The notes under the pieces are model-generated. The model saw nothing but the letters and a program-made list of their open reading frames with translations, was not told the DNA's origin and ran no database searches. DNA of 64,000 nucleotides from Gemmatimonadaceae bacterium (GTDB lineage Bacteria > Gemmatimonadota > Gemmatimonadetes > Gemmatimonadales > Gemmatimonadaceae), in contig JAIBBJ010000006.1 of NCBI GenBank assembly GCA_019694735.1, positions 1 to 64,000 of the forward strand, in the 5' to 3' direction. Positions 1 to 64,000 of the stretch are shown here, piece by piece; within the stretch, counting starts at the first letter, position 1, and each line of letters opens with the position of its first letter. A program made the position numbers and the translations under genes.

Positions 1-498
1 GGGCGCGGCGGCCTCGACCGCCGGGGCCGGGGCGGCCGCGACCGCGGCGGCACCGGCCGACCGCGGCGCGAAGGCGGCGGGGCCGGTGCCGCTCACCCGC
101 ACCTCACCCTCCCCGCGGACCACGCTGTACTCGCGGGCGGCGTCGAGGTCGAGCACGATGCGCACGACCTCGGGGGTGAACTGCGCGAGGCGCACGTTCA
201 GGATGCCGCCGCGCGAGATCCGGTCGTACGCCGGGGTGCGGAGCTGCATCGTGGCGCCCTTCACGTCCACGACGATCCGGTGCGGACCGGTGAGCGTGAA
301 GTCGGCGACGGTCACGTCACCGCTGAAGGAGACGACCACGTCCGCGCGGCCCGCGCCGGGCACGACGCGCACCGCCGTCACCGCGGCGGCCTCGGCCGTC
401 GCCCCCGCGACCGGGAGCGTGGTCGCGGCGGCCGGCATCGCGGCCATCGTCAGGAGTGTACCGGCCGCGATCGCGGCCAGCGTCCGGTAGCGCCTCAT
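1..498 (-). CDS. pilQ: Type IV pilus secretin PilQ, N-terminal part (runs off the left edge)
   Basis: Only the first 166 codons are in the window. The product starts with a signal peptide (about residues 1-25, an Arg-rich start then an Ala-rich core), followed by an AMIN-type beta domain: hydrophobic strands around a HRIVVDVKGA-like stretch and a second strand pair ending near a GEGEVRVSGTG-like stretch. An Ala/Pro-rich linker follows up to the edge. AMIN domains bind peptidoglycan and sit before the secretin ring in PilQ, the outer-membrane pore for the pilus. The secretin domain itself is not visible, so the name rests on the AMIN domain plus position. The ATG overlaps the pilP stop as ATGA (495-498), which places it last in the pilMNOPQ operon. 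Confidence 0.85.
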   Translation of the reverse strand, partial: MRRYRTLAAIAAGTLLTMAAMPAAATTLPVAGATAEAAAVTAVRVVPGAGRADVVVSFSGDVTVADFTLTGPHRIVVDVKGATMQLRTPAYDRISRGGILNVRLAQFTPEVVRIVLDLDAAREYSVVRGEGEVRVSGTGPAAFAPRSAGAAAVAAAPAPAVEAAAP

Positions 499-956
499 GG
501 CGTCCTCTCTCGATTGGGATCAGTCATCGTCAACACGGCCTGCCGGGTGAAGCCGAACTCGTCCACCGCCAGGGTCACCTCGCCCGGACGGATCGCTGTC
601 ACGCGGATGCGGCCGAACACCGAGCCGACCCGCGCCTTGTAGATCTCCTTCGTGCTCTCGTCGCGCAGCATCGCCATCGACTGCCCGGCGTTCGGCGCCA
701 CGAACACGCCGGTGAGCTTCAGGTCCTCGAGCAGCGGCCGGATGTCGCCGGTCGCGATGAGCGACGCGAACGGGTCGCGGCGGCCGTCGCGCGGATACCC
801 GTAGGTCTCGCGCTCGAGGATGAGCCGGCCAGCCGAGTCCGTGGGGAACTCGGGCACCGGGATCTCCACCTTCTTCTGGGGCGCCTTCTGCTGCGCCGTC
901 GCCACCGGGGCGGCGACCGCGAGCAGCAGCGCCAGGGACGTGAGGCGTCGCATCAC
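495..956 (-). CDS. pilP: Type IV pilus assembly lipoprotein-like protein PilP
   Basis: This 153-residue protein has an N-terminal signal peptide (residues 1-21, ending in ATAQ). A low-complexity tether of Gln, Lys and Pro follows, then a small beta-sandwich starting near RRDPF, the hallmark entry to the PilP fold. PilP bridges the inner-membrane PilN/PilO pair to the N-terminal domains of PilQ. No lipobox Cys is visible at the signal peptide end, so unlike the Pseudomonas protein it may be a soluble periplasmic form. It overlaps pilO upstream (ATGA at 953-956) and pilQ downstream (ATGA at 495-498). Confidence 0.85.
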   Translation of the reverse strand: MMRRLTSLALLLAVAAPVATAQQKAPQKKVEIPVPEFPTDSAGRLILERETYGYPRDGRRDPFASLIATGDIRPLLEDLKLTGVFVAPNAGQSMAMLRDESTKEIYKARVGSVFGRIRVTAIRPGEVTLAVDEFGFTRQAVLTMTDPNRERTP

Positions 957-1546
957 TTGTCCTCCGCCGTCGACTTCGCGACGTAGGTCTGGATCTCGAA
1001 CGACGCCGTGAGCAGCCGCTCGTCCTTGGGGCCCTGGCGGGCCTCGCGCGAACCGGAGGGCGTCAGGCTCAGGTTCACCGGCACGATGATGCGGCGGAGC
1101 GAGCCGACGTTCGTCAGCAGCGTGCCGATGTCGTGGTAGGTGCCCTGCATCGAGAGCTTGTACTTGATGGTGTCGAACGTGTCGCCGCTCACCGTGCCGG
1201 TGGGCGTGAAGTTCGTGATCTCGAGGCCGGAGCGGCGGGCCGCGCCGAGCATCTGCTCGAGCAGGGCCGGCACCTCGTTCCCGGTCGGGATCAGGGTGCG
1301 CATCAGGTCGAGGTTCGCCTCGAGCTTCTTCGCGTCGTCCCGCAGCTTCTGGAGCCGCTCGGGCGAGGCGTTGGCGCGCGCCGCCTGGTTGGCGCTGTCC
1401 AGCGCCGCGACGCGGGTCTCGACCGCGGCGAGCTCGGTCGCCTTGGGGTCGTACTGGTAGGCCCAGTACACGCCCGCTCCCGCGATCCCGACGATCGCGA
1501 GGAGGAGCATGATCTGGTCACGCTGAGTGGTCGGCATTCCGGCCAT
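953..1546 (-). CDS. pilO: Type IV pilus alignment protein PilO
   Basis: This 197-residue bitopic membrane protein has a short cytoplasmic tail, one transmembrane helix (about residues 12-30) and a coiled-coil stretch (about 35-85, Ala/Leu/Glu heptads). A C-terminal ferredoxin-like domain follows. Size and layout match PilO, which dimerises with PilN to form the periplasmic alignment collar of the pilus. The start is ATG at 1546, three bases after the pilN stop; it overlaps pilP as ATGA. A four-residue-later ATG (MPTTQ) is an alternative start. Confidence 0.87.
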   Translation of the reverse strand: MAGMPTTQRDQIMLLLAIVGIAGAGVYWAYQYDPKATELAAVETRVAALDSANQAARANASPERLQKLRDDAKKLEANLDLMRTLIPTGNEVPALLEQMLGAARRSGLEITNFTPTGTVSGDTFDTIKYKLSMQGTYHDIGTLLTNVGSLRRIIVPVNLSLTPSGSREARQGPKDERLLTASFEIQTYVAKSTAEDK

Positions 1547-1549
1547 GGA

Positions 1550-2245
1550 TCACCTCACCGCGATCGTCAGGGGGACCGTCCGGATCGCGGACTTCGGGGG
1601 CTTGCTGTAGGCCATGTCGAGGGTGAACTCGGTCACCGTCTTGCCCTCGGACTGCGTCGCCTGCGTCCCCGCGATCGTCACGTTCTCGATGAACTCGGAC
1701 GCCTCGAGCTGCTTCATGAAGATGGTCAGCGCCTGCAGGTCGACCGTGATGCCGACCACGCGGAGCGTCAGGCGCGGGGCGGTCCCCGAGGCCACGACCT
1801 CGGGCGAGACCGTCGCCGCCGCGCTCGACTGCGTCACCGAGCGGAGCCACGTGTACGTCGGCAGCGCGCGCGAGACCTCGTCGAGCACGTGCGGCCAGAC
1901 GAACCGCTCGCCGTCGATCGCCGCGATGATCGCCATCTGGCGCGTGATCGAGTCGCGCTGCGCCTGCGCCTTCTGCAGCTGCTTGACCAGGCCGGCGTTC
2001 TTGATGCTGTCCTGCACGGCGGCCTGCAGCCGCTCGTCGAGCGTCTTCGCCTTGCTGCCCTGCAGCAGGAACATCGCGGCGATCGCGAGCACGCCGACCA
2101 CGAGGCCGCCCACGCCGATCCCGAGCCAGGGATCCTTGAAGCGCTCGCCGAGCGAGGCCATCATCGCCTTCAGGTCGACCTTCGACCCGCCGCCGGCGGC
2201 CTTCGTCTTCTTGCGTGCGCCTGGGAGAAGATTGATCTCGATCAT
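1550..2245 (-). CDS. pilN: Type IV pilus alignment protein PilN
   Basis: The 231-residue product opens with MIEINLLPGARKK, the conserved INLLP motif by which the PilN cytoplasmic tail binds the groove of PilM. One transmembrane helix lies at about residues 41-62. A coiled coil (about 65-110) and a ferredoxin-like domain follow. The N-terminal tail is about 20 residues longer than in many PilN proteins. It starts 12 bases after the pilM stop and ends 3 bases before the pilO start, inside the pilMNOPQ operon. Confidence 0.92.
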   Translation of the reverse strand: MIEINLLPGARKKTKAAGGGSKVDLKAMMASLGERFKDPWLGIGVGGLVVGVLAIAAMFLLQGSKAKTLDERLQAAVQDSIKNAGLVKQLQKAQAQRDSITRQMAIIAAIDGERFVWPHVLDEVSRALPTYTWLRSVTQSSAAATVSPEVVASGTAPRLTLRVVGITVDLQALTIFMKQLEASEFIENVTIAGTQATQSEGKTVTEFTLDMAYSKPPKSAIRTVPLTIAVR

Positions 2246-2257
2246 CTGGGCACCCGG

Positions 2258-3304
2258 TCAGGCGGGCTGGCGGAGCGCCAGCCCGATCGGCAGCATCATC
2301 AACGGCGCCACCTCGTCAGTGACGAGCCCCTCGAAGGCTCCGTCACGCACCACGAGGTTCGCCAGGGGGCTCGCCGCCTCCACCCGCAGCCGCAGCCGCG
2401 TGGCGAGCGCGTCCAGCAGGCCCGGCGCGCGCGACCCGCCCCCGCACACGTACACGGCGCCCACCTGAGCCCCCGAGCGCGAGCTCGAGGCCAGGAACGC
2501 CGCCGCTCGCTCGATGCCGACGGCGATCTCCTCGCCGCGCGACTCGAACACCGCATCCAGGTGCTCCGAGCGGTCGTAACCCTGCAGCAACGCCGTGGCC
2601 TCGTCCGCACCCAGGCCACGCTCGCGCTGGAGGTCCTCGCGGAAGCGCCGCGTACCCACCGTCAGGTCGCGCGTCAGCACCGGCACGCCGTCCTCGACGA
2701 TGTTGATGTTCGTCACTTCGTGGCCGACGTTCACGAGCGCCACGATGCCCTGCATCGCATCCGGATGGTTCAGTTCGAAGGCGTTGTGCAGCGCGAACGC
2801 GTCCACGTCCACCGCCGCCGCCGCGAGCCCGGCGTCACCGAGCACGCGGACCTTCGCCTCCACCAGTTCGCGCTTGGCCGCCACCAGCAGCACGCTCATC
2901 TGGTCGTCGGTGCCGTTCGGGTCGAGGATCTGGAAGTCCAGCTCCACCGACTCCATGTCGAACGGCACGTGCTGCTCGGCCTCCCACCGCATCAGCTCCC
3001 GCGCCTCATGCTCCTTCACGCGCTGGATCTGGATCTTCTTGATGATCACGTCGCGGCCGCCGACGGCGGTCACGACGGACTTCGAGGCGACACCGGCCGC
3101 CGCGAGCGCGCTGCCGATCGCCTCCGCCACGATGCCGGGGTCCATGATCTCGCCCTCGACGATCGCGTCCGCCAGCAGCGGCGTGATCGCGACGCGGACG
3201 AGTTCCGGCTGCGACTTGCCGTGGTCGACGACCGCGACCTTGATCAGGCCGGAGCCGATGTCGAGACCGACGGTGGTCTTCTTCTTCCGAGAGAATAGCG
3301 CCAT
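2258..3304 (-). CDS. pilM: Type IV pilus inner-membrane platform protein PilM (actin-like ATPase fold)
   Basis: This 348-residue cytoplasmic protein has the FtsA/actin-like fold. Phosphate-1 is GLDIGSGLIKVAVV near residues 12-25, and an adenosine-type loop VCGGGSRAPG lies near the C-terminus. PilM polymerises under the inner membrane and holds the PilN tail. I chose ATG at 3304 (MALFSRKKK) because the family begins with this basic stretch just before the phosphate-1 strand; a TTG at 3352 would add 16 Arg-rich residues. It is the first gene of pilMNOPQ, separated from the minor pilins by 213 bases that carry a weak sigma-54-like sequence. Confidence 0.93.
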   Translation of the reverse strand: MALFSRKKKTTVGLDIGSGLIKVAVVDHGKSQPELVRVAITPLLADAIVEGEIMDPGIVAEAIGSALAAAGVASKSVVTAVGGRDVIIKKIQIQRVKEHEARELMRWEAEQHVPFDMESVELDFQILDPNGTDDQMSVLLVAAKRELVEAKVRVLGDAGLAAAAVDVDAFALHNAFELNHPDAMQGIVALVNVGHEVTNINIVEDGVPVLTRDLTVGTRRFREDLQRERGLGADEATALLQGYDRSEHLDAVFESRGEEIAVGIERAAAFLASSSRSGAQVGAVYVCGGGSRAPGLLDALATRLRLRVEAASPLANLVVRDGAFEGLVTDEVAPLMMLPIGLALRQPA

Positions 3305-3517
3305 GGGAGTCCCGTGAGGCGGCCGAGTCCGACGTGGAAAGACGGCCCGCAAACGTGCGCGCGAGTCCGTGCAGGGTCAATGCGGTGCGGCGAGCCTGCC
3401 ACCTGCCAGTGCTACACGAGCAGGCGCGTCAGGAAGTAACGACACCCCCGCCCCCCCCGGCCATCCCAGGCCTGCCGGGCGCCCTCGGCGCACCCCGGCC
3501 GTCGGCTGGGGCTCGTC
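3305..3517. other. Intergenic region between minor pilin cluster and pilM
   Basis: This 213-base stretch contains no convincing gene. It carries the weak sigma-54-like sequence described above and a C-rich run with eight consecutive C at 3451-3458. I see no terminator hairpin for the minor pilin genes. Confidence 0.5.
3393..3417 (-). promoter_or_regulatory. Weak sigma-54-like sequence and shared 9-mer upstream of pilM
   Basis: Read on the minus strand, a TGGCAG element is followed by a GC dinucleotide at the GG-N10-GC spacing of sigma-54 promoters, though the -12 half (AGGC) is poor. Directly upstream is GTGTAGCAC (3409-3417). The same 9-mer lies upstream of the pilA promoter at 5702-5710. 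The position, about 90 bases before the pilM start, is reasonable, but the match could be chance. Confidence 0.25.
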
Positions 3518-3976
3518 TCATCCGCCCGGGACCGCCGCCAGCCACCTCGGGCCGGCCGGGAGCAGGCGGAGGCTGCGGACACATCCGTCCGCGACGCGGA
3601 AGCCGGAGTCCGGGCGCATCCATCCGACCGCACCGACCCGGCCCCCCTGGCGCCCCTCTCCATCAATGAGGACGCGGACCCGGCCGCCGCCGGCGTGCAC
3701 CCAGAGGACGCGGAATCGCCCCCCCGACGCAGCCGTCCCCAGACGGTGCTGCGGCGCGAGCGGAGCGGCGCGACAGAGCGCCGGGAGGTCCGGCGGCATC
3801 GCGGCCGCGTCGAGACCCTCCCACATCGCCGCCTCCGCCCGCGCCTGGTCCCCCGCGAACGCCGCCGCGCGCGCCTCCTGCAGCCCGTCGAAGAGCGCGA
3901 GGGCCGAGAGCAGTGCGAGCACCACGACCGTGGCCAGCACGACCGGCAGGGCGATCCCGCGCCTAGGGCGCCGCAT
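3518..3976 (-). CDS. Minor pilin-like protein (PilX/GspK-type N-terminus)
   Basis: The 152-residue protein starts with basic residues and a type III signal ending in Gly (RRPRRG), then IALPVVLATVVVLALL, a single hydrophobic helix. A prepilin peptidase site after Gly7 is expected. Position +5 is Val instead of Glu, as in PilX and GspK tip proteins that do not need Glu5 in the filament. The rest is Ala/Arg-rich with no recognised domain. It overlaps the preceding minor pilin gene by 14 bases. By analogy it would belong to the priming complex at the pilus tip; sequence alone gives the family, not the exact role. Confidence 0.72.
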   Translation of the reverse strand: MRRPRRGIALPVVLATVVVLALLSALALFDGLQEARAAAFAGDQARAEAAMWEGLDAAAMPPDLPALCRAAPLAPQHRLGTAASGGRFRVLWVHAGGGRVRVLIDGEGRQGGRVGAVGWMRPDSGFRVADGCVRSLRLLPAGPRWLAAVPGG

Positions 3977-4757
3977 CGAGCCTCGGCACCGACCGGTGCT
4001 GCGACGCGCCGAGAGGTGGCGCCCCCCACAGGCGGATCACGTCGTCCGAGGCGCGGCGGACCCCGAACCCGCCATCTCGGGGCCGGCGTAGCGGTCCGGC
4101 CAGCGGCTGCACGATGCCACAGACGCCTCGGGCGCAGCGACGCCACCCGAGCATCCACTCGCCCCCGGACAGGTACGGTGCGAGCCGGCCCTCGCGTGCA
4201 AGCCGGATCGCGGCGCCCGTCCCGACGCGCGGATCCAGCCCCGGCACCCAGAGGTGCCAGCGCGGCCGCGTGACGTCCGCCGCGTCCGCGAAGCCGCCGG
4301 CTGGACCGCACGCGGCTTCACCGGGACGCGCGGACGCGTCCAGCACCTCCGCCTCGACCCACGCCGCGTAGCCGGTGATCGAGTCCTCCACCCACGCGCG
4401 CAGCCGGTCGCCTGACTCCGGCGCGAGCGCGAGTCGCACGAGCGTCGGCTCCCCCGGGCGCACGGGCGGGAGCACCAGCGTATCGCCGGAGCGCGCGCAG
4501 GACACTCCTTCCGCGACCCGCACGGACAGCGCGAGCGCCGTGTCGCCGAGCGGCGCGACCGAGTCGGCCGCGCGCACGAGCGCCGCCGACACCTCGAGCG
4601 CCTCCGCGACACCGCGGACACCGCGCATCCGGGCCTCCTGTGCGCCGAGCGAGCGGCGCGCCTGGGCGAGGGTGCCGGCGGCAGCGGCGGCGAGCACGCC
4701 GCCGAGCGCGAGCGCACACAGGGCCTCGGCGAGCAGGTGGCCTCGGCGCGCCCTCAT
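3963..4757 (-). CDS. Minor pilin-like protein (PilW/GspJ-type N-terminus)
   Basis: The ATG at 4757 gives 264 residues beginning MRARRGHLLAEALCALALGG. This is a type III signal with cleavage after Gly6 and Glu at mature position 5 (H-L-L-A-E), followed by one hydrophobic helix. The globular part is about 230 residues, large for a minor pilin and in the PilW/GspJ size range, with Cys pairs that may form disulfides. The start overlaps the upstream stop as ATGA (4754-4757). A longer reading upstream is Arg-rich shadow sequence and was not used. Confidence 0.7.
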   Translation of the reverse strand: MRARRGHLLAEALCALALGGVLAAAAAGTLAQARRSLGAQEARMRGVRGVAEALEVSAALVRAADSVAPLGDTALALSVRVAEGVSCARSGDTLVLPPVRPGEPTLVRLALAPESGDRLRAWVEDSITGYAAWVEAEVLDASARPGEAACGPAGGFADAADVTRPRWHLWVPGLDPRVGTGAAIRLAREGRLAPYLSGGEWMLGWRRCARGVCGIVQPLAGPLRRPRDGGFGVRRASDDVIRLWGAPPLGASQHRSVPRLDAAP

Positions 4758-5098
4758 CGGCAACGCCGCGTGTGCACGAGGCCCAGTCGCACGGCACCGC
4801 GAGCCCCCGCGGCCCATGCGCGCCCCTCGAGGCGCGCCTCGCCGCCGACGCGGACCACGCGCCAGGCCTCCTCCACCCCATCGGTCTCCGCGCGCACGAT
4901 GCGGTCGCCGCGGCACGCCTCTCGTGCGAACCAGAGCACCCGGGCGCGCACGACCTCCGCCACGCGCTCATGCGCGAACGCCCGCTCGCGCAGCCACGCG
5001 GCCGCACCCAGCGCGCGCATGGTACCGGCGACACCGACCGCGAGCACCACGGCCGCGACGAGTACCTCCACCAATGAGACCCCGGGGCGCGAACGCAT
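4754..5098 (-). CDS. Minor pilin-like protein (PilV/GspI-type N-terminus)
   Basis: With ATG at 5098 the product has 114 residues and begins MRSRPGVSLVEVLVAAVVLAVG. The short leader ends in Gly6, with Glu at mature position 5 and a long hydrophobic helix, as in PilV/GspI-class minor pilins. Upstream in-frame ATGs at 5122, 5155 and 5164 would lengthen the leader; none has a clear Shine-Dalgarno sequence, so the start is chosen on leader length. It follows the pilA terminator hairpin, so expression may depend on read-through or an unseen promoter. It is coupled to the next gene by ATGA. Confidence 0.7.
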   Translation of the reverse strand: MRSRPGVSLVEVLVAAVVLAVGVAGTMRALGAAAWLRERAFAHERVAEVVRARVLWFAREACRGDRIVRAETDGVEEAWRVVRVGGEARLEGRAWAAGARGAVRLGLVHTRRCR

Positions 5099-5164
5099 GC
5101 GCGAAGGTGCGGCGGCGGGCATCCGGGTCCGGCATCGGAACGCCCGGCGCCGCATCGAAAGCAC

Positions 5165-5197
5165 TCGGGGGCCCGGCGCAGTGCGCCGGGCCCCCGA
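5165..5197 (-). terminator. Perfect hairpin after pilA
   Basis: A 16-bp perfect inverted repeat with a one-base centre (core arms 5167-5180 and 5182-5195) lies 28 bases after the pilA stop. On the minus strand the following bases are only mildly T-rich (TGCTTTCG). It could act as an attenuator that makes major pilin mRNA more abundant than minor pilin mRNA. Confidence 0.7.
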
Positions 5198-5224
5198 GGG
5201 ATCAGCAGATCCGGCTACGCGAGC

Positions 5225-5593
5225 TTACGCGTCGCAGACCGGCTCGCCGTCGCGCGTGCCCGAGCCCACCGTGATCTGGCAGGTCTTGGTCGTGCCACCC
5301 GGGTACGACACCGAGGCCGAGAAGCCGCCGGTCGTCGGGGTGATCGCGCCGAGCGTGACGCCCGTCGACGAACGGTACTGCGTGGTCGAGAGGGTCGAGG
5401 TGTAGGTCGCCCACTCCGCGAAGTAGGCCTCCTCGGCGGTCACGAGGTTGCGGAGGTCCGACTTCATGGCCGTCAGGTACGCCTTCTCCTTCGTGTTCGC
5501 GAACTTCGGGATCGCGATCGCGGCCAGGATGCCGATGATGACGACGACGATCAGAAGCTCGATCAGGGTGAAGCCCTTCTTGTTGCTCAGCAT
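5225..5593 (-). CDS. pilA: Major type IV pilin PilA
   Basis: ATG at 5593 gives 122 residues starting MLSNKKGFTLIELLIVVV. The leader is cut after Gly7, the mature N-terminus is Phe1, and Glu is at +5; the helix continues to about residue 45. Two Cys near the end (C-Q-I and V-C-D-A) can form the usual D-region disulfide. Residues 62-113 hold 23 Ser/Thr out of 52, an unusual density that offers many O-glycosylation acceptors. A GGAG element lies about 10 bases upstream of the ATG, and a sigma-54 promoter match lies at 5661-5677. The gene sits between three membrane/glycosyltransferase genes and the minor pilins. Mature size (115 residues) is short for a pilin but within range. Confidence 0.95.
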   Translation of the reverse strand: MLSNKKGFTLIELLIVVVIIGILAAIAIPKFANTKEKAYLTAMKSDLRNLVTAEEAYFAEWATYTSTLSTTQYRSSTGVTLGAITPTTGGFSASVSYPGGTTKTCQITVGSGTRDGEPVCDA

Positions 5594-5660
5594 TGAGGCT
5601 GCTCCGCGGAGGTGGGAGATGGGGAGGGGATGATGGCGGTTCACTACCGCCGGAGGAAAA

Positions 5661-5677
5661 GGCAAGAACCCTGCCAC
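5661..5677 (-). promoter_or_regulatory. Sigma-54 promoter of pilA
   Basis: On the minus strand the sequence reads TGGCAGGGTTCTTGCC. The -24 GG and -12 GC are exactly 10 bases apart, and the flanks fit TGGCA and TTGC of the consensus. Transcription would begin near 5650, leaving about 57 bases of leader with a GGAG before the ATG at 5593. The window also encodes an NtrC-family activator (pilR), which is the expected partner. GTGTAGCAC at 5702-5710 lies 25 bases upstream of the -24 element and may be part of an activator site. Confidence 0.7.
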
Positions 5678-5762
5678 CGCGAGGCTCCTGCCCAAACGCT
5701 TGTGCTACACGGACTTGCGAGGGGTGCTTGAGGTCACATCTCCCCCGGGGGCTTGGGGACCA

Positions 5763-7544
5763 CTAGGACTCTGGCACTTTGCGACGACCCCCGGAGGCCC
5801 CGGGTTTCATCAGGAGCACCGGCACACGGAGACGGGCGTCCGACTTCGAAGTCGGGCCCCCCGCCCGGTACCAGCGGTTCCTGACGTCCACAGTATCGGT
5901 CGCGACGAGCGAAGATTCAGCCTTCTGCAGCAGCATCCCGAAGGCTCCGACGGACTGGCCGCGGCCGATCCCCCGAAGAGCCTCCGAACGGGCCGCGCTC
6001 AGCTGGCGAGCCTCCAGCAGGCACGCCGCGCGGCCGATCGATGCGATCTCGGCCCCAGGCTGCTTGGCCAGCACCGAGTCGTAGAGCGGGAGCGCCTCCG
6101 GACAACGGTCGTCGAAATGGAGGACCCGGGCGAGCGAGAGCTGGAGCAGGTCATAGCCCGGGTAGAGGGAGTCCGCGATGCGCAGTTCGTGCTCCGCACG
6201 CTTCCATGCGGCCGCCGCCCCGAACAGCTCGCCGAGGGCGTGATGCGCCCGGTAGTTGCGCGGGGCGTCCACGACGAGCGTGGAGAAGACCGTCGGGTTG
6301 TCGGCCCAGTCGAGCTGGCGGACCGCGGATCGCGCCACGGCCGCGAGCAGCACCACGCCCCCGAGCGCGGGGACCGCGACGCGGGTCCATGCGGCCGGCT
6401 GTCGCTGCACCACTGGCCAGGCGAGCTGCACCGCGCGTCCGAACACCAGCGCGACGCCGAGGCTCGGCAGGAAGAGCACCCGTTCGGCGATGAGTACGCC
6501 GGTGGGGATGAGCAGGTTCGCCGTCGGCCCCATCGTGAGCGCCGTCCAGAGGAGCCCGAACGCGATGACGCGGTCGCGGCGCCAGGCCCAGACCAGGAGC
6601 GCCAGCAGTGCGAGGAGGATCAGCGCCCCGGGCAGATGCGCCAGCCGCGGCGTGTCGAGGAACGGGATGGCCTGCGGCGAGTAGTCGGCATAGAGGCGCG
6701 CGGGCCAGAGGTACAGCCGCACGAACTCCGGGACGAGGCCGAGCATCACCCACAGCCGGCGCCCCATCGCGACCCCCTCCAGCGCGGGGTGCGGCGCGTC
6801 GCCGGCGAATCCGCCGAGGATGGAGAGCCGGACGACGATGTAGGTCGCGACGGTCAGGACGAGGGCGCGTGCGAGGCCCCACAGGCGTGCCGCCGCGTCG
6901 GCGAAGCCGTGTCCCCGGAACGCCGCCTCCGCCGTCAGGAGCAGCGCGGGCAGCACGATCCCGTGCTCCTTGTGCAGCAACGCCCACGCCTGGCAGGCGA
7001 CGATGAGGGCGACCGTACGACGGGTGAGCGGTCCCGCCTGGCGGTCGCGCACGAAGGCGGTGAGGGCGAGCAGCATCGGGAGCGCGGCCCACATCTCGGA
7101 CTGCCCCACCACGTTCGCGACCGCCTCGACGTGCACGGGATGCGCGGCCCACGCCAGCGCCGCGACGAGGGCGGGCCCTCGCGGGAGGAGTCGCCGCAAC
7201 AGCAGCAGCGCCGCCACCGCGCTCAGTGCGTACAGCACGACGTTCGCGAGGTGGAACGGGAAGGGGCTCCCCCTCCCCACGGCCCACTCCAGCCCGAAGG
7301 CGATGATGGTGAAGGGGCGATAGAGCGAGTTGCCGCGCGAGGGGCCCCAGTACGAGTCGGTGAGGTACTCGAGCGGCGTGTGGAGCTGCGTCACCATCGG
7401 GTTCTCGACCACGATGGGGATGTCGTCGTAGGCGAACAGATTGCCGAGGCCGCTGACCGAGGCTGCCAGCGCGACCGCCAGGACGAGCCCGATGCTCCAG
7501 CGCAGGTCGTGCCCCGCCCACCGCTCCCGCCAGGTGCGGCTCAT
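5763..7544 (-). CDS. TMTC-like membrane O-glycosyltransferase with TPR repeats
   Basis: This 593-residue protein has about 10-12 transmembrane helices (residues 15-420) and a C-terminal domain with TPR-like helical pairs (about 460-570). Several segments match the eukaryotic TMTC family of O-mannosyltransferases: [13 protein letters not shown] in the first loop (Asp40-Asp41, GT-C catalytic position), [39 protein letters not shown], and [15 protein letters not shown] enzymes use dolichol-phosphate mannose to modify proteins. Here a DPM1-like gene is directly upstream and overlaps by ATGA (7541-7544), supplying the matching donor enzyme. The next gene downstream is pilA, so the pilin is the obvious candidate acceptor. 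The sugar is inferred. Confidence 0.75.
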
Positions 7545-8308
7545 CGGCTGAGGTTGTACCGGATGATGTGGCCGATGGCCGCGACGCCGTCCTTCCAGCC
7601 GATCTTCTTGCCCTCGGCGTAGGTGCGGCCGCTGTACGAGATCGGCACCTCGTAGATCCGCGCCTTCACCTGGGCGAGGCGCGCGGTGACCTCGGGCTCG
7701 AACCCGAACCGGTCCGACGTGAGGTGCAGGGAGCGGGCGAGGTCGCCGCGGATCGCCTTGTAGCACGTCTCCATGTCGGTGAGGTTCAGGTTCGTGAACA
7801 TGTTGCTGAAGGTCGTCAGCACGAGATTGCCGACGGAGTGCCAGAAGTAGAGCACCCGGTGCGGGCCGCCGAGGAAGCGCGATCCGAAGACGGCGTCGGC
7901 GCGCCCGTCGATGATCGGCTCGAGGAGCACGGGCCAGTCGTTCGGGTCATATTCGAGGTCGGCATCCTGCACGATCACCACATTGCCGGTGCTCGCCTGC
8001 ATCGCGGTGCGGATCGCCGCCCCCTTGCCGCGGTTCACCTCATGGAAGAGCAGCACGTCGATGCGACCGGCGTCCTTGAGTTGCTGGAGCCGCTCGCGCG
8101 TGCCGTCCTTCGAGCAGTCGTCGACGCAGATCACCTGCTTGCGCACCGGGACCGCGTGCACCTCGTCGAGGATCCGGTCGATGGTGTTGCGCTCGTTGTA
8201 GACGGGGATGAGCACCGACAGCACCAGCTCCTCGGCGGGGAGGGGTGTGCGGCCGCGGATGCGCGGGCCCTGCACCTGCGGGATCGACGTCGGGGTCGGA
8301 TGGGTCAT
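7541..8308 (-). CDS. Polyprenyl-phosphate sugar synthase, DPM1-like GT2
   Basis: The 255-residue protein is a family 2 glycosyltransferase of the dolichyl-phosphate mannose synthase type. It shows [10 protein letters not shown] at the start of the Rossmann core, VDDCSKDGT, a donor loop NRGKGAA, the DXD-like metal site QDADLEYDP and SRFLGG. No C-terminal membrane helices are present, so it resembles the soluble catalytic DPM1/type III enzymes. It should transfer a hexose, probably mannose or glucose, from a nucleotide sugar to undecaprenyl phosphate at the inner membrane. It overlaps the GT-C genes on both sides (ATGA at 8305-8308 and 7541-7544), consistent with making their lipid-linked donor. 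Confidence 0.85.
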
Positions 8309-9884
8309 GGCACCTGGACCTTGAGCGTGCGCACCGGCACGCCGGGAGGGGAGACGTCCACGAGGGTGCGGCCGCCGTCCAGTGTGGCGGCCTGCAGCGC
8401 GGAATAGAAGGGGCCGGCGTGCATCACCACGTACGCCGTCGGATGGAATCGCCGATCGATCCGCTCGAGCTCGGCCACGTGCTCGGCGGGTGCCTTGTCG
8501 ACGACGTGCTCGCGCGGCGTGAGGATCTCCACGGGAAGCACCGGGTTGCCGGTGTAGAGGGCCAGCATCGGCGCGAGCTCCGCCGCGATGAGCTGCCCGT
8601 CCAGCGAGCGGTCATCATTGACCGCCCGGATCAGCCGGATCCCCGCGCCGGTCATCTGGTGCGAGGCACTCGCTTGCCATCCCCGCGTGAGGCCGCGGCT
8701 GTTGTACGTCGTGTGGCCGAGCGCGAGGAGCGCCGTCGCGGCGAGCACGCCCTGGGCCCACTGCCGTCGGCCCGCGGCCCGCGCCCCGCGGACCAGCGCG
8801 TCCGCCCCGACGAGGGTGATCAGCACGAGGAGCGGCCACATGACCCAGAGGAACCGGTCCACCCAGAAGGGCCAGGCGATCACGGCCACGAGATAGCCGA
8901 CGAGGGCGAGTGACGTCACCGGGGCACGCCCGCGTCGGGCGAGCGCGACGAGCCCGACCGCGAACAGCCCGGTCCCGAGCGACGCCGCCACGTGCCGCGC
9001 TGCGCCGTCCCAGAGCGGCGACGTGAAGATGCCGAGCATCACCCAGGTCGCATCGAGGTTCTTCGCGACCACCTGACGGAGGAACGGCAGGCCGCCCTCC
9101 CGATAGCCCGTCGCCACCCAGTCGAGGTACGGCCCGTACGAACCGAGCAGCTCGGGCGGGAAGTCCGGGATCGCCCGCCAGACGAAGAGCTGCCACGGCA
9201 GCAGCAGCGCGACGACGACGACGGCGAAGACCGCCCCCTCCTTCCAGCGACGCTCCCACGCGAACAGCAGCGTGCCCGCGACGAGCACCACGCCGCCGAG
9301 GGTGCGGACCAGCACGAGCAGGGCGACGAGCGCGGCCGCCCCGAGCGCGAGCCGCACGCCCCCGTCCCGCACCGCACGCTCGGTGAGCCAGAGCGTCGGC
9401 AGGAGGAGGAGCAGGAACAACGGTTCCGACAGCAGCAGGTTGGTCAGCAGCAGCACCGGCACCGAGAGCGTGCCCGCGACGGCTCCGAGGAAGGCCACCC
9501 ACCACGGCAGGCCGAGGAGCCGCCGGCCCAGCACCGTCGTCCCCGCCGCGGCGAGCGACGTGATCACCGGATTCAGGAGCTTGAACCAGACGATGCTCGC
9601 CGGGAACGCCGGCGCGACCTTCCACACGGCCGCGAGCAGCAGCGGCCAGACCGGCGGATAGTGGATGGCCGGCGGCGTTCCCGGCAGGTGCGGATAGACG
9701 TATCCCTGCCCGCTCGCGAGCGCCTTCGCGGTGAGCAGGTAGATCCCATCGTCGTTGAAGACACCGATGGGGTCGCTCGTCATCGTGAGCAGACCGGCGA
9801 CGAGCGCCACCAGCGCCGCCGCCCACGGGGCGCGGCGTTCGAGCCCCGGCCAGCGGGACCCGGACGCGGACACCGTGGTCTCGC

Positions 9885-9888
<4 letters not shown>
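8305..9888 (-). CDS. GT-C family membrane glycosyltransferase (ArnT/PMT-like)
   Basis: A GTG at 9888, overlapping the pilR stop as GTGA, gives 527 residues with about 10-12 membrane helices. The first periplasmic loop carries [14 protein letters not shown], an Asp-Asp pair in the place of the GT39/GT83 catalytic acid, followed by [10 protein letters not shown]. The last 110 residues form a periplasmic domain. The family transfers sugars from polyprenyl-phosphate donors to proteins or lipids. With the DPM1-like and TMTC-like genes it makes a three-gene glycosylation module. The open frame continues far upstream inside pilR, but that part is shadow sequence. Confidence 0.8.
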
Positions 9889-11257
<1,369 letters not shown>

Positions 11258-11261
<4 letters not shown>

Positions 11262-12937
11262 GTGACGGCTCCGAGCGGCGGGGGATCGGTGGGGAGGAGG
11301 ATGGTGAAGCAGGTGCCCGCGGCCGAGGAATCCACGAGGATGAGGCCGCGGTGCGCCTCGATCGCACGATGCACCATCGCGAGGCCGAGGCCGCTGCCGC
11401 CGGGCTTCGTCGTCGCGAAGGGCTCGAACAGCCGGTCCGACACCTCGGCGGGGATGCCGACGCCCTCGTCCCGAACCTCGATCGCGTGGGCCGGCGCGCG
11501 GAACGGCAGGCCCGTCGGCTGCTCCGACGGCTCGAGCGTCCGCAGGCGCACCAGCACCCGGCCACTGGGCGGCGAAGCCTGGAAGGCGTTCAGGATGAGG
11601 TTGAAGAGCGCACGGTGCAGCAGGTCCTCGTCCCCGCGCAACGGCACCGGGCCCGGGGGGAGGTCGAGCGTGAGGCTCGCCTGCGCACCGCGGTCGGGGT
11701 GCGTGCCGGCGAGCGCCGCCGCTCCCTGCACCACCTGCCGCAGGTCGAGCGGCTCGCGGCGCTGCACCTGCACCCGGGCGAAGTCGAGGAACTCGGAGAG
11801 CAGCCGAGAGAGGCGCTCCGACTCCCGGAGGATGAGCGCGCCCAGCGTGCGGTCGTCCGCCGACGCGGCCGGGCGGCGCGACATCTGCTCGACGGCGCTG
11901 TGGATGCTCGCCAGCGGGTTCTTGATCTCGTGCGCCAGCGATGCGCTCAGCTCCGCCACCGCCTCGAGCCGCTGCGCACGGAGCCGCATCGCCTCGAGTC
12001 GCTTCTGGTCCGAGATGTCCTGGAAGATCGCGGTCGTCGCGCGTCCCTCGGCGCGCAGGTCGCCGCTGACCGATGTGGTCGTGATGCCGATCGGCACCGA
12101 CTCCCCGCCGCGGAGGAGCACTCCCTCCGCGCGCGCGGTCACCAGCCCGTCCCGATGGTGCAGGGCGAGCGCATCCGCCACGCCCGGTGCCGCCGCGCGC
12201 AGCCGGTCCAGCACCGGCGTCCCGACGGCCCGGTCGAGCGGGACCCCGACGAGGGCGGAGGCCGCGGGATTCGCGTACAGCAGCCGCCCGGCGTCATCCA
12301 CGGTCACGATGCCCGCGCGGATGTTGGTGAGGATGTCCGCCGCCCGGAGCTGCATCCGCTCGAGTTCGGCCTGCAACCGTTGCCGGCCCTCGCCCGCCTG
12401 CTGCAGCCGCGCCGCGATATAGCCGGTGCCCACCGCGACGAGCGTGAAGACGGCCAGCTGCAACATCAGGTACGGGGAGAGCTGCCCCCCGCCGACGAGG
12501 AACGCGTCACCCGCGAAGAGCACCGAGCCCAGCATCGCGAGCAGCAGGGACGAGCCGATGGGCAGCAGGAGCGCGGCCGCGGCCATCACCAGGATGTAGA
12601 GCGCCGAGAACTGCGATTCCGCGCCGCCGGAGAGGTGCACGACGCTCGTGATGAGGAGGAGGTCGTGCACGAACTGCGCGTAGAGGAACCCCGCCTTCGG
12701 CGGCCGACGGTTGACCTCCGTGCGGACGAACGAAAGGCCGGTGAGCCCCATCGAGGTCAGCAGCATCACCGTCGCGAGGAACGTCCCCCGGGGGTCGGTG
12801 AAGAGCGCGAACAGCAGCGTCGCGACGAAGCTCCCCGTGGCAACGACGAGCCGGCCGAGGTAGATCCAGCGCAGCAGGCGGCGCGGATCGAGCACGGCGT
12901 GGTACGTTTCGTCGTTTCCGATCAGGCGCAGGACCAC
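11258..12937 (-). CDS. pilS: Membrane sensor histidine kinase, PilS-like
   Basis: The start is GTG at 12937, chosen because GGAG sits six bases upstream; a TTG at 12964 would add nine residues without a ribosome site. The 559-residue product has about six membrane helices (residues 20-175), a PAS domain (about 195-310), a HisKA box LAHEIKNPLAS with His336, and an HATPase domain with the N and G boxes (DEGVGIP, GGSGLGLAMVHRAI). Six helices followed by PAS is the PilS architecture; in Pseudomonas PilS senses PilA in the membrane. It is the first gene of the pilS-pilR-glycosyltransferase chain and diverges from arfB. Confidence 0.87.
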
Positions 12938-13015
12938 CGTTCGCTCCGCTGTTGCATTCCGCAACGACTACATGGAGACGAACGGTCTGGCGAATTGCAA
13001 CACCGGAGCCACGCT

Positions 13016-13468
13016 GTGACGGCCGACGACCCATGGACCGAGGATGGAAGGCTCCGCGTCAACGCACGCGTGGCGATCCCGGCGCACGAACTCACGGTGC
13101 GCGCGACCCGCGCCGGCGGGCCCGGCGGACAGCACGTCAATACCTCGTCCACGCGCGTCGAGGTCACGTGGACGATCCACGCCTCCGCCGCGCTCGACGA
13201 CACGGCGCGCGCACGCCTGCAGGAGCGGCTCGGCTCCCGCCTGGACTCGGCCGGAACGCTGCGCGTCGTCTCGGCCGACACCCGGAGCCAGACGCAGAAT
13301 CGGCAGCTGGCCCTCGGGCGGCTCGCCGCGCTCGTGCGGGAGGCGCTGGTCGTTCCGAAGGCCCGCCGCGCCACGAAGCCCTCGCGTGCCGCACGGCAGC
13401 AGCGCCTCGACGCGAAGAAACGGCGGTCGGCGCAGAAGCGCGACCGCCGCATCCGTGGTGACGACTGA
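13016..13468 (+). CDS. arfB: Alternative ribosome-rescue factor ArfB (peptidyl-tRNA hydrolase)
   Basis: GTG at 13016 with GGAG at 13005-13008 gives 150 residues. The release-factor GGQ domain is clear: AGGPGGQHVNTSSTRVE near residues 31-47. A basic C-terminal tail (Arg/Lys-rich, about 115-150) is the part that enters the mRNA channel of stalled ribosomes in ArfB/YaeJ. There is no codon-recognition domain, as expected for the family, which hydrolyses peptidyl-tRNA on non-stop complexes. The gene diverges from pilS and converges with the barrel gene at 13490. Confidence 0.93.
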   Translation: MTADDPWTEDGRLRVNARVAIPAHELTVRATRAGGPGGQHVNTSSTRVEVTWTIHASAALDDTARARLQERLGSRLDSAGTLRVVSADTRSQTQNRQLALGRLAALVREALVVPKARRATKPSRAARQQRLDAKKRRSAQKRDRRIRGDD

Positions 13469-13489
13469 CGGGCGTGCCGCTGCGGCGAC

Positions 13490-14191
13490 CTAGCGTCGCT
13501 TGCCGCCCGGCGTGATCGCGACGCCGAGGACGATCGTGAACAGGTCGGCACGCGTCTCGCGCGGCGAGAGGATCACGTCGCCATTCACGTCCTCGGTGAT
13601 GTCGCCGGGGGTCAGGTACCGGACGCGCTCGCCGTTCCAGGTGTGCCGGACGCCGAGGTCGATCACGGTGGTCCCCTGCCCCACCGGGATGTACAGCCCG
13701 GCCATCACGGTCTTCGCGAAGGTGCCGTCGTTGTGGTTCGTCGAGCTGGCGAACGGCTCGTTCGAACTGTTCGAGCCGCGCACGGAACTCGAGGTGACGA
13801 AGGCGGAGAAGCCGATCTCGCCGCCGAGGTAGGGCGAGAGCGAGCGCGAGGGCATCCCGAGCTGCGCGCCGATCCCGCCGGAGACGATGGAGTTGGTGGT
13901 CGTCACGTCCACGTCGATGAGACCGAGCGCGCCGCCACCGAGCGGGACCCGCCGGGTCTCCGAACCGTAGATCATGAAACCGAGGTCGGCGCGGAAGGCG
14001 AGGGGACCGGCCATCCGCACGAGCAGCCCGCCGCCGAACCCGCCGGCGATGTGGACGTTCTGCGCGAACTCGCCCTGCGGCACGCCGATGTGCAGGCCGA
14101 GCGGGATGGCGAGGGTGGAGGCGGATGCGTCCTGGGCGCGCGCCGCGGGCGCCAACAGGGCGAGGAGCAGCAGGGCGGAACGAAGGGTCAC
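13490..14191 (-). CDS. Small outer-membrane beta-barrel protein
   Basis: GTG at 14191 gives 233 residues with a signal peptide (1-19, ending ARAQ). Alternating hydrophobic/polar strands and Gly-rich turns follow, typical of 8-stranded OmpA-like or OmpW-like barrels. No periplasmic domain is present. A polar, Ser/Asn-rich loop around residues 135-155 should be surface exposed. It starts 33 bases after the tolC-like gene on the same strand, so it may be the fourth gene of the export operon. Function is unknown. Confidence 0.7.
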   Translation of the reverse strand: MTLRSALLLLALLAPAARAQDASASTLAIPLGLHIGVPQGEFAQNVHIAGGFGGGLLVRMAGPLAFRADLGFMIYGSETRRVPLGGGALGLIDVDVTTTNSIVSGGIGAQLGMPSRSLSPYLGGEIGFSAFVTSSSVRGSNSSNEPFASSTNHNDGTFAKTVMAGLYIPVGQGTTVIDLGVRHTWNGERVRYLTPGDITEDVNGDVILSPRETRADLFTIVLGVAITPGGKRR

Positions 14192-14224
14192 GGGACGTAC
14201 GGTTCGAGGAAGGGTCGCCGCTCC

Positions 14225-15679
14225 CTACCGCCGCGGCGCACCCGCTGTTTCACCCGTGAGAAGTTGCGGCGTTCCGAGCGCGACCGCGAGGGACCCGAGC
14301 GCGGTCGCCCGCCGAGCCTGGAGCTGCGCGAGCCGCTGACGCTCGTCGAGCACCGTGCGCTCGCGGAGATTCACGATCAGCAGCGAGCTCTCTCCCGCCT
14401 CGAACCGCCGCTGCTCGGCGGCGAGCAGCGCCTCGCTCGCGGCCAGTACGTGGGTCTGCCCGGTCAACTGGTCCTCGACCGCCTGCGCCTCCACTGCCGC
14501 GCGCTCCGCAGCGAGCCGCACGTCGCGCGCCACCTTGTCCCGCTCGACCGCGAGTGCGCGCGCCCGATCCTCGGCGGCGCGCAGCCGCCCGAGCTCACGG
14601 CGCAGGAAGAGTGGCACCCGCACGTTCGCCGAGAGCTTGGCGTCGTCCGAGAGGTCGGCGGGCGACGGCAGCGCACCGAGCGAACTCCCTGCCGCCAGCG
14701 CACTGACCTCGGCGCTCGGCGAGGGGAGCACCTGCGTCAGCACGAGGCGCCGCTGCGCCTCCGCCTGCAGCCAACGCGCCCGGGCCGACTGCACGGAGGG
14801 ATGGCCGCGGGCGAGGCGGTCGAGCGCCGGCGCGTCCATCGTCGGGAGGGCCGTCGAGGCGGGGGCCGCCCCCGGACGGACCTCCCTGAGCGGGACCGGC
14901 GCACCCGCGCCGTCCCACAGGTAGCCGGAGACCTGCAGCCGGGCGCTCGCCACCGAGGCGCGCGCCTCGATGGCGGCGAGCAGGCGCCGCTCCCACTCCG
15001 CCGCCGCCTCCACACTGTCGATCGGGGCCGCATCACCCTCGCGGACGCGCGAGCGCACCGCATCGAGCCGGAATCGCGCGAGGCCGACGCCCTCCTCCGC
15101 GATCCGTGCGCGCGCCTCCGCCTCGTACCACGCGCCCCAGTCGCGCGCCGCCTGCTGGAGGAGGCGCAGCAACGCATTGGTCGCCTCCGCCTCCGCGGTC
15201 TCCGCGGCGAGTTCCGCCTGCCGGAGCGAGGTCCGGCGCTCGTCCGCGAGCAGGCGAGGGCCGACCGGGATGCTGAGCCCCGCCGAGAGGAGGCCGTTGG
15301 TGGGCGTCGCGCGCTCCGGATTGATGATCGCCCCGGCCGCGCGTTCCCACCCCACCTTCACGTCGACCCCCCAGGGCGTCGGTACCGTGAGCCGGAGGTC
15401 GAGCTCGTCGTAGTAGCCGATGCCCTTGAAGCGCTTGTAGTCCCAACTGGCGCTCACCGAGGGATCGAAGCCGCCACGCGCCGCGCGGAGGTCGGCGAGC
15501 GCCTGGCGTCGTGCCAGTTCCGCCTGCCGTGCCGCGGGATGCGAGGCGCGCACGCGCTCGAGGAACGCGCCGAGCCCGAGGGTGTCGGCGGGCCCGGGCG
15601 CGTCCTGGGCGGCCGCGACCGCGCTCGGCCCCGCCATGAGCGCGCCCGCGACGACGAGCAGCCGGAGCGCACGGCTCAC
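14225..15679 (-). CDS. TolC-family outer-membrane efflux protein
   Basis: GTG at 15679 (GTGA overlap with the HlyD gene) gives 484 residues with a signal peptide ending near AAAQ (residue 25). The remainder is long alpha-helical coiled coil with two OEP repeats, each bounded by strand segments such as LDLRLTVPTPWG and LSANVRVPLFLRRELG. Length fits TolC-type channels (430-500). As the third gene of an ABC-HlyD-TolC operon it should form the outer-membrane duct of a type I-like exporter. Confidence 0.87.
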   Translation of the reverse strand: MSRALRLLVVAGALMAGPSAVAAAQDAPGPADTLGLGAFLERVRASHPAARQAELARRQALADLRAARGGFDPSVSASWDYKRFKGIGYYDELDLRLTVPTPWGVDVKVGWERAAGAIINPERATPTNGLLSAGLSIPVGPRLLADERRTSLRQAELAAETAEAEATNALLRLLQQAARDWGAWYEAEARARIAEEGVGLARFRLDAVRSRVREGDAAPIDSVEAAAEWERRLLAAIEARASVASARLQVSGYLWDGAGAPVPLREVRPGAAPASTALPTMDAPALDRLARGHPSVQSARARWLQAEAQRRLVLTQVLPSPSAEVSALAAGSSLGALPSPADLSDDAKLSANVRVPLFLRRELGRLRAAEDRARALAVERDKVARDVRLAAERAAVEAQAVEDQLTGQTHVLAASEALLAAEQRRFEAGESSLLIVNLRERTVLDERQRLAQLQARRATALGSLAVALGTPQLLTGETAGAPRR

Positions 15680-17022
15680 GGCTTCCCGCCCTTCGCCGGC
15701 GACGCGCCGCCCTTGGACGGACTCGACGCCGCCGTCCCCGCCTCCGTCATCGGCGGCGACGACTTCGCCGGCGGGAAGCCGTTCATCAGGCGCCAGAGTT
15801 CGAAGCCGACGGTGACGTTCCGCAGCAGCGCCCATCCGCGGGCGCCGGAGCCGAGCCGGAGCTCCTTCGGCCACGGCTCGTCGGCGGCGTCCTCCTCGAC
15901 CAGCACCCGATAGGTGCCGTCCATCGACGCGAACTGGTCGACCACCGCGACCCGCCCGCCGAACGTGCCCACGGCCACGCTCGGCCACCCGCTGAACTGC
16001 AGCGCTGGCCACCCGGCGAACTCCAGCCGCACCTGGTCGCCGACGCGGAGCAGCGGCACATCGCGCGCGTTCACCTGCAACGCGACCGCGAGGGCCGGCG
16101 CGGCGGGCTGCACGCTCGCCACGGGCTCGCCGTCCTTGACGATCTCGCCGATGCCGCCGCGCAGCGCCCGCACCACGATACCGGCGCGCGGGGCCCGCAC
16201 CACCAGCAGGTCGCGGCGACGCTCGAGGTTCTCGGCGCCGGTCGCGAGCTTCGCGACCTCGGCCTCGCCCTCGGACACCTCGGCCAGCGTCGCGCTGCGG
16301 TCCCCGTCGATCTTCGCCGCCTTCTCGGAGTAGTCGGCCTCGACGCCCGCCCGCTCGACCCGGGCCGTCGCGAGGCCCGCCTCGACCTCGAGCGCGAGCG
16401 CGGCCGCGCGCTGCGCGCGCTGCCGCGCGGTCTCGAGCTCCGCCCGCGAGCGGAGCCCTTCGCCGAACAGCGCCTCGGCGCGCGTCGCCTGCACGCGCGC
16501 GATCGAGTCCTCGAGCTGCGCCGCGCGGAGCGAGGCCGTGAGCTGCAGCACCCGATTCTCCGCCTTCTGCCGCGCGACGACCCACGCGCTGTCGAGCGCC
16601 ACGCGCTGCGCCGCGAGGGCCGCCGCCTTGGCGCGCTTCCCCGCCACCGCCGCCGACTTGGCCCGCAGCTGCTCTCCCGCCCGCTCCGTCGCGCGCGGAT
16701 CGAGGTAGCTCTCCTTCACCTCGGCGAGCGCCACGATCGGGTCGCCCGCGCGCACGGACGCGCCCTCCTGCACGTACCACTCGACGATCCGCCCGCCCAC
16801 CGTCGCGTACGCCTCCTGCGGGCGGTCGGTCGGGAGGAGGGCCGTCACCTCGCCGCCCGCCTGCACGTTCTGCTGCCACGGGAGCAGCAGGGCACCGAGC
16901 ACGAGCACGAGAATGCCGAGGACCCAGCGGCGCAGTACGCGGAACGACGGCTGCCGCGAGAGCAGCTTCACCGAGTCGAGCGTCGGTCCGCCGACGCCCA
17001 CGAGCTCCGGGATCGCGGCCAT
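15676..17022 (-). CDS. HlyD-family membrane-fusion protein
   Basis: The ATG at 17022 overlaps the ABC gene stop as TGATG, giving 448 residues. There is one transmembrane helix (about residues 32-52) and a biotinyl/lipoyl half-motif before and after a long coiled coil (about residues 120-270, Ala/Arg/Glu heptads). A beta-barrel domain (about 330-410) follows, with a C-terminal Ser/Lys/Gly-rich tail. This is the periplasmic adaptor that links an inner-membrane ABC transporter to TolC. Confidence 0.87.
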   Translation of the reverse strand: MAAIPELVGVGGPTLDSVKLLSRQPSFRVLRRWVLGILVLVLGALLLPWQQNVQAGGEVTALLPTDRPQEAYATVGGRIVEWYVQEGASVRAGDPIVALAEVKESYLDPRATERAGEQLRAKSAAVAGKRAKAAALAAQRVALDSAWVVARQKAENRVLQLTASLRAAQLEDSIARVQATRAEALFGEGLRSRAELETARQRAQRAAALALEVEAGLATARVERAGVEADYSEKAAKIDGDRSATLAEVSEGEAEVAKLATGAENLERRRDLLVVRAPRAGIVVRALRGGIGEIVKDGEPVASVQPAAPALAVALQVNARDVPLLRVGDQVRLEFAGWPALQFSGWPSVAVGTFGGRVAVVDQFASMDGTYRVLVEEDAADEPWPKELRLGSGARGWALLRNVTVGFELWRLMNGFPPAKSSPPMTEAGTAASSPSKGGASPAKGGKP

Positions 17023-19220
17023 CAGGCGGCCCCCCGCGCGGCCGGCACCAGCGCCGCGACCGCCGGATCGGCGGCGAGCGCATGCCACGGACGGAGCGCC
17101 TGCTGCGTCCCGTCCTCGAGGACGAGGACGCGGTCGCACGCCTCGAGCATCTCGCGCGCGTGCGACACCACGACCAGCGTCCACGGGGCGCGGGGATCGG
17201 TGAGCGCGGCCACCAGCTCCCGCCGCGGGCCCGGCTCGAGCATCGCGAGGCACTCGTCCGCCAGCACCACGCGCGGCCGACCGACGATGGCGCGCGCGAC
17301 CAGCAGGCGTGTACGCAGCGTCGCGGGCAGCCCGCGCCCGCCATTCACGAGGACCGTCCGCAGCCCGTGCTCGAGCCGCTGCACGGCATCGGCCGCGCCG
17401 ACACGCGCCAGCGCGTCGAGGACCTCCGTCGGCCCGAGCCCCGCACGGCCGAGCGTGATGTTCTCCTCCACCGTGCCGTCGAAGAGCTCGGCGCCGCCGA
17501 GGAAGAGCCCCATCCGGTCCCGCAGCGACGCCGGGTCGAGGTCGCGCAGCGTCAGGCCGTCCACCGTCACCGTGCCGCTGTACGCGGGGAGCAGCGTGGC
17601 CAGCACGCGAAGCAGCGTCGACTGGCCCGACCCATCGGGGCCGGTCACCGCGAGCCGTTCCCCTGGCGCGATATCGAACTCGAGGCCGGCGAGCGCGTCG
17701 CGGTCCGCCTCGGGATACCGGTACGTCAGCCCTTCGACCTTGAGCCGTGCGCCGGCCGCCGTCGCCGGGAGCGCCAGCCCTTCGGCGCGCTCGAGCGGGA
17801 GGTCCGTCACGCCGCCGAGCTTGTAGACGGCGGTGAGCGCGTCATAGACCTCCGCGAGCGACCCGACCAGCTTCTCGATGCCGGCGAGCACCGTCACGAT
17901 CACCAGCTCGGCCGCCACGAACTGGCCGAGCGTGATCTGGCGCTGCACCACCAGCACCGAGCCGAGCACGAGGAGCGCGCCGGTCACCAGCGTCTTGAAC
18001 CCGATCGCGGCGAGGGCCTGCGTCACGAGCACGCGGAAGTGGCGCTGGCGGTAGCGGAGGTACCCGCTCACGTGCGCATCCATCCGCTCGAGCGCGAGGG
18101 TGCCCCGCCCCGCGGCCTTGAACGTGTGCACCGCGCGCGCGACCTCCTCGAGCCAGTGCACGGCGCGGTACTTGTACGCGCTCTCCATCAGGCTCGTCTC
18201 GAGACCGCGCGGTCCGGTGATGCGCACGATGACCGCGAGTGTCGCGACGAGCGCGAGCCCGAACAGCGTGAAGTAGGGGTGGTAGAAGGTCAGCAGCAGG
18301 AGCCCGAACACGACCTGCAGCAGGGCCGTGGTCGTGTCGGTCAGCAGCTTGCCGAGCGTCTTCTGGATGGTGAGGACCTCGAAGAAGCGGTTCATCCGCT
18401 CCGGCAGGTCCTCCCCGAGCGCGCGCTCCACGCTCACGCGCGGCACACGCACCGAGAACTCGAGCGCGATCCGGGCGAAGAGCCGTTGCTGGATCGACTC
18501 CACCGCCGCCAGCTGCAACACCTGCAGGACGCCCGTCGCGAGCGTGCCCGCGACGACGAACGCGATGAGCAGCACGACGGGCTGCAGGAAGAGGCCACCC
18601 GACACGAGCCCGATGATCGCCTGCACGCCAAGCGGCAGCGTGAGCGAGAAGAGGCCGACCAGCGTCGCGTACGCGTAGACGAGTCCGATGCTCCCCTTCT
18701 CCGCCAGCAGTAGCGCGCCCAGTCGCTCGACGGGGGTCCGCCGCTCCTCGGGCAGGTCCAGGTCCGCCGCCCCGTTGCCCTCCACCACGCGCTGCGTGGG
18801 GAACAGCACCGCGACGAATGGCGCCCCCGCCGAGACGCGGGTGAAGGCGACGTCCGGCGTGAGCGTCTCCGCGTCACCCAGGGTGGCGCCATCCGCGACA
18901 CGAAGGGTCAGGGCGTCGCGACCCACAGCATCCACCACGGCGGCCCGCAGACGGCCATCGGCACCGTCCGCGAGCACGACGAGCGGCGCCGAGGCGCCGT
19001 CGAGCGCCGTGCGCCATTCGGCCGCATTGAAGGTGCGGCGCAGGAAGGAGAGTCCAGCACGCCGAGTGCATTCCGCGATGCGGTCGGCGAGCGCGGTCGC
19101 GTCCGCGGCGCCGAGATCCAGGCGGCGGAGGTCCTTGCGCCAATCGGCCATGCCTTCGGCCACGCCCGTGCGGGCGAGCACGGCCTCGGCGATCGTGAGT
19201 GCGAGCGGGGAGGTCGTCAT
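17022..19220 (-). CDS. Type I-like ABC transporter with altered ATP-binding motifs
   Basis: This 732-residue protein has an N-terminal cytoplasmic domain (1-160) resembling a non-catalytic C39-like domain, six membrane helices (about 175-460) and an ABC ATPase domain (about 490-732). Walker B (VVLADE, Glu656) and the switch His (VVVSHA) are intact. Walker A reads GPDGSGQST: the invariant Lys is Gln533 (codon CAG at 17622-17624). The signature is LVNGGRGLPATLR in place of LSGGQ. It heads the ABC-HlyD-TolC operon. The Lys loss should weaken ATP hydrolysis, so this may be a regulated or partner-dependent exporter; no obvious peptide substrate gene is next to it. Confidence 0.83.
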   Translation of the reverse strand: MTTSPLALTIAEAVLARTGVAEGMADWRKDLRRLDLGAADATALADRIAECTRRAGLSFLRRTFNAAEWRTALDGASAPLVVLADGADGRLRAAVVDAVGRDALTLRVADGATLGDAETLTPDVAFTRVSAGAPFVAVLFPTQRVVEGNGAADLDLPEERRTPVERLGALLLAEKGSIGLVYAYATLVGLFSLTLPLGVQAIIGLVSGGLFLQPVVLLIAFVVAGTLATGVLQVLQLAAVESIQQRLFARIALEFSVRVPRVSVERALGEDLPERMNRFFEVLTIQKTLGKLLTDTTTALLQVVFGLLLLTFYHPYFTLFGLALVATLAVIVRITGPRGLETSLMESAYKYRAVHWLEEVARAVHTFKAAGRGTLALERMDAHVSGYLRYRQRHFRVLVTQALAAIGFKTLVTGALLVLGSVLVVQRQITLGQFVAAELVIVTVLAGIEKLVGSLAEVYDALTAVYKLGGVTDLPLERAEGLALPATAAGARLKVEGLTYRYPEADRDALAGLEFDIAPGERLAVTGPDGSGQSTLLRVLATLLPAYSGTVTVDGLTLRDLDPASLRDRMGLFLGGAELFDGTVEENITLGRAGLGPTEVLDALARVGAADAVQRLEHGLRTVLVNGGRGLPATLRTRLLVARAIVGRPRVVLADECLAMLEPGPRRELVAALTDPRAPWTLVVVSHAREMLEACDRVLVLEDGTQQALRPWHALAADPAVAALVPAARGAA

Positions 19221-19243
19221 CGGGGTTCGAGGTATGGGGGATA

Positions 19244-19272
19244 GAACTACTCACCTTTCCCGATTGTTCCAA
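19244..19272 (-). promoter_or_regulatory. Putative promoter of the ABC-HlyD-TolC operon
   Basis: On the minus strand TTGGAA (19267-19272) and TAGTTC (19244-19249) are separated by 17 bases, and the -10 lies 23 bases before the ATG. A run of eight C on the plus strand (G on the coding strand, 19274-19281) sits right next to the -35 element and could vary in length. Confidence 0.4.
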
Positions 19273-19337
19273 GCCCCCCCCTTCACGTGCAGGCAGATCG
19301 GCTCGGCTTCAGTCCAATCGGCGTCCAAGAATACAGC

Positions 19338-19363
19338 GGGGCGATGCCGGATGGCATCGCCCC
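19338..19363 (-). terminator. Hairpin after the LTXXQ gene
   Basis: Eleven-base perfect arms (19338-19348 and 19353-19363) with a GGAT loop lie 45 bases after the stop at 19409. No strong U tract follows. Confidence 0.65.
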
Positions 19364-19408
19364 GAATGCACGCCACGCGCGACCGTCCCGGTCGCCGGCT
19401 ACAGGCCT

Positions 19409-19834
19409 TTACGGGCGGCGCACCTCGGGCGGCTTGGCGGGCGCCTTGTGCATGTCGTCCATCCCGTGCTCCATCGGTCGCTTCGTCGTATCGGCCGGGT
19501 GGTGCGACTTCAGGTTCTCCTGGAAGACGCGGCGCTGTTCCGGGGTGAGCAGCGCGAGGAACTCGGCGTGCTCCGCGTCCATCTCGCGCTGGAGCGCGGC
19601 CTTGACCGTCGGAGCGTTCGGGTCCGCGGCGTCCTTCTTGAGGCGGTCCATCGCCTCGTGGTGCTTCTTCTTGATCTCGGTCACCTGACGGATCTGCGTC
19701 GGCGTGAGGTCGATGCCGCGGAAATGCTCTGCGAGTTCCGCATCGAGGCGGGCCGGAGCCTGGTGGTCGTGCCCCTGGGCGGCGAGCGCCGGGGCGGATA
19801 GGGCGAACAGGAGGGCGAGTCGGGCGAGACGCAT
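19409..19834 (-). CDS. Periplasmic LTXXQ/Spy-like protein
   Basis: The 141-residue product has a signal peptide (1-19, ALAAQ) and an all-helical body with two LTPxQ-type motifs: LTPTQIRQVTEIKKKH and LLTPEQRRVF. These motifs define the CpxP/Spy family of periplasmic chaperones and metal-stress sensors. A His/Met-rich tail (HHPAD, MEHGMDDMH) could bind metal. It lies 38 bases after the gene at 19873 on the same strand, suggesting an operon ended by the hairpin at 19338. Confidence 0.75.
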   Translation of the reverse strand: MRLARLALLFALSAPALAAQGHDHQAPARLDAELAEHFRGIDLTPTQIRQVTEIKKKHHEAMDRLKKDAADPNAPTVKAALQREMDAEHAEFLALLTPEQRRVFQENLKSHHPADTTKRPMEHGMDDMHKAPAKPPEVRRP

Positions 19835-19872
19835 CGGGTCGGAACGGGCTGGGGTGGGACGCGCGGAACGCG

Positions 19873-20628
19873 TCAGGGCTTGATGAGCTGCCGCACCGCC
19901 TCCGGCGGCGCGACATCGGCATCGGTCACCTCGTCGAACGTGACCGACACGATGGTGAGGATCATGCGCAGCTGCGGCTGGCGCTGCTCGATCCGGGTGG
20001 CGACCGTCACACCACCGAAGGTCCGGTACTCGCTGACGAGCCGAGTGGACTCCACGCGGCCCGTCGGGGTCGCGACCGTCAGCCGCCCGCCGGCGCTCAG
20101 GCCGGTGCTGGCGTCGAAGTACTCGACCAGCGTGTCCCCGCTCGCGAGTACCATGCGGAGCACCTGCGCGGGACGCCCGTCGAACGGTGCCGGTTCGAGC
20201 GTCTCGAGCGAGGTGAACTGCGACAGGTCGTGCAGGTCGGCGAAGAAATCGGCCTGCCGCTTCACCGATGCGGCGAGCGCCTCGGGCAGGAGCTGTGCGC
20301 CGGCGCCGGGCTGCACCGACCAGGCGTGCGCTCCGTCGTAGCCGGAGAGCATCTCCCCGACGGCGCCGAGCGTGGCACGGAACAGGTAACGGTCCGGGCG
20401 CTTCTTGAGGATCTCGAACGGCGCCTCGAGGCCGTATTCGGGGATTGCGAGCGTCCCCACGACGCGCAGGGACTGGTGCGCCTCGAGCGCCGCGCGTCCG
20501 CCGACGAGCGAGTCATGGCGCGCCGCGAGCTGCTGCGGAGACGGGCGCTCCTGGGCGCGCCCGTCGGCGAGCGGCAACACGAGCAGTCCCAGGGCGGCGA
20601 GGAGGCGACGGAGCAGGATCGCAGGCAC
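19873..20628 (-). CDS. Periplasmic protein with LolA/outer-membrane-sorting-like fold
   Basis: GTG at 20628 gives 251 residues with a signal peptide (1-22, DGRAQ). The body is mainly beta strands and resembles periplasmic proteins of the LolA/LppX-type superfamily: a repeated pattern of strands ending in a DTLVEYFDASTGL-like turn, as in proteins where a lipid-binding half-barrel is expected. No catalytic motif is visible. A -10-like TATCTT lies at 20665-20670. I cannot assign a function. Confidence 0.55.
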   Translation of the reverse strand: MPAILLRRLLAALGLLVLPLADGRAQERPSPQQLAARHDSLVGGRAALEAHQSLRVVGTLAIPEYGLEAPFEILKKRPDRYLFRATLGAVGEMLSGYDGAHAWSVQPGAGAQLLPEALAASVKRQADFFADLHDLSQFTSLETLEPAPFDGRPAQVLRMVLASGDTLVEYFDASTGLSAGGRLTVATPTGRVESTRLVSEYRTFGGVTVATRIEQRQPQLRMILTIVSVTFDEVTDADVAPPEAVRQLIKP

Positions 20629-20664
20629 GGAAGGGTTCGGAAGGGAGGCGCACGCGCCCACTGG

Positions 20665-20670
20665 AAGATA
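20665..20670 (-). promoter_or_regulatory. -10-like TATCTT upstream of the LolA-like gene
   Basis: TATCTT on the minus strand, 36 bases before the GTG at 20628, matches the TANNNT pattern seen before several other first genes here. No -35 element is clear. Confidence 0.35.
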
Positions 20671-20714
20671 CCGGAGCGGCACCAAGGGTGTTCCGGCGGC
20701 GGCCGGCCGGCATG

Positions 20715-21224
20715 TCAGGGTCGCGCAGCCGGCAGGCCTGCCTGCAGGGCGAGTGCGATCCGCTCCTGGTTGGTCTCGCTGCCGCCCACGATCACCGCGG
20801 CGAGGTTGTTCTGCATGACGAAGCGCATCGGGCCGGCGAACGGCGGTACCTCGCCGCGTGGCGTCGCGGTCTCGGGATCGAGCCCGTCGGTCACGGCACG
20901 GCGGGCGGTGCTGTCGGCATAGATCCATGCGTGCACCTCCCCGCCGCCGGCCGCGAAGACCACCGCCTTGGCGCGCATCCATGCCGGTCCGGGGGGCGCA
21001 TCCGGTACCGGGCGCGGCGCGACGCCGGCCCGCACGAGCCGGTCGAGCACGTGCGCCTCCGACCACTTCCCGGTCATCGGCAGCGCCGGGCCCCGGGTGA
21101 CGGTGCTCTCGCTCCGCGCGATCGCCGCGCGATCGTTCCGCGCCGCGGCGGCGCGTTGCGCCTCGCCGTCGCATGCGCCGACCGAGACGGCGAGCGCCAC
21201 CACGGCGAGCACCCCACTGCGCAT
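20715..21224 (-). CDS. Putative lipoprotein of unknown function
   Basis: ATG at 21224, with GGCGGGAAG a few bases upstream, gives 169 residues. The N-terminus MRSGVLAVVALAVSVGAC fits a lipoprotein signal with Cys18. The C-terminal half has alpha/beta character and ends in an Arg/Pro tail; no family recognised. An alternative ATG at 21242 would overlap the divergent S4-domain gene. The start codon is only 12 bases from that gene's start at 21237. Confidence 0.6.
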   Translation of the reverse strand: MRSGVLAVVALAVSVGACDGEAQRAAAARNDRAAIARSESTVTRGPALPMTGKWSEAHVLDRLVRAGVAPRPVPDAPPGPAWMRAKAVVFAAGGGEVHAWIYADSTARRAVTDGLDPETATPRGEVPPFAGPMRFVMQNNLAAVIVGGSETNQERIALALQAGLPAARP

Positions 21225-21230
21225 TATCTT
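21225..21230 (+). promoter_or_regulatory. -10-like TATCTT six bases before the S4-domain start
   Basis: TATCTT is followed by six bases and then ATG at 21237. Transcription would start at or next to the A of the start codon, predicting a leaderless mRNA. No Shine-Dalgarno sequence is present upstream of this ATG. Confidence 0.45.
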
Positions 21231-21236
21231 CCCGCC

Positions 21237-21647
21237 ATGCATCGCGACCCCCTGGATCGTCCGGTCCCCACGACGCCCGTGCGCGTGGACAAATGGCTCT
21301 GGGCCGCGCGTTTCTTCAAGACGCGCTCGCTCGCCGCGGAGGCCGTGGATGGAGGGAAGGTGCATGTGAACGGCGAGCGCGCCAAGCCGGCCAAGCCCGT
21401 GAAGCCCGGGGACACGGTCGCCGTGCGGATCGGTCCGTACGAGCACCGGCTCACCGTGACGGGGACTGGCGAACGCCGCGGCACGGCCGCGGAGGCGGCT
21501 CGGCTCTACACCGAGACCGAGGCCTCGCGGGCGGCCCGTGAGAAGCTGCACTGGCAGCTCACCGCCGCCGCGCCGGCGATCGACCCCGAGAAGGGGCGCC
21601 CCACCAAGCGCGACCGCCGGGACCTCGAGCGCTTCCGCGGGCGCTGA
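21237..21647 (+). CDS. S4-domain RNA-binding protein, Hsp15-like
   Basis: The 136-residue protein has an S4 RNA-binding domain at residues 14-75: VRVDKWLWAARFFKTRS, then GGKVHVNGERAKP and KPGDTVAVRIG. The C-terminal extension is basic and helical (about 80-136). This layout matches Hsp15, which binds the 50S subunit carrying stalled nascent chains with tRNA. The start lacks a ribosome site but has a -10-like hexamer six bases upstream. The stop lies inside the hairpin at 21635-21655. Confidence 0.85.
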   Translation: MHRDPLDRPVPTTPVRVDKWLWAARFFKTRSLAAEAVDGGKVHVNGERAKPAKPVKPGDTVAVRIGPYEHRLTVTGTGERRGTAAEAARLYTETEASRAAREKLHWQLTAAAPAIDPEKGRPTKRDRRDLERFRGR

Positions 21648-21655
21648 GCCCGCGG
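21635..21655. terminator. Convergent hairpin, S4-domain gene / hydrolase gene
   Basis: Eight-base perfect GC arms (21635-21642 and 21648-21655) with a five-base loop enclose the S4-domain gene's stop codon and end just before the hydrolase stop at 21660. It could serve both strands. Confidence 0.55.
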
Positions 21656-21659
21656 GGGC

Positions 21660-22340
21660 TCACCGCCCCGTGAGGCGACGCAGCGTGGCGTCGTCGAGGC
21701 GGTGCCCGCCCTCGAAGCGCTCGAACGCGTAGCGGAAGTCCGCGGCATCGAGCCGATCGCGCTCCATCGCGATCCGGTCGGCCGTCACGAATCGGTCGCG
21801 GTCGCCGACCACGAGCGTCGTGCGGGTGCGGCCGAGCACGCTCCCCGGCCCGATCGGCACGTCCGGCGGAAGCGCCGCACCCCAGCAGACGAGATGGGCC
21901 ACCGGCACCCCGCTGCCCGCCACCCAGCGCGCCGCCGCGGCGGCGCCCTGGGAGAATCCGAGGACCGTGAGCGGCGTGTCGGCAGGGACCTGCGCCGCGT
22001 AGTGCGCGTGTGCCAGGGACAGCCAGTGGAACTGGTCCTCGATCTCGGCGAGGCGGTCCTCGCGCGTCATCCACGAGGCGCCGACGGTCGCCTCGGCGTG
22101 CCGCTCGAGCGACGAGCGCGCATCGTAGAACCGGGACAGGGCCTCCGGTGCGACGAGGAGTCGCGTCCCGTCGTCGAGCGCACCGCACCCGCCGAGGAAC
22201 TCGCCGGCCAGTTGGCCGTAGCCGTGCAGGACGAGCCAGAGTTCCGCCACGCCGCCGGGGTCGCCCGGTCCCCGCACCGCGCAGCGAGCCGTGCGGCGGG
22301 TGCTGAACGCATCGTAGCGGACCGGGATCGGGGCCGTCAT
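21660..22340 (-). CDS. Alpha/beta-hydrolase, phospholipase/carboxylesterase type
   Basis: This 226-residue protein has an LVLHGYGQ oxyanion loop (about residues 36-43) and a nucleophile elbow GFSQGAAAA (Ser about 139). Asp in VGDRDRF and His in GGHRLD complete the triad. The layout matches the phospholipase/carboxylesterase (YpfH-like) family of small serine hydrolases. There is no signal peptide, so it is cytoplasmic. The natural substrate is not predictable. Confidence 0.83.
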   Translation of the reverse strand: MTAPIPVRYDAFSTRRTARCAVRGPGDPGGVAELWLVLHGYGQLAGEFLGGCGALDDGTRLLVAPEALSRFYDARSSLERHAEATVGASWMTREDRLAEIEDQFHWLSLAHAHYAAQVPADTPLTVLGFSQGAAAAARWVAGSGVPVAHLVCWGAALPPDVPIGPGSVLGRTRTTLVVGDRDRFVTADRIAMERDRLDAADFRYAFERFEGGHRLDDATLRRLTGR

Positions 22341-22401
22341 CGCCCGGAATCAATGCCCGCCGGTCCTCCCGGACCAGTGGCGGGACGCGCCCACCCCCGA
22401 T

Positions 22402-22407
22402 TAGCAT
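22402..22407 (+). promoter_or_regulatory. -10-like TAGCAT upstream of the small membrane protein gene
   Basis: TAGCAT lies 40 bases before ATG 22448. Read on the other strand the same spot gives AATGCTAA, a possible -10 for the hydrolase gene at 22340, so the site may serve a divergent pair. Confidence 0.4.
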
Positions 22408-22447
22408 TCGGCCTGACCTTGCAGACCCTGCACTCCTGGAGCGACTG

Positions 22448-22612
22448 ATGTCGAGCACTGGCGAAGCGTACGATCCGAACAAGCTCGGCTGGGGCTTCGC
22501 GGCCGCGATCATCGTGCTCGCGATCGTCGCGAACGTGACGGCCTACAGCATCCACAAGGCGACGTACCTGAAGCCGGACAAGGCGCCGACGGCGACCGAG
22601 GCCGCGCACTGA
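22448..22612 (+). CDS. Small single-pass membrane protein (54 residues)
   Basis: ATG at 22448 has GGAG six bases upstream (22438-22441), a -10-like TAGCAT and a strong hairpin just after the stop, so a short real gene is likely. The product has a 13-residue polar head (with YDPNKLGWG), one membrane helix (about residues 15-33) and a short Lys/Pro/Thr tail. No family recognised. Small proteins of this shape are often accessory subunits of membrane complexes, but no partner is suggested by the neighbours. Confidence 0.7.
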   Translation: MSSTGEAYDPNKLGWGFAAAIIVLAIVANVTAYSIHKATYLKPDKAPTATEAAH

Positions 22613-22640
22613 GCGACGGGCGGCTCTCAGTCCATCTTCG

Positions 22641-22681
22641 AACGAGCGCGGGGCCCGGCGATGCCGGGCCCCGCGCTCGTT
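22641..22681. terminator. Perfect 19-bp hairpin between convergent genes
   Basis: Arms 22641-22659 and 22663-22681 are exactly complementary with a GAT loop. It separates the small membrane protein gene (+) from infA (-) and should stop transcription from both sides. Confidence 0.8.
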
Positions 22682-22697
22682 CGTCCAAGTGCGCCGT

Positions 22698-22919
22698 TCA
22701 GTTCTTGTGGCGGAACGTGATCCGGCCGCGACTGAGGTCGTAGGGCGAGACCTCGACGGACACCCGGTCACCCTGCAGCACACGGATGCGGAAGCGCCGC
22801 ATCTTGCCGGCCATCGTCGCCAGCACGTCGTGTCCGTTGGAGAGGTGCACGCGGAAGGTCGCGCTGGGCAGCACCTCGGTGACGGTCCCTTCGAGTTCGA
22901 TCGCTTCTTCCTTCGCCAT
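22698..22919 (-). CDS. infA: Translation initiation factor IF-1
   Basis: The 73-residue S1/OB-fold protein starts [13 protein letters not shown] and shows the conserved [20 protein letters not shown] core and [18 protein letters not shown]. It is full length (72 in E. coli). IF-1 binds the A site of the 30S subunit during initiation. The usual ribosomal-protein neighbours are absent. A -10-like TAGCTT lies 27 bases upstream inside the 3' end of the preceding gene. Confidence 0.97.
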
Positions 22920-22945
22920 ACGGTCCGGTCAGGGGTGAAGCCCGA

Positions 22946-22951
22946 AAGCTA
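22946..22951 (-). promoter_or_regulatory. -10-like TAGCTT upstream of infA
   Basis: TAGCTT on the minus strand, 26 bases before the infA ATG, overlaps the stop codon of the thioredoxin-like gene. No -35 match. It would give infA its own transcript. Confidence 0.4.
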
Positions 22952-23653
22952 TTGCCGTCCACCGGGGCGCGGCAGGGGGCTCGTGATCGCGTCGCAGCGT
23001 GGGGTGCCCGCCGCAGCCGCCTGCAGGACGGCCACCACCTCGCGCACGGTCGAGGCCCCCGCATCGGCGTCGTACCACCCCTGCTTCCCGCGCTGGAACT
23101 GCTCCAGCGTGCCACCCGCGCGGGCCGCGACCGCCTGGTCCTGCAAGGCCTTCGGCCGTTCCACCCAACACCCGACCTCGTTCCCCGCGGCGTCGAGCAC
23201 GACGACCGTGGGTGTGGCGGGCCGCCCGTCCGGCGTCCGGTGGGCCTCCATCACCGGCCGGCCCGGTCCCGGCAGCACGATGCGCAGTTCGAGTGAGGCC
23301 ACCCCCTCCACGAGCGCCGCGAGGTAGGGGATGGTGTTCACGGAGTCGCTGCAGCCGTCAACGGCGACCACCAGGAGCCGCCAGCGACCGGGCAACGCGC
23401 GCGCCGCCGCGAGCGCGTCGGGCGCCACCACCGCCCGCTCCGTGTTGGCGCGCCACTGGTCGCGGCGCGCCTCGGCGGCCGCGAGGAAATCGCGGTAGTC
23501 CGTCCCGCTCGCATAGAGCGCGGCGAGCACGGAATCCCCGCGCACCACCGCCGGGGCCGTCGCGGGACGTGCCGACGCGGGTGGCACCGCGCCCTCGCAG
23601 ACGGCGTTCGGTGCCGCCGCGAGAGAGGAGAGGAGGAGGACGGGGACGAGCAC
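22949..23653 (-). CDS. Exported thioredoxin-fold protein lacking the CXXC motif
   Basis: I chose GTG at 23653 because GGAG lies five bases upstream and the product then opens with a short signal peptide; an earlier GTG at 23713 adds 20 residues. The 234-residue protein has a thioredoxin-like core: LLVVAVDGCSDSVNTIPYLAAL matches the segment that carries the active site in related thioredoxin-family proteins (usual form WCGDA). Only one Cys remains (GCSDS), so disulfide exchange by the usual CXXC is not possible. Further strands TPTVVVLDAAGNEVG fit the fold. Role unknown; thiol binding or a structural role is possible. Confidence 0.65.
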   Translation of the reverse strand: MLVPVLLLSSLAAAPNAVCEGAVPPASARPATAPAVVRGDSVLAALYASGTDYRDFLAAAEARRDQWRANTERAVVAPDALAAARALPGRWRLLVVAVDGCSDSVNTIPYLAALVEGVASLELRIVLPGPGRPVMEAHRTPDGRPATPTVVVLDAAGNEVGCWVERPKALQDQAVAARAGGTLEQFQRGKQGWYDADAGASTVREVVAVLQAAAAGTPRCDAITSPLPRPGGRQ

Positions 23654-23739
23654 GGGCGCTCCGGCGTGAGGGACCGGCGGAATCTGTCCAGCTCCGGGAC
23701 GGCCTGTCCACACCCTCCCCGGCCCGGTTACTCTGCCAT

Positions 23740-24348
23740 GTGCCCGAAGTCCTCGCCGCCCTGGTCGCCGGCCTCGCCGCGAACCCCCTCGAGACGGTCG
23801 CCGCCGGATTCGGGATCGTGAGCGTGTGGCTGAGCACGCGCGAGCACGTCGCGAGCTGGCCGACGGGGATGGTCAACGTCGCGCTGTACTTCCTCGTCTT
23901 CCACGGCGCGAAGCTCTACGCCGACATGTGGCTGCAGGCGATCTACTTCGCCCTCAGCGTCTATGGCTGGTATGAGTGGAAGTACGGCGGCGAACAGCGG
24001 AGCGCGCTCCGGGTCTCGCGGGCCACTGCCCGGCACTGGACGGTCGTCGCGGTCGTCGGGACGGTCGGATCGGCCGCCCTCGGCCACTTCTTCGCGCGCC
24101 GGACCGACGCGGCGATGCCCTACCTCGACTCCACGCTCTCCGTCGTCAGCCTCCTCGCGCAGTGGATGATGACGCGCAAGCTGGTGGAGAACTGGGCGGT
24201 GTGGGTCGCGCTCGACCTCGTGTACGTGGCGATGTTCCTGTCCCGCGGCCTCTACCCGACGGCGCTGCAATACGCCGTCTTCCTCGGGCTCGCCGCGAAG
24301 GGATTCGTCGACTGGCGCCGGACATGGCTGGCACGCGCATCGTCCTGA
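23740..24348 (+). CDS. pnuC: Nicotinamide riboside transporter PnuC
   Basis: GTG at 23740 gives 202 residues with seven to eight membrane helices. PnuC features are visible: NPLETVAAGFGIVSVWLSTRE at the start, WPTGMVNVALYF, AIYFALSVYGWYEW and a conserved helix with WMMTRKLVENWAVW. PnuC moves nicotinamide riboside by facilitated diffusion, trapped inside by phosphorylation. The following kinase gene overlaps by 25 bases and supplies that step. An ATG at 23738 is in another frame. Confidence 0.88.
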   Translation: MPEVLAALVAGLAANPLETVAAGFGIVSVWLSTREHVASWPTGMVNVALYFLVFHGAKLYADMWLQAIYFALSVYGWYEWKYGGEQRSALRVSRATARHWTVVAVVGTVGSAALGHFFARRTDAAMPYLDSTLSVVSLLAQWMMTRKLVENWAVWVALDLVYVAMFLSRGLYPTALQYAVFLGLAAKGFVDWRRTWLARASS

Positions 24349-24848
24349 CCGGCCCCGAGTGCACGGGGAAGACCACGCTCGCCTCGGCGCTCGCGGAGCA
24401 CTTCGGCGCCCCGTGGGTGCCCGAAGCCGCACGGCGGTTCGCCGAGACCGCAACGGAGCCGCTCTCGGCGGCGACCGTGGAGCCCATCGCGCGCCTCTGG
24501 ATCACCGCAGCGGACGCGGCGCTCGCCCAGTCGCCGCCGCTCTGCTTCTTCGACACCGACCTCGTGAGCACCGTGGTCTACGCGCGTCACTACTACGGTC
24601 AATGCCCGGCCTGGATCGAGGCGGCCGCGCGGACACGTCGGGCGGACCTGTACCTCCTCGGCACACCCGATCTGCCGTGGACTCCCGACGGTATCCGCGA
24701 CCGCCCGCTGCACCGCGAGACGCTCTTCGCCGATTTCGGCAGCGTGCTGCGCGGCCTCGGCGCGCGGACGGTGCTGCTCAGCGGCAAGGGCCCGGCGCGC
24801 ACCGCGGCCGCGGTGCGCGCCATCGAGACCCTCCTCAGGCGCGACTGA
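24324..24848 (+). CDS. NadR-type ribosylnicotinamide kinase / AAA ATPase
   Basis: The 174-residue protein has a P-loop GPECTGKTTLA (residues 9-19), a following helix ending EAARRFAE, and the FFDTDLVSTVVY substrate motif. This matches the C-terminal kinase domain of NadR, without the adenylyltransferase or repressor domains. It should phosphorylate nicotinamide riboside to NMN. It overlaps pnuC by 25 bases, forming an NAD-salvage operon. Confidence 0.85.
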   Translation: MAGTRIVLTGPECTGKTTLASALAEHFGAPWVPEAARRFAETATEPLSAATVEPIARLWITAADAALAQSPPLCFFDTDLVSTVVYARHYYGQCPAWIEAAARTRRADLYLLGTPDLPWTPDGIRDRPLHRETLFADFGSVLRGLGARTVLLSGKGPARTAAAVRAIETLLRRD

Positions 24849-24881
24849 CGGTCCGCGGGACTTGTCGCGCCCGCACTCGCC

Positions 24882-25886
24882 TCACCGCGGCGGCCACGAG
24901 GCGACGGCCGCGTCGAGCCGCGCGACGAACGCCGTGATGGTGCGCACCGACCGGTAGTAGAAGCCCGGATCGACCTTCTCAGGGTCATCCGTCGGGCGGT
25001 GGTAGTCGGGATGGTCCTCGACGCCGAAGTAGACGAAGGGGATGCCTGCCGCGTGGAACGCGCCCTGATCCGACTGGTTCGTCCAGTCGTCCTGCCCGCC
25101 ACCGCTGTCATGGCCGAGCCGGAGCGCCACGGCAGCGGATGGCACGAGACCTTCGAGCACCGGCCGCATCGCGGGCCACGGGGTCGCCCCCGCCGCGTAG
25201 AGTTCGCCCTTGTCGCCGCGCGCGACCATGTCGAGGTTCACGTTCGCGGCGATGGAAGCGAGCGGGACCGGCGGCGCGGCCACGAAGGCGCGCGCCCCCT
25301 GGAGCCCGACCTCCTCCGCGTCCCAGAGGGCGAAGAGGATCGTATGCGCCGGCGGATGTGCCGTGAACCACTCGGCCATCGCCAGCACCGCGGCCGTGCC
25401 GGAGGCGTTGTCGTCCGCGCCGTTGTAGACCTGGCCGTTGCGCGTGCCGACGTGGTCGTAGTGGGCGCTCACCACCAGCACCCGCTCGGGATGGACGCGC
25501 CCGCGGAGCAGCCCCAGGACGTTCGCCCCGCGCAGCGAGTCCGCGCTGCCGCGGCGCGGTGCCCTGACGAACGGGTGCTCGAAGGCGGCGCCCGCCGGTG
25601 CGAGTCCGATCCGCCGGAACTCCCCGGCGAGCCACCTGCGCGCCTTCGCATTCTCGGGCGTCATGGCGGCGCGACCGCCCATCGAGTCGTGCGCGAGCCG
25701 GAACAGGTCGGCGATGAGCCGGGCCGAGTCCGGTGCGGGAAGCGCGGCGGCCGCGGGGGCGGCGCCGGGCAGCGCCGAGGCGACACCGCAGGCGGCCGCC
25801 ACCACCGCGAGCAGCGCGAGCTCCGCGAGGGGATGGCGCCGCGGTCGCGGGGCGCGGATGGGGCGCGCGGAACGGGAGGAGGTCAT
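24882..25886 (-). CDS. M28-family metallopeptidase, exported
   Basis: ATG at 25886 gives 334 residues with a basic head and a membrane/signal segment (about 18-45). The M28 zinc ligands are all visible: SAHYDHVG, NGADDNASG, WDAEEVG, then NLDMVARG, and a late His in EDHPDYHRPTDD. The family are zinc aminopeptidases acting outside the cytoplasm. It is one of three M28 genes in the window. The gene ends 33 bases past the convergent kinase gene. Confidence 0.88.
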   Translation of the reverse strand: MTSSRSARPIRAPRPRRHPLAELALLAVVAAACGVASALPGAAPAAAALPAPDSARLIADLFRLAHDSMGGRAAMTPENAKARRWLAGEFRRIGLAPAGAAFEHPFVRAPRRGSADSLRGANVLGLLRGRVHPERVLVVSAHYDHVGTRNGQVYNGADDNASGTAAVLAMAEWFTAHPPAHTILFALWDAEEVGLQGARAFVAAPPVPLASIAANVNLDMVARGDKGELYAAGATPWPAMRPVLEGLVPSAAVALRLGHDSGGGQDDWTNQSDQGAFHAAGIPFVYFGVEDHPDYHRPTDDPEKVDPGFYYRSVRTITAFVARLDAAVASWPPR

Positions 25887-25972
25887 GCCCGGAATCTCGC
25901 CGGACGCGACCACGACCTCAATGCGGGTCGCGCGCGCCGGTGAGCAGGCCGTCAACGCGCGAGTCGCCGGCG

Positions 25973-26374
25973 TCAGCGCGTGACGACGAGTTCGGCGCGC
26001 GGGACCCGCGGCGCACCGTCGTCCCCGATGCTCGCGCCGAGCGACACCAGCGCCACGGTAAGGCCCGCGTGCGTCGCGGCGCGCGGTTCGAGGGTCGTGT
26101 GCAGCTCGGCCGAGTGGGCCGCGCCCGCCATCGGGAGGATCGTCACGGCGATGGTGGCGTCCCCCTGCCACACGCACATCGCACGCGGCGGGCAGCGGCC
26201 GTCGCCGAGCAGTCGGTCATAGCGCACGGCGACCACGCCATCCCCGACGGAGGCCGCCTGCCCCGGGAGGAGCGTGAACGGGACCCCGAACGCGACCCGC
26301 GGGGTCACGCCCATGGGCGAGCCGCACGCGACCGCGAGCACCAACGGAACGAGCGGGGCAAGGCGCCGGATCAT
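25973..26374 (-). CDS. Small lipoprotein with a CP-x(4)-CVWQGDA motif
   Basis: The 133-residue protein has a lipoprotein signal (LVLAVAC, Cys17) and an all-beta body. A conserved pair of Cys in RCPPRAMCVWQGDA probably forms a disulfide; this motif occurs in an uncharacterised family of secreted proteins in several Gram-negative phyla. It precedes the M28 gene on the same strand with an 86-base gap. Confidence 0.6.
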   Translation of the reverse strand: MIRRLAPLVPLVLAVACGSPMGVTPRVAFGVPFTLLPGQAASVGDGVVAVRYDRLLGDGRCPPRAMCVWQGDATIAVTILPMAGAAHSAELHTTLEPRAATHAGLTVALVSLGASIGDDGAPRVPRAELVVTR

Positions 26375-26441
26375 GCACGCCCTACCCCGCTCCCCCTTCC
26401 CCTGTCACCAGGGGCCCTTCAGGTGCCGTGGCGCGCGGGCC

Positions 26442-27827
26442 TTACCAGGCCGTCACCGCCTCGAGCATGAAGCCGTTGAACTTGCCGTTGCTGCGGATGT
26501 CGCGGCGGGCGAAGCCGTCGTACGTCTGCGTCACGTACTCGGCCTTGAGCAGCAGGTTCGGCGTGAGGAACCAGCCGCCGCCGATGTTCGTGCGGTTGAC
26601 CGTCACGTCCGAGTTGTCCTGCAGCGTGGGGCCGGCGCCGCTGACGCCGAGGTCGCCCGAGAAGGTGTTGTAGCGCCCGCCGACGAAGAAGCTCTCACCG
26701 CGCCCGAAGCGGTACACCAGCTCGACCATGTTCTGGCTCACGTCGCGCTTCACCGTCTCGCTCGCGCGGCGGCCGGAGGCCTGCTCGACCATCCCGAAGA
26801 ACTCGAGACCGCGGAACTTCACGAACGGGTTGACCATGATGCTCGTCTGCTCGTCGCTGAACCCCGGGTCGATCATGCCCGAGCTCTTCTGGGCCGCTTC
26901 GGTCGCCTGGTAGTTCTCGAGCACGTAGTAGTAGCGCGAGCCGGCGCGGTCGCCGCCGTAGATCGTGTTGCTGATCGCGCTGCGCTGCCGGCGCCACGAG
27001 CCCGTGAGGCGCACGCGGAGATCGGCGTTGAGCTGCTTGTCGTAGCCGAGCTTCACCATGTGGGCCGGGTCCCGGTCATCCGGGCGCGCCAGCTGGCCGC
27101 GGATCTCGCCGTTCGTGATCGCGCCGACGAAGAGGAAGCCGTTCCGCTGCACCACCGCCTCGGCGCCCACCTCGGTGGTGAAGGCATCCATGATCGCGTT
27201 GCCGACGAACGGGTTGTAGATCGCCTGGCCGTTGTCGGACCGCTTGAAGTGGAAGTCGCCGTAGTTCACCTCGAAGTGGCCGATCTTCACCGTCGTGTAC
27301 TTCATCAGGTTGTTGAAGAGCGGCACGTCGAACGGCGACTCGTCGATCTGGATGAAGCCGTCCTTGACCCACGTCTCGTTGTGGTGGCGCGACGAGAGGT
27401 AGCTGGTCATCTGGACGCGGATCCCGGGCGCGAGCTGCGCGTTGAGGATCATGTTCGCGGTCGCGTTGTTGAAGCCGTGCCCGATCTGGATGAGGCGGTT
27501 GCGGTTCGCCGAGGCCGGCGTGCCGGCGTTGCCCGGCGACGGGTTCACCGCCGCGACGGCCACCGAGTCCGCGTCATTCGAGTGCGACAGGCCCTGGAAC
27601 TGCTGGGTGAAGGCCGCGCCGATCGTCATCTTGAACCCCTCGTAGGTCGCGCCCGCGACCTTCGGGGTCTCGAACATGTTCAGGCCACGCTTGTCCTGTG
27701 GCCGCGTGTACTGGATCACCATCGGCTGCGGATACTTCGCCTGGGCCGAATCGATCTGTTGCGCGCCGGCCGGGGCGGCCATCACCAGGCCGGCGGCGAT
27801 AAAGAGGAACGTACGGGAGTTGCGCAT
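26442..27827 (-). CDS. Outer-membrane porin-like barrel protein
   Basis: The 461-residue product has a signal peptide (1-22, AGAQQ) and about 16 predicted amphipathic strands with Tyr/Phe-rich girdles. It ends in aromatic Trp, the C-terminal signal read by the BAM machinery. Segments such as KIGHFEVNYGDFHFKRSDNG and GMVEQASGRR fit phosphate-selective/OprO-type porins loosely. It follows yceI by 37 bases on the same strand, so both are probably one transcript. Confidence 0.72.
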   Translation of the reverse strand: MRNSRTFLFIAAGLVMAAPAGAQQIDSAQAKYPQPMVIQYTRPQDKRGLNMFETPKVAGATYEGFKMTIGAAFTQQFQGLSHSNDADSVAVAAVNPSPGNAGTPASANRNRLIQIGHGFNNATANMILNAQLAPGIRVQMTSYLSSRHHNETWVKDGFIQIDESPFDVPLFNNLMKYTTVKIGHFEVNYGDFHFKRSDNGQAIYNPFVGNAIMDAFTTEVGAEAVVQRNGFLFVGAITNGEIRGQLARPDDRDPAHMVKLGYDKQLNADLRVRLTGSWRRQRSAISNTIYGGDRAGSRYYYVLENYQATEAAQKSSGMIDPGFSDEQTSIMVNPFVKFRGLEFFGMVEQASGRRASETVKRDVSQNMVELVYRFGRGESFFVGGRYNTFSGDLGVSGAGPTLQDNSDVTVNRTNIGGGWFLTPNLLLKAEYVTQTYDGFARRDIRSNGKFNGFMLEAVTAW

Positions 27828-27864
27828 AGGGACCTCTGGGGAAGGTGACCGGTCGGAATGCCGG

Positions 27865-28461
27865 TCAGGGTTGGAGCTGCAAGTCGAAGTTCACGAGGAT
27901 GGTGGGGTCGACCTTGAGGGCGCCCATCATCAGCTTGGGGGGCTCGACGGTCCACTCCGTCATGTTGAGCGCGTACTTGCCGGTCACCCGGAGCGCTCCG
28001 CCGGGGGCGGCTGCGTACTCCGCCGGGATCGAGATGGGCTTCGTGACGCCCTTGATCGTCAGCGTGCCGTTCAGCGGGCCCTTCACGGGCGCGCCCGCCG
28101 TGAGCTCGTAGCCGGTCAACGTGAAGACGATCGTCGGGAACTGCGTCCCGGCGAGGGCGCGCATCATGTGTCCGTTCATCGTCCCATTGGCGCAGTCCAG
28201 CTTCGCGGTCGGGAAGGTGAGCGTCACGGTCTTCACCGCCTTGTGGGCCTGCAACACGCCGGCGACGGCGCCCGGGTCCGCTTCGATGCGGGCGTCGATC
28301 TGCGTCGCCTTGCACGACCAGTCGCGCACCGTGGACTTGCCGTCGAACGAGAGCGTACTCTCGGGCCTCAGCTTGAGCGCGTCGACCAAGGGGCGCCAGG
28401 CCGCCGTGGCGGCCAGCGCGAGCAGGGCGGATGCGACTCCGCGGATGCCTCTGCTCATCAT
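27865..28461 (-). CDS. YceI-family periplasmic lipid-binding protein
   Basis: ATG at 28461 with GGAG eight bases upstream gives 198 residues. After a signal peptide (to about 25) the YceI lipocalin-like beta barrel is visible: STVRDWSCKATQIDARIE, FTLTGYELTAG, LTIKGVTKPISIPA and VKVDPTILVNFDL-like strands. YceI proteins bind long polyisoprenoid or amphiphilic molecules in the periplasm. A G9 run (28568-28576) lies about 107 bases upstream of the start. The porin gene downstream is probably co-transcribed. Confidence 0.85.
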   Translation of the reverse strand: MMSRGIRGVASALLALAATAAWRPLVDALKLRPESTLSFDGKSTVRDWSCKATQIDARIEADPGAVAGVLQAHKAVKTVTLTFPTAKLDCANGTMNGHMMRALAGTQFPTIVFTLTGYELTAGAPVKGPLNGTLTIKGVTKPISIPAEYAAAPGGALRVTGKYALNMTEWTVEPPKLMMGALKVDPTILVNFDLQLQP

Positions 28462-28604
28462 GGGGGGTACTCCGGCTCCAGGGGGGCGAACCGCGCACCG
28501 TGCGTGGTTCGTGGCCTGAACATCGCCGTCGGTACTTTCCCTGACAGTAGGGTCCTGCCGGAAGTTTGGGGGGGGGCTCCTGTCCTCCCCTCTCGGGGAT
28601 TCCC

Positions 28605-29459
28605 CTACCCCCGCTCGCAGGGCAGCGCGAGCGGGTACTGCGGCGCGTGCGTCCACCCGGTCAGCGTGAGGGTGGTGATGCCCAGCACCGGCATCCGGCT
28701 CTCGATCCGGATGGGGATGTGGCAACCGCCGTCATACAGGTGGAGCCGGATGATCCCGGTCCCCTTGTACCGCTTGGGGTCGCGGACCTCCATCTCGATC
28801 ACGCGGGTGCGGAAGGTGCCCGCCGGCGTCGTGATCGTATCGGTCCCCACGACGCGCACGATGGTCGGATTGCGGTCCGCATCGAAGTGGCGGGCGATCC
28901 GCAGCACCGTGTCCCGGTCCACCGGCAGGGTCCGGAGGAAGTACAGGAACGAGAGCTCATCGAGCGGTTGGTCGCTGGCGAGCGTGCCATGCGGCCCTTC
29001 CGCGTCCGTCCAGCGGTGGCCCGCGCGGTCGATCGTCACGCGTTCCTCGCTGTTCGAGAGGACATGGTGCTCGACCTTCTCGAACCGGACGATGGCCATC
29101 CGCTGAGGATCGAACCAGGAGCTCGTGCGGTCGGTGGCTCGGATCGGCCCCTTCCCGGCGCTGATCTCGGAGCGGAGCACCCAGATGGGCGGCCCCGGCT
29201 GCGCGAGCGGTCCCTCGACCCACATGCGGCCGGTCCCGACATCCCCGAGCCGTGAGATCCGCACCTGGTACGTGAGGGCCTCGCCGGGCGTGAACGGCAG
29301 GGTGGCCGCGGCGGGGACCGGGGGCGTGGGGGACGGCACCCCCTGCGCCGACACGGTGGTCGCTCGCGCGGCGGCGAGAGCGAGGCCGATCGTGGCCGCG
29401 CGCGCAGCGCAACGCACGCGGGAGTGTGCGGGGGGTCGGGAGCGGGGGGTGAGGGGCAT
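28605..29459 (-). CDS. DUF3108 periplasmic protein
   Basis: The ATG at 29459 gives 284 residues with a Ser/Arg-rich head and a signal segment ending near VSAQ (residue 39). The DUF3108 pattern is clear: FTPGEALTYQV near the start of the mature part, WFDPQRMAIVRFEK, LDELSFLYFLRTLP and TPAGTFRTRVIEMEV. Family members are secreted beta-rich proteins of unknown role. The start region lacks a strong ribosome site, so the exact start is uncertain. Confidence 0.72.
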   Translation of the reverse strand: MPLTPRSRPPAHSRVRCAARAATIGLALAAARATTVSAQGVPSPTPPVPAAATLPFTPGEALTYQVRISRLGDVGTGRMWVEGPLAQPGPPIWVLRSEISAGKGPIRATDRTSSWFDPQRMAIVRFEKVEHHVLSNSEERVTIDRAGHRWTDAEGPHGTLASDQPLDELSFLYFLRTLPVDRDTVLRIARHFDADRNPTIVRVVGTDTITTPAGTFRTRVIEMEVRDPKRYKGTGIIRLHLYDGGCHIPIRIESRMPVLGITTLTLTGWTHAPQYPLALPCERG

Positions 29460-29562
29460 CACGGAGGGGGAAGCTGTCCTGTCGTACCCGGCCGGTGCCA
29501 GCGGGGGGCGCCCGACCGCCTGCCGGGGCTCCTCCCACACGGCGCGCCGGCCCGGATGCGAG

Positions 29563-29597
29563 GACGGGGGGCGGCCGCGCCGCGGCCACCCCCCGTC
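29563..29597 (-). terminator. GC-rich hairpin after pilC
   Basis: Outer arms 29563-29571 and 29589-29597 (nine bases) continue, after one C-A mismatch, as a seven-base inner stem. It lies 20 bases after the pilC stop and closes the comEA-pilB-pilT-pilC cluster. Confidence 0.6.
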
Positions 29598-29617
29598 CCG
29601 TCCCGACGGCCCGCGCC

Positions 29618-30814
29618 CTACTGCACCGCGTTGATCATGTCGAAGATCGGCAGGTACATCGCGACGACCATGCCGCCGACGACGACGCCGAGGAAGACGA
29701 TCATCATCGGCTCGAGGAGCGAGAGCAGGCCCGACACCGCGGCGTCGACCTCCTCGTCGTAGAAGTCGGCGATCTTGGAGAGCATCTCGTCGAGTCCGCC
29801 GGTCTGTTCGCCGACGGCGATCATCGAGATCACCATCGGCGGGAAGACGCCGGACTTGGCGAGAGGAGCGGAGATCGTGTCGCCGCCCGCGATCGACGAG
29901 CGCGAGGCCAGGATCGCGTCCGACACGACGCGGTTGCCGGCGGTCTTCGCCGTGATCTCGAGGCCGTCGAGGATGCTGACGCCGGAGCTGATGAGCGTAC
30001 CGAGCGTGCGGGTGAAGCGCGACACCGCGGACTTGCGGAGCACATCGCCGAGCACGGGGGCCTTGAGCATCAGCGCGTCGACCTTGAGCTGCCCGTTGGC
30101 GGTCGCATAGTAGCTCTTGAAGCCGCGGAAGCCGAAGAACACCGCCGCGATGAGCAGCCACCAGTAGCCCTGCAGGAACTCCGACATGCCGATGACGATG
30201 CGCGTCGGCAGCGGCAGCGCGAGGCCGACCGACGCGAACATGCTCTGGAAGGTCGGGATGACGAAGATGAGGAGGACGATGATGGCCGTGGCGGCGACGC
30301 CCATGATGACGCCGGGATAGATCATCGCGCCCTTCACCTTGCGGACGAGGGCGTCGTTCTTCTCCATGAACGTCGCGAGGCGCATCAGGATGGTGTCCAG
30401 GATACCGCCGGCCTCGCCGGCCGCGACCATGTTCACGTAGAGCTCGGTGAACGCGTTCGGGTGCTTGGCGAGCGCGTCGGCGACCGTGTGGCCGGACTCG
30501 ACGTCGAACACCACCTGCCGGGTCACGTTCTGCAGGACCGGGTTCTCGGACTGCTTGGAGAGGATGTCGAGGGCCTGGACGAGCGGGAGGCCCGAGTTGA
30601 TCATCGTCGAGAACTGCCGGGTGAAGATCACGATGTCGCGCATCGCGATCGAGCCCTTGGTCTTGCTCGGCGTCTTGGACTGCTCCTCCACCTTCACGAC
30701 GTTCATGCGCATCTTCTTCAGCTGCGCGACGGCGTCGTCCTTGGAGGTGGCCTCGATGGTGGCGCTCTTCAGCTCACCTTGGGCGGTCCGTGCGGTATAG
30801 GCGAAAGCGGGCAT
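29618..30814 (-). CDS. pilC: Type IV pilus platform protein PilC
   Basis: This 398-residue protein has two GspF/PilC domains with the usual three membrane helices (near residues 165-190, 215-235 and 370-395). Conserved segments include FTRQFSTMINSGLPLVQAL and AVGEQTGGLDEML, repeated as MVAAGEAGGILD in the first domain. PilC is the inner-membrane rotor turned by PilB and PilT. It starts 21 bases after the pilT stop. The N-terminus is a compact 55-residue cytoplasmic domain, normal for PilC. Confidence 0.95.
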   Translation of the reverse strand: MPAFAYTARTAQGELKSATIEATSKDDAVAQLKKMRMNVVKVEEQSKTPSKTKGSIAMRDIVIFTRQFSTMINSGLPLVQALDILSKQSENPVLQNVTRQVVFDVESGHTVADALAKHPNAFTELYVNMVAAGEAGGILDTILMRLATFMEKNDALVRKVKGAMIYPGVIMGVAATAIIVLLIFVIPTFQSMFASVGLALPLPTRIVIGMSEFLQGYWWLLIAAVFFGFRGFKSYYATANGQLKVDALMLKAPVLGDVLRKSAVSRFTRTLGTLISSGVSILDGLEITAKTAGNRVVSDAILASRSSIAGGDTISAPLAKSGVFPPMVISMIAVGEQTGGLDEMLSKIADFYDEEVDAAVSGLLSLLEPMMIVFLGVVVGGMVVAMYLPIFDMINAVQ

Positions 30815-30835
30815 GCGGGGTCTCCGGGGTCAGGG

Positions 30836-31999
30836 TCAGCGGCGGAGGCCGCCGGCCATCGCACCGCCCTTCGCGGGGGCCGTCGCCGACGGCGCCTCCT
30901 CGATGGCGGTCTTGCCGATCATGCGCAGGAACTCGTTCGGGTCGCTCGAGACGCGGAGGCACTCGTCCTCGTTGACCTCCTTGGCGACGTACAGCTGGTA
31001 GAGCGCGTCGTTGAGCGTCTGCATCCCGTGCTTCTTGCCCGACTGCATCGACGAGTAGATCTGGTGGATCTTGTCGTCGCGGATGAGGGCGCGGATCGCC
31101 GGCGTCACGACGAGGATCTCGGCCGCCATCACGCGGCCCTTGCCCGAGCGCTTGGGCAGGAGCGTCTGGGTGATGATCCCCTCGAGCACGAATGCGAGCT
31201 GGGCGCGGACCTGCGCCTGCTGGTGGCTCGGGAAGACGTCGATGATGCGGTTGATCGCCTCGGCCGCCGAGTTCGTGTGCAGCGTGGCGAACGCGAGGTG
31301 GCCCGTCTCGGCGATGGTGAGGCCGGCGTGGATCGTCTCGTGGTCGCGCATCTCGCCCACCAGCACGACGTCGGGGTCCTCGCGCAGCGCGTACTTGAGG
31401 GCGTTGGCGAACGACTTGGTGTCGCTGCCGACCTCGCGCTGGTTGACGATGCACCCCTGGTGCCGGTGGATGAACTCGATCGGGTCCTCGACCGTGAGGA
31501 TGTGTCCCTTCCGCTCGCGGTTGATCTTGTCGATCATCGCGGCGAGCGTGGTGGACTTGCCCGACCCGGTCGGACCGGTGACGAGGACCAGGCCGCGCGG
31601 CTTCTCGGCGAGGCGCGCGATCACCGGCGGCAGGCTGAGGTCGGCGAACGTCTTGATGTTGAACGGGATCTGCCGCATCACGATCGAGACGCAGCCGCGC
31701 TGCTTGAAGCAGTTGCCGCGGAAGCGCGCCAGGTTCTGGATGCCGAACGAGAAGTCGAGCTCGTCCTCCATCTCGAACCGCTTCTTCTGGTTCTCGGTGA
31801 GCACCGAGTAGGCCAACTGCAGCGTGTCCTTCGGCTGGAGGACGATCTCCTGCCGGGACGACTGGATGTCGCCGTCGATGCGCATCTTCGGGCGCTCGCC
31901 GGCGGTGATGTGCAGGTCGGACGCGCCGCGCTCGATCATCTCCTCGAGGAGCGTGCGGAGGTTGACCTGGGAGACGGCGGGGGTCGAGGGTGCGGTCAT
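30836..31999 (-). CDS. pilT: Type IV pilus retraction ATPase PilT
   Basis: The 387-residue protein has an N-terminal PAS-like domain and a RecA-like ATPase core. Walker A is GPTGSGKS (142-149), with Asp and His boxes (GEMRDHETIH, ATLHTNSA) following. The PilT-specific AIRNLIRE motif appears as AIRALIRDDKIHQI, which is needed for retraction. The C-terminal Ala/Pro/Ser tail (about 30 residues) is longer than usual. It lies between pilB and pilC, which suits coordinated extension and retraction. Confidence 0.95.
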   Translation of the reverse strand: MTAPSTPAVSQVNLRTLLEEMIERGASDLHITAGERPKMRIDGDIQSSRQEIVLQPKDTLQLAYSVLTENQKKRFEMEDELDFSFGIQNLARFRGNCFKQRGCVSIVMRQIPFNIKTFADLSLPPVIARLAEKPRGLVLVTGPTGSGKSTTLAAMIDKINRERKGHILTVEDPIEFIHRHQGCIVNQREVGSDTKSFANALKYALREDPDVVLVGEMRDHETIHAGLTIAETGHLAFATLHTNSAAEAINRIIDVFPSHQQAQVRAQLAFVLEGIITQTLLPKRSGKGRVMAAEILVVTPAIRALIRDDKIHQIYSSMQSGKKHGMQTLNDALYQLYVAKEVNEDECLRVSSDPNEFLRMIGKTAIEEAPSATAPAKGGAMAGGLRR

Positions 32000-32024
32000 G
32001 CTCGGTGGGGGAGGGGGGCGGGCG

Positions 32025-33854
32025 TCAGGCGCCGGTCTCGCGGACGACCTGCTCGAGCGTCGTGATGCCCTTCCAGACCTTGATGAGGCCGTCCATGCGC
32101 AACGTCAGCATGCCGCCCTCGATCGCGGCGTCCTTGATCTCGGCGGCCCCGACGTTCTGGAGGATCAGCTTGCGCAGCGAGGGCGTCATGAACATGACCT
32201 CGTAGGCACCCTGCCGACCCTTCAAGCCGGTGCCGTTGCACGTGTCACAACCCTTGCCCTTGAAGAAGGGCATGTCCATCACGCGCGTGTCCACCGTCAC
32301 CTTCTCGAGGTACGGGGCGGCGTCCTTCGGCGCGCGCGCGACCATGTTCGCCACCGCCTCCTCCGTGAACCGGAGGTCGCGGAGCGTCGTCTCGGTCGTG
32401 ACCTTCGCCGCCTCGAACTCCTCGGCGGTCGGCTTGTACGGGGCCTTGCAGTTGCCGCAGATGCGGCGGAGCAGGCGCTGGGCGAGCACGAGGTTGAGCG
32501 CCGACGACACGTTGAACGGCTCGAGGCCCATGTCCAGCAGGCGCGTCACCGTCTCGGCGGCCGAGTTCGTGTGGAGGGTCGAGAGCACCAGGTGGCCGGT
32601 GAGCGCCGCCTTGATCGCGATGCCGCCGGTCTCGAGGTCGCGGATCTCGCCGACCATGATGATGTTCGGGTCCTGCCGCAGGAACGCCTTCAGCGCCGCG
32701 GCGAAGGTCATCCCGATCTCGTTGCGCACCAGCACCTGGTTGACGCCGTAGAGGTTGTACTCCACGGGGTCCTCGGCGGTCATGATGTTGGTGTCGACCG
32801 AGTTCACCTTGCTGATGCAGGAGTAGAGCGTCGTCGTCTTGCCGGAGCCCGTCGGGCCGGTGACCAGCACCATGCCGTACGGGTTCATCACCGCCTCCAT
32901 CAACTCCTTCTCGGCGCGCGGCTCGATGCCGAACTTCTCGAGGTCGAGCGTCAGGTTCCCCTTGTCGAGGATCCGGAGCACGACCTTCTCGCCGAAGAGC
33001 GTCGGGAGGGTGGAGACGCGGTAGTCGATGACCTTCTTGCCCATCTTGAGCTTGATGCGCCCGTCCTGCGGGACGCGCCGCTCGGCGATGTTGAGCGCCG
33101 ACATGATCTTGAAACGCGAGATCAGGGCGGGCTGCATCTTCTTCGGCGGCCGCATCACCTCCTGGAGCGCGCCGTCGATCCGGTAGCGCACGCGGAGGTC
33201 GTGCTCGAAGCACTCGAAGTGGATGTCGGAGGCGCCACGCTTCACCGCGTCGGTGAGGATCGCGTTGATGAGCTTGACCACCGGGGCGTCGTCCACCGCG
33301 GCGGCGAGCGCCGTGGCCGACATCTCCTCTTCCTTGTCCTCGACGACCTCGAGGTCCTCGCTCTCCAGCCCCTCGATCTCGGAGAGGAGCTGGGACATCT
33401 GCACGTCGCTCGACTCGAAGTTCTTCTCGATGACGTTGCGGAGCGTGAACTCGCCCGCGAGGACCGGGAAGATGTCGTAGCGGGTGATGAACTTGAGGTC
33501 CTCGATCACGCCGAGGTTCGTCGGGTCCGCCATCGCGACCGTGAGCGTGCGCCCGTCGCGCTTGAGGGGCAGCACGAGGTTCTTCGTCGCCAGGTCGGCC
33601 GGCACGAGCTTCACGATCTTCGCGTCGACCTCGAACTTCGACAGGTCGACCGCCGGCATCTTGTACTGCCGCGCCAGGGTGCGGACCAGGTCGTTCTCCT
33701 GGATGAAGCCGAGCTTCACCAGGTTGTAGCCCACCCGCGTCCCGTTCTGCCGCTGCTCGTCGAGCGCCTTCTGGACCTGCTCGCGCGTGACGAGACCCTC
33801 CTTCATCAGGAGGTCCCCGACCCGTTCCGAATTCGAGGAGGCGGCAGTGGCCAT
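32025..33854 (-). CDS. pilB: Type IV pilus extension ATPase PilB
   Basis: With ATG at 33854 the product has 609 residues; a GTG at 33863 would add three. An N-terminal MshEN-like domain (about 8-160) precedes a linker of acidic residues and the GspE ATPase core. Walker A is GPTGSGKT (333-340). The later core carries GEIRDLETGG and STLHTNSA. A four-Cys zinc site is visible (CGNC and CDTC). MshEN domains bind c-di-GMP in related proteins; whether this one does is inference. It starts 98 bases after the ComEA-like gene. Confidence 0.95.
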   Translation of the reverse strand: MATAASSNSERVGDLLMKEGLVTREQVQKALDEQRQNGTRVGYNLVKLGFIQENDLVRTLARQYKMPAVDLSKFEVDAKIVKLVPADLATKNLVLPLKRDGRTLTVAMADPTNLGVIEDLKFITRYDIFPVLAGEFTLRNVIEKNFESSDVQMSQLLSEIEGLESEDLEVVEDKEEEMSATALAAAVDDAPVVKLINAILTDAVKRGASDIHFECFEHDLRVRYRIDGALQEVMRPPKKMQPALISRFKIMSALNIAERRVPQDGRIKLKMGKKVIDYRVSTLPTLFGEKVVLRILDKGNLTLDLEKFGIEPRAEKELMEAVMNPYGMVLVTGPTGSGKTTTLYSCISKVNSVDTNIMTAEDPVEYNLYGVNQVLVRNEIGMTFAAALKAFLRQDPNIIMVGEIRDLETGGIAIKAALTGHLVLSTLHTNSAAETVTRLLDMGLEPFNVSSALNLVLAQRLLRRICGNCKAPYKPTAEEFEAAKVTTETTLRDLRFTEEAVANMVARAPKDAAPYLEKVTVDTRVMDMPFFKGKGCDTCNGTGLKGRQGAYEVMFMTPSLRKLILQNVGAAEIKDAAIEGGMLTLRMDGLIKVWKGITTLEQVVRETGA

Positions 33855-33952
33855 GGACGTCACGGTGGCTCAGGACACGACGGACCCCCGGGCGGCGGCC
33901 GCCGACCCGAGGGAGGGAGTGCGGTGAAGGTGCCCGGCGTACGGACGCAGTG

Positions 33953-34552
33953 TCAAGGATGACGCCGCGCCCGCCGCACGACGGGAACCTCCGTGTCGGG
34001 AGGACGAGGCGAACCGGAAAACGTGACATGCGGCCGGAGGCGCGCGACGAGCGCCGGACCGATGCCCGCCACCCGGGCCAGCGCCTCGACGGACCCGAAG
34101 GGCCCCCGCCGCGCCCGGTCCTCGACGATTCGCCCCGCCAGCGCCGGGCCGATCCCGGGCAACTGCTCCAGCGTGGCGGCGTCCGCGACATCCACGTCGA
34201 CCCGCACCAGCGCCTCGGGTGCGCGGGGGGTCGCGACCGCCTCCGAGGCCGACTGGCGTCCGCCACCCGGCAAGACGCCGGCCGTCGGGTCGATCGCCGG
34301 CCTCCTGCCCCGCGAGCGCGCACCCGGCGAAAGCGCCCGGCCGGGATCCGGCGGCGCGGCCCGCGCGGGGGACCGGCGAGCGCCTCCGCTCGCGATCGCG
34401 GAATCGACCGCGGCCAGCTGCGAGGCCAAGCCGATCCGGTCCCCGGGATCCGCAGGGCGCTCACGCGCCACCGCCCGGACCCCGACGCCGAGCACGGCGA
34501 TCGTCGCAAGGAAGAGAAGCGCTTTGCGCTCGTCGGGCGTCGGCACCGGCAT
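33953..34552 (-). CDS. ComEA-like DNA-binding protein (helix-hairpin-helix)
   Basis: The ATG at 34552 gives 199 residues: a short head, one membrane helix (about residues 12-28), a Pro/Arg/Gly-rich linker and a C-terminal double helix-hairpin-helix domain (LEQLPGIGPALAGRIVEDR and VAGIGPALVARLRP). This is the ComEA layout, which binds incoming DNA in the periplasm during natural transformation. An upstream ATG at 34624 would add 24 basic residues. Its place before pilB-pilT-pilC links it to pilus-driven DNA uptake. Confidence 0.75.
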   Translation of the reverse strand: MPVPTPDERKALLFLATIAVLGVGVRAVARERPADPGDRIGLASQLAAVDSAIASGGARRSPARAAPPDPGRALSPGARSRGRRPAIDPTAGVLPGGGRQSASEAVATPRAPEALVRVDVDVADAATLEQLPGIGPALAGRIVEDRARRGPFGSVEALARVAGIGPALVARLRPHVTFSGSPRPPDTEVPVVRRARRHP

Positions 34553-34762
34553 ACGCTGCCGCCGATGCCGCGGGCTGCAGGTACCCGAACGTGGCCGCTT
34601 GGGGCCAATCCTGTCGGCGCGCATGTCCTGTTTAGGGCTGGACACGCCGTGCCACTCCATGGCGTCACCCGTTCTCAGCCGCGCATGGGGCCGCGGCAGT
34701 TCTCGCTACACGACCCCGAAGTTGCCAACCGGTATCATGATGGTGGCCCATTACTGCTGTTC

Positions 34763-35740
34763 TTAGGGCGCTTCTACCGCGCGTATTACCGCGACAGCGA
34801 CGTCTCCCACGATTCCCAACGTTCGTCTGGACACCTTGTCCGGCGTGTCCTCGGTCGAATGATGCCAAGGGTAATCGAGATCGATCACATCGATCACGCG
34901 GAGTCCCTTCCGCTGGAGCGGGAGGTGGTCGTCGGTGATCTCGTAGCCGCCGCGATTCGTGAAGACCGCCCCGTGGCCGCGCTCGGCCGCCACCGACCAG
35001 ACCCGCTGCAGGACCTCCGGCGCCCCCTGGGCCGACCACGTCTCCTGCAGGAACACCGGTGCGGCGTCCCCCACCATGTCCCAGAGCACGCCGAGCATCG
35101 GCGAGTACCCGGGCGACGGCAGGTGGTCCGCGAAGTAGGTCGCGCCGATCAGGACGTCCGTGTTCGTCTCGAAACTGCCCCAGTCCTCACCGTCCACGAA
35201 GAGCAGGTCGACTCCGACCGACGGCGCCCTCGCACGCAGCGCGTCGGCGACCCCGAGGAGGATCGCCACGCCGGACCCCCCGTCGTTGGCGCCCGGGATG
35301 GGCGTATGCACCTTCGAGCGATCGGCGTCCCGCTCGGCGGTCGGACGCGTGTCCCAATGCGCGAGATAGAGCACCCGCCGCGCGTCCGCCGGCCGGAATC
35401 GAGCCAGGATGTTCCGCATCGGCAGCCGCTGGCCGTCCGCGGTCGTGTGCGTCCACTCCTGCACGAGGACCGTGTCGGCGCGGGCACGCAGGGCGGCGAC
35501 GAGCCAGTCCCCCATCGCCCGGTGGCCGGCCGTGCCCGGCACCCGCGGCCCGAAGGCGACTTGCCGCTCGACGCGCGCGAATGCCGTGTCGGCATCGAAT
35601 TCCGAAGGGAGCGCCTGGGTCGCGTCGGGCGCGCGTTCCCCGGCGCGTTCCCCGCCGCAGGCGATGAGGGCGACGGTGAGCCCCACGAGGGGGGCGCGTG
35701 CGATGATGCGGCGCGCGAAGGCGGACGGGCGAGGCGGCAC
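34763..35740 (-). CDS. M28/glutaminyl-cyclase-like exported zinc enzyme
   Basis: GTG at 35740 with GGGAG five bases upstream gives 325 residues. A lipoprotein signal ends at LTVALIAC. Zinc ligands appear as LAHWDTRP, GANDGGSGVA and VDGEDWG, and a late His in YPWHHSTEDTPD. The GANDGGSG/DGEDWG pair is closer to glutaminyl-peptide cyclotransferases than to ordinary aminopeptidases, so pyroglutamate formation on exported proteins is possible. A divergent promoter region at 35833-35840 separates it from lptF. Confidence 0.82.
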   Translation of the reverse strand: MPPRPSAFARRIIARAPLVGLTVALIACGGERAGERAPDATQALPSEFDADTAFARVERQVAFGPRVPGTAGHRAMGDWLVAALRARADTVLVQEWTHTTADGQRLPMRNILARFRPADARRVLYLAHWDTRPTAERDADRSKVHTPIPGANDGGSGVAILLGVADALRARAPSVGVDLLFVDGEDWGSFETNTDVLIGATYFADHLPSPGYSPMLGVLWDMVGDAAPVFLQETWSAQGAPEVLQRVWSVAAERGHGAVFTNRGGYEITDDHLPLQRKGLRVIDVIDLDYPWHHSTEDTPDKVSRRTLGIVGDVAVAVIRAVEAP

Positions 35741-35832
35741 CTGGACTCCCGGGCGGGCGCCCGAACCGGTGGTGGCGGGGTATCCACGGGGCCGTGCGGT
35801 CACGACGGCCTTGCCCCGCCGAGGAGGCTCGG

Positions 35833-35840
35833 TGGAATAT
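35833..35840. promoter_or_regulatory. Possible divergent -10 elements, M28 gene / lptF
   Basis: The sequence AATATACG gives TATATT on the minus strand (35833-35838) and TATACG on the plus strand (35835-35840). It is the only AT-rich spot in the 150-base gap. No clear -35 elements. Confidence 0.35.
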
Positions 35841-35890
35841 ACGTGGTTGCGCCGCCCGGCCGTGCGCGGCCGTACCCCCACCCTTCCGGC

Positions 35891-37438
35891 GTGAAGATCG
35901 TCCCCCGCTACATCCTCCGGGAACACCTCGGGCCGCTGGTCTTCGCGCTCTCGGCGTTGACCTCGCTGCTCCTGCTCAACTTCGTCGCCAAGAAGTTCGG
36001 CGACCTCGTCGGCAAGGGACTCCCGTGGACGGTGATCAGCGAGTTCCTGCTGCTCTCGCTCCCGTTCACGATCGCGATGACGCTCCCGATGGCGGTGCTC
36101 GTCGCGACGCTGCATGCCTTCTCGCGCCTCGCGTCGGAGAACGAGATCACCGCCTTCAAGGCGAGCGGCGTCTCGATGCAGCGGCTCGTCGCGCCCGTCA
36201 TCCTCGCGTCCGCGGCCCTCACGCTCTTCATGGTCTGGTTCAACGACCAGGTGCTGCCGCGCGCGAACCACCGCCTGGCGGAGCTCCAGTCGGACATCGC
36301 GCGCGTGAAGCCCACGCTGGCCCTGCAGGAGCAGGTGATCAACGAGGTGGTCCCGCGCCAGCTGTTCCTGCGCGCCGGGCGCATCGCCGCCGGCACGAAC
36401 AAGATGCGCGATGTGACGATCTACGACCTGAGCGACGCGGCGAGGCGCCGCACCATCGTCGCCGACTCGGGCCTGCTCGCATTCAACGACACCGGTGAGG
36501 ACCTGCTGCTCACGCTGTACGACGGCACGATGGCGGAACTGTCGGTCGCCGAGCCGGAGCAGCTGCAACGCAGCTTCTACCGCACCGACGTGATCCGCGT
36601 CCGCGGCGTCGCGGTGCGGCTCGACCGGGAGCAGGACCGCCGGACCTACCGGTCGGACCGCGAGATGACGGTGTGCGAACTGCAGGCCCGCGTACGGGAC
36701 AACGCGCTCCAGCGCGACTCGGCGTGGGCGCGCTACTTCCGGGCGAAGGGCGATTCCGTGCGCGCCGCCCGGATCCCGGGCGGCGCGACGGGCGTCGGTG
36801 CACTCTACTGCCGCGTCCTCGATGCCGTGCGCGCCGCCGTCACGCCGGCGACGGCCGAGGCGGCGGAGCCACCGCGCCAGGCGGTGCCGAGGCCGCCGAA
36901 GCCCGCCGCGACGTCGCAGCCGGCCCCACCGGCGCCGCAGCCGATCATCGCGCCCTCGGCGGGACTCGGGGCGGCGGCGGACCCGGCCGTCGGCGCCACA
37001 CCCGCCGAGCAGCGCCGCATCAGCGAGGTCGAGCTCAGCGCGCTCGAGATGGAGCTGCGGCTCTCGCAGAATACGATGGACCAGTTCAAGGTCGAGATCG
37101 AGAAGAAGTTCGCGATCGCGACGGCCTGCATCGTCTTCGTGCTGCTCGGCGCGCCGATCGCCCTCCGCTTCCCACGCGGCGGCGTCGGCCTCACGATCGG
37201 CGTCAGCCTTGGCGTCTTCGGGGTCTACTACGTGGGCCTGCTCGGCGGCGAGGCGCTGGCCGACCGGGCGCTGGTGAGCCCGACGGTCGCGATGTGGACG
37301 ACCAACGTCGTCCTCGGGGCGATCGGGGTGATCCTGACGGCGCGCCTCGGCAGCGAGGGGTCGACCTCGCGCGGCAGCGAGACGTCGGAATGGTGGAGCC
37401 GCGTGGTGGAGCGGTTCCGACGCCGGAGGCCGGCGTGA
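35891..37438 (+). CDS. lptF: LPS export permease subunit LptF
   Basis: GTG at 35891 gives 515 residues. The YjgP/YjgQ fold is clear: helices at about 15-35, 52-75 and 100-120 on the N-side, a periplasmic beta domain (about 130-310) and three C-terminal helices (about 405-500). Residues 318-372 form a Pro/Ala-rich insert between the beta domain and the last helices, making the protein about 150 residues longer than the typical 360. LptF and LptG with LptB extract lipopolysaccharide from the inner membrane. The gene is coupled to lptG by GTGA. Confidence 0.88.
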   Translation: MKIVPRYILREHLGPLVFALSALTSLLLLNFVAKKFGDLVGKGLPWTVISEFLLLSLPFTIAMTLPMAVLVATLHAFSRLASENEITAFKASGVSMQRLVAPVILASAALTLFMVWFNDQVLPRANHRLAELQSDIARVKPTLALQEQVINEVVPRQLFLRAGRIAAGTNKMRDVTIYDLSDAARRRTIVADSGLLAFNDTGEDLLLTLYDGTMAELSVAEPEQLQRSFYRTDVIRVRGVAVRLDREQDRRTYRSDREMTVCELQARVRDNALQRDSAWARYFRAKGDSVRAARIPGGATGVGALYCRVLDAVRAAVTPATAEAAEPPRQAVPRPPKPAATSQPAPPAPQPIIAPSAGLGAAADPAVGATPAEQRRISEVELSALEMELRLSQNTMDQFKVEIEKKFAIATACIVFVLLGAPIALRFPRGGVGLTIGVSLGVFGVYYVGLLGGEALADRALVSPTVAMWTTNVVLGAIGVILTARLGSEGSTSRGSETSEWWSRVVERFRRRRPA

Positions 37439-38544
37439 GGCTGCTCCGCCCGCTCGACCGCTATGTGCTCTCGGAGTTCTGGAAGGTCCTCGCCGCGACG
37501 GCGCTGGGCTTCCCGCTGCTCGTGATCATCATCGACGTCAGTGAGAAGCTCGACACCTACCTCGGCCGCAACCTGCCGATCACCGACATCGCGCTGGCGT
37601 ACCTCTACGGCGTGCCGGACACGATGTTCCTCGTGCTCCCGGCGGCGGTGCTCTTCGCGACGGTCTTCACGGTGGGCGCCTTCACGCGCCACTCGGAGAT
37701 CACGGCCGCCAAGGCCTCGGGGATCAGCTTCCACCGCTTCATCGCCCCGATCTCGATCGGCGCCCTCGCCTCGACGCTCTTCGGCCTCGGGCTCGCCGAG
37801 GTCGTGCCGCCGCTGAACGCGCGGCGGCTGGAACTGCTGCAGGAGAAGGTGTTCCGCAACACGGACAAGCGCTCGAACTTCGCGTACCTCTCGGAGTCCG
37901 GCCGGGTCTACAAGATCGGGGCCGCCGACGTGACGACCGGCCGGCTCGAGGCGGTGGAGATCGAGCGGCAGGGCACGGGCCCCGACTACCCGTCCTACGT
38001 GATCTCGGCGCGGACGGGCCAGTGGGTCGGCCCGACCGGGCCCGGCGCGCCGGAGGCCGGCGGGCACTGGCTGCTGGGGAGCGGCGTACTGCACGTGATG
38101 CCCGACTCGCTCTCGAACCTCACGGTGCACTTCGACTCGCTCCGCGACGCGCGCTTCACCGAGCCTCCCGGCAACCTGATGGCCAACCCGAAGGCCCCGG
38201 CGGAGATGGGCTACCGCGACCTCGGGCGGTTCATCGCGGCGATGGAGCGGTCGGGCACCGACGTCAACAAGCTCCGGGTGGAACGGATGCTGAAGCTCGC
38301 CATCCCGGTCACCTGCTTCATCATCATGCTCATCGGGGCGCCGCTGGCGACCTCCACGCAGCGCGGGGGAACGGCCTACGGCATCGGGATCAGCCTCGCC
38401 ACCACGGTTATATTCCTGATGCTGCTGCAGCTCACCCAGGCGATCGGCGCCGGTGGGCTCATCATGCCCGAGCTGGCCGCATGGATCCCCGGGGCGATCT
38501 TCGCGGTGATCGGCTCGGTCCTCCTCTACAAGGTCCGGACCTAG
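37435..38544 (+). CDS. lptG: LPS export permease subunit LptG
   Basis: GTG at 37435, with GGAGG upstream inside lptF, gives 369 residues with the same six-helix plus beta-domain layout and no insert. Conserved signs are LDRYVLSEFWKVLAATALGFPLL, SEITAAKASGIS and a TSTQRGGTAYGIGISL segment near the end. It pairs with LptF; LptB is not in the window. It is followed one base later by mlaE, tying lipopolysaccharide export to Mla transport. Confidence 0.9.
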   Translation: MRLLRPLDRYVLSEFWKVLAATALGFPLLVIIIDVSEKLDTYLGRNLPITDIALAYLYGVPDTMFLVLPAAVLFATVFTVGAFTRHSEITAAKASGISFHRFIAPISIGALASTLFGLGLAEVVPPLNARRLELLQEKVFRNTDKRSNFAYLSESGRVYKIGAADVTTGRLEAVEIERQGTGPDYPSYVISARTGQWVGPTGPGAPEAGGHWLLGSGVLHVMPDSLSNLTVHFDSLRDARFTEPPGNLMANPKAPAEMGYRDLGRFIAAMERSGTDVNKLRVERMLKLAIPVTCFIIMLIGAPLATSTQRGGTAYGIGISLATTVIFLMLLQLTQAIGAGGLIMPELAAWIPGAIFAVIGSVLLYKVRT

Positions 38545-38545
38545 C

Positions 38546-39376
38546 GTGTCGTCGCGTCCCACGGAGAGCTTCCCGGTCGTCCAGCGGCAGGGGCTGCGCT
38601 TCTTCCGGCAGATGGGGCGCGAGACGCTCGGCTTCCTCGGCGGCGTCGGCGGGCGCGTGTTCTTCCTGCGCGACGTCGGGCGTGCGTTCTCGGAGGGGCG
38701 GACCTGGCGCTCCCAGGTGGTGCACCAGATGCGGGCGATCGGCGTGGACTCGCTGCCGCTCGCGCTGATGGTCGCGGCCTTCATCGGGGGCGTGATCGCG
38801 ATCCAGATCCGCTACCAGCTCTTCCCGGGCATCGCGCTGTCGATCGTCGGACTCTCGACGCGGCAGATCGTGATCCTCGAGACGGGCCCGCTGCTGACCG
38901 GTCTCGTGCTCGCGGGGCGCGTGGGCGCGAAGATGACCGCCGAGATCGCGACGATGCGCGTGACCGAGCAGGTGGATGCGCTCGAGACGCTGGCCTTCGA
39001 CCCGGTGGCCTACCTCGTGCTGCCGCGGCTCGTCGCGGCGGTGATCATGCTGCCCATCCTGACCATCTTCGCCGACGTCGTCGGCGTGATCTCGGGGATG
39101 ATGGCGGCGGTGACGGTGGCCGACGTGCAGTACGCCCAGTTCATGGAGGGTGTCCGGCTCGGCTACGACCAGTTCCAGGTGACCTACAGCCTCATCAAGG
39201 CGACGCTCTTCGGGGCGGCGATCGCCTTCCTGTGCACCTACGAAGGCTACACGACCTTCGGTGGCGCCGAGGGCGTGGGCAAGAGCACGGCGAAGGCGGT
39301 CGTGATCTCGTCCATCGCGATCCTCATCCTCGACGCCTTGACCGCGGTGCTCCTCGCCCCCTACCTCCAAGGATGA
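38546..39376 (+). CDS. mlaE: Mla-type phospholipid ABC permease MlaE
   Basis: GTG at 38546 gives 276 residues. The MlaE fold is clear: an amphipathic head, then five membrane helices including AFIGGVIAIQIRYQL, the coupling segment ETGPLLTGLVLAGRVGAKMTAEIATMRVTEQVDALE (seen in parts across residues 112-150) and a periplasmic-side YEGYTTFGGAEGVG turn. MlaE moves phospholipid with MlaD and the ATPase MlaF. MlaF is not next to it. It overlaps mlaD as ATGA. Confidence 0.93.
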   Translation: MSSRPTESFPVVQRQGLRFFRQMGRETLGFLGGVGGRVFFLRDVGRAFSEGRTWRSQVVHQMRAIGVDSLPLALMVAAFIGGVIAIQIRYQLFPGIALSIVGLSTRQIVILETGPLLTGLVLAGRVGAKMTAEIATMRVTEQVDALETLAFDPVAYLVLPRLVAAVIMLPILTIFADVVGVISGMMAAVTVADVQYAQFMEGVRLGYDQFQVTYSLIKATLFGAAIAFLCTYEGYTTFGGAEGVGKSTAKAVVISSIAILILDALTAVLLAPYLQG

Positions 39377-40254
39377 AGCGACGCGACGAAGTGCTCGTGG
39401 GCATCGTGGCGACGGTCGCCATCGCCCTTGCCGTGGTCGGCTCGCTGTTCCTGGCCCGCGGCGGGCTGCTGCCCGGCTACGTGATGTACACCACCTTCGA
39501 CTGGGGCTCCGGCCTCCGCCAGGGCCAGCCGGTGATGCTCTCCGGCGTCACGGTCGGCTACGTGGACGCGGTGGACATCCGGCGCGACGGGAAGCTGCTC
39601 GTCACCATGCGCATCTACACGAAGTACCAGGTGCCGCACGGGACCACGGCGAAGCCGGCGCCCAACGGCGTCTTCGGCGACATGATGGTCGCGATGAAGC
39701 CGGACCGGCCCTCCGATTCCTACTTCGCCGAGGGCGACACCGTGCCGGCCGGCGGCGGCCTGGTCGGCATCGCCGACGTGCTCGCGAAGGTGGATTCGAT
39801 CGGCCACGACGTGCAACAGCTCACCGGGGCCCTGCGGAAGGAACTCGTCGACGATGGCGGCCTGCGGGACCTGCGCCGGACCGTGACGAGCGCGAACGCG
39901 CTGGTCGCGTCGCTCAACACGATCGCCGCCGAGCAGTCCGCCGAGCTGACGCGGACGCAGCGCTCGATCCAGCGGCTCGCCAGCGCCGTGGACTCGGCGC
40001 AGGTCGATTCGACCGTGCGGGCGCTCGGCGACCTGTCGCGCAACGTGAACCAGCTGACGACGGACCTCCGGGGCACGACGAACCAGCTGAACGGCATCCT
40101 GACCAAGCTCGAGCGCGGCGATGGCACCGCGGGCCAGCTGCTCAACGACCCGGGGCTCTATCGCGATATGCGCGGGCTGCTGCAGCGGATCGACTCGCTG
40201 ACCGCCGACTTCCAGAAGCATCCGCGGAAGTACATCAACCTGACCATCTTCTAG
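39373..40254 (+). CDS. mlaD: MCE-domain lipid-binding protein MlaD
   Basis: The 293-residue protein has one membrane helix (about 8-28), an MCE domain (about 38-130: FDWGSGLRQGQPVMLSGVTVG, VFGDMMVAMKP) and a helical C-terminal part (about 150-290) of repeated Leu/Asn/Thr heptads. The helical tail is longer than in E. coli MlaD (183 residues) and resembles Mce proteins with an extended coiled coil. It should bind phospholipids in the periplasm with MlaE. Strong hairpins follow the stop. Confidence 0.87.
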   Translation: MKRRDEVLVGIVATVAIALAVVGSLFLARGGLLPGYVMYTTFDWGSGLRQGQPVMLSGVTVGYVDAVDIRRDGKLLVTMRIYTKYQVPHGTTAKPAPNGVFGDMMVAMKPDRPSDSYFAEGDTVPAGGGLVGIADVLAKVDSIGHDVQQLTGALRKELVDDGGLRDLRRTVTSANALVASLNTIAAEQSAELTRTQRSIQRLASAVDSAQVDSTVRALGDLSRNVNQLTTDLRGTTNQLNGILTKLERGDGTAGQLLNDPGLYRDMRGLLQRIDSLTADFQKHPRKYINLTIF

Positions 40255-40278
40255 CCGCAGCGCGGTGGGAGAGGGGCC

Positions 40279-40311
40279 GCGGGGCGCTCCGGCAGGACCG
40301 GGGCGCCCCGC
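40279..40311 (+). terminator. Hairpin after mlaD (first)
   Basis: Nine-base arms (40279-40287 and 40303-40311) with a partly paired loop lie 25 bases after the mlaD stop. Confidence 0.55.
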
Positions 40312-40340
40312 AGCCATTCCGCCCCGGCACACCCGAACGA

Positions 40341-40378
40341 GGGAAGGGCCTGGCGAGCGCGCTCGCCAGGCCCTTCCC
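40341..40378. terminator. Perfect 18-bp hairpin between mlaD and the TonB receptor gene
   Basis: Arms 40341-40358 and 40361-40378 are exactly complementary around a two-base centre. It lies between convergent genes, 78 bases before the receptor stop on the other side, and can terminate both. Confidence 0.75.
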
Positions 40379-40456
40379 CCTCAGCGGCTGATCCGCCGAG
40401 CCTTCAGTCAGGGCGCGTACCGGCCCCTGTCCATCGCCAGCGGGACCTGCCGCGCC

Positions 40457-43400
40457 TCAGTTGAAGATGTAGCGCGCACCGAACTGGATGCGCCACACAT
40501 CGCTCACGCCGGCGTTCCGCTGGAACGAGCGGGAGATGAGGTTCGTCCCGATGTTGCGGAGACGGAACTGCGGGACGATCCCGTTCGCCTGGCCGGCCGG
40601 GATGGCCGGGACGAGCGGCGCGGTGGAGACGAAGCTCCAGCTGCGGCCCCAGTCCGAGTTGAGCATGTTCGTGAAGTTCAGGATGTCGATGCGGAACTGC
40701 ACCGTGTGGCGCTTCCCCGCGATCATCTGCGTGACGTCCTGCGTCGCCGAGAGGTCCATGCGGGTCACCATCGGCATGAACACGGCGCCACGCTCGACGA
40801 CCTCGCCGCGGTGGCTACGCAGGTAACGGTCCTGATCGACGAACTTCTCCCACGCCGCCAGCTGCTGCGCGGCGGTGAAGGTGGTGCCCGACGCGGTGAA
40901 GGTCTGGAACGTGATCTCCCCCTCGCGCGGGATGTAGATCAGGTCGTTCGCGGTGCCGCCGTCGCCGTTGAAGTCGCCGCCGTACACGTAGCTGCCGTTG
41001 CCCTGGGTGCGGCTCTCGAGGAAGGCCGAGACACCGGTGCGCCCGAAGGGCAGGACCTGGCGGGAGTAGGAGGCGACCGCGAACCAGCGGTGACCGAGGG
41101 AGTTGGCCGAGAAGCCGACGCCCGGGTTGTTCGGATCCCAGCTGTGCTGATTGCCGGTCCACGAGCCAGACGCGATCGAGCCGGCGTCCACGGTGTTGCG
41201 CGAGACGCCGTAGCTGTACGCGCCCTTGGCGTAGAACCCGTTCGCGAAGCTCTTCTCGAGCGACGCGGCGATGTTCCACGAGTTGCCGCGGTTCTGGTTC
41301 GCCAGCGTGACGGCGTTGGTGATCTTGCAGTTCAGGCGGTTCTGCACGCCGGCGAGCGAGCCGGTGCCCGGGCAATCGTCCCAGATGTAGCGCGGACGCG
41401 GGTCCGGACCGCCGAAGACGGCATCGGCCGGCGAGAGGTTGGCGTCATAGTAGTAGACGCCGTTGATCTCCTGACCGAGCAGCCACTCGACCGTCCCGAT
41501 CATGCCCCACGGGAGCTTGCGGTCGACGGCGATGTTCGTGCGGAGCAGCTGCGGGAACTTGAAGTCCGGGTCCGTGAAGTTGACCTCGTACGACGAGGCC
41601 GGGGCCCCGGTGACCGTGGTCGGCTTGTAGTGGTTCGGATCCGGGTGGAACGGCCGGTTCGTGACGTTGTCGAGCTGCTCGAAGCCGGTCAGGACGCCGT
41701 TGTTGCCGACCTGGTTGGAGATCCAGACGTACGCCGGACGGCCGGTGAAGACGCCGGAGCCGCCGCGGACCTGCGTCACGCCGTCGCCGCCGACGTCCCA
41801 GTTGAAGCCGAAGCGCGGCGAGACGAGGATGTTCGCGCCCGGGAGCTTCCCGGTCGAGAATTGCCGCGTGCGGCCCCGGTCGTCGATGAAGTTCATCGCG
41901 TCGACCTCGGCGTTGTCGAACGCCGTGTTCGTGAAGCTCGGCGCCTCGACGCGCACGCCGAACGTCATCGTGAGGTTCGACAGCGCACGCCACTCATCCT
42001 GCGCGTAGATGCCGGCGAACATCACCTTGAGCGGCTGGATCGGCTTCACCTGGCCCGGGATGTTGTTCCAGCGGACCTGGAAGCGGCGCAGCGTCACCGG
42101 CGAGACGGTGCGGTTCGGGTTCGCGAGGTAGTCGTTCGCATCCGTGTACCAGTCGGCGAGCGAGTTGTACACGTAGACCGACTGCGACCCCGGGAAGAAC
42201 ACGTTCTCCGACTCATAGCGCTCGATGCTCGCGCCGAACGTCAGGTCGTGCTTCTCGCCGTAGATGTTGAAGTTGTCCTGGAACTGGAAGCTCTTGTAGC
42301 GGAGCTCGTTGTTCGGCGTGAACGGCTCGAAGCCGAACGTGGTGTACACGGTCGAGGCGTTGAGGACGTCCACCATCGGGAAGATCGACCCGCGGGAGTC
42401 GCGGCTCTCGTCGTTCTTGGTGAACCCGACGAGCATGTTGTTCGACATGCGGTCGCCGATCACCGCGTTCCACTCGGCGACGTAGCTGTCGATGATCTCG
42501 AGGATCTGGTAGTTCGAGTTCTGGAAGTTCAGGCCGTTCGCGTTGGTGCGGCGGGTGCCGAAGCCGAGCGACGACGAGTTCGACAGGAGGACGTCGGTCT
42601 TCGAGTCGAGCTTGGAGTACCGGAACGAGAACTTGTTCCGGTCATTGAGCGCGTAGTCGAACTTGGTCGTGAGGCGCATCGAGGGCACCTCGTGGTCGTA
42701 GCCCTGGAACGGGCCCGTCTCGTAGCCGAAGTTCGTGCGGAGGTAGTCGCTCAGCGTCTCGAGGTCGGAGCGCAGCACGCGCGTCACCTGCCCGGTGACG
42801 GTCTCGCCGCCCTCGTTCGCGCGCCAGGTCGTGCCCGGCTCGGTCAGGCCGTCCGACTCGTACGAGACGAAGAAGAAGAGCTTGTTCTTGAGGATCGGGC
42901 CGCTGAGGCGGAACCCGATCTGGCTGTAGTCGAAGGTGCCCGGGTTGAAGGCCCGCCCGCCGACACGCGTACCGACCATGTCCTGGTCGCGCATCAGGGT
43001 GTAGACCGAGCCCGAGAACTCGTTGGTGCCCGACTTGGTGATCGTGTTGACCGCCGCGCCGGTGAAGTTGCCCTGCCGGACGTCGAACGGCGCGATGTTG
43101 ACCTGGATCGCCTCGATCGCGTCGAGCGAGATCGGCGACACGCCGGTACGGTCGCCCGGCTGGCCGGCCAGACCGAACGAGTTGTTGAAGTAGGCGCCGT
43201 CCACCATGATGTTGTTCAGGCGGTTGTCGACGCCCGCGAAGGACGAGCCGCTCGCCTGCGGGGTGAGGCGCGTGAAGTCGTCGATGCGGCGCGAGATCGT
43301 CGGCAGCTGCTCCAGCGCCGCCTGCGGCACGCTGGTCGCCGCGCCGGTGCGCGTCTCGGCGATCTGGCCCCCCGTCGAGGTCACCGTCACCGCGGTCAGC

Positions 43401-43759
43401 TGGGCCGCCAGCTGCCCGAGCCGGAAGTTCACGTCGGTCGAGACGCCGAGCGTGACGCTCAGCCCGTCCCGCGACTGCTTCGCGAACCCGATCCGGGTCG
43501 CCTCGACGGTGTAGGGACCTCCGACACGCATGCCGGGTATGATGAACCGGCCGTCCGCGCGGGTGGACGCCTGATAGACCGTCCCCGAGGGGCGGTGCGT
43601 GGCCGTGACGCGGGCCCCCTCCAGGGGATTGCCCGCCGAGTCGGCCACGGCGCCGCGCATGGAGCCGGTCGTGACCTGGGCCGACGCGTCCGTCGACCAG
43701 AGGGACCCCACGAGGGCCATCGCCCCCAGCAGGGTCAGTGTGCGAAGACTACGGAACAT
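40457..43759 (-). CDS. TonB-dependent Oar-like outer-membrane receptor
   Basis: ATG at 43759 with AGAGGA seven bases upstream gives 1100 residues. A signal peptide (to about 27, DASAQ) is followed by a carboxypeptidase regulatory-like beta domain (about 28-115), a plug domain (about 130-235) and a large barrel ending in aromatic residues (RIQFGARYIFN). No TonB box is obvious after the regulatory domain. Oar-like receptors of this shape transport or secrete large substrates in Myxococcota and related phyla. The substrate is unknown. It stands alone between an APC permease gene and the mlaD terminator. Confidence 0.85.
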   Translation of the reverse strand: MFRSLRTLTLLGAMALVGSLWSTDASAQVTTGSMRGAVADSAGNPLEGARVTATHRPSGTVYQASTRADGRFIIPGMRVGGPYTVEATRIGFAKQSRDGLSVTLGVSTDVNFRLGQLAAQLTAVTVTSTGGQIAETRTGAATSVPQAALEQLPTISRRIDDFTRLTPQASGSSFAGVDNRLNNIMVDGAYFNNSFGLAGQPGDRTGVSPISLDAIEAIQVNIAPFDVRQGNFTGAAVNTITKSGTNEFSGSVYTLMRDQDMVGTRVGGRAFNPGTFDYSQIGFRLSGPILKNKLFFFVSYESDGLTEPGTTWRANEGGETVTGQVTRVLRSDLETLSDYLRTNFGYETGPFQGYDHEVPSMRLTTKFDYALNDRNKFSFRYSKLDSKTDVLLSNSSSLGFGTRRTNANGLNFQNSNYQILEIIDSYVAEWNAVIGDRMSNNMLVGFTKNDESRDSRGSIFPMVDVLNASTVYTTFGFEPFTPNNELRYKSFQFQDNFNIYGEKHDLTFGASIERYESENVFFPGSQSVYVYNSLADWYTDANDYLANPNRTVSPVTLRRFQVRWNNIPGQVKPIQPLKVMFAGIYAQDEWRALSNLTMTFGVRVEAPSFTNTAFDNAEVDAMNFIDDRGRTRQFSTGKLPGANILVSPRFGFNWDVGGDGVTQVRGGSGVFTGRPAYVWISNQVGNNGVLTGFEQLDNVTNRPFHPDPNHYKPTTVTGAPASSYEVNFTDPDFKFPQLLRTNIAVDRKLPWGMIGTVEWLLGQEINGVYYYDANLSPADAVFGGPDPRPRYIWDDCPGTGSLAGVQNRLNCKITNAVTLANQNRGNSWNIAASLEKSFANGFYAKGAYSYGVSRNTVDAGSIASGSWTGNQHSWDPNNPGVGFSANSLGHRWFAVASYSRQVLPFGRTGVSAFLESRTQGNGSYVYGGDFNGDGGTANDLIYIPREGEITFQTFTASGTTFTAAQQLAAWEKFVDQDRYLRSHRGEVVERGAVFMPMVTRMDLSATQDVTQMIAGKRHTVQFRIDILNFTNMLNSDWGRSWSFVSTAPLVPAIPAGQANGIVPQFRLRNIGTNLISRSFQRNAGVSDVWRIQFGARYIFN

Positions 43760-43806
43760 GTGGTGTCCTCTGTTGCCGTGGATTCGACCTGCGGACTGCA
43801 GCCCCA

Positions 43807-43837
43807 AATGTAGTGCGGGACAGGCCGGTTCGTCCAA
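43807..43837 (-). promoter_or_regulatory. Putative promoter of the Oar-like receptor gene
   Basis: On the minus strand TTGGAC (43832-43837) and TACATT (43807-43812) are 19 bases apart, a long spacer. The -10 is 47 bases before the ATG. Confidence 0.3.
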
Positions 43838-43886
43838 GGTGGCCGCCCGGTCCTGACCCCGCCCTGACCCACCCCTGACCGGCCCG

Positions 43887-45263
43887 TTACGCGGCGTCGG
43901 CGGCCGACCCCGAGCCCCCCCTGCCACCTCGCCCCACCGTCCAATAGTAGACCGGGAGCCCGGTCAAGCACGCGCCGAAGACCCCCAGCGTCTGCCACCG
44001 GCTCGACTCCTGCACCAGCGCGTTCCCGAGCAGGTAGAGCACGGCCAGCATGAAGATGGCCGGGACGGCCGGGTACCCCGGGCACCGGAACGACGGCCGG
44101 TAGCTCGGGTCCTTCCGGAGGCGGTAGATCGAGGCCACCGCGAGGAAATAGAAGGGGAGGAACGCCGTGACGAAGGCGTCGGCCAGCTGCTCGAAGCTCC
44201 GGAGGAGCACGAAGGCCGCCCCGATGGTCGCCGTGAGCGTCACGGCCACCCAGGGGGTCCCGAACCGGGGGTGCACGGCCGCCACCGACCGGAAGAAGAG
44301 GCCATCGGCGGCCATCGCGAAGAAGACCCGCGGGCTCGTCAGGAGCACGGTGTTCAGCGTCCCGAACGTCGAGATCATCACCGTCACCGAGACGAACACC
44401 ACCCCGGCCGCCCCGATCACCCGCTGGGCGACGTCCGCGGCGACCAGCTTCGAGACGCGGATCTCCTCGATCGGCAGCACCGCGAGGTAGGCGAGGTTCG
44501 CCAGCAGGTAGATGGCGATCACCAGGAGCGTCCCCCCGATCAGGGCGCGCGGCAGGTTCCGCTGCGGGTCCTGCACCTCGCCGCCATTGTACGAGAGGTC
44601 GGCCCAGCCGTCGAAGGCCCAGAGCGTGCTGACCAACGCGAGGCCGAAGGCCGAGACGGTGAAGCTCCCCGCGGGCAAGGCCGGCGTGTAGAACCCACCC
44701 GTCCGCGGCAGGCCGACCGCGAACGCGACGAGCACGATGAAGAGCAGGCCCCCGTACTTCGCGACGACGGTGAGATTCGTGAAGGCCGCCCCCACCCGCA
44801 CCCCGACCACGTTGAAGAGCCCGGTGAGGAGGATGGCGGCCGCCGCGATGTAGCGGACGGTCATCGCCTCGGCGTCCGAGGCCGCCGCGCCGGTCCGGAC
44901 GCGCCAGAAGTACTCGGCGAACGTGATCGCGATCGCGCCGAGCGAGGCCGCGCGAATCATGATCAGCTGGCTCCACCCGAAGACGAACGCCGGCACGCGC
45001 CCCCAGCCCCGGCGCAGGAAGACGTAGATCCCGCCCGTCTGCGGGAGGGCGCTCGCCACTTCGGCCAGCGTCAGCGCGCCGCAGATCGCGAACAGGCCGC
45101 CCGCGATCCAGGAGGCGAGCATCGGGAAGGGGCCGGGCAGCTTGTCGGCGATGCCGGCCGGCGAGCGGAAGATGCCCGAGCCGATCGTCGAGCCGATCAC
45201 GACGGCGATGGCGCTCCAGAGGCCGAGCCGACGCTCGAGGGTCGGCGAGGGGGTCCCGGTCAT
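43887..45263 (-). CDS. APC-family amino acid permease
   Basis: The 458-residue protein has about 12 membrane helices. The first helix carries VVIGSTIGSGIFRSP, the substrate-binding G-S-G-I-F motif of the amino acid-polyamine-organocation family. Later segments (GALTLAEVASALPQTGGIYVFL) fit the LAT/serine-threonine exchanger branch. No soluble domain is attached. It ends 127 bases before the receptor start and diverges from the small-protein/ctaB pair. The substrate amino acid cannot be read from sequence. Confidence 0.88.
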   Translation of the reverse strand: MTGTPSPTLERRLGLWSAIAVVIGSTIGSGIFRSPAGIADKLPGPFPMLASWIAGGLFAICGALTLAEVASALPQTGGIYVFLRRGWGRVPAFVFGWSQLIMIRAASLGAIAITFAEYFWRVRTGAAASDAEAMTVRYIAAAAILLTGLFNVVGVRVGAAFTNLTVVAKYGGLLFIVLVAFAVGLPRTGGFYTPALPAGSFTVSAFGLALVSTLWAFDGWADLSYNGGEVQDPQRNLPRALIGGTLLVIAIYLLANLAYLAVLPIEEIRVSKLVAADVAQRVIGAAGVVFVSVTVMISTFGTLNTVLLTSPRVFFAMAADGLFFRSVAAVHPRFGTPWVAVTLTATIGAAFVLLRSFEQLADAFVTAFLPFYFLAVASIYRLRKDPSYRPSFRCPGYPAVPAIFMLAVLYLLGNALVQESSRWQTLGVFGACLTGLPVYYWTVGRGGRGGSGSAADAA

Positions 45264-45309
45264 CCGGCGAAACTACGCCTCGGGACTCCCTCCGGCGAGG
45301 GGGTCCCGG
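45243..45309. repeat. 17-bp direct repeat around the permease start
   Basis: CGGCGAGGGGGTCCCGG occurs exactly at 45243-45259 (inside the permease's first codons) and again at 45293-45309 (upstream of the small gene's -10), 50 bases apart. It may be a local duplication or paired binding sites. Confidence 0.75.
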
Positions 45310-45310
45310 C

Positions 45311-45316
45311 GATAAT
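45311..45316 (+). promoter_or_regulatory. -10 GATAAT five bases before a GTG start
   Basis: GATAAT is a five-of-six match to TATAAT and is followed by five bases and GTG at 45322, which predicts a leaderless message for the small membrane protein and ctaB. Confidence 0.5.
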
Positions 45317-45321
45317 TCGTC

Positions 45322-45576
45322 GTGCCCGCCTCGCTCATCGCCTCCCTCTTCTGGACCTGCGCCCTCGCCGTCGTGATCGCGCAGGTGATGATCCTCCGCT
45401 CGTCCGCACGCGTGCTCGGCCGGGCACGGCCCGCGCGGCCCCTGCTCGAGTGGGGCTTCGCGATCGGGCCGGCCGTCGTCCTGGCGCTCGTGCTCGGTCT
45501 CGCGTGGCGCGCGATGATGCGGCCGCCCACCGCCGAGGTGACGCTGCCCGCCCCACCGAGCGGGATCATCTCGTGA
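45322..45576 (+). CDS. Small two-helix membrane protein next to ctaB
   Basis: GTG at 45322 gives 84 residues with two helices (about 4-25 and 44-65) joined by a basic loop. The second helix, starting LLEWGFAIGPAVVLALVL, loosely resembles the second helix of cytochrome oxidase subunit II, but no copper site or further domain exists. It overlaps ctaB as GTGA (45573-45576), so a part in heme-copper oxidase assembly is a reasonable guess. No family recognised. Confidence 0.62.
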   Translation: MPASLIASLFWTCALAVVIAQVMILRSSARVLGRARPARPLLEWGFAIGPAVVLALVLGLAWRAMMRPPTAEVTLPAPPSGIIS

Positions 45577-46487
45577 GCACGCCCGCCGCGGACACCGCGC
45601 CGCCGACGGTGGAGCGTACGCTCCTCCAGGACTTCATCGCCCTCACGAAGCCGCGCATCATCTCGCTGCTGCTCGTGACGACCGCGGCGCCGATGTTCGT
45701 CGCCGGCGACCCTTCCTGGGGCACGGTCGCGCTCGTGATGCTCGGCGGGTACCTCATGGCCGGCGGCGCCAACGCGGTCAACATGTACCTCGACCGCGAC
45801 ATCGACGACGTGATGGCGCGCACGCGGCTGCGGCCGATCCCGAGCGGGCGCATGCACGCCCGCGCGGTGCTGGCCTTCGGCGTCGGCATCGCGACCGCCG
45901 CCACCTGGATGCTCGCGACGTTCGTGAACGTCCTCACCGGTGCGCTCGCGCTCGCCGGCTTCTACTTCTACGTCTTCATCTACACGCGCTGGCTCAAGCG
46001 CAGCTCGCCGCAGAACATCGTGATCGGCGGCGCGGCCGGCGCCTTCCCGCCCCTCGTGGGCTGGGCCGCCGTGACCGGCTCGCTCGACCTCACGGCGTGG
46101 TTCCTGTTCCTCATCGTGTTCTACTGGACGCCGCCGCACTTCTGGGCACTCGCGCTCAACAAGCAGCGCGACTACGGCAACGCCCGGGTACCGATGGCGC
46201 CCCTCGTGTGGGGCGAGCGCGAGACGATCGCGCAGATGTGGTGGTACACGGTGCTCCTGGTGGCGCTGACGCTGCTGCCGGTCACCTGGGGCGGGTTCGG
46301 GCTCCCGTACCTCGTCATGGCCGCGATCCTCGGCGGCCTGCTCCTCCTCGGGGTGCACCGCGTGCGCCGCGCCGACTCGTACGTGAAGCCGGCGTGGTGG
46401 GTGTACGGCTACTCCCTGCTCTACCTCGCGCTGCTGTTCGTCGCGATGGTGCTCGACCGCCACCTCACCGACTGGTTCGCGCGCTGA
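45573..46487 (+). CDS. ctaB: Heme O synthase (protoheme IX farnesyltransferase)
   Basis: GTG at 45573 gives 304 residues with about nine helices. The UbiA-type site is clear: NMYLDRDIDDVMARTRLRP near residues 70-88, which binds the Mg-farnesyl diphosphate, and the second site around NKQRDYGNARVPM. It converts heme B to heme O for heme-copper oxidases. The upstream partner is the small membrane protein. It converges with the M24 gene; the short gap has an imperfect GC palindrome near 46489-46513 but no clear terminator. Confidence 0.95.
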   Translation: MSTPAADTAPPTVERTLLQDFIALTKPRIISLLLVTTAAPMFVAGDPSWGTVALVMLGGYLMAGGANAVNMYLDRDIDDVMARTRLRPIPSGRMHARAVLAFGVGIATAATWMLATFVNVLTGALALAGFYFYVFIYTRWLKRSSPQNIVIGGAAGAFPPLVGWAAVTGSLDLTAWFLFLIVFYWTPPHFWALALNKQRDYGNARVPMAPLVWGERETIAQMWWYTVLLVALTLLPVTWGGFGLPYLVMAAILGGLLLLGVHRVRRADSYVKPAWWVYGYSLLYLALLFVAMVLDRHLTDWFAR

Positions 46488-46521
46488 TCGCCGCCCGGCG
46501 CGCCGGCGCGGCGCATCGGGC

Positions 46522-47709
46522 TCAGACGACGACGAGGTCGCGCTGCGGCTCTGCCGGGGTGATGACGAGCGTGCCGTCCGCGTCGAGGTAGCCGTTCACC
46601 TCGGACCGCATGCCGATCTCGCCCGTGAGGTAGATGCCGGGTTCGATCGAGAACCCGACGCCGGGGAGCAGGAGCCGCGTCTCGCGCGTTTCCATGTTGT
46701 CGATGTTGGGCCCCATCCCGTGCAGGCCGCGCCGGTCGATGCTGTGCCCGGTGCGGTGCGTGAACGCGGGACCGAAGCCGCGCGCGACGATCACCGCGCG
46801 CGCCGCATCGTCGGCCTCGCCTCCCCGCGCGGGCTCCCCGGCGCCGAGCTTCCGCGCCAGCAGCGCGATCGCCGCATCGCGGGCGTCGCGCACGGCCTCC
46901 CAGACGGCCACCGCGCGCGGCGATGGCGCGCCGATGCTCGCCATCCAGGTCTGGTCCGCCCACATCCCCTGTCCGCCCTTCGAGGTCGCGAACAGGTCGA
47001 TGAGCGCGACATCCCCGCGCCGGAAGGCCCGCGGATGCGCCGCGCTCGGGTGGTAGTGCGGATCCGCCGCGTGCTCCGTCGCGGCGACGATCGGGCCGTG
47101 GTCCACCTCGAGCCCCTGCCGGTCGAACTCGGCCATGATCCACTCGGCGATCTCATGCTCGAACACCGGCGTGCCCGCCGCGACCGCCCGGCCGATCCGC
47201 TGGAATCCCTCGAGGGCGATCGTCCGCAGCACCTCGGCGTTCGCGCGGTGCGACGCGATCTCGGTCGGCGTCCAGACGGCGAAGAACCGCGAGACGAGGT
47301 CCGCGCTCGTGACGACCTCGGCCCCGCTCGCGCGCACCAGTTCGAGTACGCCCGCGGGGACACGGTCGACGACCGGCACCGCGTCGCCTGCGGAGTACTC
47401 CATCGCGATGCGACGGCCGCGCACGTACCGCGGCAACGCCTCTTCGAGGGTCTGCCACGCGGAGTACACGACCTTCTCCCACGCCGCGGGCCACGCCGAC
47501 CACGGGGCCTGCTCGATCGCGTGCGTGATCGCGACCGGCGTGCCGGTCGCGGGGATCCAGGCGAAGATCCGCCGCGTGACCATCCCCTGCATGCCGAGCA
47601 GCGACGCGGCGACGGGGTTCAGCCCGCGGAAGTCGTAGAGCAGCCAGCCATCCACGCCGGCCTCGGTGAGCGCGTGCTGCAGTGCGGGGAGCGTGGCGGG
47701 CGTCAGCAT
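46522..47709 (-). CDS. M24-family Xaa-Pro-type metallopeptidase
   Basis: ATG at 47709 has AGGAG six bases upstream, overlapping the end of the preceding gene's spacer, and gives 395 residues. A creatinase N-like domain (about 1-150) precedes the pita-bread fold. All five metal ligands are visible: Asp in LIDLFA and WADQTW, His in RTGHSID..., Glu in SIEPGIYL and Glu in GMRSEVNGYL. It should cleave X-Pro peptides in the cytoplasm. It follows the V4R-domain gene by eight bases, an unusual pairing. Confidence 0.9.
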   Translation of the reverse strand: MLTPATLPALQHALTEAGVDGWLLYDFRGLNPVAASLLGMQGMVTRRIFAWIPATGTPVAITHAIEQAPWSAWPAAWEKVVYSAWQTLEEALPRYVRGRRIAMEYSAGDAVPVVDRVPAGVLELVRASGAEVVTSADLVSRFFAVWTPTEIASHRANAEVLRTIALEGFQRIGRAVAAGTPVFEHEIAEWIMAEFDRQGLEVDHGPIVAATEHAADPHYHPSAAHPRAFRRGDVALIDLFATSKGGQGMWADQTWMASIGAPSPRAVAVWEAVRDARDAAIALLARKLGAGEPARGGEADDAARAVIVARGFGPAFTHRTGHSIDRRGLHGMGPNIDNMETRETRLLLPGVGFSIEPGIYLTGEIGMRSEVNGYLDADGTLVITPAEPQRDLVVV

Positions 47710-47717
47710 CGGAACTC

Positions 47718-48338
47718 CTAGCGGATGCCGCGCCACTCGGCGCGCCACTCGCAGGTGCGGTCGCCGCGCGAGGCGCAGCGGACGTGTTCGACGGCCCCGA
47801 CGCCGCCGACGAGGAGCTGCATGAGCTCGCGCAGGATGGCCTCGTAGAAGGCGCACCCGGCCTGCCGGGGGGCGGCGTCGCGCGTCGCGCTGTCCGCCAC
47901 GTCGAGGAGGATCGTCGCCCCGACCCGGCGGACCTGCCCCCCGAGGAATCGGGTGCCGATCCGCCGGACATGGCGGAGCGCGAGGGGCCGGGCGAGGAGC
48001 GTCGGCAACGAACGCACGAGCGCCCGGCTCGGCGCCGCGATGCGCGCGTACGTGCGGCGGGCGAGGCCGCGACCGGCCTCGCGGAAGACCGCCTCGGCAT
48101 CCGGACGCCGACCGATCAGCCGTGCGATGCCGACCGCCTCGTCGAACGGGAGGCGCTGGCCCCGCTTCACCGCATCCTGGTAGCGCCGGATCTGCGCGAG
48201 CACGGTGTCGCTGAGCCCGAACCGCTTCGTGCGGAGTTCGTCAACGAACTCGGCCTCGAGGTCGCCGTCGGGCATGTCCACGGAACGGACGGCCTCGAGC
48301 AGGACGAGCGGGACGAGCGGGTCGACCGTGCTGGACAT
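47718..48338 (-). CDS. V4R (4-vinyl reductase-like) domain protein
   Basis: The 206-residue protein has a helical N-terminal half and a C-terminal V4R-like domain: a Cys in GCAFYEAILREL and a closing pair in RCASRGDRTCEWRAEW. This is the Cys pattern of V4R domains, which bind small hydrophobic or tetrapyrrole-like molecules or metal. Known members occur in bacteriochlorophyll synthesis and in aromatic-sensing regulators; no such genes are adjacent. The -10-like TAGCTT at 48372-48377 precedes it. Confidence 0.65.
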   Translation of the reverse strand: MSSTVDPLVPLVLLEAVRSVDMPDGDLEAEFVDELRTKRFGLSDTVLAQIRRYQDAVKRGQRLPFDEAVGIARLIGRRPDAEAVFREAGRGLARRTYARIAAPSRALVRSLPTLLARPLALRHVRRIGTRFLGGQVRRVGATILLDVADSATRDAAPRQAGCAFYEAILRELMQLLVGGVGAVEHVRCASRGDRTCEWRAEWRGIR

Positions 48339-48371
48339 GCGGGTGGGCGAGGGGGTGGGAACCGCGGGAGC

Positions 48372-48377
48372 AAGCTA
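48372..48377 (-). promoter_or_regulatory. -10-like TAGCTT upstream of the V4R gene
   Basis: TAGCTT on the minus strand, 34 bases before the ATG at 48338, within the 152-base divergent gap. No -35 match. Confidence 0.35.
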
Positions 48378-48490
48378 ATCGGCAGGCGCGCGCCCCGCAC
48401 GGCACGAACCAGCACGCCGGTGCGTTCAACGGCGTGGGTGCGTCCCGCTTGCGCGGGCGACCCGGCCCCGGCAGAATCCGCCATTCCCCC

Positions 48491-48766
48491 ATGCACGCCA
48501 CCGCGAACGCCCCCACGCCCGACGAGGGTTGCCGCTCCGCCCGCACCGCGCTCGACGCGGTGGTGGACGGCGAGGCCGACGCGCTCAGCGTCGCCCGTGT
48601 GGAGTCGCATGCGGCAGGGTGCGCCGACTGTGCGCGGGCACTCGCGGCGGCCCGCGGCCACCGCAGGCGCCTCCGGCGGCTTGGCGACACGGCGCGGATG
48701 CCGGACGAGGCGCGCGACCGGGTGCTGCACCTGCTGCGCGGGGTACGGGGATCGTCGAGCCGCTGA
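48491..48766 (+). CDS. Soluble zinc-finger anti-sigma-like protein
   Basis: The 91-residue product fits the zf-HC2 anti-sigma family: ALDAVVDGEADALSVARVE followed by His40-x3-Cys44-x2-Cys47. Most such proteins continue into a membrane helix; this one ends in a basic helix and is soluble, as in cytoplasmic ChrR-like or ZAS anti-sigma factors. No sigma-factor gene is next to it. Its stop overlaps the possible start of the DUF92 gene (CTGA). Confidence 0.65.
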   Translation: MHATANAPTPDEGCRSARTALDAVVDGEADALSVARVESHAAGCADCARALAAARGHRRRLRRLGDTARMPDEARDRVLHLLRGVRGSSSR

Positions 48767-49560
48767 TCCTGCGCGCGCTGCTCGGCGCGGTGCTGGCCGG
48801 CGTCGTCGCCGCGCTCGCGCGGCGGGCCGGCAGTCTCAGCGCGAGCGGACAGTGGGCGGCGTTCGGCACCGGCACGATCGCGGCGGCCGCCGGCTGGCGT
48901 TGGGCCGGCCTGCTCATCGGCTACTTCGTCCTCGCCTCGGCGCTGACGCGCTGGGGCGCGGGCCGGAAGGCGGCGCGCACCGCGGACGTGCTCCCCGACG
49001 CGAGCGCCCGGGGCGCGTTGCAGGTGCTGGCGAACGGCGGGCTCTTCGCGGCACTCGTGCTCGCCGGCACGCTGCTGCGGGCGCCGCCGCTCCTCGTCGC
49101 GGCGAACGGGGCCCTCGCCGCCGCCGCGGCCGACACGTGGGCGACCGAGATCGGGACCCTGTGGGGCGGCACGCCGCGTTCACTGCTCAGCGGACGCGCG
49201 CTCGGCGCGGGCGAGTCCGGTGGCGTCACGCTCGTCGGAACGGCGGCGAGCGCGGTCGCCGCGGCACTGATGGGGGGGGCCGCCGGCCTGCTGCTCGCCG
49301 CACCCGGCGGCGTCGCGGCGGACGCGGCGTTCGCCGTCGGTCTCGCGGGACTCGTCGGCTCCGCGGCCGACAGCCTCCTCGGGGCGACGCTCCAGTCCAA
49401 GCGCTGGTGCGAGCAGTGCAAGCGCTGGACGGAACGTCGGGTGCATACCTGCCAGTACCGCACACGCCATGCCCGTGGAGTACGTTGGATGACGAACGAC
49501 ACCGTGAACCTGCTCGCGACCGCGTGCGGCGCCCTCGCCGCCGTGCTCGCCGCCGCCTGA
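48763..49560 (+). CDS. DUF92 integral membrane protein
   Basis: The product is about 265 residues with six or seven helices and the DUF92 features: GSLSASGQWAAFGTG near the start, GALQVLANGG, AAADTWATEIG and the Asn-x3-Asn stretch MTNDTVNLLAT near the end. The start is uncertain. No ATG, GTG or TTG exists at the right place. CTG at 48763 overlapping the previous stop gives the full first helix, whereas GTG at 48790 cuts into it. The family includes plant VTE6 phytyl-phosphate kinases, so a polyprenyl or lipid-alcohol phosphate role is possible. Confidence 0.75.
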   Translation: MILRALLGAVLAGVVAALARRAGSLSASGQWAAFGTGTIAAAAGWRWAGLLIGYFVLASALTRWGAGRKAARTADVLPDASARGALQVLANGGLFAALVLAGTLLRAPPLLVAANGALAAAAADTWATEIGTLWGGTPRSLLSGRALGAGESGGVTLVGTAASAVAAALMGGAAGLLLAAPGGVAADAAFAVGLAGLVGSAADSLLGATLQSKRWCEQCKRWTERRVHTCQYRTRHARGVRWMTNDTVNLLATACGALAAVLAAA

Positions 49561-50048
49561 TGATGGCCCTGACTTCCGTGGACCCCGCCAGTTTCCGCGC
49601 CGCCCTCTCCCGCTTCGCCTCCGGCGTGACGGTCCTCACGACGCGCACGGCCGATGGGCGCGACGCCGGGATGACCGCCACCGCGTTCTCCTCGCTCTCG
49701 CTCGACCCGCCGCTGGTGCTCGCATGCGTGGACCGGACGGCCTCGATGCTCTCCCCGCTCGAGCAGGCGTCGCACCTCGCGGTGCATCTCCTGTCCGAGG
49801 ACCAGGAGGCGCTCTCGCGTCGGTTCGCGGCGGATGAGGCGGACCGGTTCCGCGGCCTCGAGGTGACACGCGGGCTCGAGGGACTGCCGCTGCTGGGCGG
49901 CTGCCTCGGCCGCCTGCAGTGCCGGATCACCGGCCGCCATCCCGAGGGGGACCATGTGATCATCATCGGCGAGGTCCTCGAGGCGGAGGCCGCCGAGGGC
50001 TCGCCGCTGCTGTACTTCCGCAGCCGCTACGGACGGCTCGGTCGATGA
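49560..50048 (+). CDS. Flavin reductase (FMN-binding split-barrel) family protein
   Basis: ATG at 49560 overlaps the DUF92 stop as TGATG; the product has 162 residues. The flavin reductase pattern is clear: FASGVTVLTTRT, GMTATAFSSLSLDPPLVLACVD and a HLAVHLLSEDQ motif, ending in YFRSRYGRL. Such proteins supply reduced FMN to monooxygenases or act alone. No monooxygenase gene is near. It overlaps the next gene as ATGA (50045-50048). Confidence 0.87.
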   Translation: MMALTSVDPASFRAALSRFASGVTVLTTRTADGRDAGMTATAFSSLSLDPPLVLACVDRTASMLSPLEQASHLAVHLLSEDQEALSRRFAADEADRFRGLEVTRGLEGLPLLGGCLGRLQCRITGRHPEGDHVIIIGEVLEAEAAEGSPLLYFRSRYGRLGR

Positions 50049-50704
50049 GCTTCGAGGTCGAGCGCGAGCAGGCGGTGCAGGCGCTGTGCGCGCACTACGC
50101 GCAGGATCACCTCTCGACGGGTGAGTTGGAGGCGCGGTTCGAGCGCGTCCATGCGGCCCGGACCCAGCTCGACCTGCAGGCGGCCGTCGGCGGGCTGCCG
50201 GCGCTGACCGCGATGGCGGTCGCCCCCGCCCCGCTGTATCAGCTCGCGGGCCCCGTGCCGTCGGGGCCCGTGCCGGGGCTCCGGCGGCGCTTCCTCTCCC
50301 TCTTCTCCTCGGTGAAGAAGGAGGGGGCGTGGGCGCCGCCGCCGTTCATCGAGGCGCGCGTCTACCTCGGCGAGCTCGTCTTCGACCTGCGCGAGGCGCT
50401 GCTGCCCCCCGAGGGCATCGACCTCGACGTCGAGGTCTTCATGGGCGAGGCGCGCGTGCTGCTGCCGCCGGGCCTCCGCGCCGAGGTGGACGCCTCGGCG
50501 ATCATGGGCGAGGTCGTCGACAAGTCGCAGCGCGGGCTGCCGGGCGCGCCGATGATCCGCGTGCACGGCACCGCGTTCATGGGCACCATCAAGGTGCAGA
50601 CGAAGCTGCCGCGGCCGGCGCGCCTGGAGGATTGGCGCGCCCAGCTGAAGGGGTTCCTCGGCCTCGGCGGCTCGTCCACCGGAGACGAGGGCGGGCGGCG
50701 CTGA
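50045..50704 (+). CDS. DUF1707/LiaF-like cytoplasmic protein
   Basis: The 219-residue product begins with a DUF1707-type head (about 8-55, with the pattern DHLSTGELEARFERVHAARTQ-like in parts) and continues with a LiaF-type beta domain (about 105-205: VFMGEARVLLPPG, ASAIMGEV, GTAFMGTIKV). DUF1707 heads and LiaF tails are common in membrane-stress proteins; no membrane helix is visible here. It is the last gene of the zf-HC2/DUF92/flavin reductase chain and converges with ppa. Confidence 0.68.
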   Translation: MSFEVEREQAVQALCAHYAQDHLSTGELEARFERVHAARTQLDLQAAVGGLPALTAMAVAPAPLYQLAGPVPSGPVPGLRRRFLSLFSSVKKEGAWAPPPFIEARVYLGELVFDLREALLPPEGIDLDVEVFMGEARVLLPPGLRAEVDASAIMGEVVDKSQRGLPGAPMIRVHGTAFMGTIKVQTKLPRPARLEDWRAQLKGFLGLGGSSTGDEGGRR

Positions 50705-50708
50705 CGCG

Positions 50709-51251
50709 CTAGGGCCCCTGCGAGAGGTAGTGCTCCGCGTAGCGCACGATCGACTCCTCGATCACGCGCATCGCCACCTCGCTCTTCTCCCAGCCGAGGA
50801 TCTCGACGCGCTTCCCCTCGAGGTCCTTGTAGATCTGGAAGAAGTGCTCGATCTCGCGGAGCGTGTGCTGCGGCAGGTCGGCGATGTCGAAGTACTCGCC
50901 GTGCGCCGGGTCGTCGCACGGGACGGCGAGGATCTTGTCGTCCGGCTCGCCCTTGTCGAGCATCTTGAGCACGCCGACCGGGCGCACGTCGATCAGGCAG
51001 CCGGTGAAGGTCGGCTCCTTGATCATCACGAGCACGTCGAGCGGGTCGTTGTCCTCGTGCAGCGTGCGCGGGATCAGGCCGTAATCGCCCGGGTAGTGCA
51101 CGGCCGAGTAGAGCACGCGGTCCAGGCGGAAGAGTCCCGAATCCTTGTCCAGCTCGTACTTGTTGCGGGCCCCCTGCGGGATCTCGATCACCGCCGTCAC
51201 GACCTCCGGCGGTTCCTTGCCGGGGGCGAGGTCCTTCCACGGATGGATCAT
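50709..51251 (-). CDS. ppa: Inorganic pyrophosphatase
   Basis: The 180-residue family I pyrophosphatase shows VIEIPQGARNKYE, the metal motif EDNDPLDVLVM, DDKILAVP and FFQIYKDLEGK. It hydrolyses pyrophosphate to drive biosynthesis. The ATG at 51251 overlaps the ccmD-like stop as ATGA, so it is translated from the cytochrome maturation operon, an uncommon partner. Confidence 0.95.
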   Translation of the reverse strand: MIHPWKDLAPGKEPPEVVTAVIEIPQGARNKYELDKDSGLFRLDRVLYSAVHYPGDYGLIPRTLHEDNDPLDVLVMIKEPTFTGCLIDVRPVGVLKMLDKGEPDDKILAVPCDDPAHGEYFDIADLPQHTLREIEHFFQIYKDLEGKRVEILGWEKSEVAMRVIEESIVRYAEHYLSQGP

Positions 51252-51385
51252 GCGCGGCCGGCCTCCTGGCGCGCGCGGCGGCGCGCGAGGGCCCGGCGGC
51301 GCAGCACCAGCGCGACGGCGTAGCCGGCGTAGAGCACGACCGTGACCGCGTACGCGGCCTGGAAGAAGCGGGCGTTGTCCGGCAT
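51248..51385 (-). CDS. CcmD-like small membrane protein (45 residues)
   Basis: The ATG at 51385 overlaps the ccmC stop (TGATG) and the gene overlaps ppa by ATGA. The product has one membrane helix (about residues 8-28) with an Arg-rich tail, the form of CcmD. CcmD stabilises the CcmABCE complex. The call rests on size, helix and position. Confidence 0.8.
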   Translation of the reverse strand: MPDNARFFQAAYAVTVVLYAGYAVALVLRRRALARRRARQEAGRA

Positions 51386-52083
51386 CAGGCGGTCCCTCCG
51401 ACGGCGGCGTCCTCGAGCGCGTCGCGCTCCGCGGCGAGCGCCATCCGGGCGCGGACGAAGGCGACGTACAGCAGCGTGAAGGCGGCGAAGCAGCCGAAGA
51501 ACGTGATGAGCATGACCGGCGGCATCTGCGGCCCGTCCGTGCGCGCCACGACCGGGAGCGGATGCAGCGTCCGGAACAGGTACACACTGAGGTGGATGAA
51601 CGGGATCAGGAGCGCCCCGAGGATCCCGAGCACGGCCGCGTACCGGGCGCGCTGCTCGCGCTCGGGGATCACGCCGCGCAGCACCAGATAGCCGACGTAG
51701 ACGAACCAGAGGAAGAGCGTCAGCGTGAGGCGCGCGTCCCAGGTCCACCAGGTCCCCCAGATGGGCCGGCCCCAGAGCGGGCCGGTGGTGAGCACCGCCG
51801 TCGTGAAGACGACGCCGACCTCGGCCGAGCTCTCGGCGAACCGGTCGAGGCGCGGATCCTTGAGGAAGAGCCAGAAGGCACCGGCGAGCGCCGTGAGCCC
51901 GAAGGCGAGGAACGCGACCCACGCGGCGGGCGCGTGCACGTAGAGGATCTTCTGTGCATAGCCCTGCACCGCCTCGGGCGGCGTGAACCAGATCGCGCGC
52001 ACGTACGCGGCCGCGACGGCGGCGAGCGCGACCAGCGAGAGCGCGTGCGGGCCGCGCGCGGGCGCGGCGGGGGGAGCGGACAT
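51385..52083 (-). CDS. ccmC: Heme exporter protein CcmC
   Basis: This 232-residue protein has six helices and the heme-handling Trp-rich motif GTWWTWDARLTLTL. Conserved His residues lie in the flanking loops (KILYVHAPAAW and IPFIHLSV). CcmC delivers heme to CcmE during cytochrome c maturation. It overlaps ccmB (TGATG at 52083) and ccmD. CcmE, F and H are not in the window. Confidence 0.93.
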   Translation of the reverse strand: MSAPPAAPARGPHALSLVALAAVAAAYVRAIWFTPPEAVQGYAQKILYVHAPAAWVAFLAFGLTALAGAFWLFLKDPRLDRFAESSAEVGVVFTTAVLTTGPLWGRPIWGTWWTWDARLTLTLFLWFVYVGYLVLRGVIPEREQRARYAAVLGILGALLIPFIHLSVYLFRTLHPLPVVARTDGPQMPPVMLITFFGCFAAFTLLYVAFVRARMALAAERDALEDAAVGGTA

Positions 52084-52775
52084 CAGTCGTCGAGCGTGAA
52101 GGGGAAGACGAGCATGCAGACGTACGCGAACACGAGGTCGAACGCCAGCAGGATGCGGAGCCACGCGACCGCCTCGCCGAACGGCCGACCGGCGAGGACC
52201 GCCGCGGTGAGCTTCGCCGCGGGCATCACGATCGGCACGAAGAACGGCAGCGCGAGCACCGGCAGCAGCAGCTCGGCGAGCCGCGTGTTCGCGGTCATCC
52301 CCGCGAACATCGTCCCGATGCTGACGAGGCCGAGCGCGGCGAGGACCATCACCCCGGCGAGCAGGGCGAAGGCCCGGCCGTCGAGCGGAAGGTTGTAGAA
52401 CAGCGCGACGGCCGGGAGGGCCACCGCTTGAACGCCCAGGACGAACGCGAGGTTCGCGAGGGCCTTCCCGAGGAAGATGCTCTCCCGCGGCACCGGCGCC
52501 ACGAGGAGCGCGTCCATCGCCCCGTCGTGCTGCTCCACCCCGAACGAGCGGTGCAGGCCCAGGAGCCCCGAGAACGTGAACGTCACCCACAGGACGCCAG
52601 GGGCGAGGTCCGTGGCGCGGATCGCCGTCGGGTCCCACGCGAAGTAGAAGATCACGATCGCGAGGAGCGAGAGCACGAGCGCCGAGAGGAACGCCGAGCG
52701 CGTCCGGAACTCGATCGCGAGGTCCTTCCGCGCGATCGTCCACGCGCTGGCGAGCAGCCCCGGCGCCGCGTTCAC
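52083..52775 (-). CDS. ccmB: Heme exporter permease CcmB
   Basis: GTG at 52775 gives 230 residues with six helices. Typical pieces are KDLAIEFRTRSAF near the start, GLLGLHRSFGVEQHDGAMDALLVAPVP-like sequence in parts (about 70-95) and PVLALPFFVPIVM. CcmB is the permease partner of CcmA. Its GTG overlaps the ccmA stop (GTGA). Confidence 0.92.
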   Translation of the reverse strand: MNAAPGLLASAWTIARKDLAIEFRTRSAFLSALVLSLLAIVIFYFAWDPTAIRATDLAPGVLWVTFTFSGLLGLHRSFGVEQHDGAMDALLVAPVPRESIFLGKALANLAFVLGVQAVALPAVALFYNLPLDGRAFALLAGVMVLAALGLVSIGTMFAGMTANTRLAELLLPVLALPFFVPIVMPAAKLTAAVLAGRPFGEAVAWLRILLAFDLVFAYVCMLVFPFTLDD

Positions 52776-53470
52776 GCCACGAGCTCCCGGTACTCGGCGG
52801 CGTAGCGGTCGCGCTCGAGCCCCTCGGCCCGCTCGTATCGCGCGAAGCGGCCGGCGCGCATGACCGCGGCATGGGTGGCGAGCGCCAGCCCCTCGTGCAG
52901 GTGGTGCGTGACGACGATGAGCGCCGCCCCGGCCGCGCGGCGTTCGCGGAGCAGCGCCGTCAGCGCGGCCCCGCCCTGCTCGTCGAGACCGGTGTACGGC
53001 TCGTCGGCGAGGAGCACGTCGGGCCCGTGCACGATCGCGCGGGCGATCGAGACCCGCTGCTGCAGCCCGCGCGAGAGGCTCCGCACGGGAACGTCCGCCC
53101 GGTCGGCGACGCGCAGCTGTTCGAGGGCCCGCTGGACCGCGCCCTCGACGTCCCGGAGCCCGTGCAGCGCCGCGGAGAAGCGCACGTTCTCGCGCGCGGT
53201 CAGCGCCTCGTAGAGCATGCCGCGGTGCGAGATGAGGCCCACGCGCGCCCGCGCCTCCGGTCTCGGGAGGCTGACCCCCTCGATCCGCGCCTGGCCCGCG
53301 CTCGGCGAGAGCAACCCCGCGAGCATCCGCAGCGCCGTCGACTTGCCTGCGCCATTGGGACCGAAGAGCGCGAGGCAGTCGCCCGGGGCGAGGGTGAAGG
53401 AGAGGCCGTCCACCGCCCGGCGCGCCCCGAAGGTCCGGACCAGTCCGGCCGCCTCGACACGCGCCGTCAT
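52772..53470 (-). CDS. ccmA: Heme exporter ATPase CcmA
   Basis: The 232-residue ABC ATPase has Walker A GPNGAGKST, a signature LSRGLQQRVSIARA, Walker B VLLADEPYTGLD and switch His in VVTHHLHEG. Order and overlaps with ccmB and ccmC give the CcmABC identity. A TAGCGT -10-like hexamer lies at 53503-53508. Confidence 0.92.
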   Translation of the reverse strand: MTARVEAAGLVRTFGARRAVDGLSFTLAPGDCLALFGPNGAGKSTALRMLAGLLSPSAGQARIEGVSLPRPEARARVGLISHRGMLYEALTARENVRFSAALHGLRDVEGAVQRALEQLRVADRADVPVRSLSRGLQQRVSIARAIVHGPDVLLADEPYTGLDEQGGAALTALLRERRAAGAALIVVTHHLHEGLALATHAAVMRAGRFARYERAEGLERDRYAAEYRELVA

Positions 53471-53502
53471 GCGGCGGATCCCCCGGGGACGTTCATCCCT
53501 GA

Positions 53503-53508
53503 ACGCTA
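53503..53508 (-). promoter_or_regulatory. -10-like TAGCGT upstream of ccmA
   Basis: TAGCGT on the minus strand lies 32 bases before the ccmA ATG. It fits TANNNT; no -35 is clear. Confidence 0.35.
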
Positions 53509-53564
53509 GCGGCTCGGCGCGATGCGCGGAACGGCGCGCGGCCTCCGCCCGGGCCGCTCCGCGG

Positions 53565-53888
53565 TCATTCGAGGGTGACGAGCTCGAACAGGCTGTCGAG
53601 GCGCGTGAGCTGCAGCATCTCGCGGACCGCGCGGGCCGGGTTCACGAGGCGCGTGCGCAGGCCACGCTCGCGGGCGCGCTTCTGCAGGAGCACCAGGACG
53701 CCAAGCCCGCTCGCATCGAGCTCGATGGTGCGCGTGAGGTCGATGGAGACGGCCGGCTCCCCCGCCTGCGCGGCGGCCGCCAACGCCTCGAGCGACGCCC
53801 GACGGAAGTCGAGGCGATGGTCCGAGGTGAGACGGAACGGAGCGACGAGCGACGGCACGGGGGCCTCCACGACGGCGATGGACGACAT
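53565..53888 (-). CDS. STAS-domain anti-sigma-factor antagonist-like protein
   Basis: ATG at 53888 with GGGAGGA seven bases upstream gives 107 residues. The STAS pattern SIDLTRTIELDASGLGVLVLL carries Ser60 at the usual phosphorylation position (D-A-S-G). Such proteins release sigma factors by partner switching with RsbW-like kinases. No kinase is adjacent. The promoter may lie in the AT-richer gap upstream. Confidence 0.83.
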   Translation of the reverse strand: MSSIAVVEAPVPSLVAPFRLTSDHRLDFRRASLEALAAAAQAGEPAVSIDLTRTIELDASGLGVLVLLQKRARERGLRTRLVNPARAVREMLQLTRLDSLFELVTLE

Positions 53889-54158
53889 CTGACGTTCCTC
53901 CCACGCAGGGAAGAGCCTTCCGACAGGGGCCAATTCGTCGCCGATCGCGGGGTGGTGCACTCGTGCCTCCCTCGCGTCCACATTCGGCAACCGGACGATC
54001 TCGGCCTGTCCGAGACTCCTGGCTTTGCGACCCCACCTCGCGATGGGAGTGCTCTTTTCGGTGTGGCGTTCTGCGTGTTCGGACCCGATGAAATGCCAAT
54101 TCCGTGCCACCGGTTCCTGAAACACAACTCATTGTATTTCAACAACTTGAGCAGCTAT

Positions 54159-54177
54159 CACAACGTGATTCGTTGTG
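54159..54177. promoter_or_regulatory. Operator-like dyad CACAACG-N5-CGTTGTG
   Basis: Perfect seven-base arms (54159-54165, 54171-54177) flank TGATT. A related element with CACAAC and TTGT lies 36 bases before it. Such symmetry in an AT-richer promoter region suggests a dimeric regulator site controlling acs or the STAS gene. Confidence 0.45.
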
Positions 54178-54311
54178 CTGTGACGGCGACTCGCGGCAGC
54201 GCTGGCGCAATACGATGCGATGCGTAGAATCTAGTCGGCTGACATAATGTCGCGGAAGGGCTCTGCCGCGGCATTCGTCCCATCGCCCTGCCCAACCCGG
54301 ACTGGCCCTCA

Positions 54312-54317
54312 TAGCAT
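54312..54317 (+). promoter_or_regulatory. -10-like TAGCAT six bases before acs
   Basis: TAGCAT is followed by six bases and the acs ATG at 54324, so a transcript from it would be leaderless. No Shine-Dalgarno sequence precedes the ATG. Confidence 0.45.
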
Positions 54318-54323
54318 TGTCGC

Positions 54324-56288
54324 ATGACCGACATCGCCGTCCTCCTCAGCGAGACCCGGAGCTTCCCGCCGCCGGCGGACTTCCAGCGACAGGCTCACGT
54401 GCGCGATCGCGGGCTCCACGACTCCGCGACGGCCGACCCCATCCACTACTGGGCCGAGCAGGCGAAGTCCCTCACCTGGCGCACGCCGTGGACCCAGGTG
54501 CTCGACTGGCAGCCCCCGCACGCGAAGTGGTTCACCGGCGGCACGCTGAACGTCGCCGAGAACTGCCTCGACCGGCACCTCGCCGGCCCGCGCCGCAACA
54601 AGGCCGCCATCGTGTGGGAGGGCGAGCCCGGGGACCGGCGCACCCTCACCTACTGGGAGCTCGCCCGTGAGGTCCGCGCCTTCGCCAACGTCCTCAAGTC
54701 GCTGGGCGTCCGGAAGGGGGACCGCGTCGGCATCTACTTGCCGCTGATCCCCGAAGCGGCCGTCGCGATGCTCGCCTGCGCCCGCATCGGCGCCATCCAT
54801 TCGGTCGTCTTCGGCGGCTTCAGCCCGGAGTCGCTCCGCGACCGCATGAACGACGCGCAGGCGAAGGTGGTGATCACCGCCGACGGCGGCTACCGCCGCG
54901 GCCAGATCGTCCCGCTCAAGCGCAACACCGACAAGGCCCTCGAGGAGTGCCCCTCGGTGCAGCACGTCGTCGTGGTCCAGCGCCGCGCCGCGGGCCCGAT
55001 CACCGAGGCGCACGTGGACATGCGCGAGGGGCGTGACCACTGGTACCACCGCCTGATGCAGCACGCCCCGGACGCCTGCGCGCCGGAACCGATGGACGCG
55101 GAGGACGTGCTCTTCATCCTCTACACGTCGGGCACGACGGGGAAGCCGAAGGGCATCGTGCACACCACCGGCGGCTACCTCGTCGGCGCCGCCAGCTCGG
55201 CGAGGATGGTGTTCGACCTCAAGGAGGAGGACGTCTTCTGGTGCACCGCCGACGTGGGCTGGATCACCGGGCACACGTACCTCGTGTACGGGCCGCTCGC
55301 GAACGGCGCGACCTGCGTGATGTACGAGGGCGCCCCGGACTGGCCCGAGCGGGACCGGTTCTGGCAACTCGTCGCGCGGCATGGCGTGACCATCCTCTAC
55401 ACGGCGCCCACGGCCATCCGCGCCTTCATGAAGTGGGGCGTGGAGCACCCGCGGAAGCACGACCTCTCGTCGCTCCGGCTCCTCGGCTCGGTCGGTGAGC
55501 CGATCAATCCCGAAGCGTGGATGTGGTACCACGAGCACATCGGCGGCGCACGTTGCCCGATCGTGGACACGTGGTGGCAGACGGAGACGGGCGGGATCGT
55601 GATCTCGCCGCTGCCGGGGCTCACGGCGACCAAGCCGGGCAGCGCCACGCAGCCGCTGCCCGGCTACAGCGTGCAGTTGCTGACGCAGCAGGGGGAGCCG
55701 ATCCCGACCGGCGGCGGCCTGCTCTCCATCACGCGCCCCTGGCCGTCCATGCTGCGCACCATCTGGGGCGACGACCGCCGCTACGTCGAGACCTACTTCT
55801 CCAAGTGGGCGGGCCGGCCGGACCTCTACTTCGCGGGCGACGGCGCCAAGCGCGACGAGGACGGCTACTGGTGGATCCTCGGCCGCGTGGACGACGTCCT
55901 CAACGTGGCCGGCCACCGCATCGGCACGATGGAGGTGGAATCGGCGCTCGTCGAGCATCCCGCGGTCGCCGAGGCGGCGGTGGTCGGCAAGACGCACGAG
56001 CTGAAGGGGCAGTCCGTCTGCGCGTTCGTCACGTTGCGTGACGGGCACCAGAAGAGCTCGGCCCTCCGGGAGGAGCTGCGCGAGTTCGTGGCGCAGAAGA
56101 TCGGGGCGCTCGCCCGGCCGGACGACGTGCTCTTCTCGGCCGACCTGCCGAAGACCCGCTCAGGGAAGATCATGCGGCGGCTCCTGCGCGACATCGCGGA
56201 GGGACGCGCGCTCGGCGACACGACCACGCTGGCGGACCCCAACGTCGTCAACGCGCTCAAGGAGCAGTACGCGGACTCCGAGGGCTGA
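54324..56288 (+). CDS. acs: Acetyl-CoA synthetase
   Basis: The 654-residue adenylate-forming enzyme has [11 protein letters not shown] (P-loop, 267-277), GEPINPEAW, the [10 protein letters not shown] motif and the C-terminal acetylation site [11 protein letters not shown] with catalytic Lys615. Length matches acetyl-CoA synthetases (about 650). It activates acetate to acetyl-CoA, and Lys615 acetylation usually shuts the enzyme off. The start has no ribosome site but a -10-like hexamer six bases upstream. A strong hairpin follows the stop. Confidence 0.95.
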
Positions 56289-56310
56289 ACCGGGGAGGGA
56301 CCGCAGGCGA

Positions 56311-56358
56311 CGAGGGCCGGTGGCCGGGCGCGGAGCGCCGCGCGGCCACCGGCCCTCG
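56311..56358. terminator. Convergent hairpin, acs / DsbA-like gene
   Basis: Fifteen-base perfect arms (56311-56325 and 56344-56358) with an 18-base loop lie between the two stops. Confidence 0.65.
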
Positions 56359-56377
56359 GGCCGTGGAGCGGGACCGG

Positions 56378-57133
56378 TCAGGGCTTGACCGGGACCTGCG
56401 CCTTCCGGGCCTCGTCCACGCTGACCGACTTGCCGGTCTCGGCGCTCTGGTTGGCCATGATGCGGACCTTCTCCGCGGCGACGTACCCGCGCATCTGGTC
56501 GTAGCTCATCGATCCGGGGATGATCTGGTCGCCGATCTTGAACGACGGCGTGGACCCCACCCGCAGGCGCTCACCCTCGCGGCGGTTCGCGGCGATCTGC
56601 GGGAGCATCCGCCCCGAATCGAAGCACTCCTCCCATGCCGAGACGTCGAGGCCGACGTCCTTCGCGATCTGCTTGAGCGGTGCCTTGGGGTTCCGCGTCG
56701 CCTGCCCGTTCCAGCGGTCCTGGTTGCGGTAGATGCCGTCGTGCATCTCCCAGAACTTGCTCTGCTCGTTGGCGCAGGCCGCCGCGTTGTGGGCGGCGAC
56801 GGCGTTGCGGTGGATGTCGAGCGGGTAATCGAGGTAGCGGAAGCGGATCTCGCCGGTGGCGACGAGGCGGGCCATGATGTCCGGCTCCTCGACGGTGGCG
56901 AAATAGCCGCACCCCGGGCACTCGAAGTCGGCGAACTCCACGACCTCGACCAGGGCGTCCCGGCTCCCGACGACGACGCCGCGCGCCTCGAGGTTCGCCC
57001 CGGCGCCAGGCTCGAGGGCGATCACCTTGGTGGGGCGGGACAGCACCCAGCCGAGGGCGCCGAGGCCGATGATGGCGACGCCGATGAGGAGCGGACCGAA
57101 CGGGCTGCGGTTGGACGGCTTCACTTTGGACAC
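56378..57133 (-). CDS. DsbA-family thioredoxin-fold protein, membrane-anchored
   Basis: GTG at 57133 gives 251 residues with one N-terminal helix (about 13-31) as an uncut anchor. A thioredoxin_4 domain carries the active site FECPGCGYF (Cys72-Pro-Gly-Cys75) and a cis-Pro in GSTPSFKIG. Members act as periplasmic disulfide oxidases or isomerases. A -10-like TATAAC lies at 57173-57178. Confidence 0.87.
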   Translation of the reverse strand: MSKVKPSNRSPFGPLLIGVAIIGLGALGWVLSRPTKVIALEPGAGANLEARGVVVGSRDALVEVVEFADFECPGCGYFATVEEPDIMARLVATGEIRFRYLDYPLDIHRNAVAAHNAAACANEQSKFWEMHDGIYRNQDRWNGQATRNPKAPLKQIAKDVGLDVSAWEECFDSGRMLPQIAANRREGERLRVGSTPSFKIGDQIIPGSMSYDQMRGYVAAEKVRIMANQSAETGKSVSVDEARKAQVPVKP

Positions 57134-57172
57134 GGACGGAACTCCACGGGGGAGGGTTCAGGTTCGCCGAAA

Positions 57173-57178
57173 GTTATA
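57173..57178 (-). promoter_or_regulatory. -10 TATAAC upstream of the DsbA-like gene
   Basis: TATAAC, a five-of-six match to the sigma-70 -10, lies 39 bases before the GTG. No clear -35. Confidence 0.4.
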
Positions 57179-57219
57179 CCCGGCGGGGGGCCGGGGTAGG
57201 ATACGCGACGCCCCTGCGT

Positions 57220-57225
57220 TAGCTT
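57220..57225 (+). promoter_or_regulatory. -10-like TAGCTT upstream of the 110-residue protein gene
   Basis: TAGCTT lies 46 bases before ATG 57272. Confidence 0.35.
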
Positions 57226-57271
57226 TCCACTGCGGACGGGTCGCCCGTCCATCACCCTCCATCCGGGCGAG

Positions 57272-57604
57272 ATGAGCAGACAGAAGCCCCGCGGCCGTCC
57301 GGTGGCCGCCACCCCGTCGCCGTTCGATCAGGCGCGCGACGAGCTCTTCCAGCACATCATGCGGTGCGGTGTCGTCGGCTGCGAGCCGGAACACATGACC
57401 GAGTGGTTCGACGACACCATGAAGTACATGTCCGAGCGGTATCACGAGCTCGGCACGAAGGATCTGGCCGACCTGCGGACCCTGGGCGAGCGCTTCGCGG
57501 CGCCGGCCAAGCGGCCCGAGCCGACGGCGGCCCCGACGACGGAGCTCGCGCAGGATGCGGGCGATGCGACCGCGGGCGAGCTCGACACGGTGAGCGCGGC
57601 CTGA
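57272..57604 (+). CDS. Hypothetical protein, 110 residues
   Basis: The product has a basic head, a folded core with FDQARDELFQHIMRCGVVGC and EWFDDTMKYMSERYHEL, then a Pro/Ala/Thr-rich tail that looks disordered. Two Cys (33 and 38, roughly) could bind metal. No family recognised. Its own hairpin terminator and -10-like site support a single-gene unit. Confidence 0.6.
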   Translation: MSRQKPRGRPVAATPSPFDQARDELFQHIMRCGVVGCEPEHMTEWFDDTMKYMSERYHELGTKDLADLRTLGERFAAPAKRPEPTAAPTTELAQDAGDATAGELDTVSAA

Positions 57605-57609
57605 GACGA

Positions 57610-57640
57610 CACGGCCCCGGAGCGATGCTCCGGGGCCGTG
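57610..57640. terminator. Perfect 14-bp hairpin with GAT loop
   Basis: Arms 57610-57623 and 57627-57640 are exact complements. It stands between convergent genes and shares the GAT loop of the hairpin at 22641. Confidence 0.75.
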
Positions 57641-57673
57641 TGCGTTCCGCCTCCGCGGGACGGACCGGCATGG

Positions 57674-58171
57674 TCAGCGTCCCTGGGAGCGGCGTGTGCG
57701 TAGGAGCACCCCGAGCCGAACTCCGCCGCCCACGGTGAGCTCGAGGGCGGGCACGACGCGCCCGACGGTGCCGCCCTCCACCCCGACGACCCCGAGCAGC
57801 AGTCCCCGGGCCTTGGCGGTGCCCGCCCCGTCGACCCGTTCGACTCCGAGCCCCGCACCGGCGTACAGGCCGCGCCGTCGCTCCCCGAAGGGATCGAAGA
57901 GGAAGCGCGCGGTGCCCTCGAGCCGCTGGACCCCGGCCGTCCCCGCGCGGCCGTCGGACGCGCCGGCCATCGCCGCGAGCCCGACCCGCGCATACCATCC
58001 GGCTCGCACATTCAGGCCGACCCCCAGGAGCGCGCCCGCGCGCGGCGACAGCACGCCCTCGGCACGGAACTCCACCTGCGGCGCGGGGGTGACCTCCTGC
58101 TGGGCAGCGGCGGTCCGGAACGCGGCGAGCGCGACGCACGCGGCTCCGGCGAGGCGACGGAAGGGCAGCAC
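57674..58171 (-). CDS. Small outer-membrane barrel-like protein
   Basis: GTG at 58171 gives 165 residues with a signal peptide (to about 23, TAAAQ) and alternating strands with Gly/Val/Leu (VGLNVRAGWYARVGLAAMAG and similar in parts). The pattern fits an eight-stranded barrel, but the C-terminus lacks a final aromatic residue, which weakens the call. A TAGCAT hexamer seven bases upstream of GTG suggests leaderless translation. Confidence 0.55.
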   Translation of the reverse strand: MLPFRRLAGAACVALAAFRTAAAQQEVTPAPQVEFRAEGVLSPRAGALLGVGLNVRAGWYARVGLAAMAGASDGRAGTAGVQRLEGTARFLFDPFGERRRGLYAGAGLGVERVDGAGTAKARGLLLGVVGVEGGTVGRVVPALELTVGGGVRLGVLLRTRRSQGR

Positions 58172-58178
58172 GCGCGGA

Positions 58179-58184
58179 ATGCTA
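58179..58184 (-). promoter_or_regulatory. -10-like TAGCAT seven bases before GTG 58171
   Basis: TAGCAT on the minus strand, then seven bases and the start codon. Transcripts would begin at or near the GTG. Confidence 0.4.
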
Positions 58185-58233
58185 TGCTCGGGTGCCGCCG
58201 GGCTCAACGCCCTGCGGCCGGGGGCCGTCCGGC

Positions 58234-58262
58234 TTGCACGGCCTGTGGGGCCCCGGTAGCTT
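58234..58262 (+). promoter_or_regulatory. Promoter of the cyclic-nucleotide-binding protein gene
   Basis: TTGCAC (58234-58239) and TAGCTT (58257-58262) are separated by exactly 17 bases, the best-spaced pair with this -10 form in the window. The start codon follows 30 bases later. Confidence 0.5.
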
Positions 58263-58292
58263 CGCCTTGTAGCCCCCGTTCCCGAGGCAACG

Positions 58293-58757
58293 ATGTCCGA
58301 CGTGGTCGCGCTGCTGCGCGGCGTCTCGATCTTCCAGGACCTGGACGACGGCGAGCTCGCCCGCGTGGCCGAGGTCTGCCGCTCGCAGGAGTTCGTCTCG
58401 GGCGAGTACATCTTCAAGGAAGGCGAGGCGGGGAGCCGGCTCTACCTCATCGTCTCGGGCGACGTGCGCATCTCGCGCGTGGTGCCCGGGAGCGGCGAGG
58501 AGGCGCTGGCGGTGCTCAAGCCCGGCGCGCTGTTCGGCGAGATGTCGGTGTTCGACCGGAGCGAGCGGTCGACGGATGCGATCTCGAACGGCGGCACGAA
58601 GGTGCTGACGATCTCCCGCTCCGACTTCGAGCTGCTGCTCGACTTCAATCGCGACATCGCGTACAAGGTGCTCTGGTCGTGCGTGCGGCTGCTCTCGGGG
58701 CGGCTGCGGGCGACCAACGACTCGCTGCGCAGCTTCCTGGCGATGTCGATGTTCTGA
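58293..58757 (+). CDS. Stand-alone cyclic-nucleotide-binding domain protein
   Basis: This 154-residue protein is one CNB domain: a helical N-terminus, beta roll segments FVSGEYIFKEGEAGSRLYLI and VSGDVRISR, then the phosphate-binding cassette FGEMSVFDRSERSTDA. Residue 97 or so is Ser/Thr where cAMP binders often have the second cassette residue. No DNA-binding helix-turn-helix follows, unlike Crp. The C-terminal helices end at SMF. It may act as a partner-switching or channel-like sensor; the next gene is an M28 peptidase, without obvious link. Confidence 0.85.
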   Translation: MSDVVALLRGVSIFQDLDDGELARVAEVCRSQEFVSGEYIFKEGEAGSRLYLIVSGDVRISRVVPGSGEEALAVLKPGALFGEMSVFDRSERSTDAISNGGTKVLTISRSDFELLLDFNRDIAYKVLWSCVRLLSGRLRATNDSLRSFLAMSMF

Positions 58758-58805
58758 GGCGCGGCCCCGCGGCTGCGCCCGACCCGGATCCACGAGGAAC
58801 CACCA

Positions 58806-60167
58806 ATGCGGGCACGACTCCTCCTCGCCGCGGCGCTCGTCGCGGCGTCGTCGTCTGCGGGGGCGCAGGCGCCCTCGACCATCGGGCTGCAGCGGGACCC
58901 GCGCATCGCCGCGGCGCTCGGGGACATCTCGCCGGCGAGGCTGCGCGCGCTCGACTCCGCGCTGGTGGCGTTCGGCACGCGGCACACGATGAGCGACACG
59001 CTCTCGTCGACCCGCGGCATCGGCGCGGCGCGGCGCTGGATCCACGCCCAGCTGACCCGGGCCTCGACCGACTGCGGCGGCTGCCTGCGCATCGAGTTCG
59101 ACACCGGCTCGGCGGTCGTGGGGCGGTCGCCCGAGCGGCCCACGGTGCGGCTCGTCAACGTCGTCGCCTGGCTCCCAGGGCGGGACACGTCCCGCGTGGT
59201 GGTGATCGGCGGCCACTACGATTCCTGCATCTGCTCGACGAACGCCATGGACTTCACCGCCGACGCGCCCGGCGCGGACGATGACGGGTCGGGCACCGTC
59301 GCCGTGATGGAGCTCGCGCGCGTGACGGCCAAGCACTTCCCGCGCGGCTTCGACGCCTCGATCGCGTTCGTGCTCTACACCGGCGAGGAGCAGGGTCTGC
59401 TCGGGTCCACGCAGTTCGCCGAACGGCTCGCTCGCGAGGGGCGGACGGTGACGGCGGCCTTCACCGACGACATCGTCGGCAACGTCGTCGCCGACGACGG
59501 CCGCATGGACTCGACCTCGGTGCGCGTGTTCGCGGTGGATTCGCTCGCCGTCGGCGGCGGGGAGCTCGCGCGCTACGTCTGGGCGACGGGGGCCCTCTAC
59601 CAGCCGCAGTTCGAGGTGCTGCCGGTGCTACGGCTCGACCGTCTCGGGCGCGGCGGCGACCACCGGCCCTTCGTCGACCGCGGCATCCCCGGCCTCCGCT
59701 TCACGGAGCGGCTCGAGAACTACAAGCGCCAGCATCTCCCCACCGACTCGCTCGCCGACGTGAACTTCGGCTATGTGGCGCGGGTGGCGCGCCTCAATCT
59801 CGCGACCGTCGCGTCGCTCGCCGCGGCGCCCGCGCGCCCGGAACGCACCGGCTACGCCCGCGACCGCGCCTCCGGTGGACAGGCGTTCACCATCCGGTGG
59901 TCGCCGGTGGCCAACGCGGCCGGGTACGAGCTGCTCGTGCGGCGGACGACCGCGCCGACGTACACCCGCGTCGTCGCCGCGGGGAACGTCACCGAATTCC
60001 TGCTCGACGAGCAGCTCGACGACGTGTGGGTCGGCGTCCGCGCCGTCGGCGCGGACGGACACCGGTCGCTCACGACCGTGGTCGGTGCGCCGGGCGGCCC
60101 ACGCCTGCAGAACCCCCAGCCGCGCGGCGCCGCGCCGGCTCCCGCGCGTCCGCCGGCGGCCCCGTGA
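58806..60167 (+). CDS. Exported M28 peptidase with a C-terminal beta domain
   Basis: The 453-residue protein has a signal peptide (1-20, SAGAQ), an M28 domain with ligands in GGHYDS (His137), PGADDDGSG (Asp158-160 region), TGEEQG (Glu194-195) and a late GGDHRPF, and a C-terminal Fn3-like domain (about 345-430) before an Ala/Pro tail. It should act in the periplasm or outside the cell. It overlaps the DUF2461 gene by GTGA. Confidence 0.88.
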   Translation: MRARLLLAAALVAASSSAGAQAPSTIGLQRDPRIAAALGDISPARLRALDSALVAFGTRHTMSDTLSSTRGIGAARRWIHAQLTRASTDCGGCLRIEFDTGSAVVGRSPERPTVRLVNVVAWLPGRDTSRVVVIGGHYDSCICSTNAMDFTADAPGADDDGSGTVAVMELARVTAKHFPRGFDASIAFVLYTGEEQGLLGSTQFAERLAREGRTVTAAFTDDIVGNVVADDGRMDSTSVRVFAVDSLAVGGGELARYVWATGALYQPQFEVLPVLRLDRLGRGGDHRPFVDRGIPGLRFTERLENYKRQHLPTDSLADVNFGYVARVARLNLATVASLAAAPARPERTGYARDRASGGQAFTIRWSPVANAAGYELLVRRTTAPTYTRVVAAGNVTEFLLDEQLDDVWVGVRAVGADGHRSLTTVVGAPGGPRLQNPQPRGAAPAPARPPAAP

Positions 60168-60889
60168 GCGCCTTCCGCCAGTTCCGGCCGCAGGCACTGA
60201 CCTTCCTCCGCGGACTCAAGCGGCACAACGACAAGCCCTGGTTCGAGGCGAACCGCCCGACCTACCAGGCCGAGGTGCTCGGCCCGCTCAAGCTGCTTGC
60301 GGAGGAGCTCGACGTGCGCTTCGCGCGGCTGGCGCCGGAGTTCGTCGCGCCCCCGCGGCACGCGCTCTTCCGGATCCACCGCGATGTGCGCTTCTCGAAG
60401 GACAAGTCGCCGTACAAGACGCACGCGGCGCTCTGGGCCTTCCACCGCGATGCCGGGCGCGGCGTCGGACGTGACGCGCACGGCGGCGCCGGCTTCTACT
60501 TCCACATCGAACCCGGCGCCTCGCTCGTCGCCGGCGGGTTCTGGATGCCGCCCCGGCCGCTGCTCGGGCGGATCCGCGAGCGGATCGTCGACGAGCAGCG
60601 GGGGTTCGAGAAGCTGGTCAGGGCGCCCGCCTTCACGCGCCGATTCGGCGCGCTCTCCGAGGACGACCCCGGCGTGCGACTCACGCGGGTACCGCGCGGC
60701 TTCGCGCCCGACCACCCGGCCGCGCACTGGCTGCGCTTCAACAGCTTCACCGCGCACCGGATGCTGACCGACGCCGAGGTGCTGTCGCCGAGGCTCGTCG
60801 ATGCGATCATGAAGGATTACGCGGCGCTGCTGCCCCTCGTGCGCTGGCTGAACGCGACGCTCGGCTACCCGCCGGCGACCGCGCGCTGA
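60164..60889 (+). CDS. DUF2461 (TIGR02453) family protein
   Basis: GTG at 60164 gives 241 residues with family marks FLRGLKRHNDKPWFEANRPTY (in parts), FRIHRDVRFSKDKSPYKTH (in parts) and GAGFYFHIEPGASLVAGGFW. No signal peptide. Family function unknown. The start overlaps the M28 stop as GTGA. Confidence 0.85.
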   Translation: MSAFRQFRPQALTFLRGLKRHNDKPWFEANRPTYQAEVLGPLKLLAEELDVRFARLAPEFVAPPRHALFRIHRDVRFSKDKSPYKTHAALWAFHRDAGRGVGRDAHGGAGFYFHIEPGASLVAGGFWMPPRPLLGRIRERIVDEQRGFEKLVRAPAFTRRFGALSEDDPGVRLTRVPRGFAPDHPAAHWLRFNSFTAHRMLTDAEVLSPRLVDAIMKDYAALLPLVRWLNATLGYPPATAR

Positions 60890-60904
60890 CGCGCGGGCAC
60901 CGCG

Positions 60905-62875
60905 ATGTGCGGCCTGGCCGGGATCCTGACCACGCGCGCCGAGCGGCGCGCATCGCTCGAACCCGCGCTCGCGCGGCTCCGGCGTCCGCTCACCCACCGC
61001 GGGCCCGATGACGACGGCGCGTGGTGGGACGCCGACGCCGGCATCGGCCTCGGCTTCCGCCGGCTGTCGATCCTGGACCTCTCCCCGGCCGGCCACCAGC
61101 CGATGGCGTCGGCCAGCGGGCGCTACCGGATCGCCTTCAATGGCGAGATCTACAACCACCGGACCCTCCGCGACGAGCTCGCCGGCCTCGGTCACGCGTT
61201 CCGCGGCCACAGCGACACCGAGGTCATCCTCGCCGCGGTCGAGGCGTGGGGCGTGCGCGGCACGCTCCCCCGGCTCGCCGGGATGTTCGCGATCGCACTC
61301 TGGGACGGGGAGGCGCGCACGCTGACGCTCGTGCGGGACCGGCTCGGCAAGAAGCCGCTCTTCGTCGCGCGCGCGCCCGGGCTCGTGCTCTTCGCGTCGG
61401 AGCTCAAGGCCCTCGTGGCGGACCCCGACTTCCCGCGGCGCATCGACGCGAGCCAGCTGCCGGCCTTCGCGCGCTACCTCTACGTGCCGGCGCCGGGCAG
61501 CATCTATCGGGACGTCCTGAAGCTCACCCCCGGCCACCTGCTCACGATCCGCGACGCCGACGCGCCGCTGGCCGCGAGCGAGCCGTGGTGGGAGGCCGAG
61601 CGCGTCGCCGACGCCGGGGCGGCCGCGCGCGGGACGTGGCGCATGGCGGGCGACGAGCGCGTCGCGCTCTCGCACCTGCACGAGCTCCTGCTCACCGCGA
61701 CGCGCGAGCGCCTCGAGTCGGACGTCCCGCTCGGCGCGCTGCTGTCGGGTGGCGTGGATTCGGCGCTCACGGTCGCGCTGATGCAGCAGGTGGCACGCGA
61801 GCCGGTGCGCACGTTCACCATCGGCTTCGACGACGAGGCGATCGACGAGACGGCCGCCGCCGCGCGGATCGCCGCGCACCTCGGCACGCGCCATGTGGAC
61901 TGGCGCGTCGGCGGCGCGGAGGCGCTCGCGGTCGTGCCGGAGCTGCCGCGGATCTTCGATGAGCCGTTCGCGGACCCGTCGGTGATCCCGACGGTGCTCC
62001 TCTGCCGCCTGGCGCGGCGCGACGTGACCGTCGCGCTCTGCGGCGACGGCGGCGACGAGGTCTTCGCCGGCTACACCCGGTACGAGCAGGGCCGGAAGCT
62101 CCTGGGGCGGATCGCCGCGACGCCCGCACCGCTCCGCACGGCGCTCGGCGCGCTGCTCACGACGCCGAGCGCCACGACGTGGGACGCGCTCGCGGCCGTC
62201 GCCCTCGCGGTGGTCCCGCGCGATCGGCGGCCGCCCCTGATCGGCGAGCGCGTGCAGAAGGTCGGGCACCTGTTCGCCCTCGGCGACGCCATCGAAGGGT
62301 ACCGCTCCCTGCGCGCGGCCTGGCTCGACCCGCGCGTGCTGCTCGACGTCGCATCGGAGGCACCGGACCGGTTGCTCGCGGTCCTCGGCGCGCACCCGAC
62401 GCTCGCCCTCGCCGAGCGGATGATGCTCGCGGACCAGGTGACGTACCTGCCCGACGACCTGCTCGCCAAGATCGACCGCGCGTCGATGGCCGTCGGGCTC
62501 GAGGTGCGGGCACCGCTGCTCGACCACCGCGTGCTCGAGTTCGCGTGGACGTTGCCGCACGACCTCCGCGTGCGGCAGGGTACCACGAAGTGGGTGCTGC
62601 GGGAGCTGCTGGCGCGCCACGTGCCGCGCCCGCTCTGGGAACGGCCGAAGCGGTGGTTCACGATGCCGGTACGGGGCTGGCTCACCGGGCCGCTCCGCGA
62701 CTGGGCGGAGTCGCTCCTGACGGACGGGATGCTCCGTGAGGTGCCCGTGCTGCGGGCGTCCGCGGTGCGCGCGGAGTGGGCCCGCGTGCAGGCCGGACGC
62801 GCCGGGAACGGCCACGCGATGTGGGGCGTGCTGCAGCTGCTCGCGTGGTGGCGGGAGTGGCGGCCGACGCTCTGA
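60905..62875 (+). CDS. asnB: Asparagine synthetase B (glutamine-hydrolysing) type
   Basis: The 656-residue protein opens with the nucleophile Cys2 (MCGLAGI), has glutaminase motifs THRGPDDDG and FNGEIYNH, and an AMP-binding P-loop LLSGGVDSALTV (SGGVDS at 281-286). The synthetase half continues to a normal end. Such enzymes make asparagine or amidate sugars/peptides in secondary pathways; no capsule genes are adjacent, so a metabolic or cell-wall role is open. Confidence 0.9.
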   Translation: MCGLAGILTTRAERRASLEPALARLRRPLTHRGPDDDGAWWDADAGIGLGFRRLSILDLSPAGHQPMASASGRYRIAFNGEIYNHRTLRDELAGLGHAFRGHSDTEVILAAVEAWGVRGTLPRLAGMFAIALWDGEARTLTLVRDRLGKKPLFVARAPGLVLFASELKALVADPDFPRRIDASQLPAFARYLYVPAPGSIYRDVLKLTPGHLLTIRDADAPLAASEPWWEAERVADAGAAARGTWRMAGDERVALSHLHELLLTATRERLESDVPLGALLSGGVDSALTVALMQQVAREPVRTFTIGFDDEAIDETAAAARIAAHLGTRHVDWRVGGAEALAVVPELPRIFDEPFADPSVIPTVLLCRLARRDVTVALCGDGGDEVFAGYTRYEQGRKLLGRIAATPAPLRTALGALLTTPSATTWDALAAVALAVVPRDRRPPLIGERVQKVGHLFALGDAIEGYRSLRAAWLDPRVLLDVASEAPDRLLAVLGAHPTLALAERMMLADQVTYLPDDLLAKIDRASMAVGLEVRAPLLDHRVLEFAWTLPHDLRVRQGTTKWVLRELLARHVPRPLWERPKRWFTMPVRGWLTGPLRDWAESLLTDGMLREVPVLRASAVRAEWARVQAGRAGNGHAMWGVLQLLAWWREWRPTL

Positions 62876-62896
62876 CCGGCCGCGCGCCGCGGCCGG
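62876..62896. terminator. Hairpin between convergent asnB and the M16 gene
   Basis: Nine-base perfect arms (62876-62884 and 62888-62896) with a CGC loop begin right after the asnB stop and end just before the M16 stop. Confidence 0.65.
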
Positions 62897-62899
62897 GGC

Positions 62900-64000
62900 T
62901 CAGCCCGCCGTGCGCCCGCGCACGATCCCCTCGATGCGTCGCGCCGGATCGAACCAGCGGGCGGCGGCCTCGCGCATCCGGGCCGTGGTGACCGACGCGA
63001 GGTCCGCCGGGTAGCGGGCGATCGCCCCCAGGTCGTCGTGCATCCACGCGTCGGCGATCTCGCCGAGCACGGCCGCGCCGGAGGACTGCCGGATCTGCCA
63101 GCTGCCGATGGCGAAGGTGCGCGCCTGCCGCAGCTCGGCGTCGGTGATCTCCTCCTCCACGAGCCGGGCGAACTCGCGCAGCAGTCCCTCGCGCGCCTGC
63201 GCCTCCTTCGCCGGAGAGGTCGCGATGTACGCCGCGAACGCGCCGCCGGCGCGCCGGACGAACGGACGGACGTGCACGGTGTAGGCGAGCGACTGCCGGT
63301 CGCGGAGCTCCTCGAAGAAGCGTCCGCCGAGGCCGCTGGCCACGCCGGCGATCAGCTCCGCGTCGAACCGGAGCGGATCGTCCTGCGCCGGCCCGGGGAA
63401 GAGGATCGCGAGCGCGGTCTGCGCCTTGTCGCGTTCCTCCACCTCGACCTGCGCGGCGGCGGGCCAGTCCGGGGGCGCGACGCGGCGCGGCGCCCGCGCC
63501 CGGAGCGCAGCGAAGCGCTTCGCCAGCACGTCGGCCGCCTCCTGCGGGTCGAGGTCGCCCACCGCGACGAGGACGGCCGCCGACTCCGGCACTTGGCGTG
63601 CGTGCCAGCGCACGAGGTCCTCGCGCGTGAGCGCGGCGATGGATGATTCGGAGCCGAGGGTGGAGCGCCCGTACGGGTGCCCCGGCCACGCGGCCGCCCC
63701 GGCGAGCCGGATCGGCTGCCGGTACATGTCGTCCCGCAGCTGCGCGAGGGCCGCCTTCGCCACCGCACGCTCGGCCTCCACGCCGTCCGCCGGGAAGGTC
63801 GGGGCGAGCACGAGGTCCGCGACGAGCTCCGCCGCGGCGGCGAAATGACGCGCCGGCACCCCCATCGTCCACTGCATCGTCTCGGTGCCGCTGCTGGCGC
63901 CCGGGACGCCGCCGAGCCGTTCGGCGTCCTCGGCGAGGCGCGAGGCGCTGCGGTGCACCGTGCCACGGAGCGCGGCCCGCGCCATCAGGGTCGTGACGCC
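62900..64000 (-). CDS. M16-family peptidase domain, C-terminal part (5' end off the right edge)
   Basis: The frame is open to the right edge, so at least 366 residues of a longer protein are present. The visible part is one M16 domain pair: TLMARAALRGT at the site that in active halves is the HxxEH motif, then PTFPADGVEAERAVAKA, GHPYGRSTLGSES and GGRFFEELRDRQSLAY. The zinc motif is missing here, so this is probably the non-catalytic half of an M16 enzyme or a partner subunit. The active half would lie beyond the edge. Confidence 0.82.
   Translation of the reverse strand, partial: GVTTLMARAALRGTVHRSASRLAEDAERLGGVPGASSGTETMQWTMGVPARHFAAAAELVADLVLAPTFPADGVEAERAVAKAALAQLRDDMYRQPIRLAGAAAWPGHPYGRSTLGSESSIAALTREDLVRWHARQVPESAAVLVAVGDLDPQEAADVLAKRFAALRARAPRRVAPPDWPAAAQVEVEERDKAQTALAILFPGPAQDDPLRFDAELIAGVASGLGGRFFEELRDRQSLAYTVHVRPFVRRAGGAFAAYIATSPAKEAQAREGLLREFARLVEEEITDAELRQARTFAIGSWQIRQSSGAAVLGEIADAWMHDDLGAIARYPADLASVTTARMREAAARWFDPARRIEGIVRGRTAG

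Follow-up and report, generated by a model that had tools for sequence, protein, structure and literature searches.

How diderm bacteria balance the supply of LPS and phospholipid to the outer membrane is an open question. In the window, a 64,000-nucleotide stretch of a Gemmatimonadaceae genome, one operon, lptF-lptG-mlaE-mlaD, encodes a phospholipid permease together with two permeases for LPS export, and no ABC ATPase was found inside or beside it, the nearest confident ABC_tran matches on the contig lying at 17247–17690 and 52994–53410. The locus therefore raises the question of which ATPases power these permeases, and whether a single one could serve both the Lpt and the Mla set, as the earlier note had considered.

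The operon and its conservation in the family

The four ORFs, the 4-base overlaps of lptF/lptG (at 37435) and mlaE/mlaD (at 39373), the one-base gap between lptG and mlaE (38545) and the lack of both ATPases are exactly as the earlier note had described them, and the four gene assignments were confirmed with Pfam:

35891–37438, plus strand: lptF, LPS-export permease of about 515 residues; Pfam LptF_LptG, 266.9 bits in two stretches
37435–38544, plus strand: lptG, LPS-export permease; Pfam LptF_LptG, 219.4 bits
38546–39376, plus strand: mlaE (MlaE1), phospholipid ABC transporter permease; Pfam MlaE, 222.1 bits
38939–39004, plus strand: presumed cytoplasmic coupling helix of MlaE1 (residues 132–153), the expected ATPase contact
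39373–40254, plus strand: mlaD (MlaD1), single MCE domain with a long helical tail; Pfam MlaD, 49.6 bits

The two adjacent paralogues passed the cut-off of PF03739 (27.9), and no further LptF/LptG copy was found in the genome with this model; MlaE1 passed that of PF02405 (22.5), and MlaD1, which also has an N-terminal membrane helix, that of the MCE model PF02470 (25.1). The NCBIfam equivalog cut-offs were missed by lptF (LptF_YjgP, 179.7 against 230 bits), by lptG (LptG, 159.8 against 240) and slightly by mlaE1 (TIGR00056, 195.3 against 212.2), and the names LptF, LptG, MlaE and MlaD are thus meant at the family level only. The PDB matches of MlaE1 were MlaE of P. aeruginosa (7ch8), E. coli (6xbd) and others, and it is from MlaE structures that we take residues 132–153 to be the coupling helix. 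MlaD1 was modelled with intermediate confidence (mean pLDDT 69.2, pTM 0.39); the model comprises a membrane helix (2–28), the MCE domain (35–110) and further helices (133–287), with no C-terminal barrel visible. The periplasmic part of LptF contains a proline-rich stretch.

The family, Gemmatimonadaceae, was assigned via named relatives, and 118 of its genomes were searched. Bit scores defined the homolog classes: 270 or more for MlaE1, 180 to 215 for MlaE2 and 360 or more for MlaF-A, to which two partial genes (in G050 and G071) were added, the remainder being MlaF-B. All class counts are based on hand-copied match tables, in which MlaE matches were listed from about 150 bits upward and most MlaE3 fall outside the matches listed. 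There were 46 MlaE2-class matches, of which the one in the window's genome and 11 others in fetched loci were confirmed as MlaE2 beside MlaD2. The mlaE1 gene was found in 101 of the 118 genomes, and lptG lay directly upstream on the same strand in all 101, at a distance of −18 to 301 bases (median 33); this order is not due to chance. The full four-gene order without mlaF recurred in 13/13 named relatives and in 20/20 fetched loci from 20 genera, MlaE1 held the same position in 33 of the 35 family genera, and neither MlaF-A nor MlaF-B was found within 5 kb of any of the 101 mlaE1 genes. The earlier note had asked for conservation in the phylum; the order proved to be fixed in the family, but lptG beside MlaE was not seen among the matches listed (down to about 164 bits, judged by eye) for 78 phylum genomes outside it.

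In a tree of 87 MlaE, MlaE1 was separate from both MlaE2 and MlaE3, which fits either an old duplicate or an acquired gene, and MlaE1 may be either; no close relative was found in the plasmid collection. Many members of the family also have MlaE3-MlaF-B-MlaD, a third system whose ATPase gene lies next to its permease gene; the window's genome lacks this system, which was left out as a partner of MlaE1.

A solitary MlaF at the ancestral site

A search of the genome, as the earlier note had proposed, found mlaF on its own, flanked by rpoD and a nudix gene, and its loss in a draft-genome gap was thereby rejected. The genome encodes two MlaE, two MCE proteins and, at E≤1e-55, one MlaF-like ATPase; a weaker MlaF would be unlisted at this limit. 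The second pair, MlaE2-MlaD2, is also without mlaF, and no intact mlaFEDB operon was found in this genome. The lack of mlaF in the operon is meaningful. Such an intact operon elsewhere, with the present one as its paralogue, was the outcome that the earlier note had named as fatal to its reading. It does not apply to the window's genome, but genus g22 of the family has lptFG-mlaED alongside an intact mlaE2-mlaF-mlaD2 block, so that the operon is there a paralogue lacking an ATPase of its own. An artefact from a contig break at mlaF was likewise rejected: in six genomes (G022, G048, G070, G098, G110 and G023), four of them assembled in one or three contigs, mlaE1, mlaE2 and mlaF share one contig, with mlaF hundreds of kilobases away.

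Among single-domain PDB matches, chain 8fed_G ranked first for the solitary ATPase (183.9 bits); we take this chain to be MceG, the ATPase of Mce1, and the same entry also contains Yrbe1a. With NCBIfam MlaF it scored 167.3 bits (cut-off 441), below the 191.8 bits of a ProV-type model, whereas E. coli MlaF reached 580.9 bits in the same scan, and the sequence alone does not therefore name the ATPase MlaF. Its site and phylogeny tie it to operonic MlaF. Most of the phylum has the order mlaE-mlaF-mlaD, and the same site elsewhere in the phylum reads rpoD-mlaE-mlaF-mlaD-nudix-HTH-atpA; genus g22 retains rpoD-mlaE2-mlaF-mlaD2-nudix-HTH-atpA (L221; also L148). Among the fetched loci, rpoD lay upstream of solitary mlaF in 18/19 and nudix downstream in 17/19, compared with 38/62 and 54/62 for intact mlaEFD loci, some of which stop at contig ends. 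Solitary and operonic MlaF of the family cluster together in the tree (support 90/92). The solitary MlaF is, by the same site and the same clade, the orthologue of operonic MlaF, and the ATPase apparently stayed in place while mlaE and mlaD departed. The neighbours of the moved mlaE2-mlaD2 pairs vary by genus and are common only within small subsets.

One MlaF, probably for two permeases

MlaE1 and MlaE2 occur together with MlaF-A as the sole MlaF-like ATPase in 33 of the 118 genomes, 27 of which are at least 90% complete and which span 11 genera; this is the MceG-like situation of one ATPase and several MCE permeases per genome. Of the 86 genomes with a completeness of 90% or more, 81 have MlaE1 or MlaE2, and MlaF-A was present in 76 of these and in one of the five others, the Fisher values for this joint presence ignoring shared ancestry. 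Within genus g13, MlaF-A was found in 3/3 genomes with MlaE2 and in 0/4 without any MlaE. MlaF-A was present in 89 of the 101 MlaE1 genomes and absent in 12, five of which are at least 90% complete (G003, G061, G076, G092 and G106); four of these five have MlaF-B, so that MlaE1 could there depend on MlaF-B, unless MlaF-A falls in an assembly gap. Four further genomes contained MlaF-A without a listed MlaE1 or MlaE2, and lptG was not found in them either, which suggests assembly gaps. MlaE1 and MlaE2 also have a common coupling helix, 85.8% identical over 22 columns, the full-length proteins being 42.7% identical. Helix identity was 70.4% to MlaE3, whose gene adjoins that of an MlaF-B; the MlaE1 and MlaE2 helices may be alike merely from conservation of this stretch in all MlaE. 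The solitary MlaF is probably shared by the two Mla permeases.

Alternatively, the permeases could have separate ATPases, with MlaF-A serving MlaE2 and another, diverged ABC ATPase serving MlaE1. The window's genome has 49 ABC_tran matches, and a diverged partner could miss the E limit of 1e-55; however, the next ABC match to MlaF scored only 107 bits against 509 for the solitary gene (comparing the ABC matches with a locus). MlaE1 is the sole MlaE in 18 genomes, 17 of which kept MlaF-A, and in 15 MlaF-A was the only MlaF found, indicating that it is not kept there for MlaE2. We regard separate ATPases as improbable.

On the other hand, LptB could drive both LptFG and MlaE1, the operon being a permease set on the LPS-export motor. 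Permeases sharing one ATPase exist in principle, and MlaE1 is co-encoded with LptFG, with no adjacent MlaF in any genome examined. LptB of the window's genome is clear (348.8 bits, cut-off 240), and its gene sits in a kdsA-kdsC-lptC-lptA-lptB-rpoN cluster with adjoining LptC- and LptA/LptD_N-like genes; E. coli lptB likewise lies with kdsC-lptC-lptA-rpoN, and the absence of lptB from the lptFG operon, which the earlier note had pointed out, is therefore ordinary. Against a motor common to LptFG and MlaE1 stand the separate MlaF-like gene in most MlaE1 genomes, its retention where MlaE1 is the only MlaE, which such a motor would leave unexplained, and its loss from the four of seven g13 genomes that lack any MlaE and retain lptG; the coupling helix of MlaE1 is, moreover, of the MlaE2 type. 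A shared Lpt/Mla ATPase, which the earlier note had held possible in principle, was rejected on these grounds, namely a distinct LptB and an MlaF-like ATPase whose presence and absence follow MlaE1 and MlaE2 in the family, and we consider it very improbable; the data support instead one ATPase for two Mla permeases. That MlaE1-MlaD1 is inactive or ATP-independent and its lptFG neighbourhood without functional meaning is hardly credible, for although the pair has no ATPase of its own and gene order alone does not prove function, its position is kept across nearly all genera with tight spacing and open frames, the MlaD motifs are conserved in 31/31 aligned sequences, and the coupling helix, with few changes, in 34/34 aligned MlaE1.

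Proposed mechanism and related systems

The explanation that we consider likely as a whole is that LptB powers LptFG, whereas the solitary MlaF powers MlaE1-MlaD1 and, where it is kept, MlaE2-MlaD2. MlaE1-MlaD1 would be co-transcribed with LptF-LptG in the conserved family operon, LptFG would draw on LptB from the kds-lptC-lptA-lptB-rpoN cluster, and MlaE1-MlaD1 on MlaF from the rpoD-mlaF-nudix locus, which would be all that is left there of the mlaE-mlaF-mlaD operon ancestral to the phylum, mlaE and mlaD having moved away. Where MlaE2-MlaD2 remains, the same MlaF would drive both permeases, just as mycobacterial Mce1 and Mce4 depend on MceG. We infer MlaF-MlaE1 and MlaF-MlaE2 complexes and ATP-driven transport, and likewise the lipid carried and the transport direction. 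MlaC and MlaA (PF05494, PF04333) were found in 0/11 genomes of the genus, with positive E. coli and Caulobacter controls, so the lipid presumably passes through the elongated MlaD without a shuttle.

Mycobacterial Mce1/Mce4 with MceG offer a precedent: their MCE-type permease operons lack an ATPase, and one ATPase serves several of them. The Mce1 complex is also the source of 8fed_G, the top single-domain PDB match to the solitary MlaF. In contrast, the present organism is a diderm with LPS export, each system has one MlaE and one single-domain MCE protein, one pair is joined to the lptFG operon, and the sharing is a prediction. E. coli mlaFEDCB, next to yrbG-kdsD-kdsC-lptC-lptA-lptB-rpoN, also has Mla and Lpt genes as neighbours; there, however, the mla genes include mlaF and point away from the lptCAB half, whereas here mlaED is co-directional with lptFG and without mlaF. 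The sugar-importer ATPases MsmX and MsmK are described in abstracts as solitary ATPases that each serve several permeases, as proposed here for MlaF, but they belong to Type I importers of unrelated permease fold. According to passages of PMC10665443, the minimal MlaEFD of Veillonella parvula likewise lacks MlaA and MlaC and combines MlaE and MlaF with a long MlaD, but here mlaF lies outside the operon and the MlaD1 model has no C-terminal barrel. In the survey described in those passages, MlaF was called only where it was syntenic with further mla genes at a distance of up to five genes, a design that would overlook any solitary MlaF; a survey of this type would score the present genomes as without MlaF, a blind spot. 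No description of lptFG-mlaED or of a solitary MlaF in Gemmatimonadota was found in the titles and abstract openings searched or in passages of PMC10665443 and PMC9947336.

Throughout the family, then, the LPS-export permeases and a phospholipid permease probably form one transcription unit, and the motor for phospholipid transport is encoded apart from them and is probably shared. The loci also suggest a history for a shared ATPase, in which the motor gene stays put and the permease genes leave. Co-transcription would balance the supply of LPS and phospholipid. A further, unlikely extension is that the solitary MlaF is the limiting motor, for which MlaE1-MlaD1, made in step with LptFG, and the independently expressed MlaE2-MlaD2 compete, tying phospholipid traffic to LPS export; if true, operon dosage and motor competition would provide a built-in balance of both outer-membrane leaflets.

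The lptF-lptG-mlaE-mlaD operon and its distribution

Four genes on the same strand matched their Pfam families above the curated cut-offs, with sub-cut-off matches to the NCBIfam equivalog models:

35891-37438, same strand as the other three: lptF
37435-38544, same strand as the other three: lptG
38546-39376, same strand as the other three: mlaE (product MlaE1)
39373-40254, same strand as the other three: mlaD (product MlaD1)

The gene order described in the earlier note was borne out, as were the 4-base overlaps at 37435 (lptF/lptG) and 39373 (mlaE/mlaD) and the single base between lptG and mlaE. Its claim that both ATPases are missing from the operon also stands, an ABC_tran search having found no ATPase gene inside or adjoining it.

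LptF (about 515 aa, 35891-37438) contains a proline-rich insertion, at least about 100 residues long, which divides its Pfam match into two stretches. Nearby minus-strand frames, named by translation only, comprise type IV pilus or type II secretion-like frames (29618-33863), among them a pair of secretion-type ATPases and one inner-membrane platform protein, and a frame of about 1150 aa (40457-43927) that is convergent with the operon and resembles a TonB receptor, its N-terminus being carboxypeptidase-like.

Judged by MlaE1, the closest named relatives are Gemmatimonas and other Gemmatimonadaceae (best 80 of 503 matches), after which our family sample of 118 genomes was named. MlaE1 was present in 101 of these genomes and 33 of 35 genera; lptG lay directly upstream of mlaE1 in 101/101, and neither MlaF type of the family (the solitary MlaF-A or the remaining MlaF-B) was found within 5 kb of it in any. 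Twenty loci, each from a different genus (20 genera), and 13 named relatives all had the full four-gene operon without mlaF. Among 121 genomes drawn from across the phylum, MlaE1 of at least 270 bits occurred in 39/43 family genomes versus 0/78 others, and no MlaE beside lptG was seen outside the family among the matches listed in the phylum searches (inspected by eye). Within this phylum, the joining of lptFG and mlaED is therefore a trait of the family, and the four-gene order, proposed earlier for a conservation check, is fixed there and was not found among the matches listed for the 78 other genomes.

LptB and a solitary MlaF-like ATPase

The window's genome (3.52 Mb, 226 contigs, 96.97% complete) encodes LptF and LptG in this operon only, according to a genome search. 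A search for lptB and mlaF with their neighbours, as the earlier note had advised, returned lptB in an ordinary setting on contig C93 (348.8 bits, cut-off 240) and a lone MlaF-like ATPase on contig C156. On one strand, the former cluster contains CTP synthase, kdsA, kdsC and kdsD homologues, LptC-domain and LptA/LptD_N-domain genes, lptB and rpoN (LptC and LptA domains by Pfam, other neighbours by reading translations). It resembles the kdsD-kdsC-lptC-lptA-lptB-rpoN arrangement of E. coli, where mla adjoins, so that an lptB outside the lptFG operon is ordinary.

The C156 ATPase gene is flanked by a sigma-70 family gene on one side and a nudix gene on the other, with atpA nearby. No further protein of the genome matched it at E 1e-55 or better, and the runner-up among the ABC loci compared reached 107 bits against 509. 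Sequence models do not single out this putative MlaF, the NCBIfam scores being 167.3 bits for the MlaF model and 191.8 bits for a ProV-type model. Its best single-domain solved structure was 8fed_G (183.9 bits), followed by 7d06_B (166.1) and 7ch8_I (147.4); 8fed_G is annotated as an ABC ATP-binding chimera, with Yrbe1a in the same entry, and we take it to be MceG, the ATPase of the mycobacterial Mce1 complex. With a distinct LptB and this separate ATPase in the genome, the suggestion that one ATPase serves both Lpt and Mla is unsupported.

Genome searches gave two MlaE and two MCE proteins. The second pair, MlaE2-MlaD2 on contig C212, is likewise without mlaF, and is thus not the intact mlaFEDB operon elsewhere that the earlier note had named as a refutation.

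A third MCE system, MlaE3-MlaF-B (loci L232-L241), is widespread in the family; the window's genome lacks it. Most loci have an MCE gene alongside, and the reading frames of MlaE3 and MlaF-B frequently abut or overlap. Within the window, the minus-strand region 53565-54063 holds a c-di-GMP-I riboswitch (RF01051, 58 bits, 53983-54063) just upstream of a STAS_2-domain ORF (PF13466 at 45.6 bits, with a probable start around 53889); ccmA-like and ccmB genes come next. E. coli MlaB belongs to PF13466 as well, but any link of this ORF to MlaF would be hypothetical.

Origin and probable partners of the solitary MlaF

Among 80 named-relative loci (best 80 of 503 matches), 13 were lptFG-mlaED and 67 carried an MlaE2-type gene, arranged as mlaE-mlaF-mlaD in 62 and as mlaE-mlaD only in 5. 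The 62 intact operons commonly have the setting rpoD-mlaE-mlaF-mlaD-nudix-HTH-atpA (rpoD precedes the operon in 38 and nudix follows it in 54, atpA being present in 36; contig ends cut many of the loci short), and the family's solitary mlaF lies in rpoD-mlaF-nudix-HTH-atpA (rpoD in 18, nudix in 17 and atpA in 17 of 19 loci). The whole block, rpoD-mlaE2-mlaF-mlaD2-nudix-HTH-atpA, is kept in one genus of the family (g22) and in a named-relative locus (L148), and in the MlaF tree the solitary and operonic proteins of the family cluster together (90/92), with the operonic MlaF of related lineages as neighbours. From this shared site, the intact blocks and the single MlaF group, we conclude that mlaF apparently kept its site, and that mlaE2-mlaD2 relocated or disappeared. 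Because g22 is nested inside the family in the MlaE and MlaF trees, both weakly resolved, either several independent losses occurred across lineages or g22 regained the block.

MlaE1 and MlaE2 occurred together in 40 of the 118 genomes, 33 of which had MlaF-A without MlaF-B (27/33 at least 90% complete; 11 genera); a second MlaF-A copy was found in 0/118. Where MlaE1 was the sole MlaE among the matches listed (18 genomes), MlaF-A was present in 17 and the sole MlaF in 15. Nearly complete genomes contained MlaF-A in 76/81 with MlaE1 or MlaE2 versus 1/5 without (Fisher values for this co-presence treat genomes as independent), and genus g13 (7 genomes, no MlaE1) contained it in 3/3 with MlaE2 and 0/4 without any listed MlaE. 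The coupling helix of MlaE1 (residues 132-153, the expected ATPase contact) is 85.8% identical to that of MlaE2 and 70.4% to that of MlaE3, with whole-protein identities of 42.7% and 37.6%; the MlaE3-MlaF-B-MlaD system had its ATPase adjacent in 10/10 loci read. The 33 genomes, the joint presence and the coupling-helix identity fit a putative pairing of a single ATPase with both MlaE1 and MlaE2. On the other hand, 12 of the 101 MlaE1 genomes yielded no MlaF-A, and five of the 12 are nearly complete (G003, G061, G076, G092 and G106); all five except G061 contained MlaF-B, which may stand in for MlaF-A there. Four genomes had MlaF-A without listed MlaE1 or MlaE2, and lptG was likewise not found in them, which points to assembly gaps.

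Proposed function and precedents

MlaC and MlaA families were absent from 11/11 genomes of the genus, and the predicted structure of MlaD1 consists of a membrane helix, a single MCE domain and a helical part of about 150 residues, with no barrel; both features fit the minimal MlaEFD type with a long MlaD, as outlined in the available text of PMC10665443. LPS would be extracted by LptFG with LptB, and phospholipid would be moved between membranes by MlaE1-MlaD1 with MlaF; a single promoter upstream of lptF, suggested by gene spacing alone, would hold both permeases at a fixed ratio.

The nearest precedent for a shared ATPase is MceG, common to Mce1 and Mce4 of mycobacteria in the available text of PMC9947336. 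As described in the accessible part of PMC10665443, MlaF was called only where it was syntenic with other mla genes, and MlaDE clusters were used because MlaF annotation was uncertain; a solitary MlaF would therefore escape that survey. A literature search of titles and abstract openings found no prior description of lptFG-mlaED or a solitary MlaF in this phylum. The lptFG-mlaED operon is confirmed as a variant of the minimal Mla system that is fixed in its lineage, and its motor, MlaF, is displaced and probably shared.
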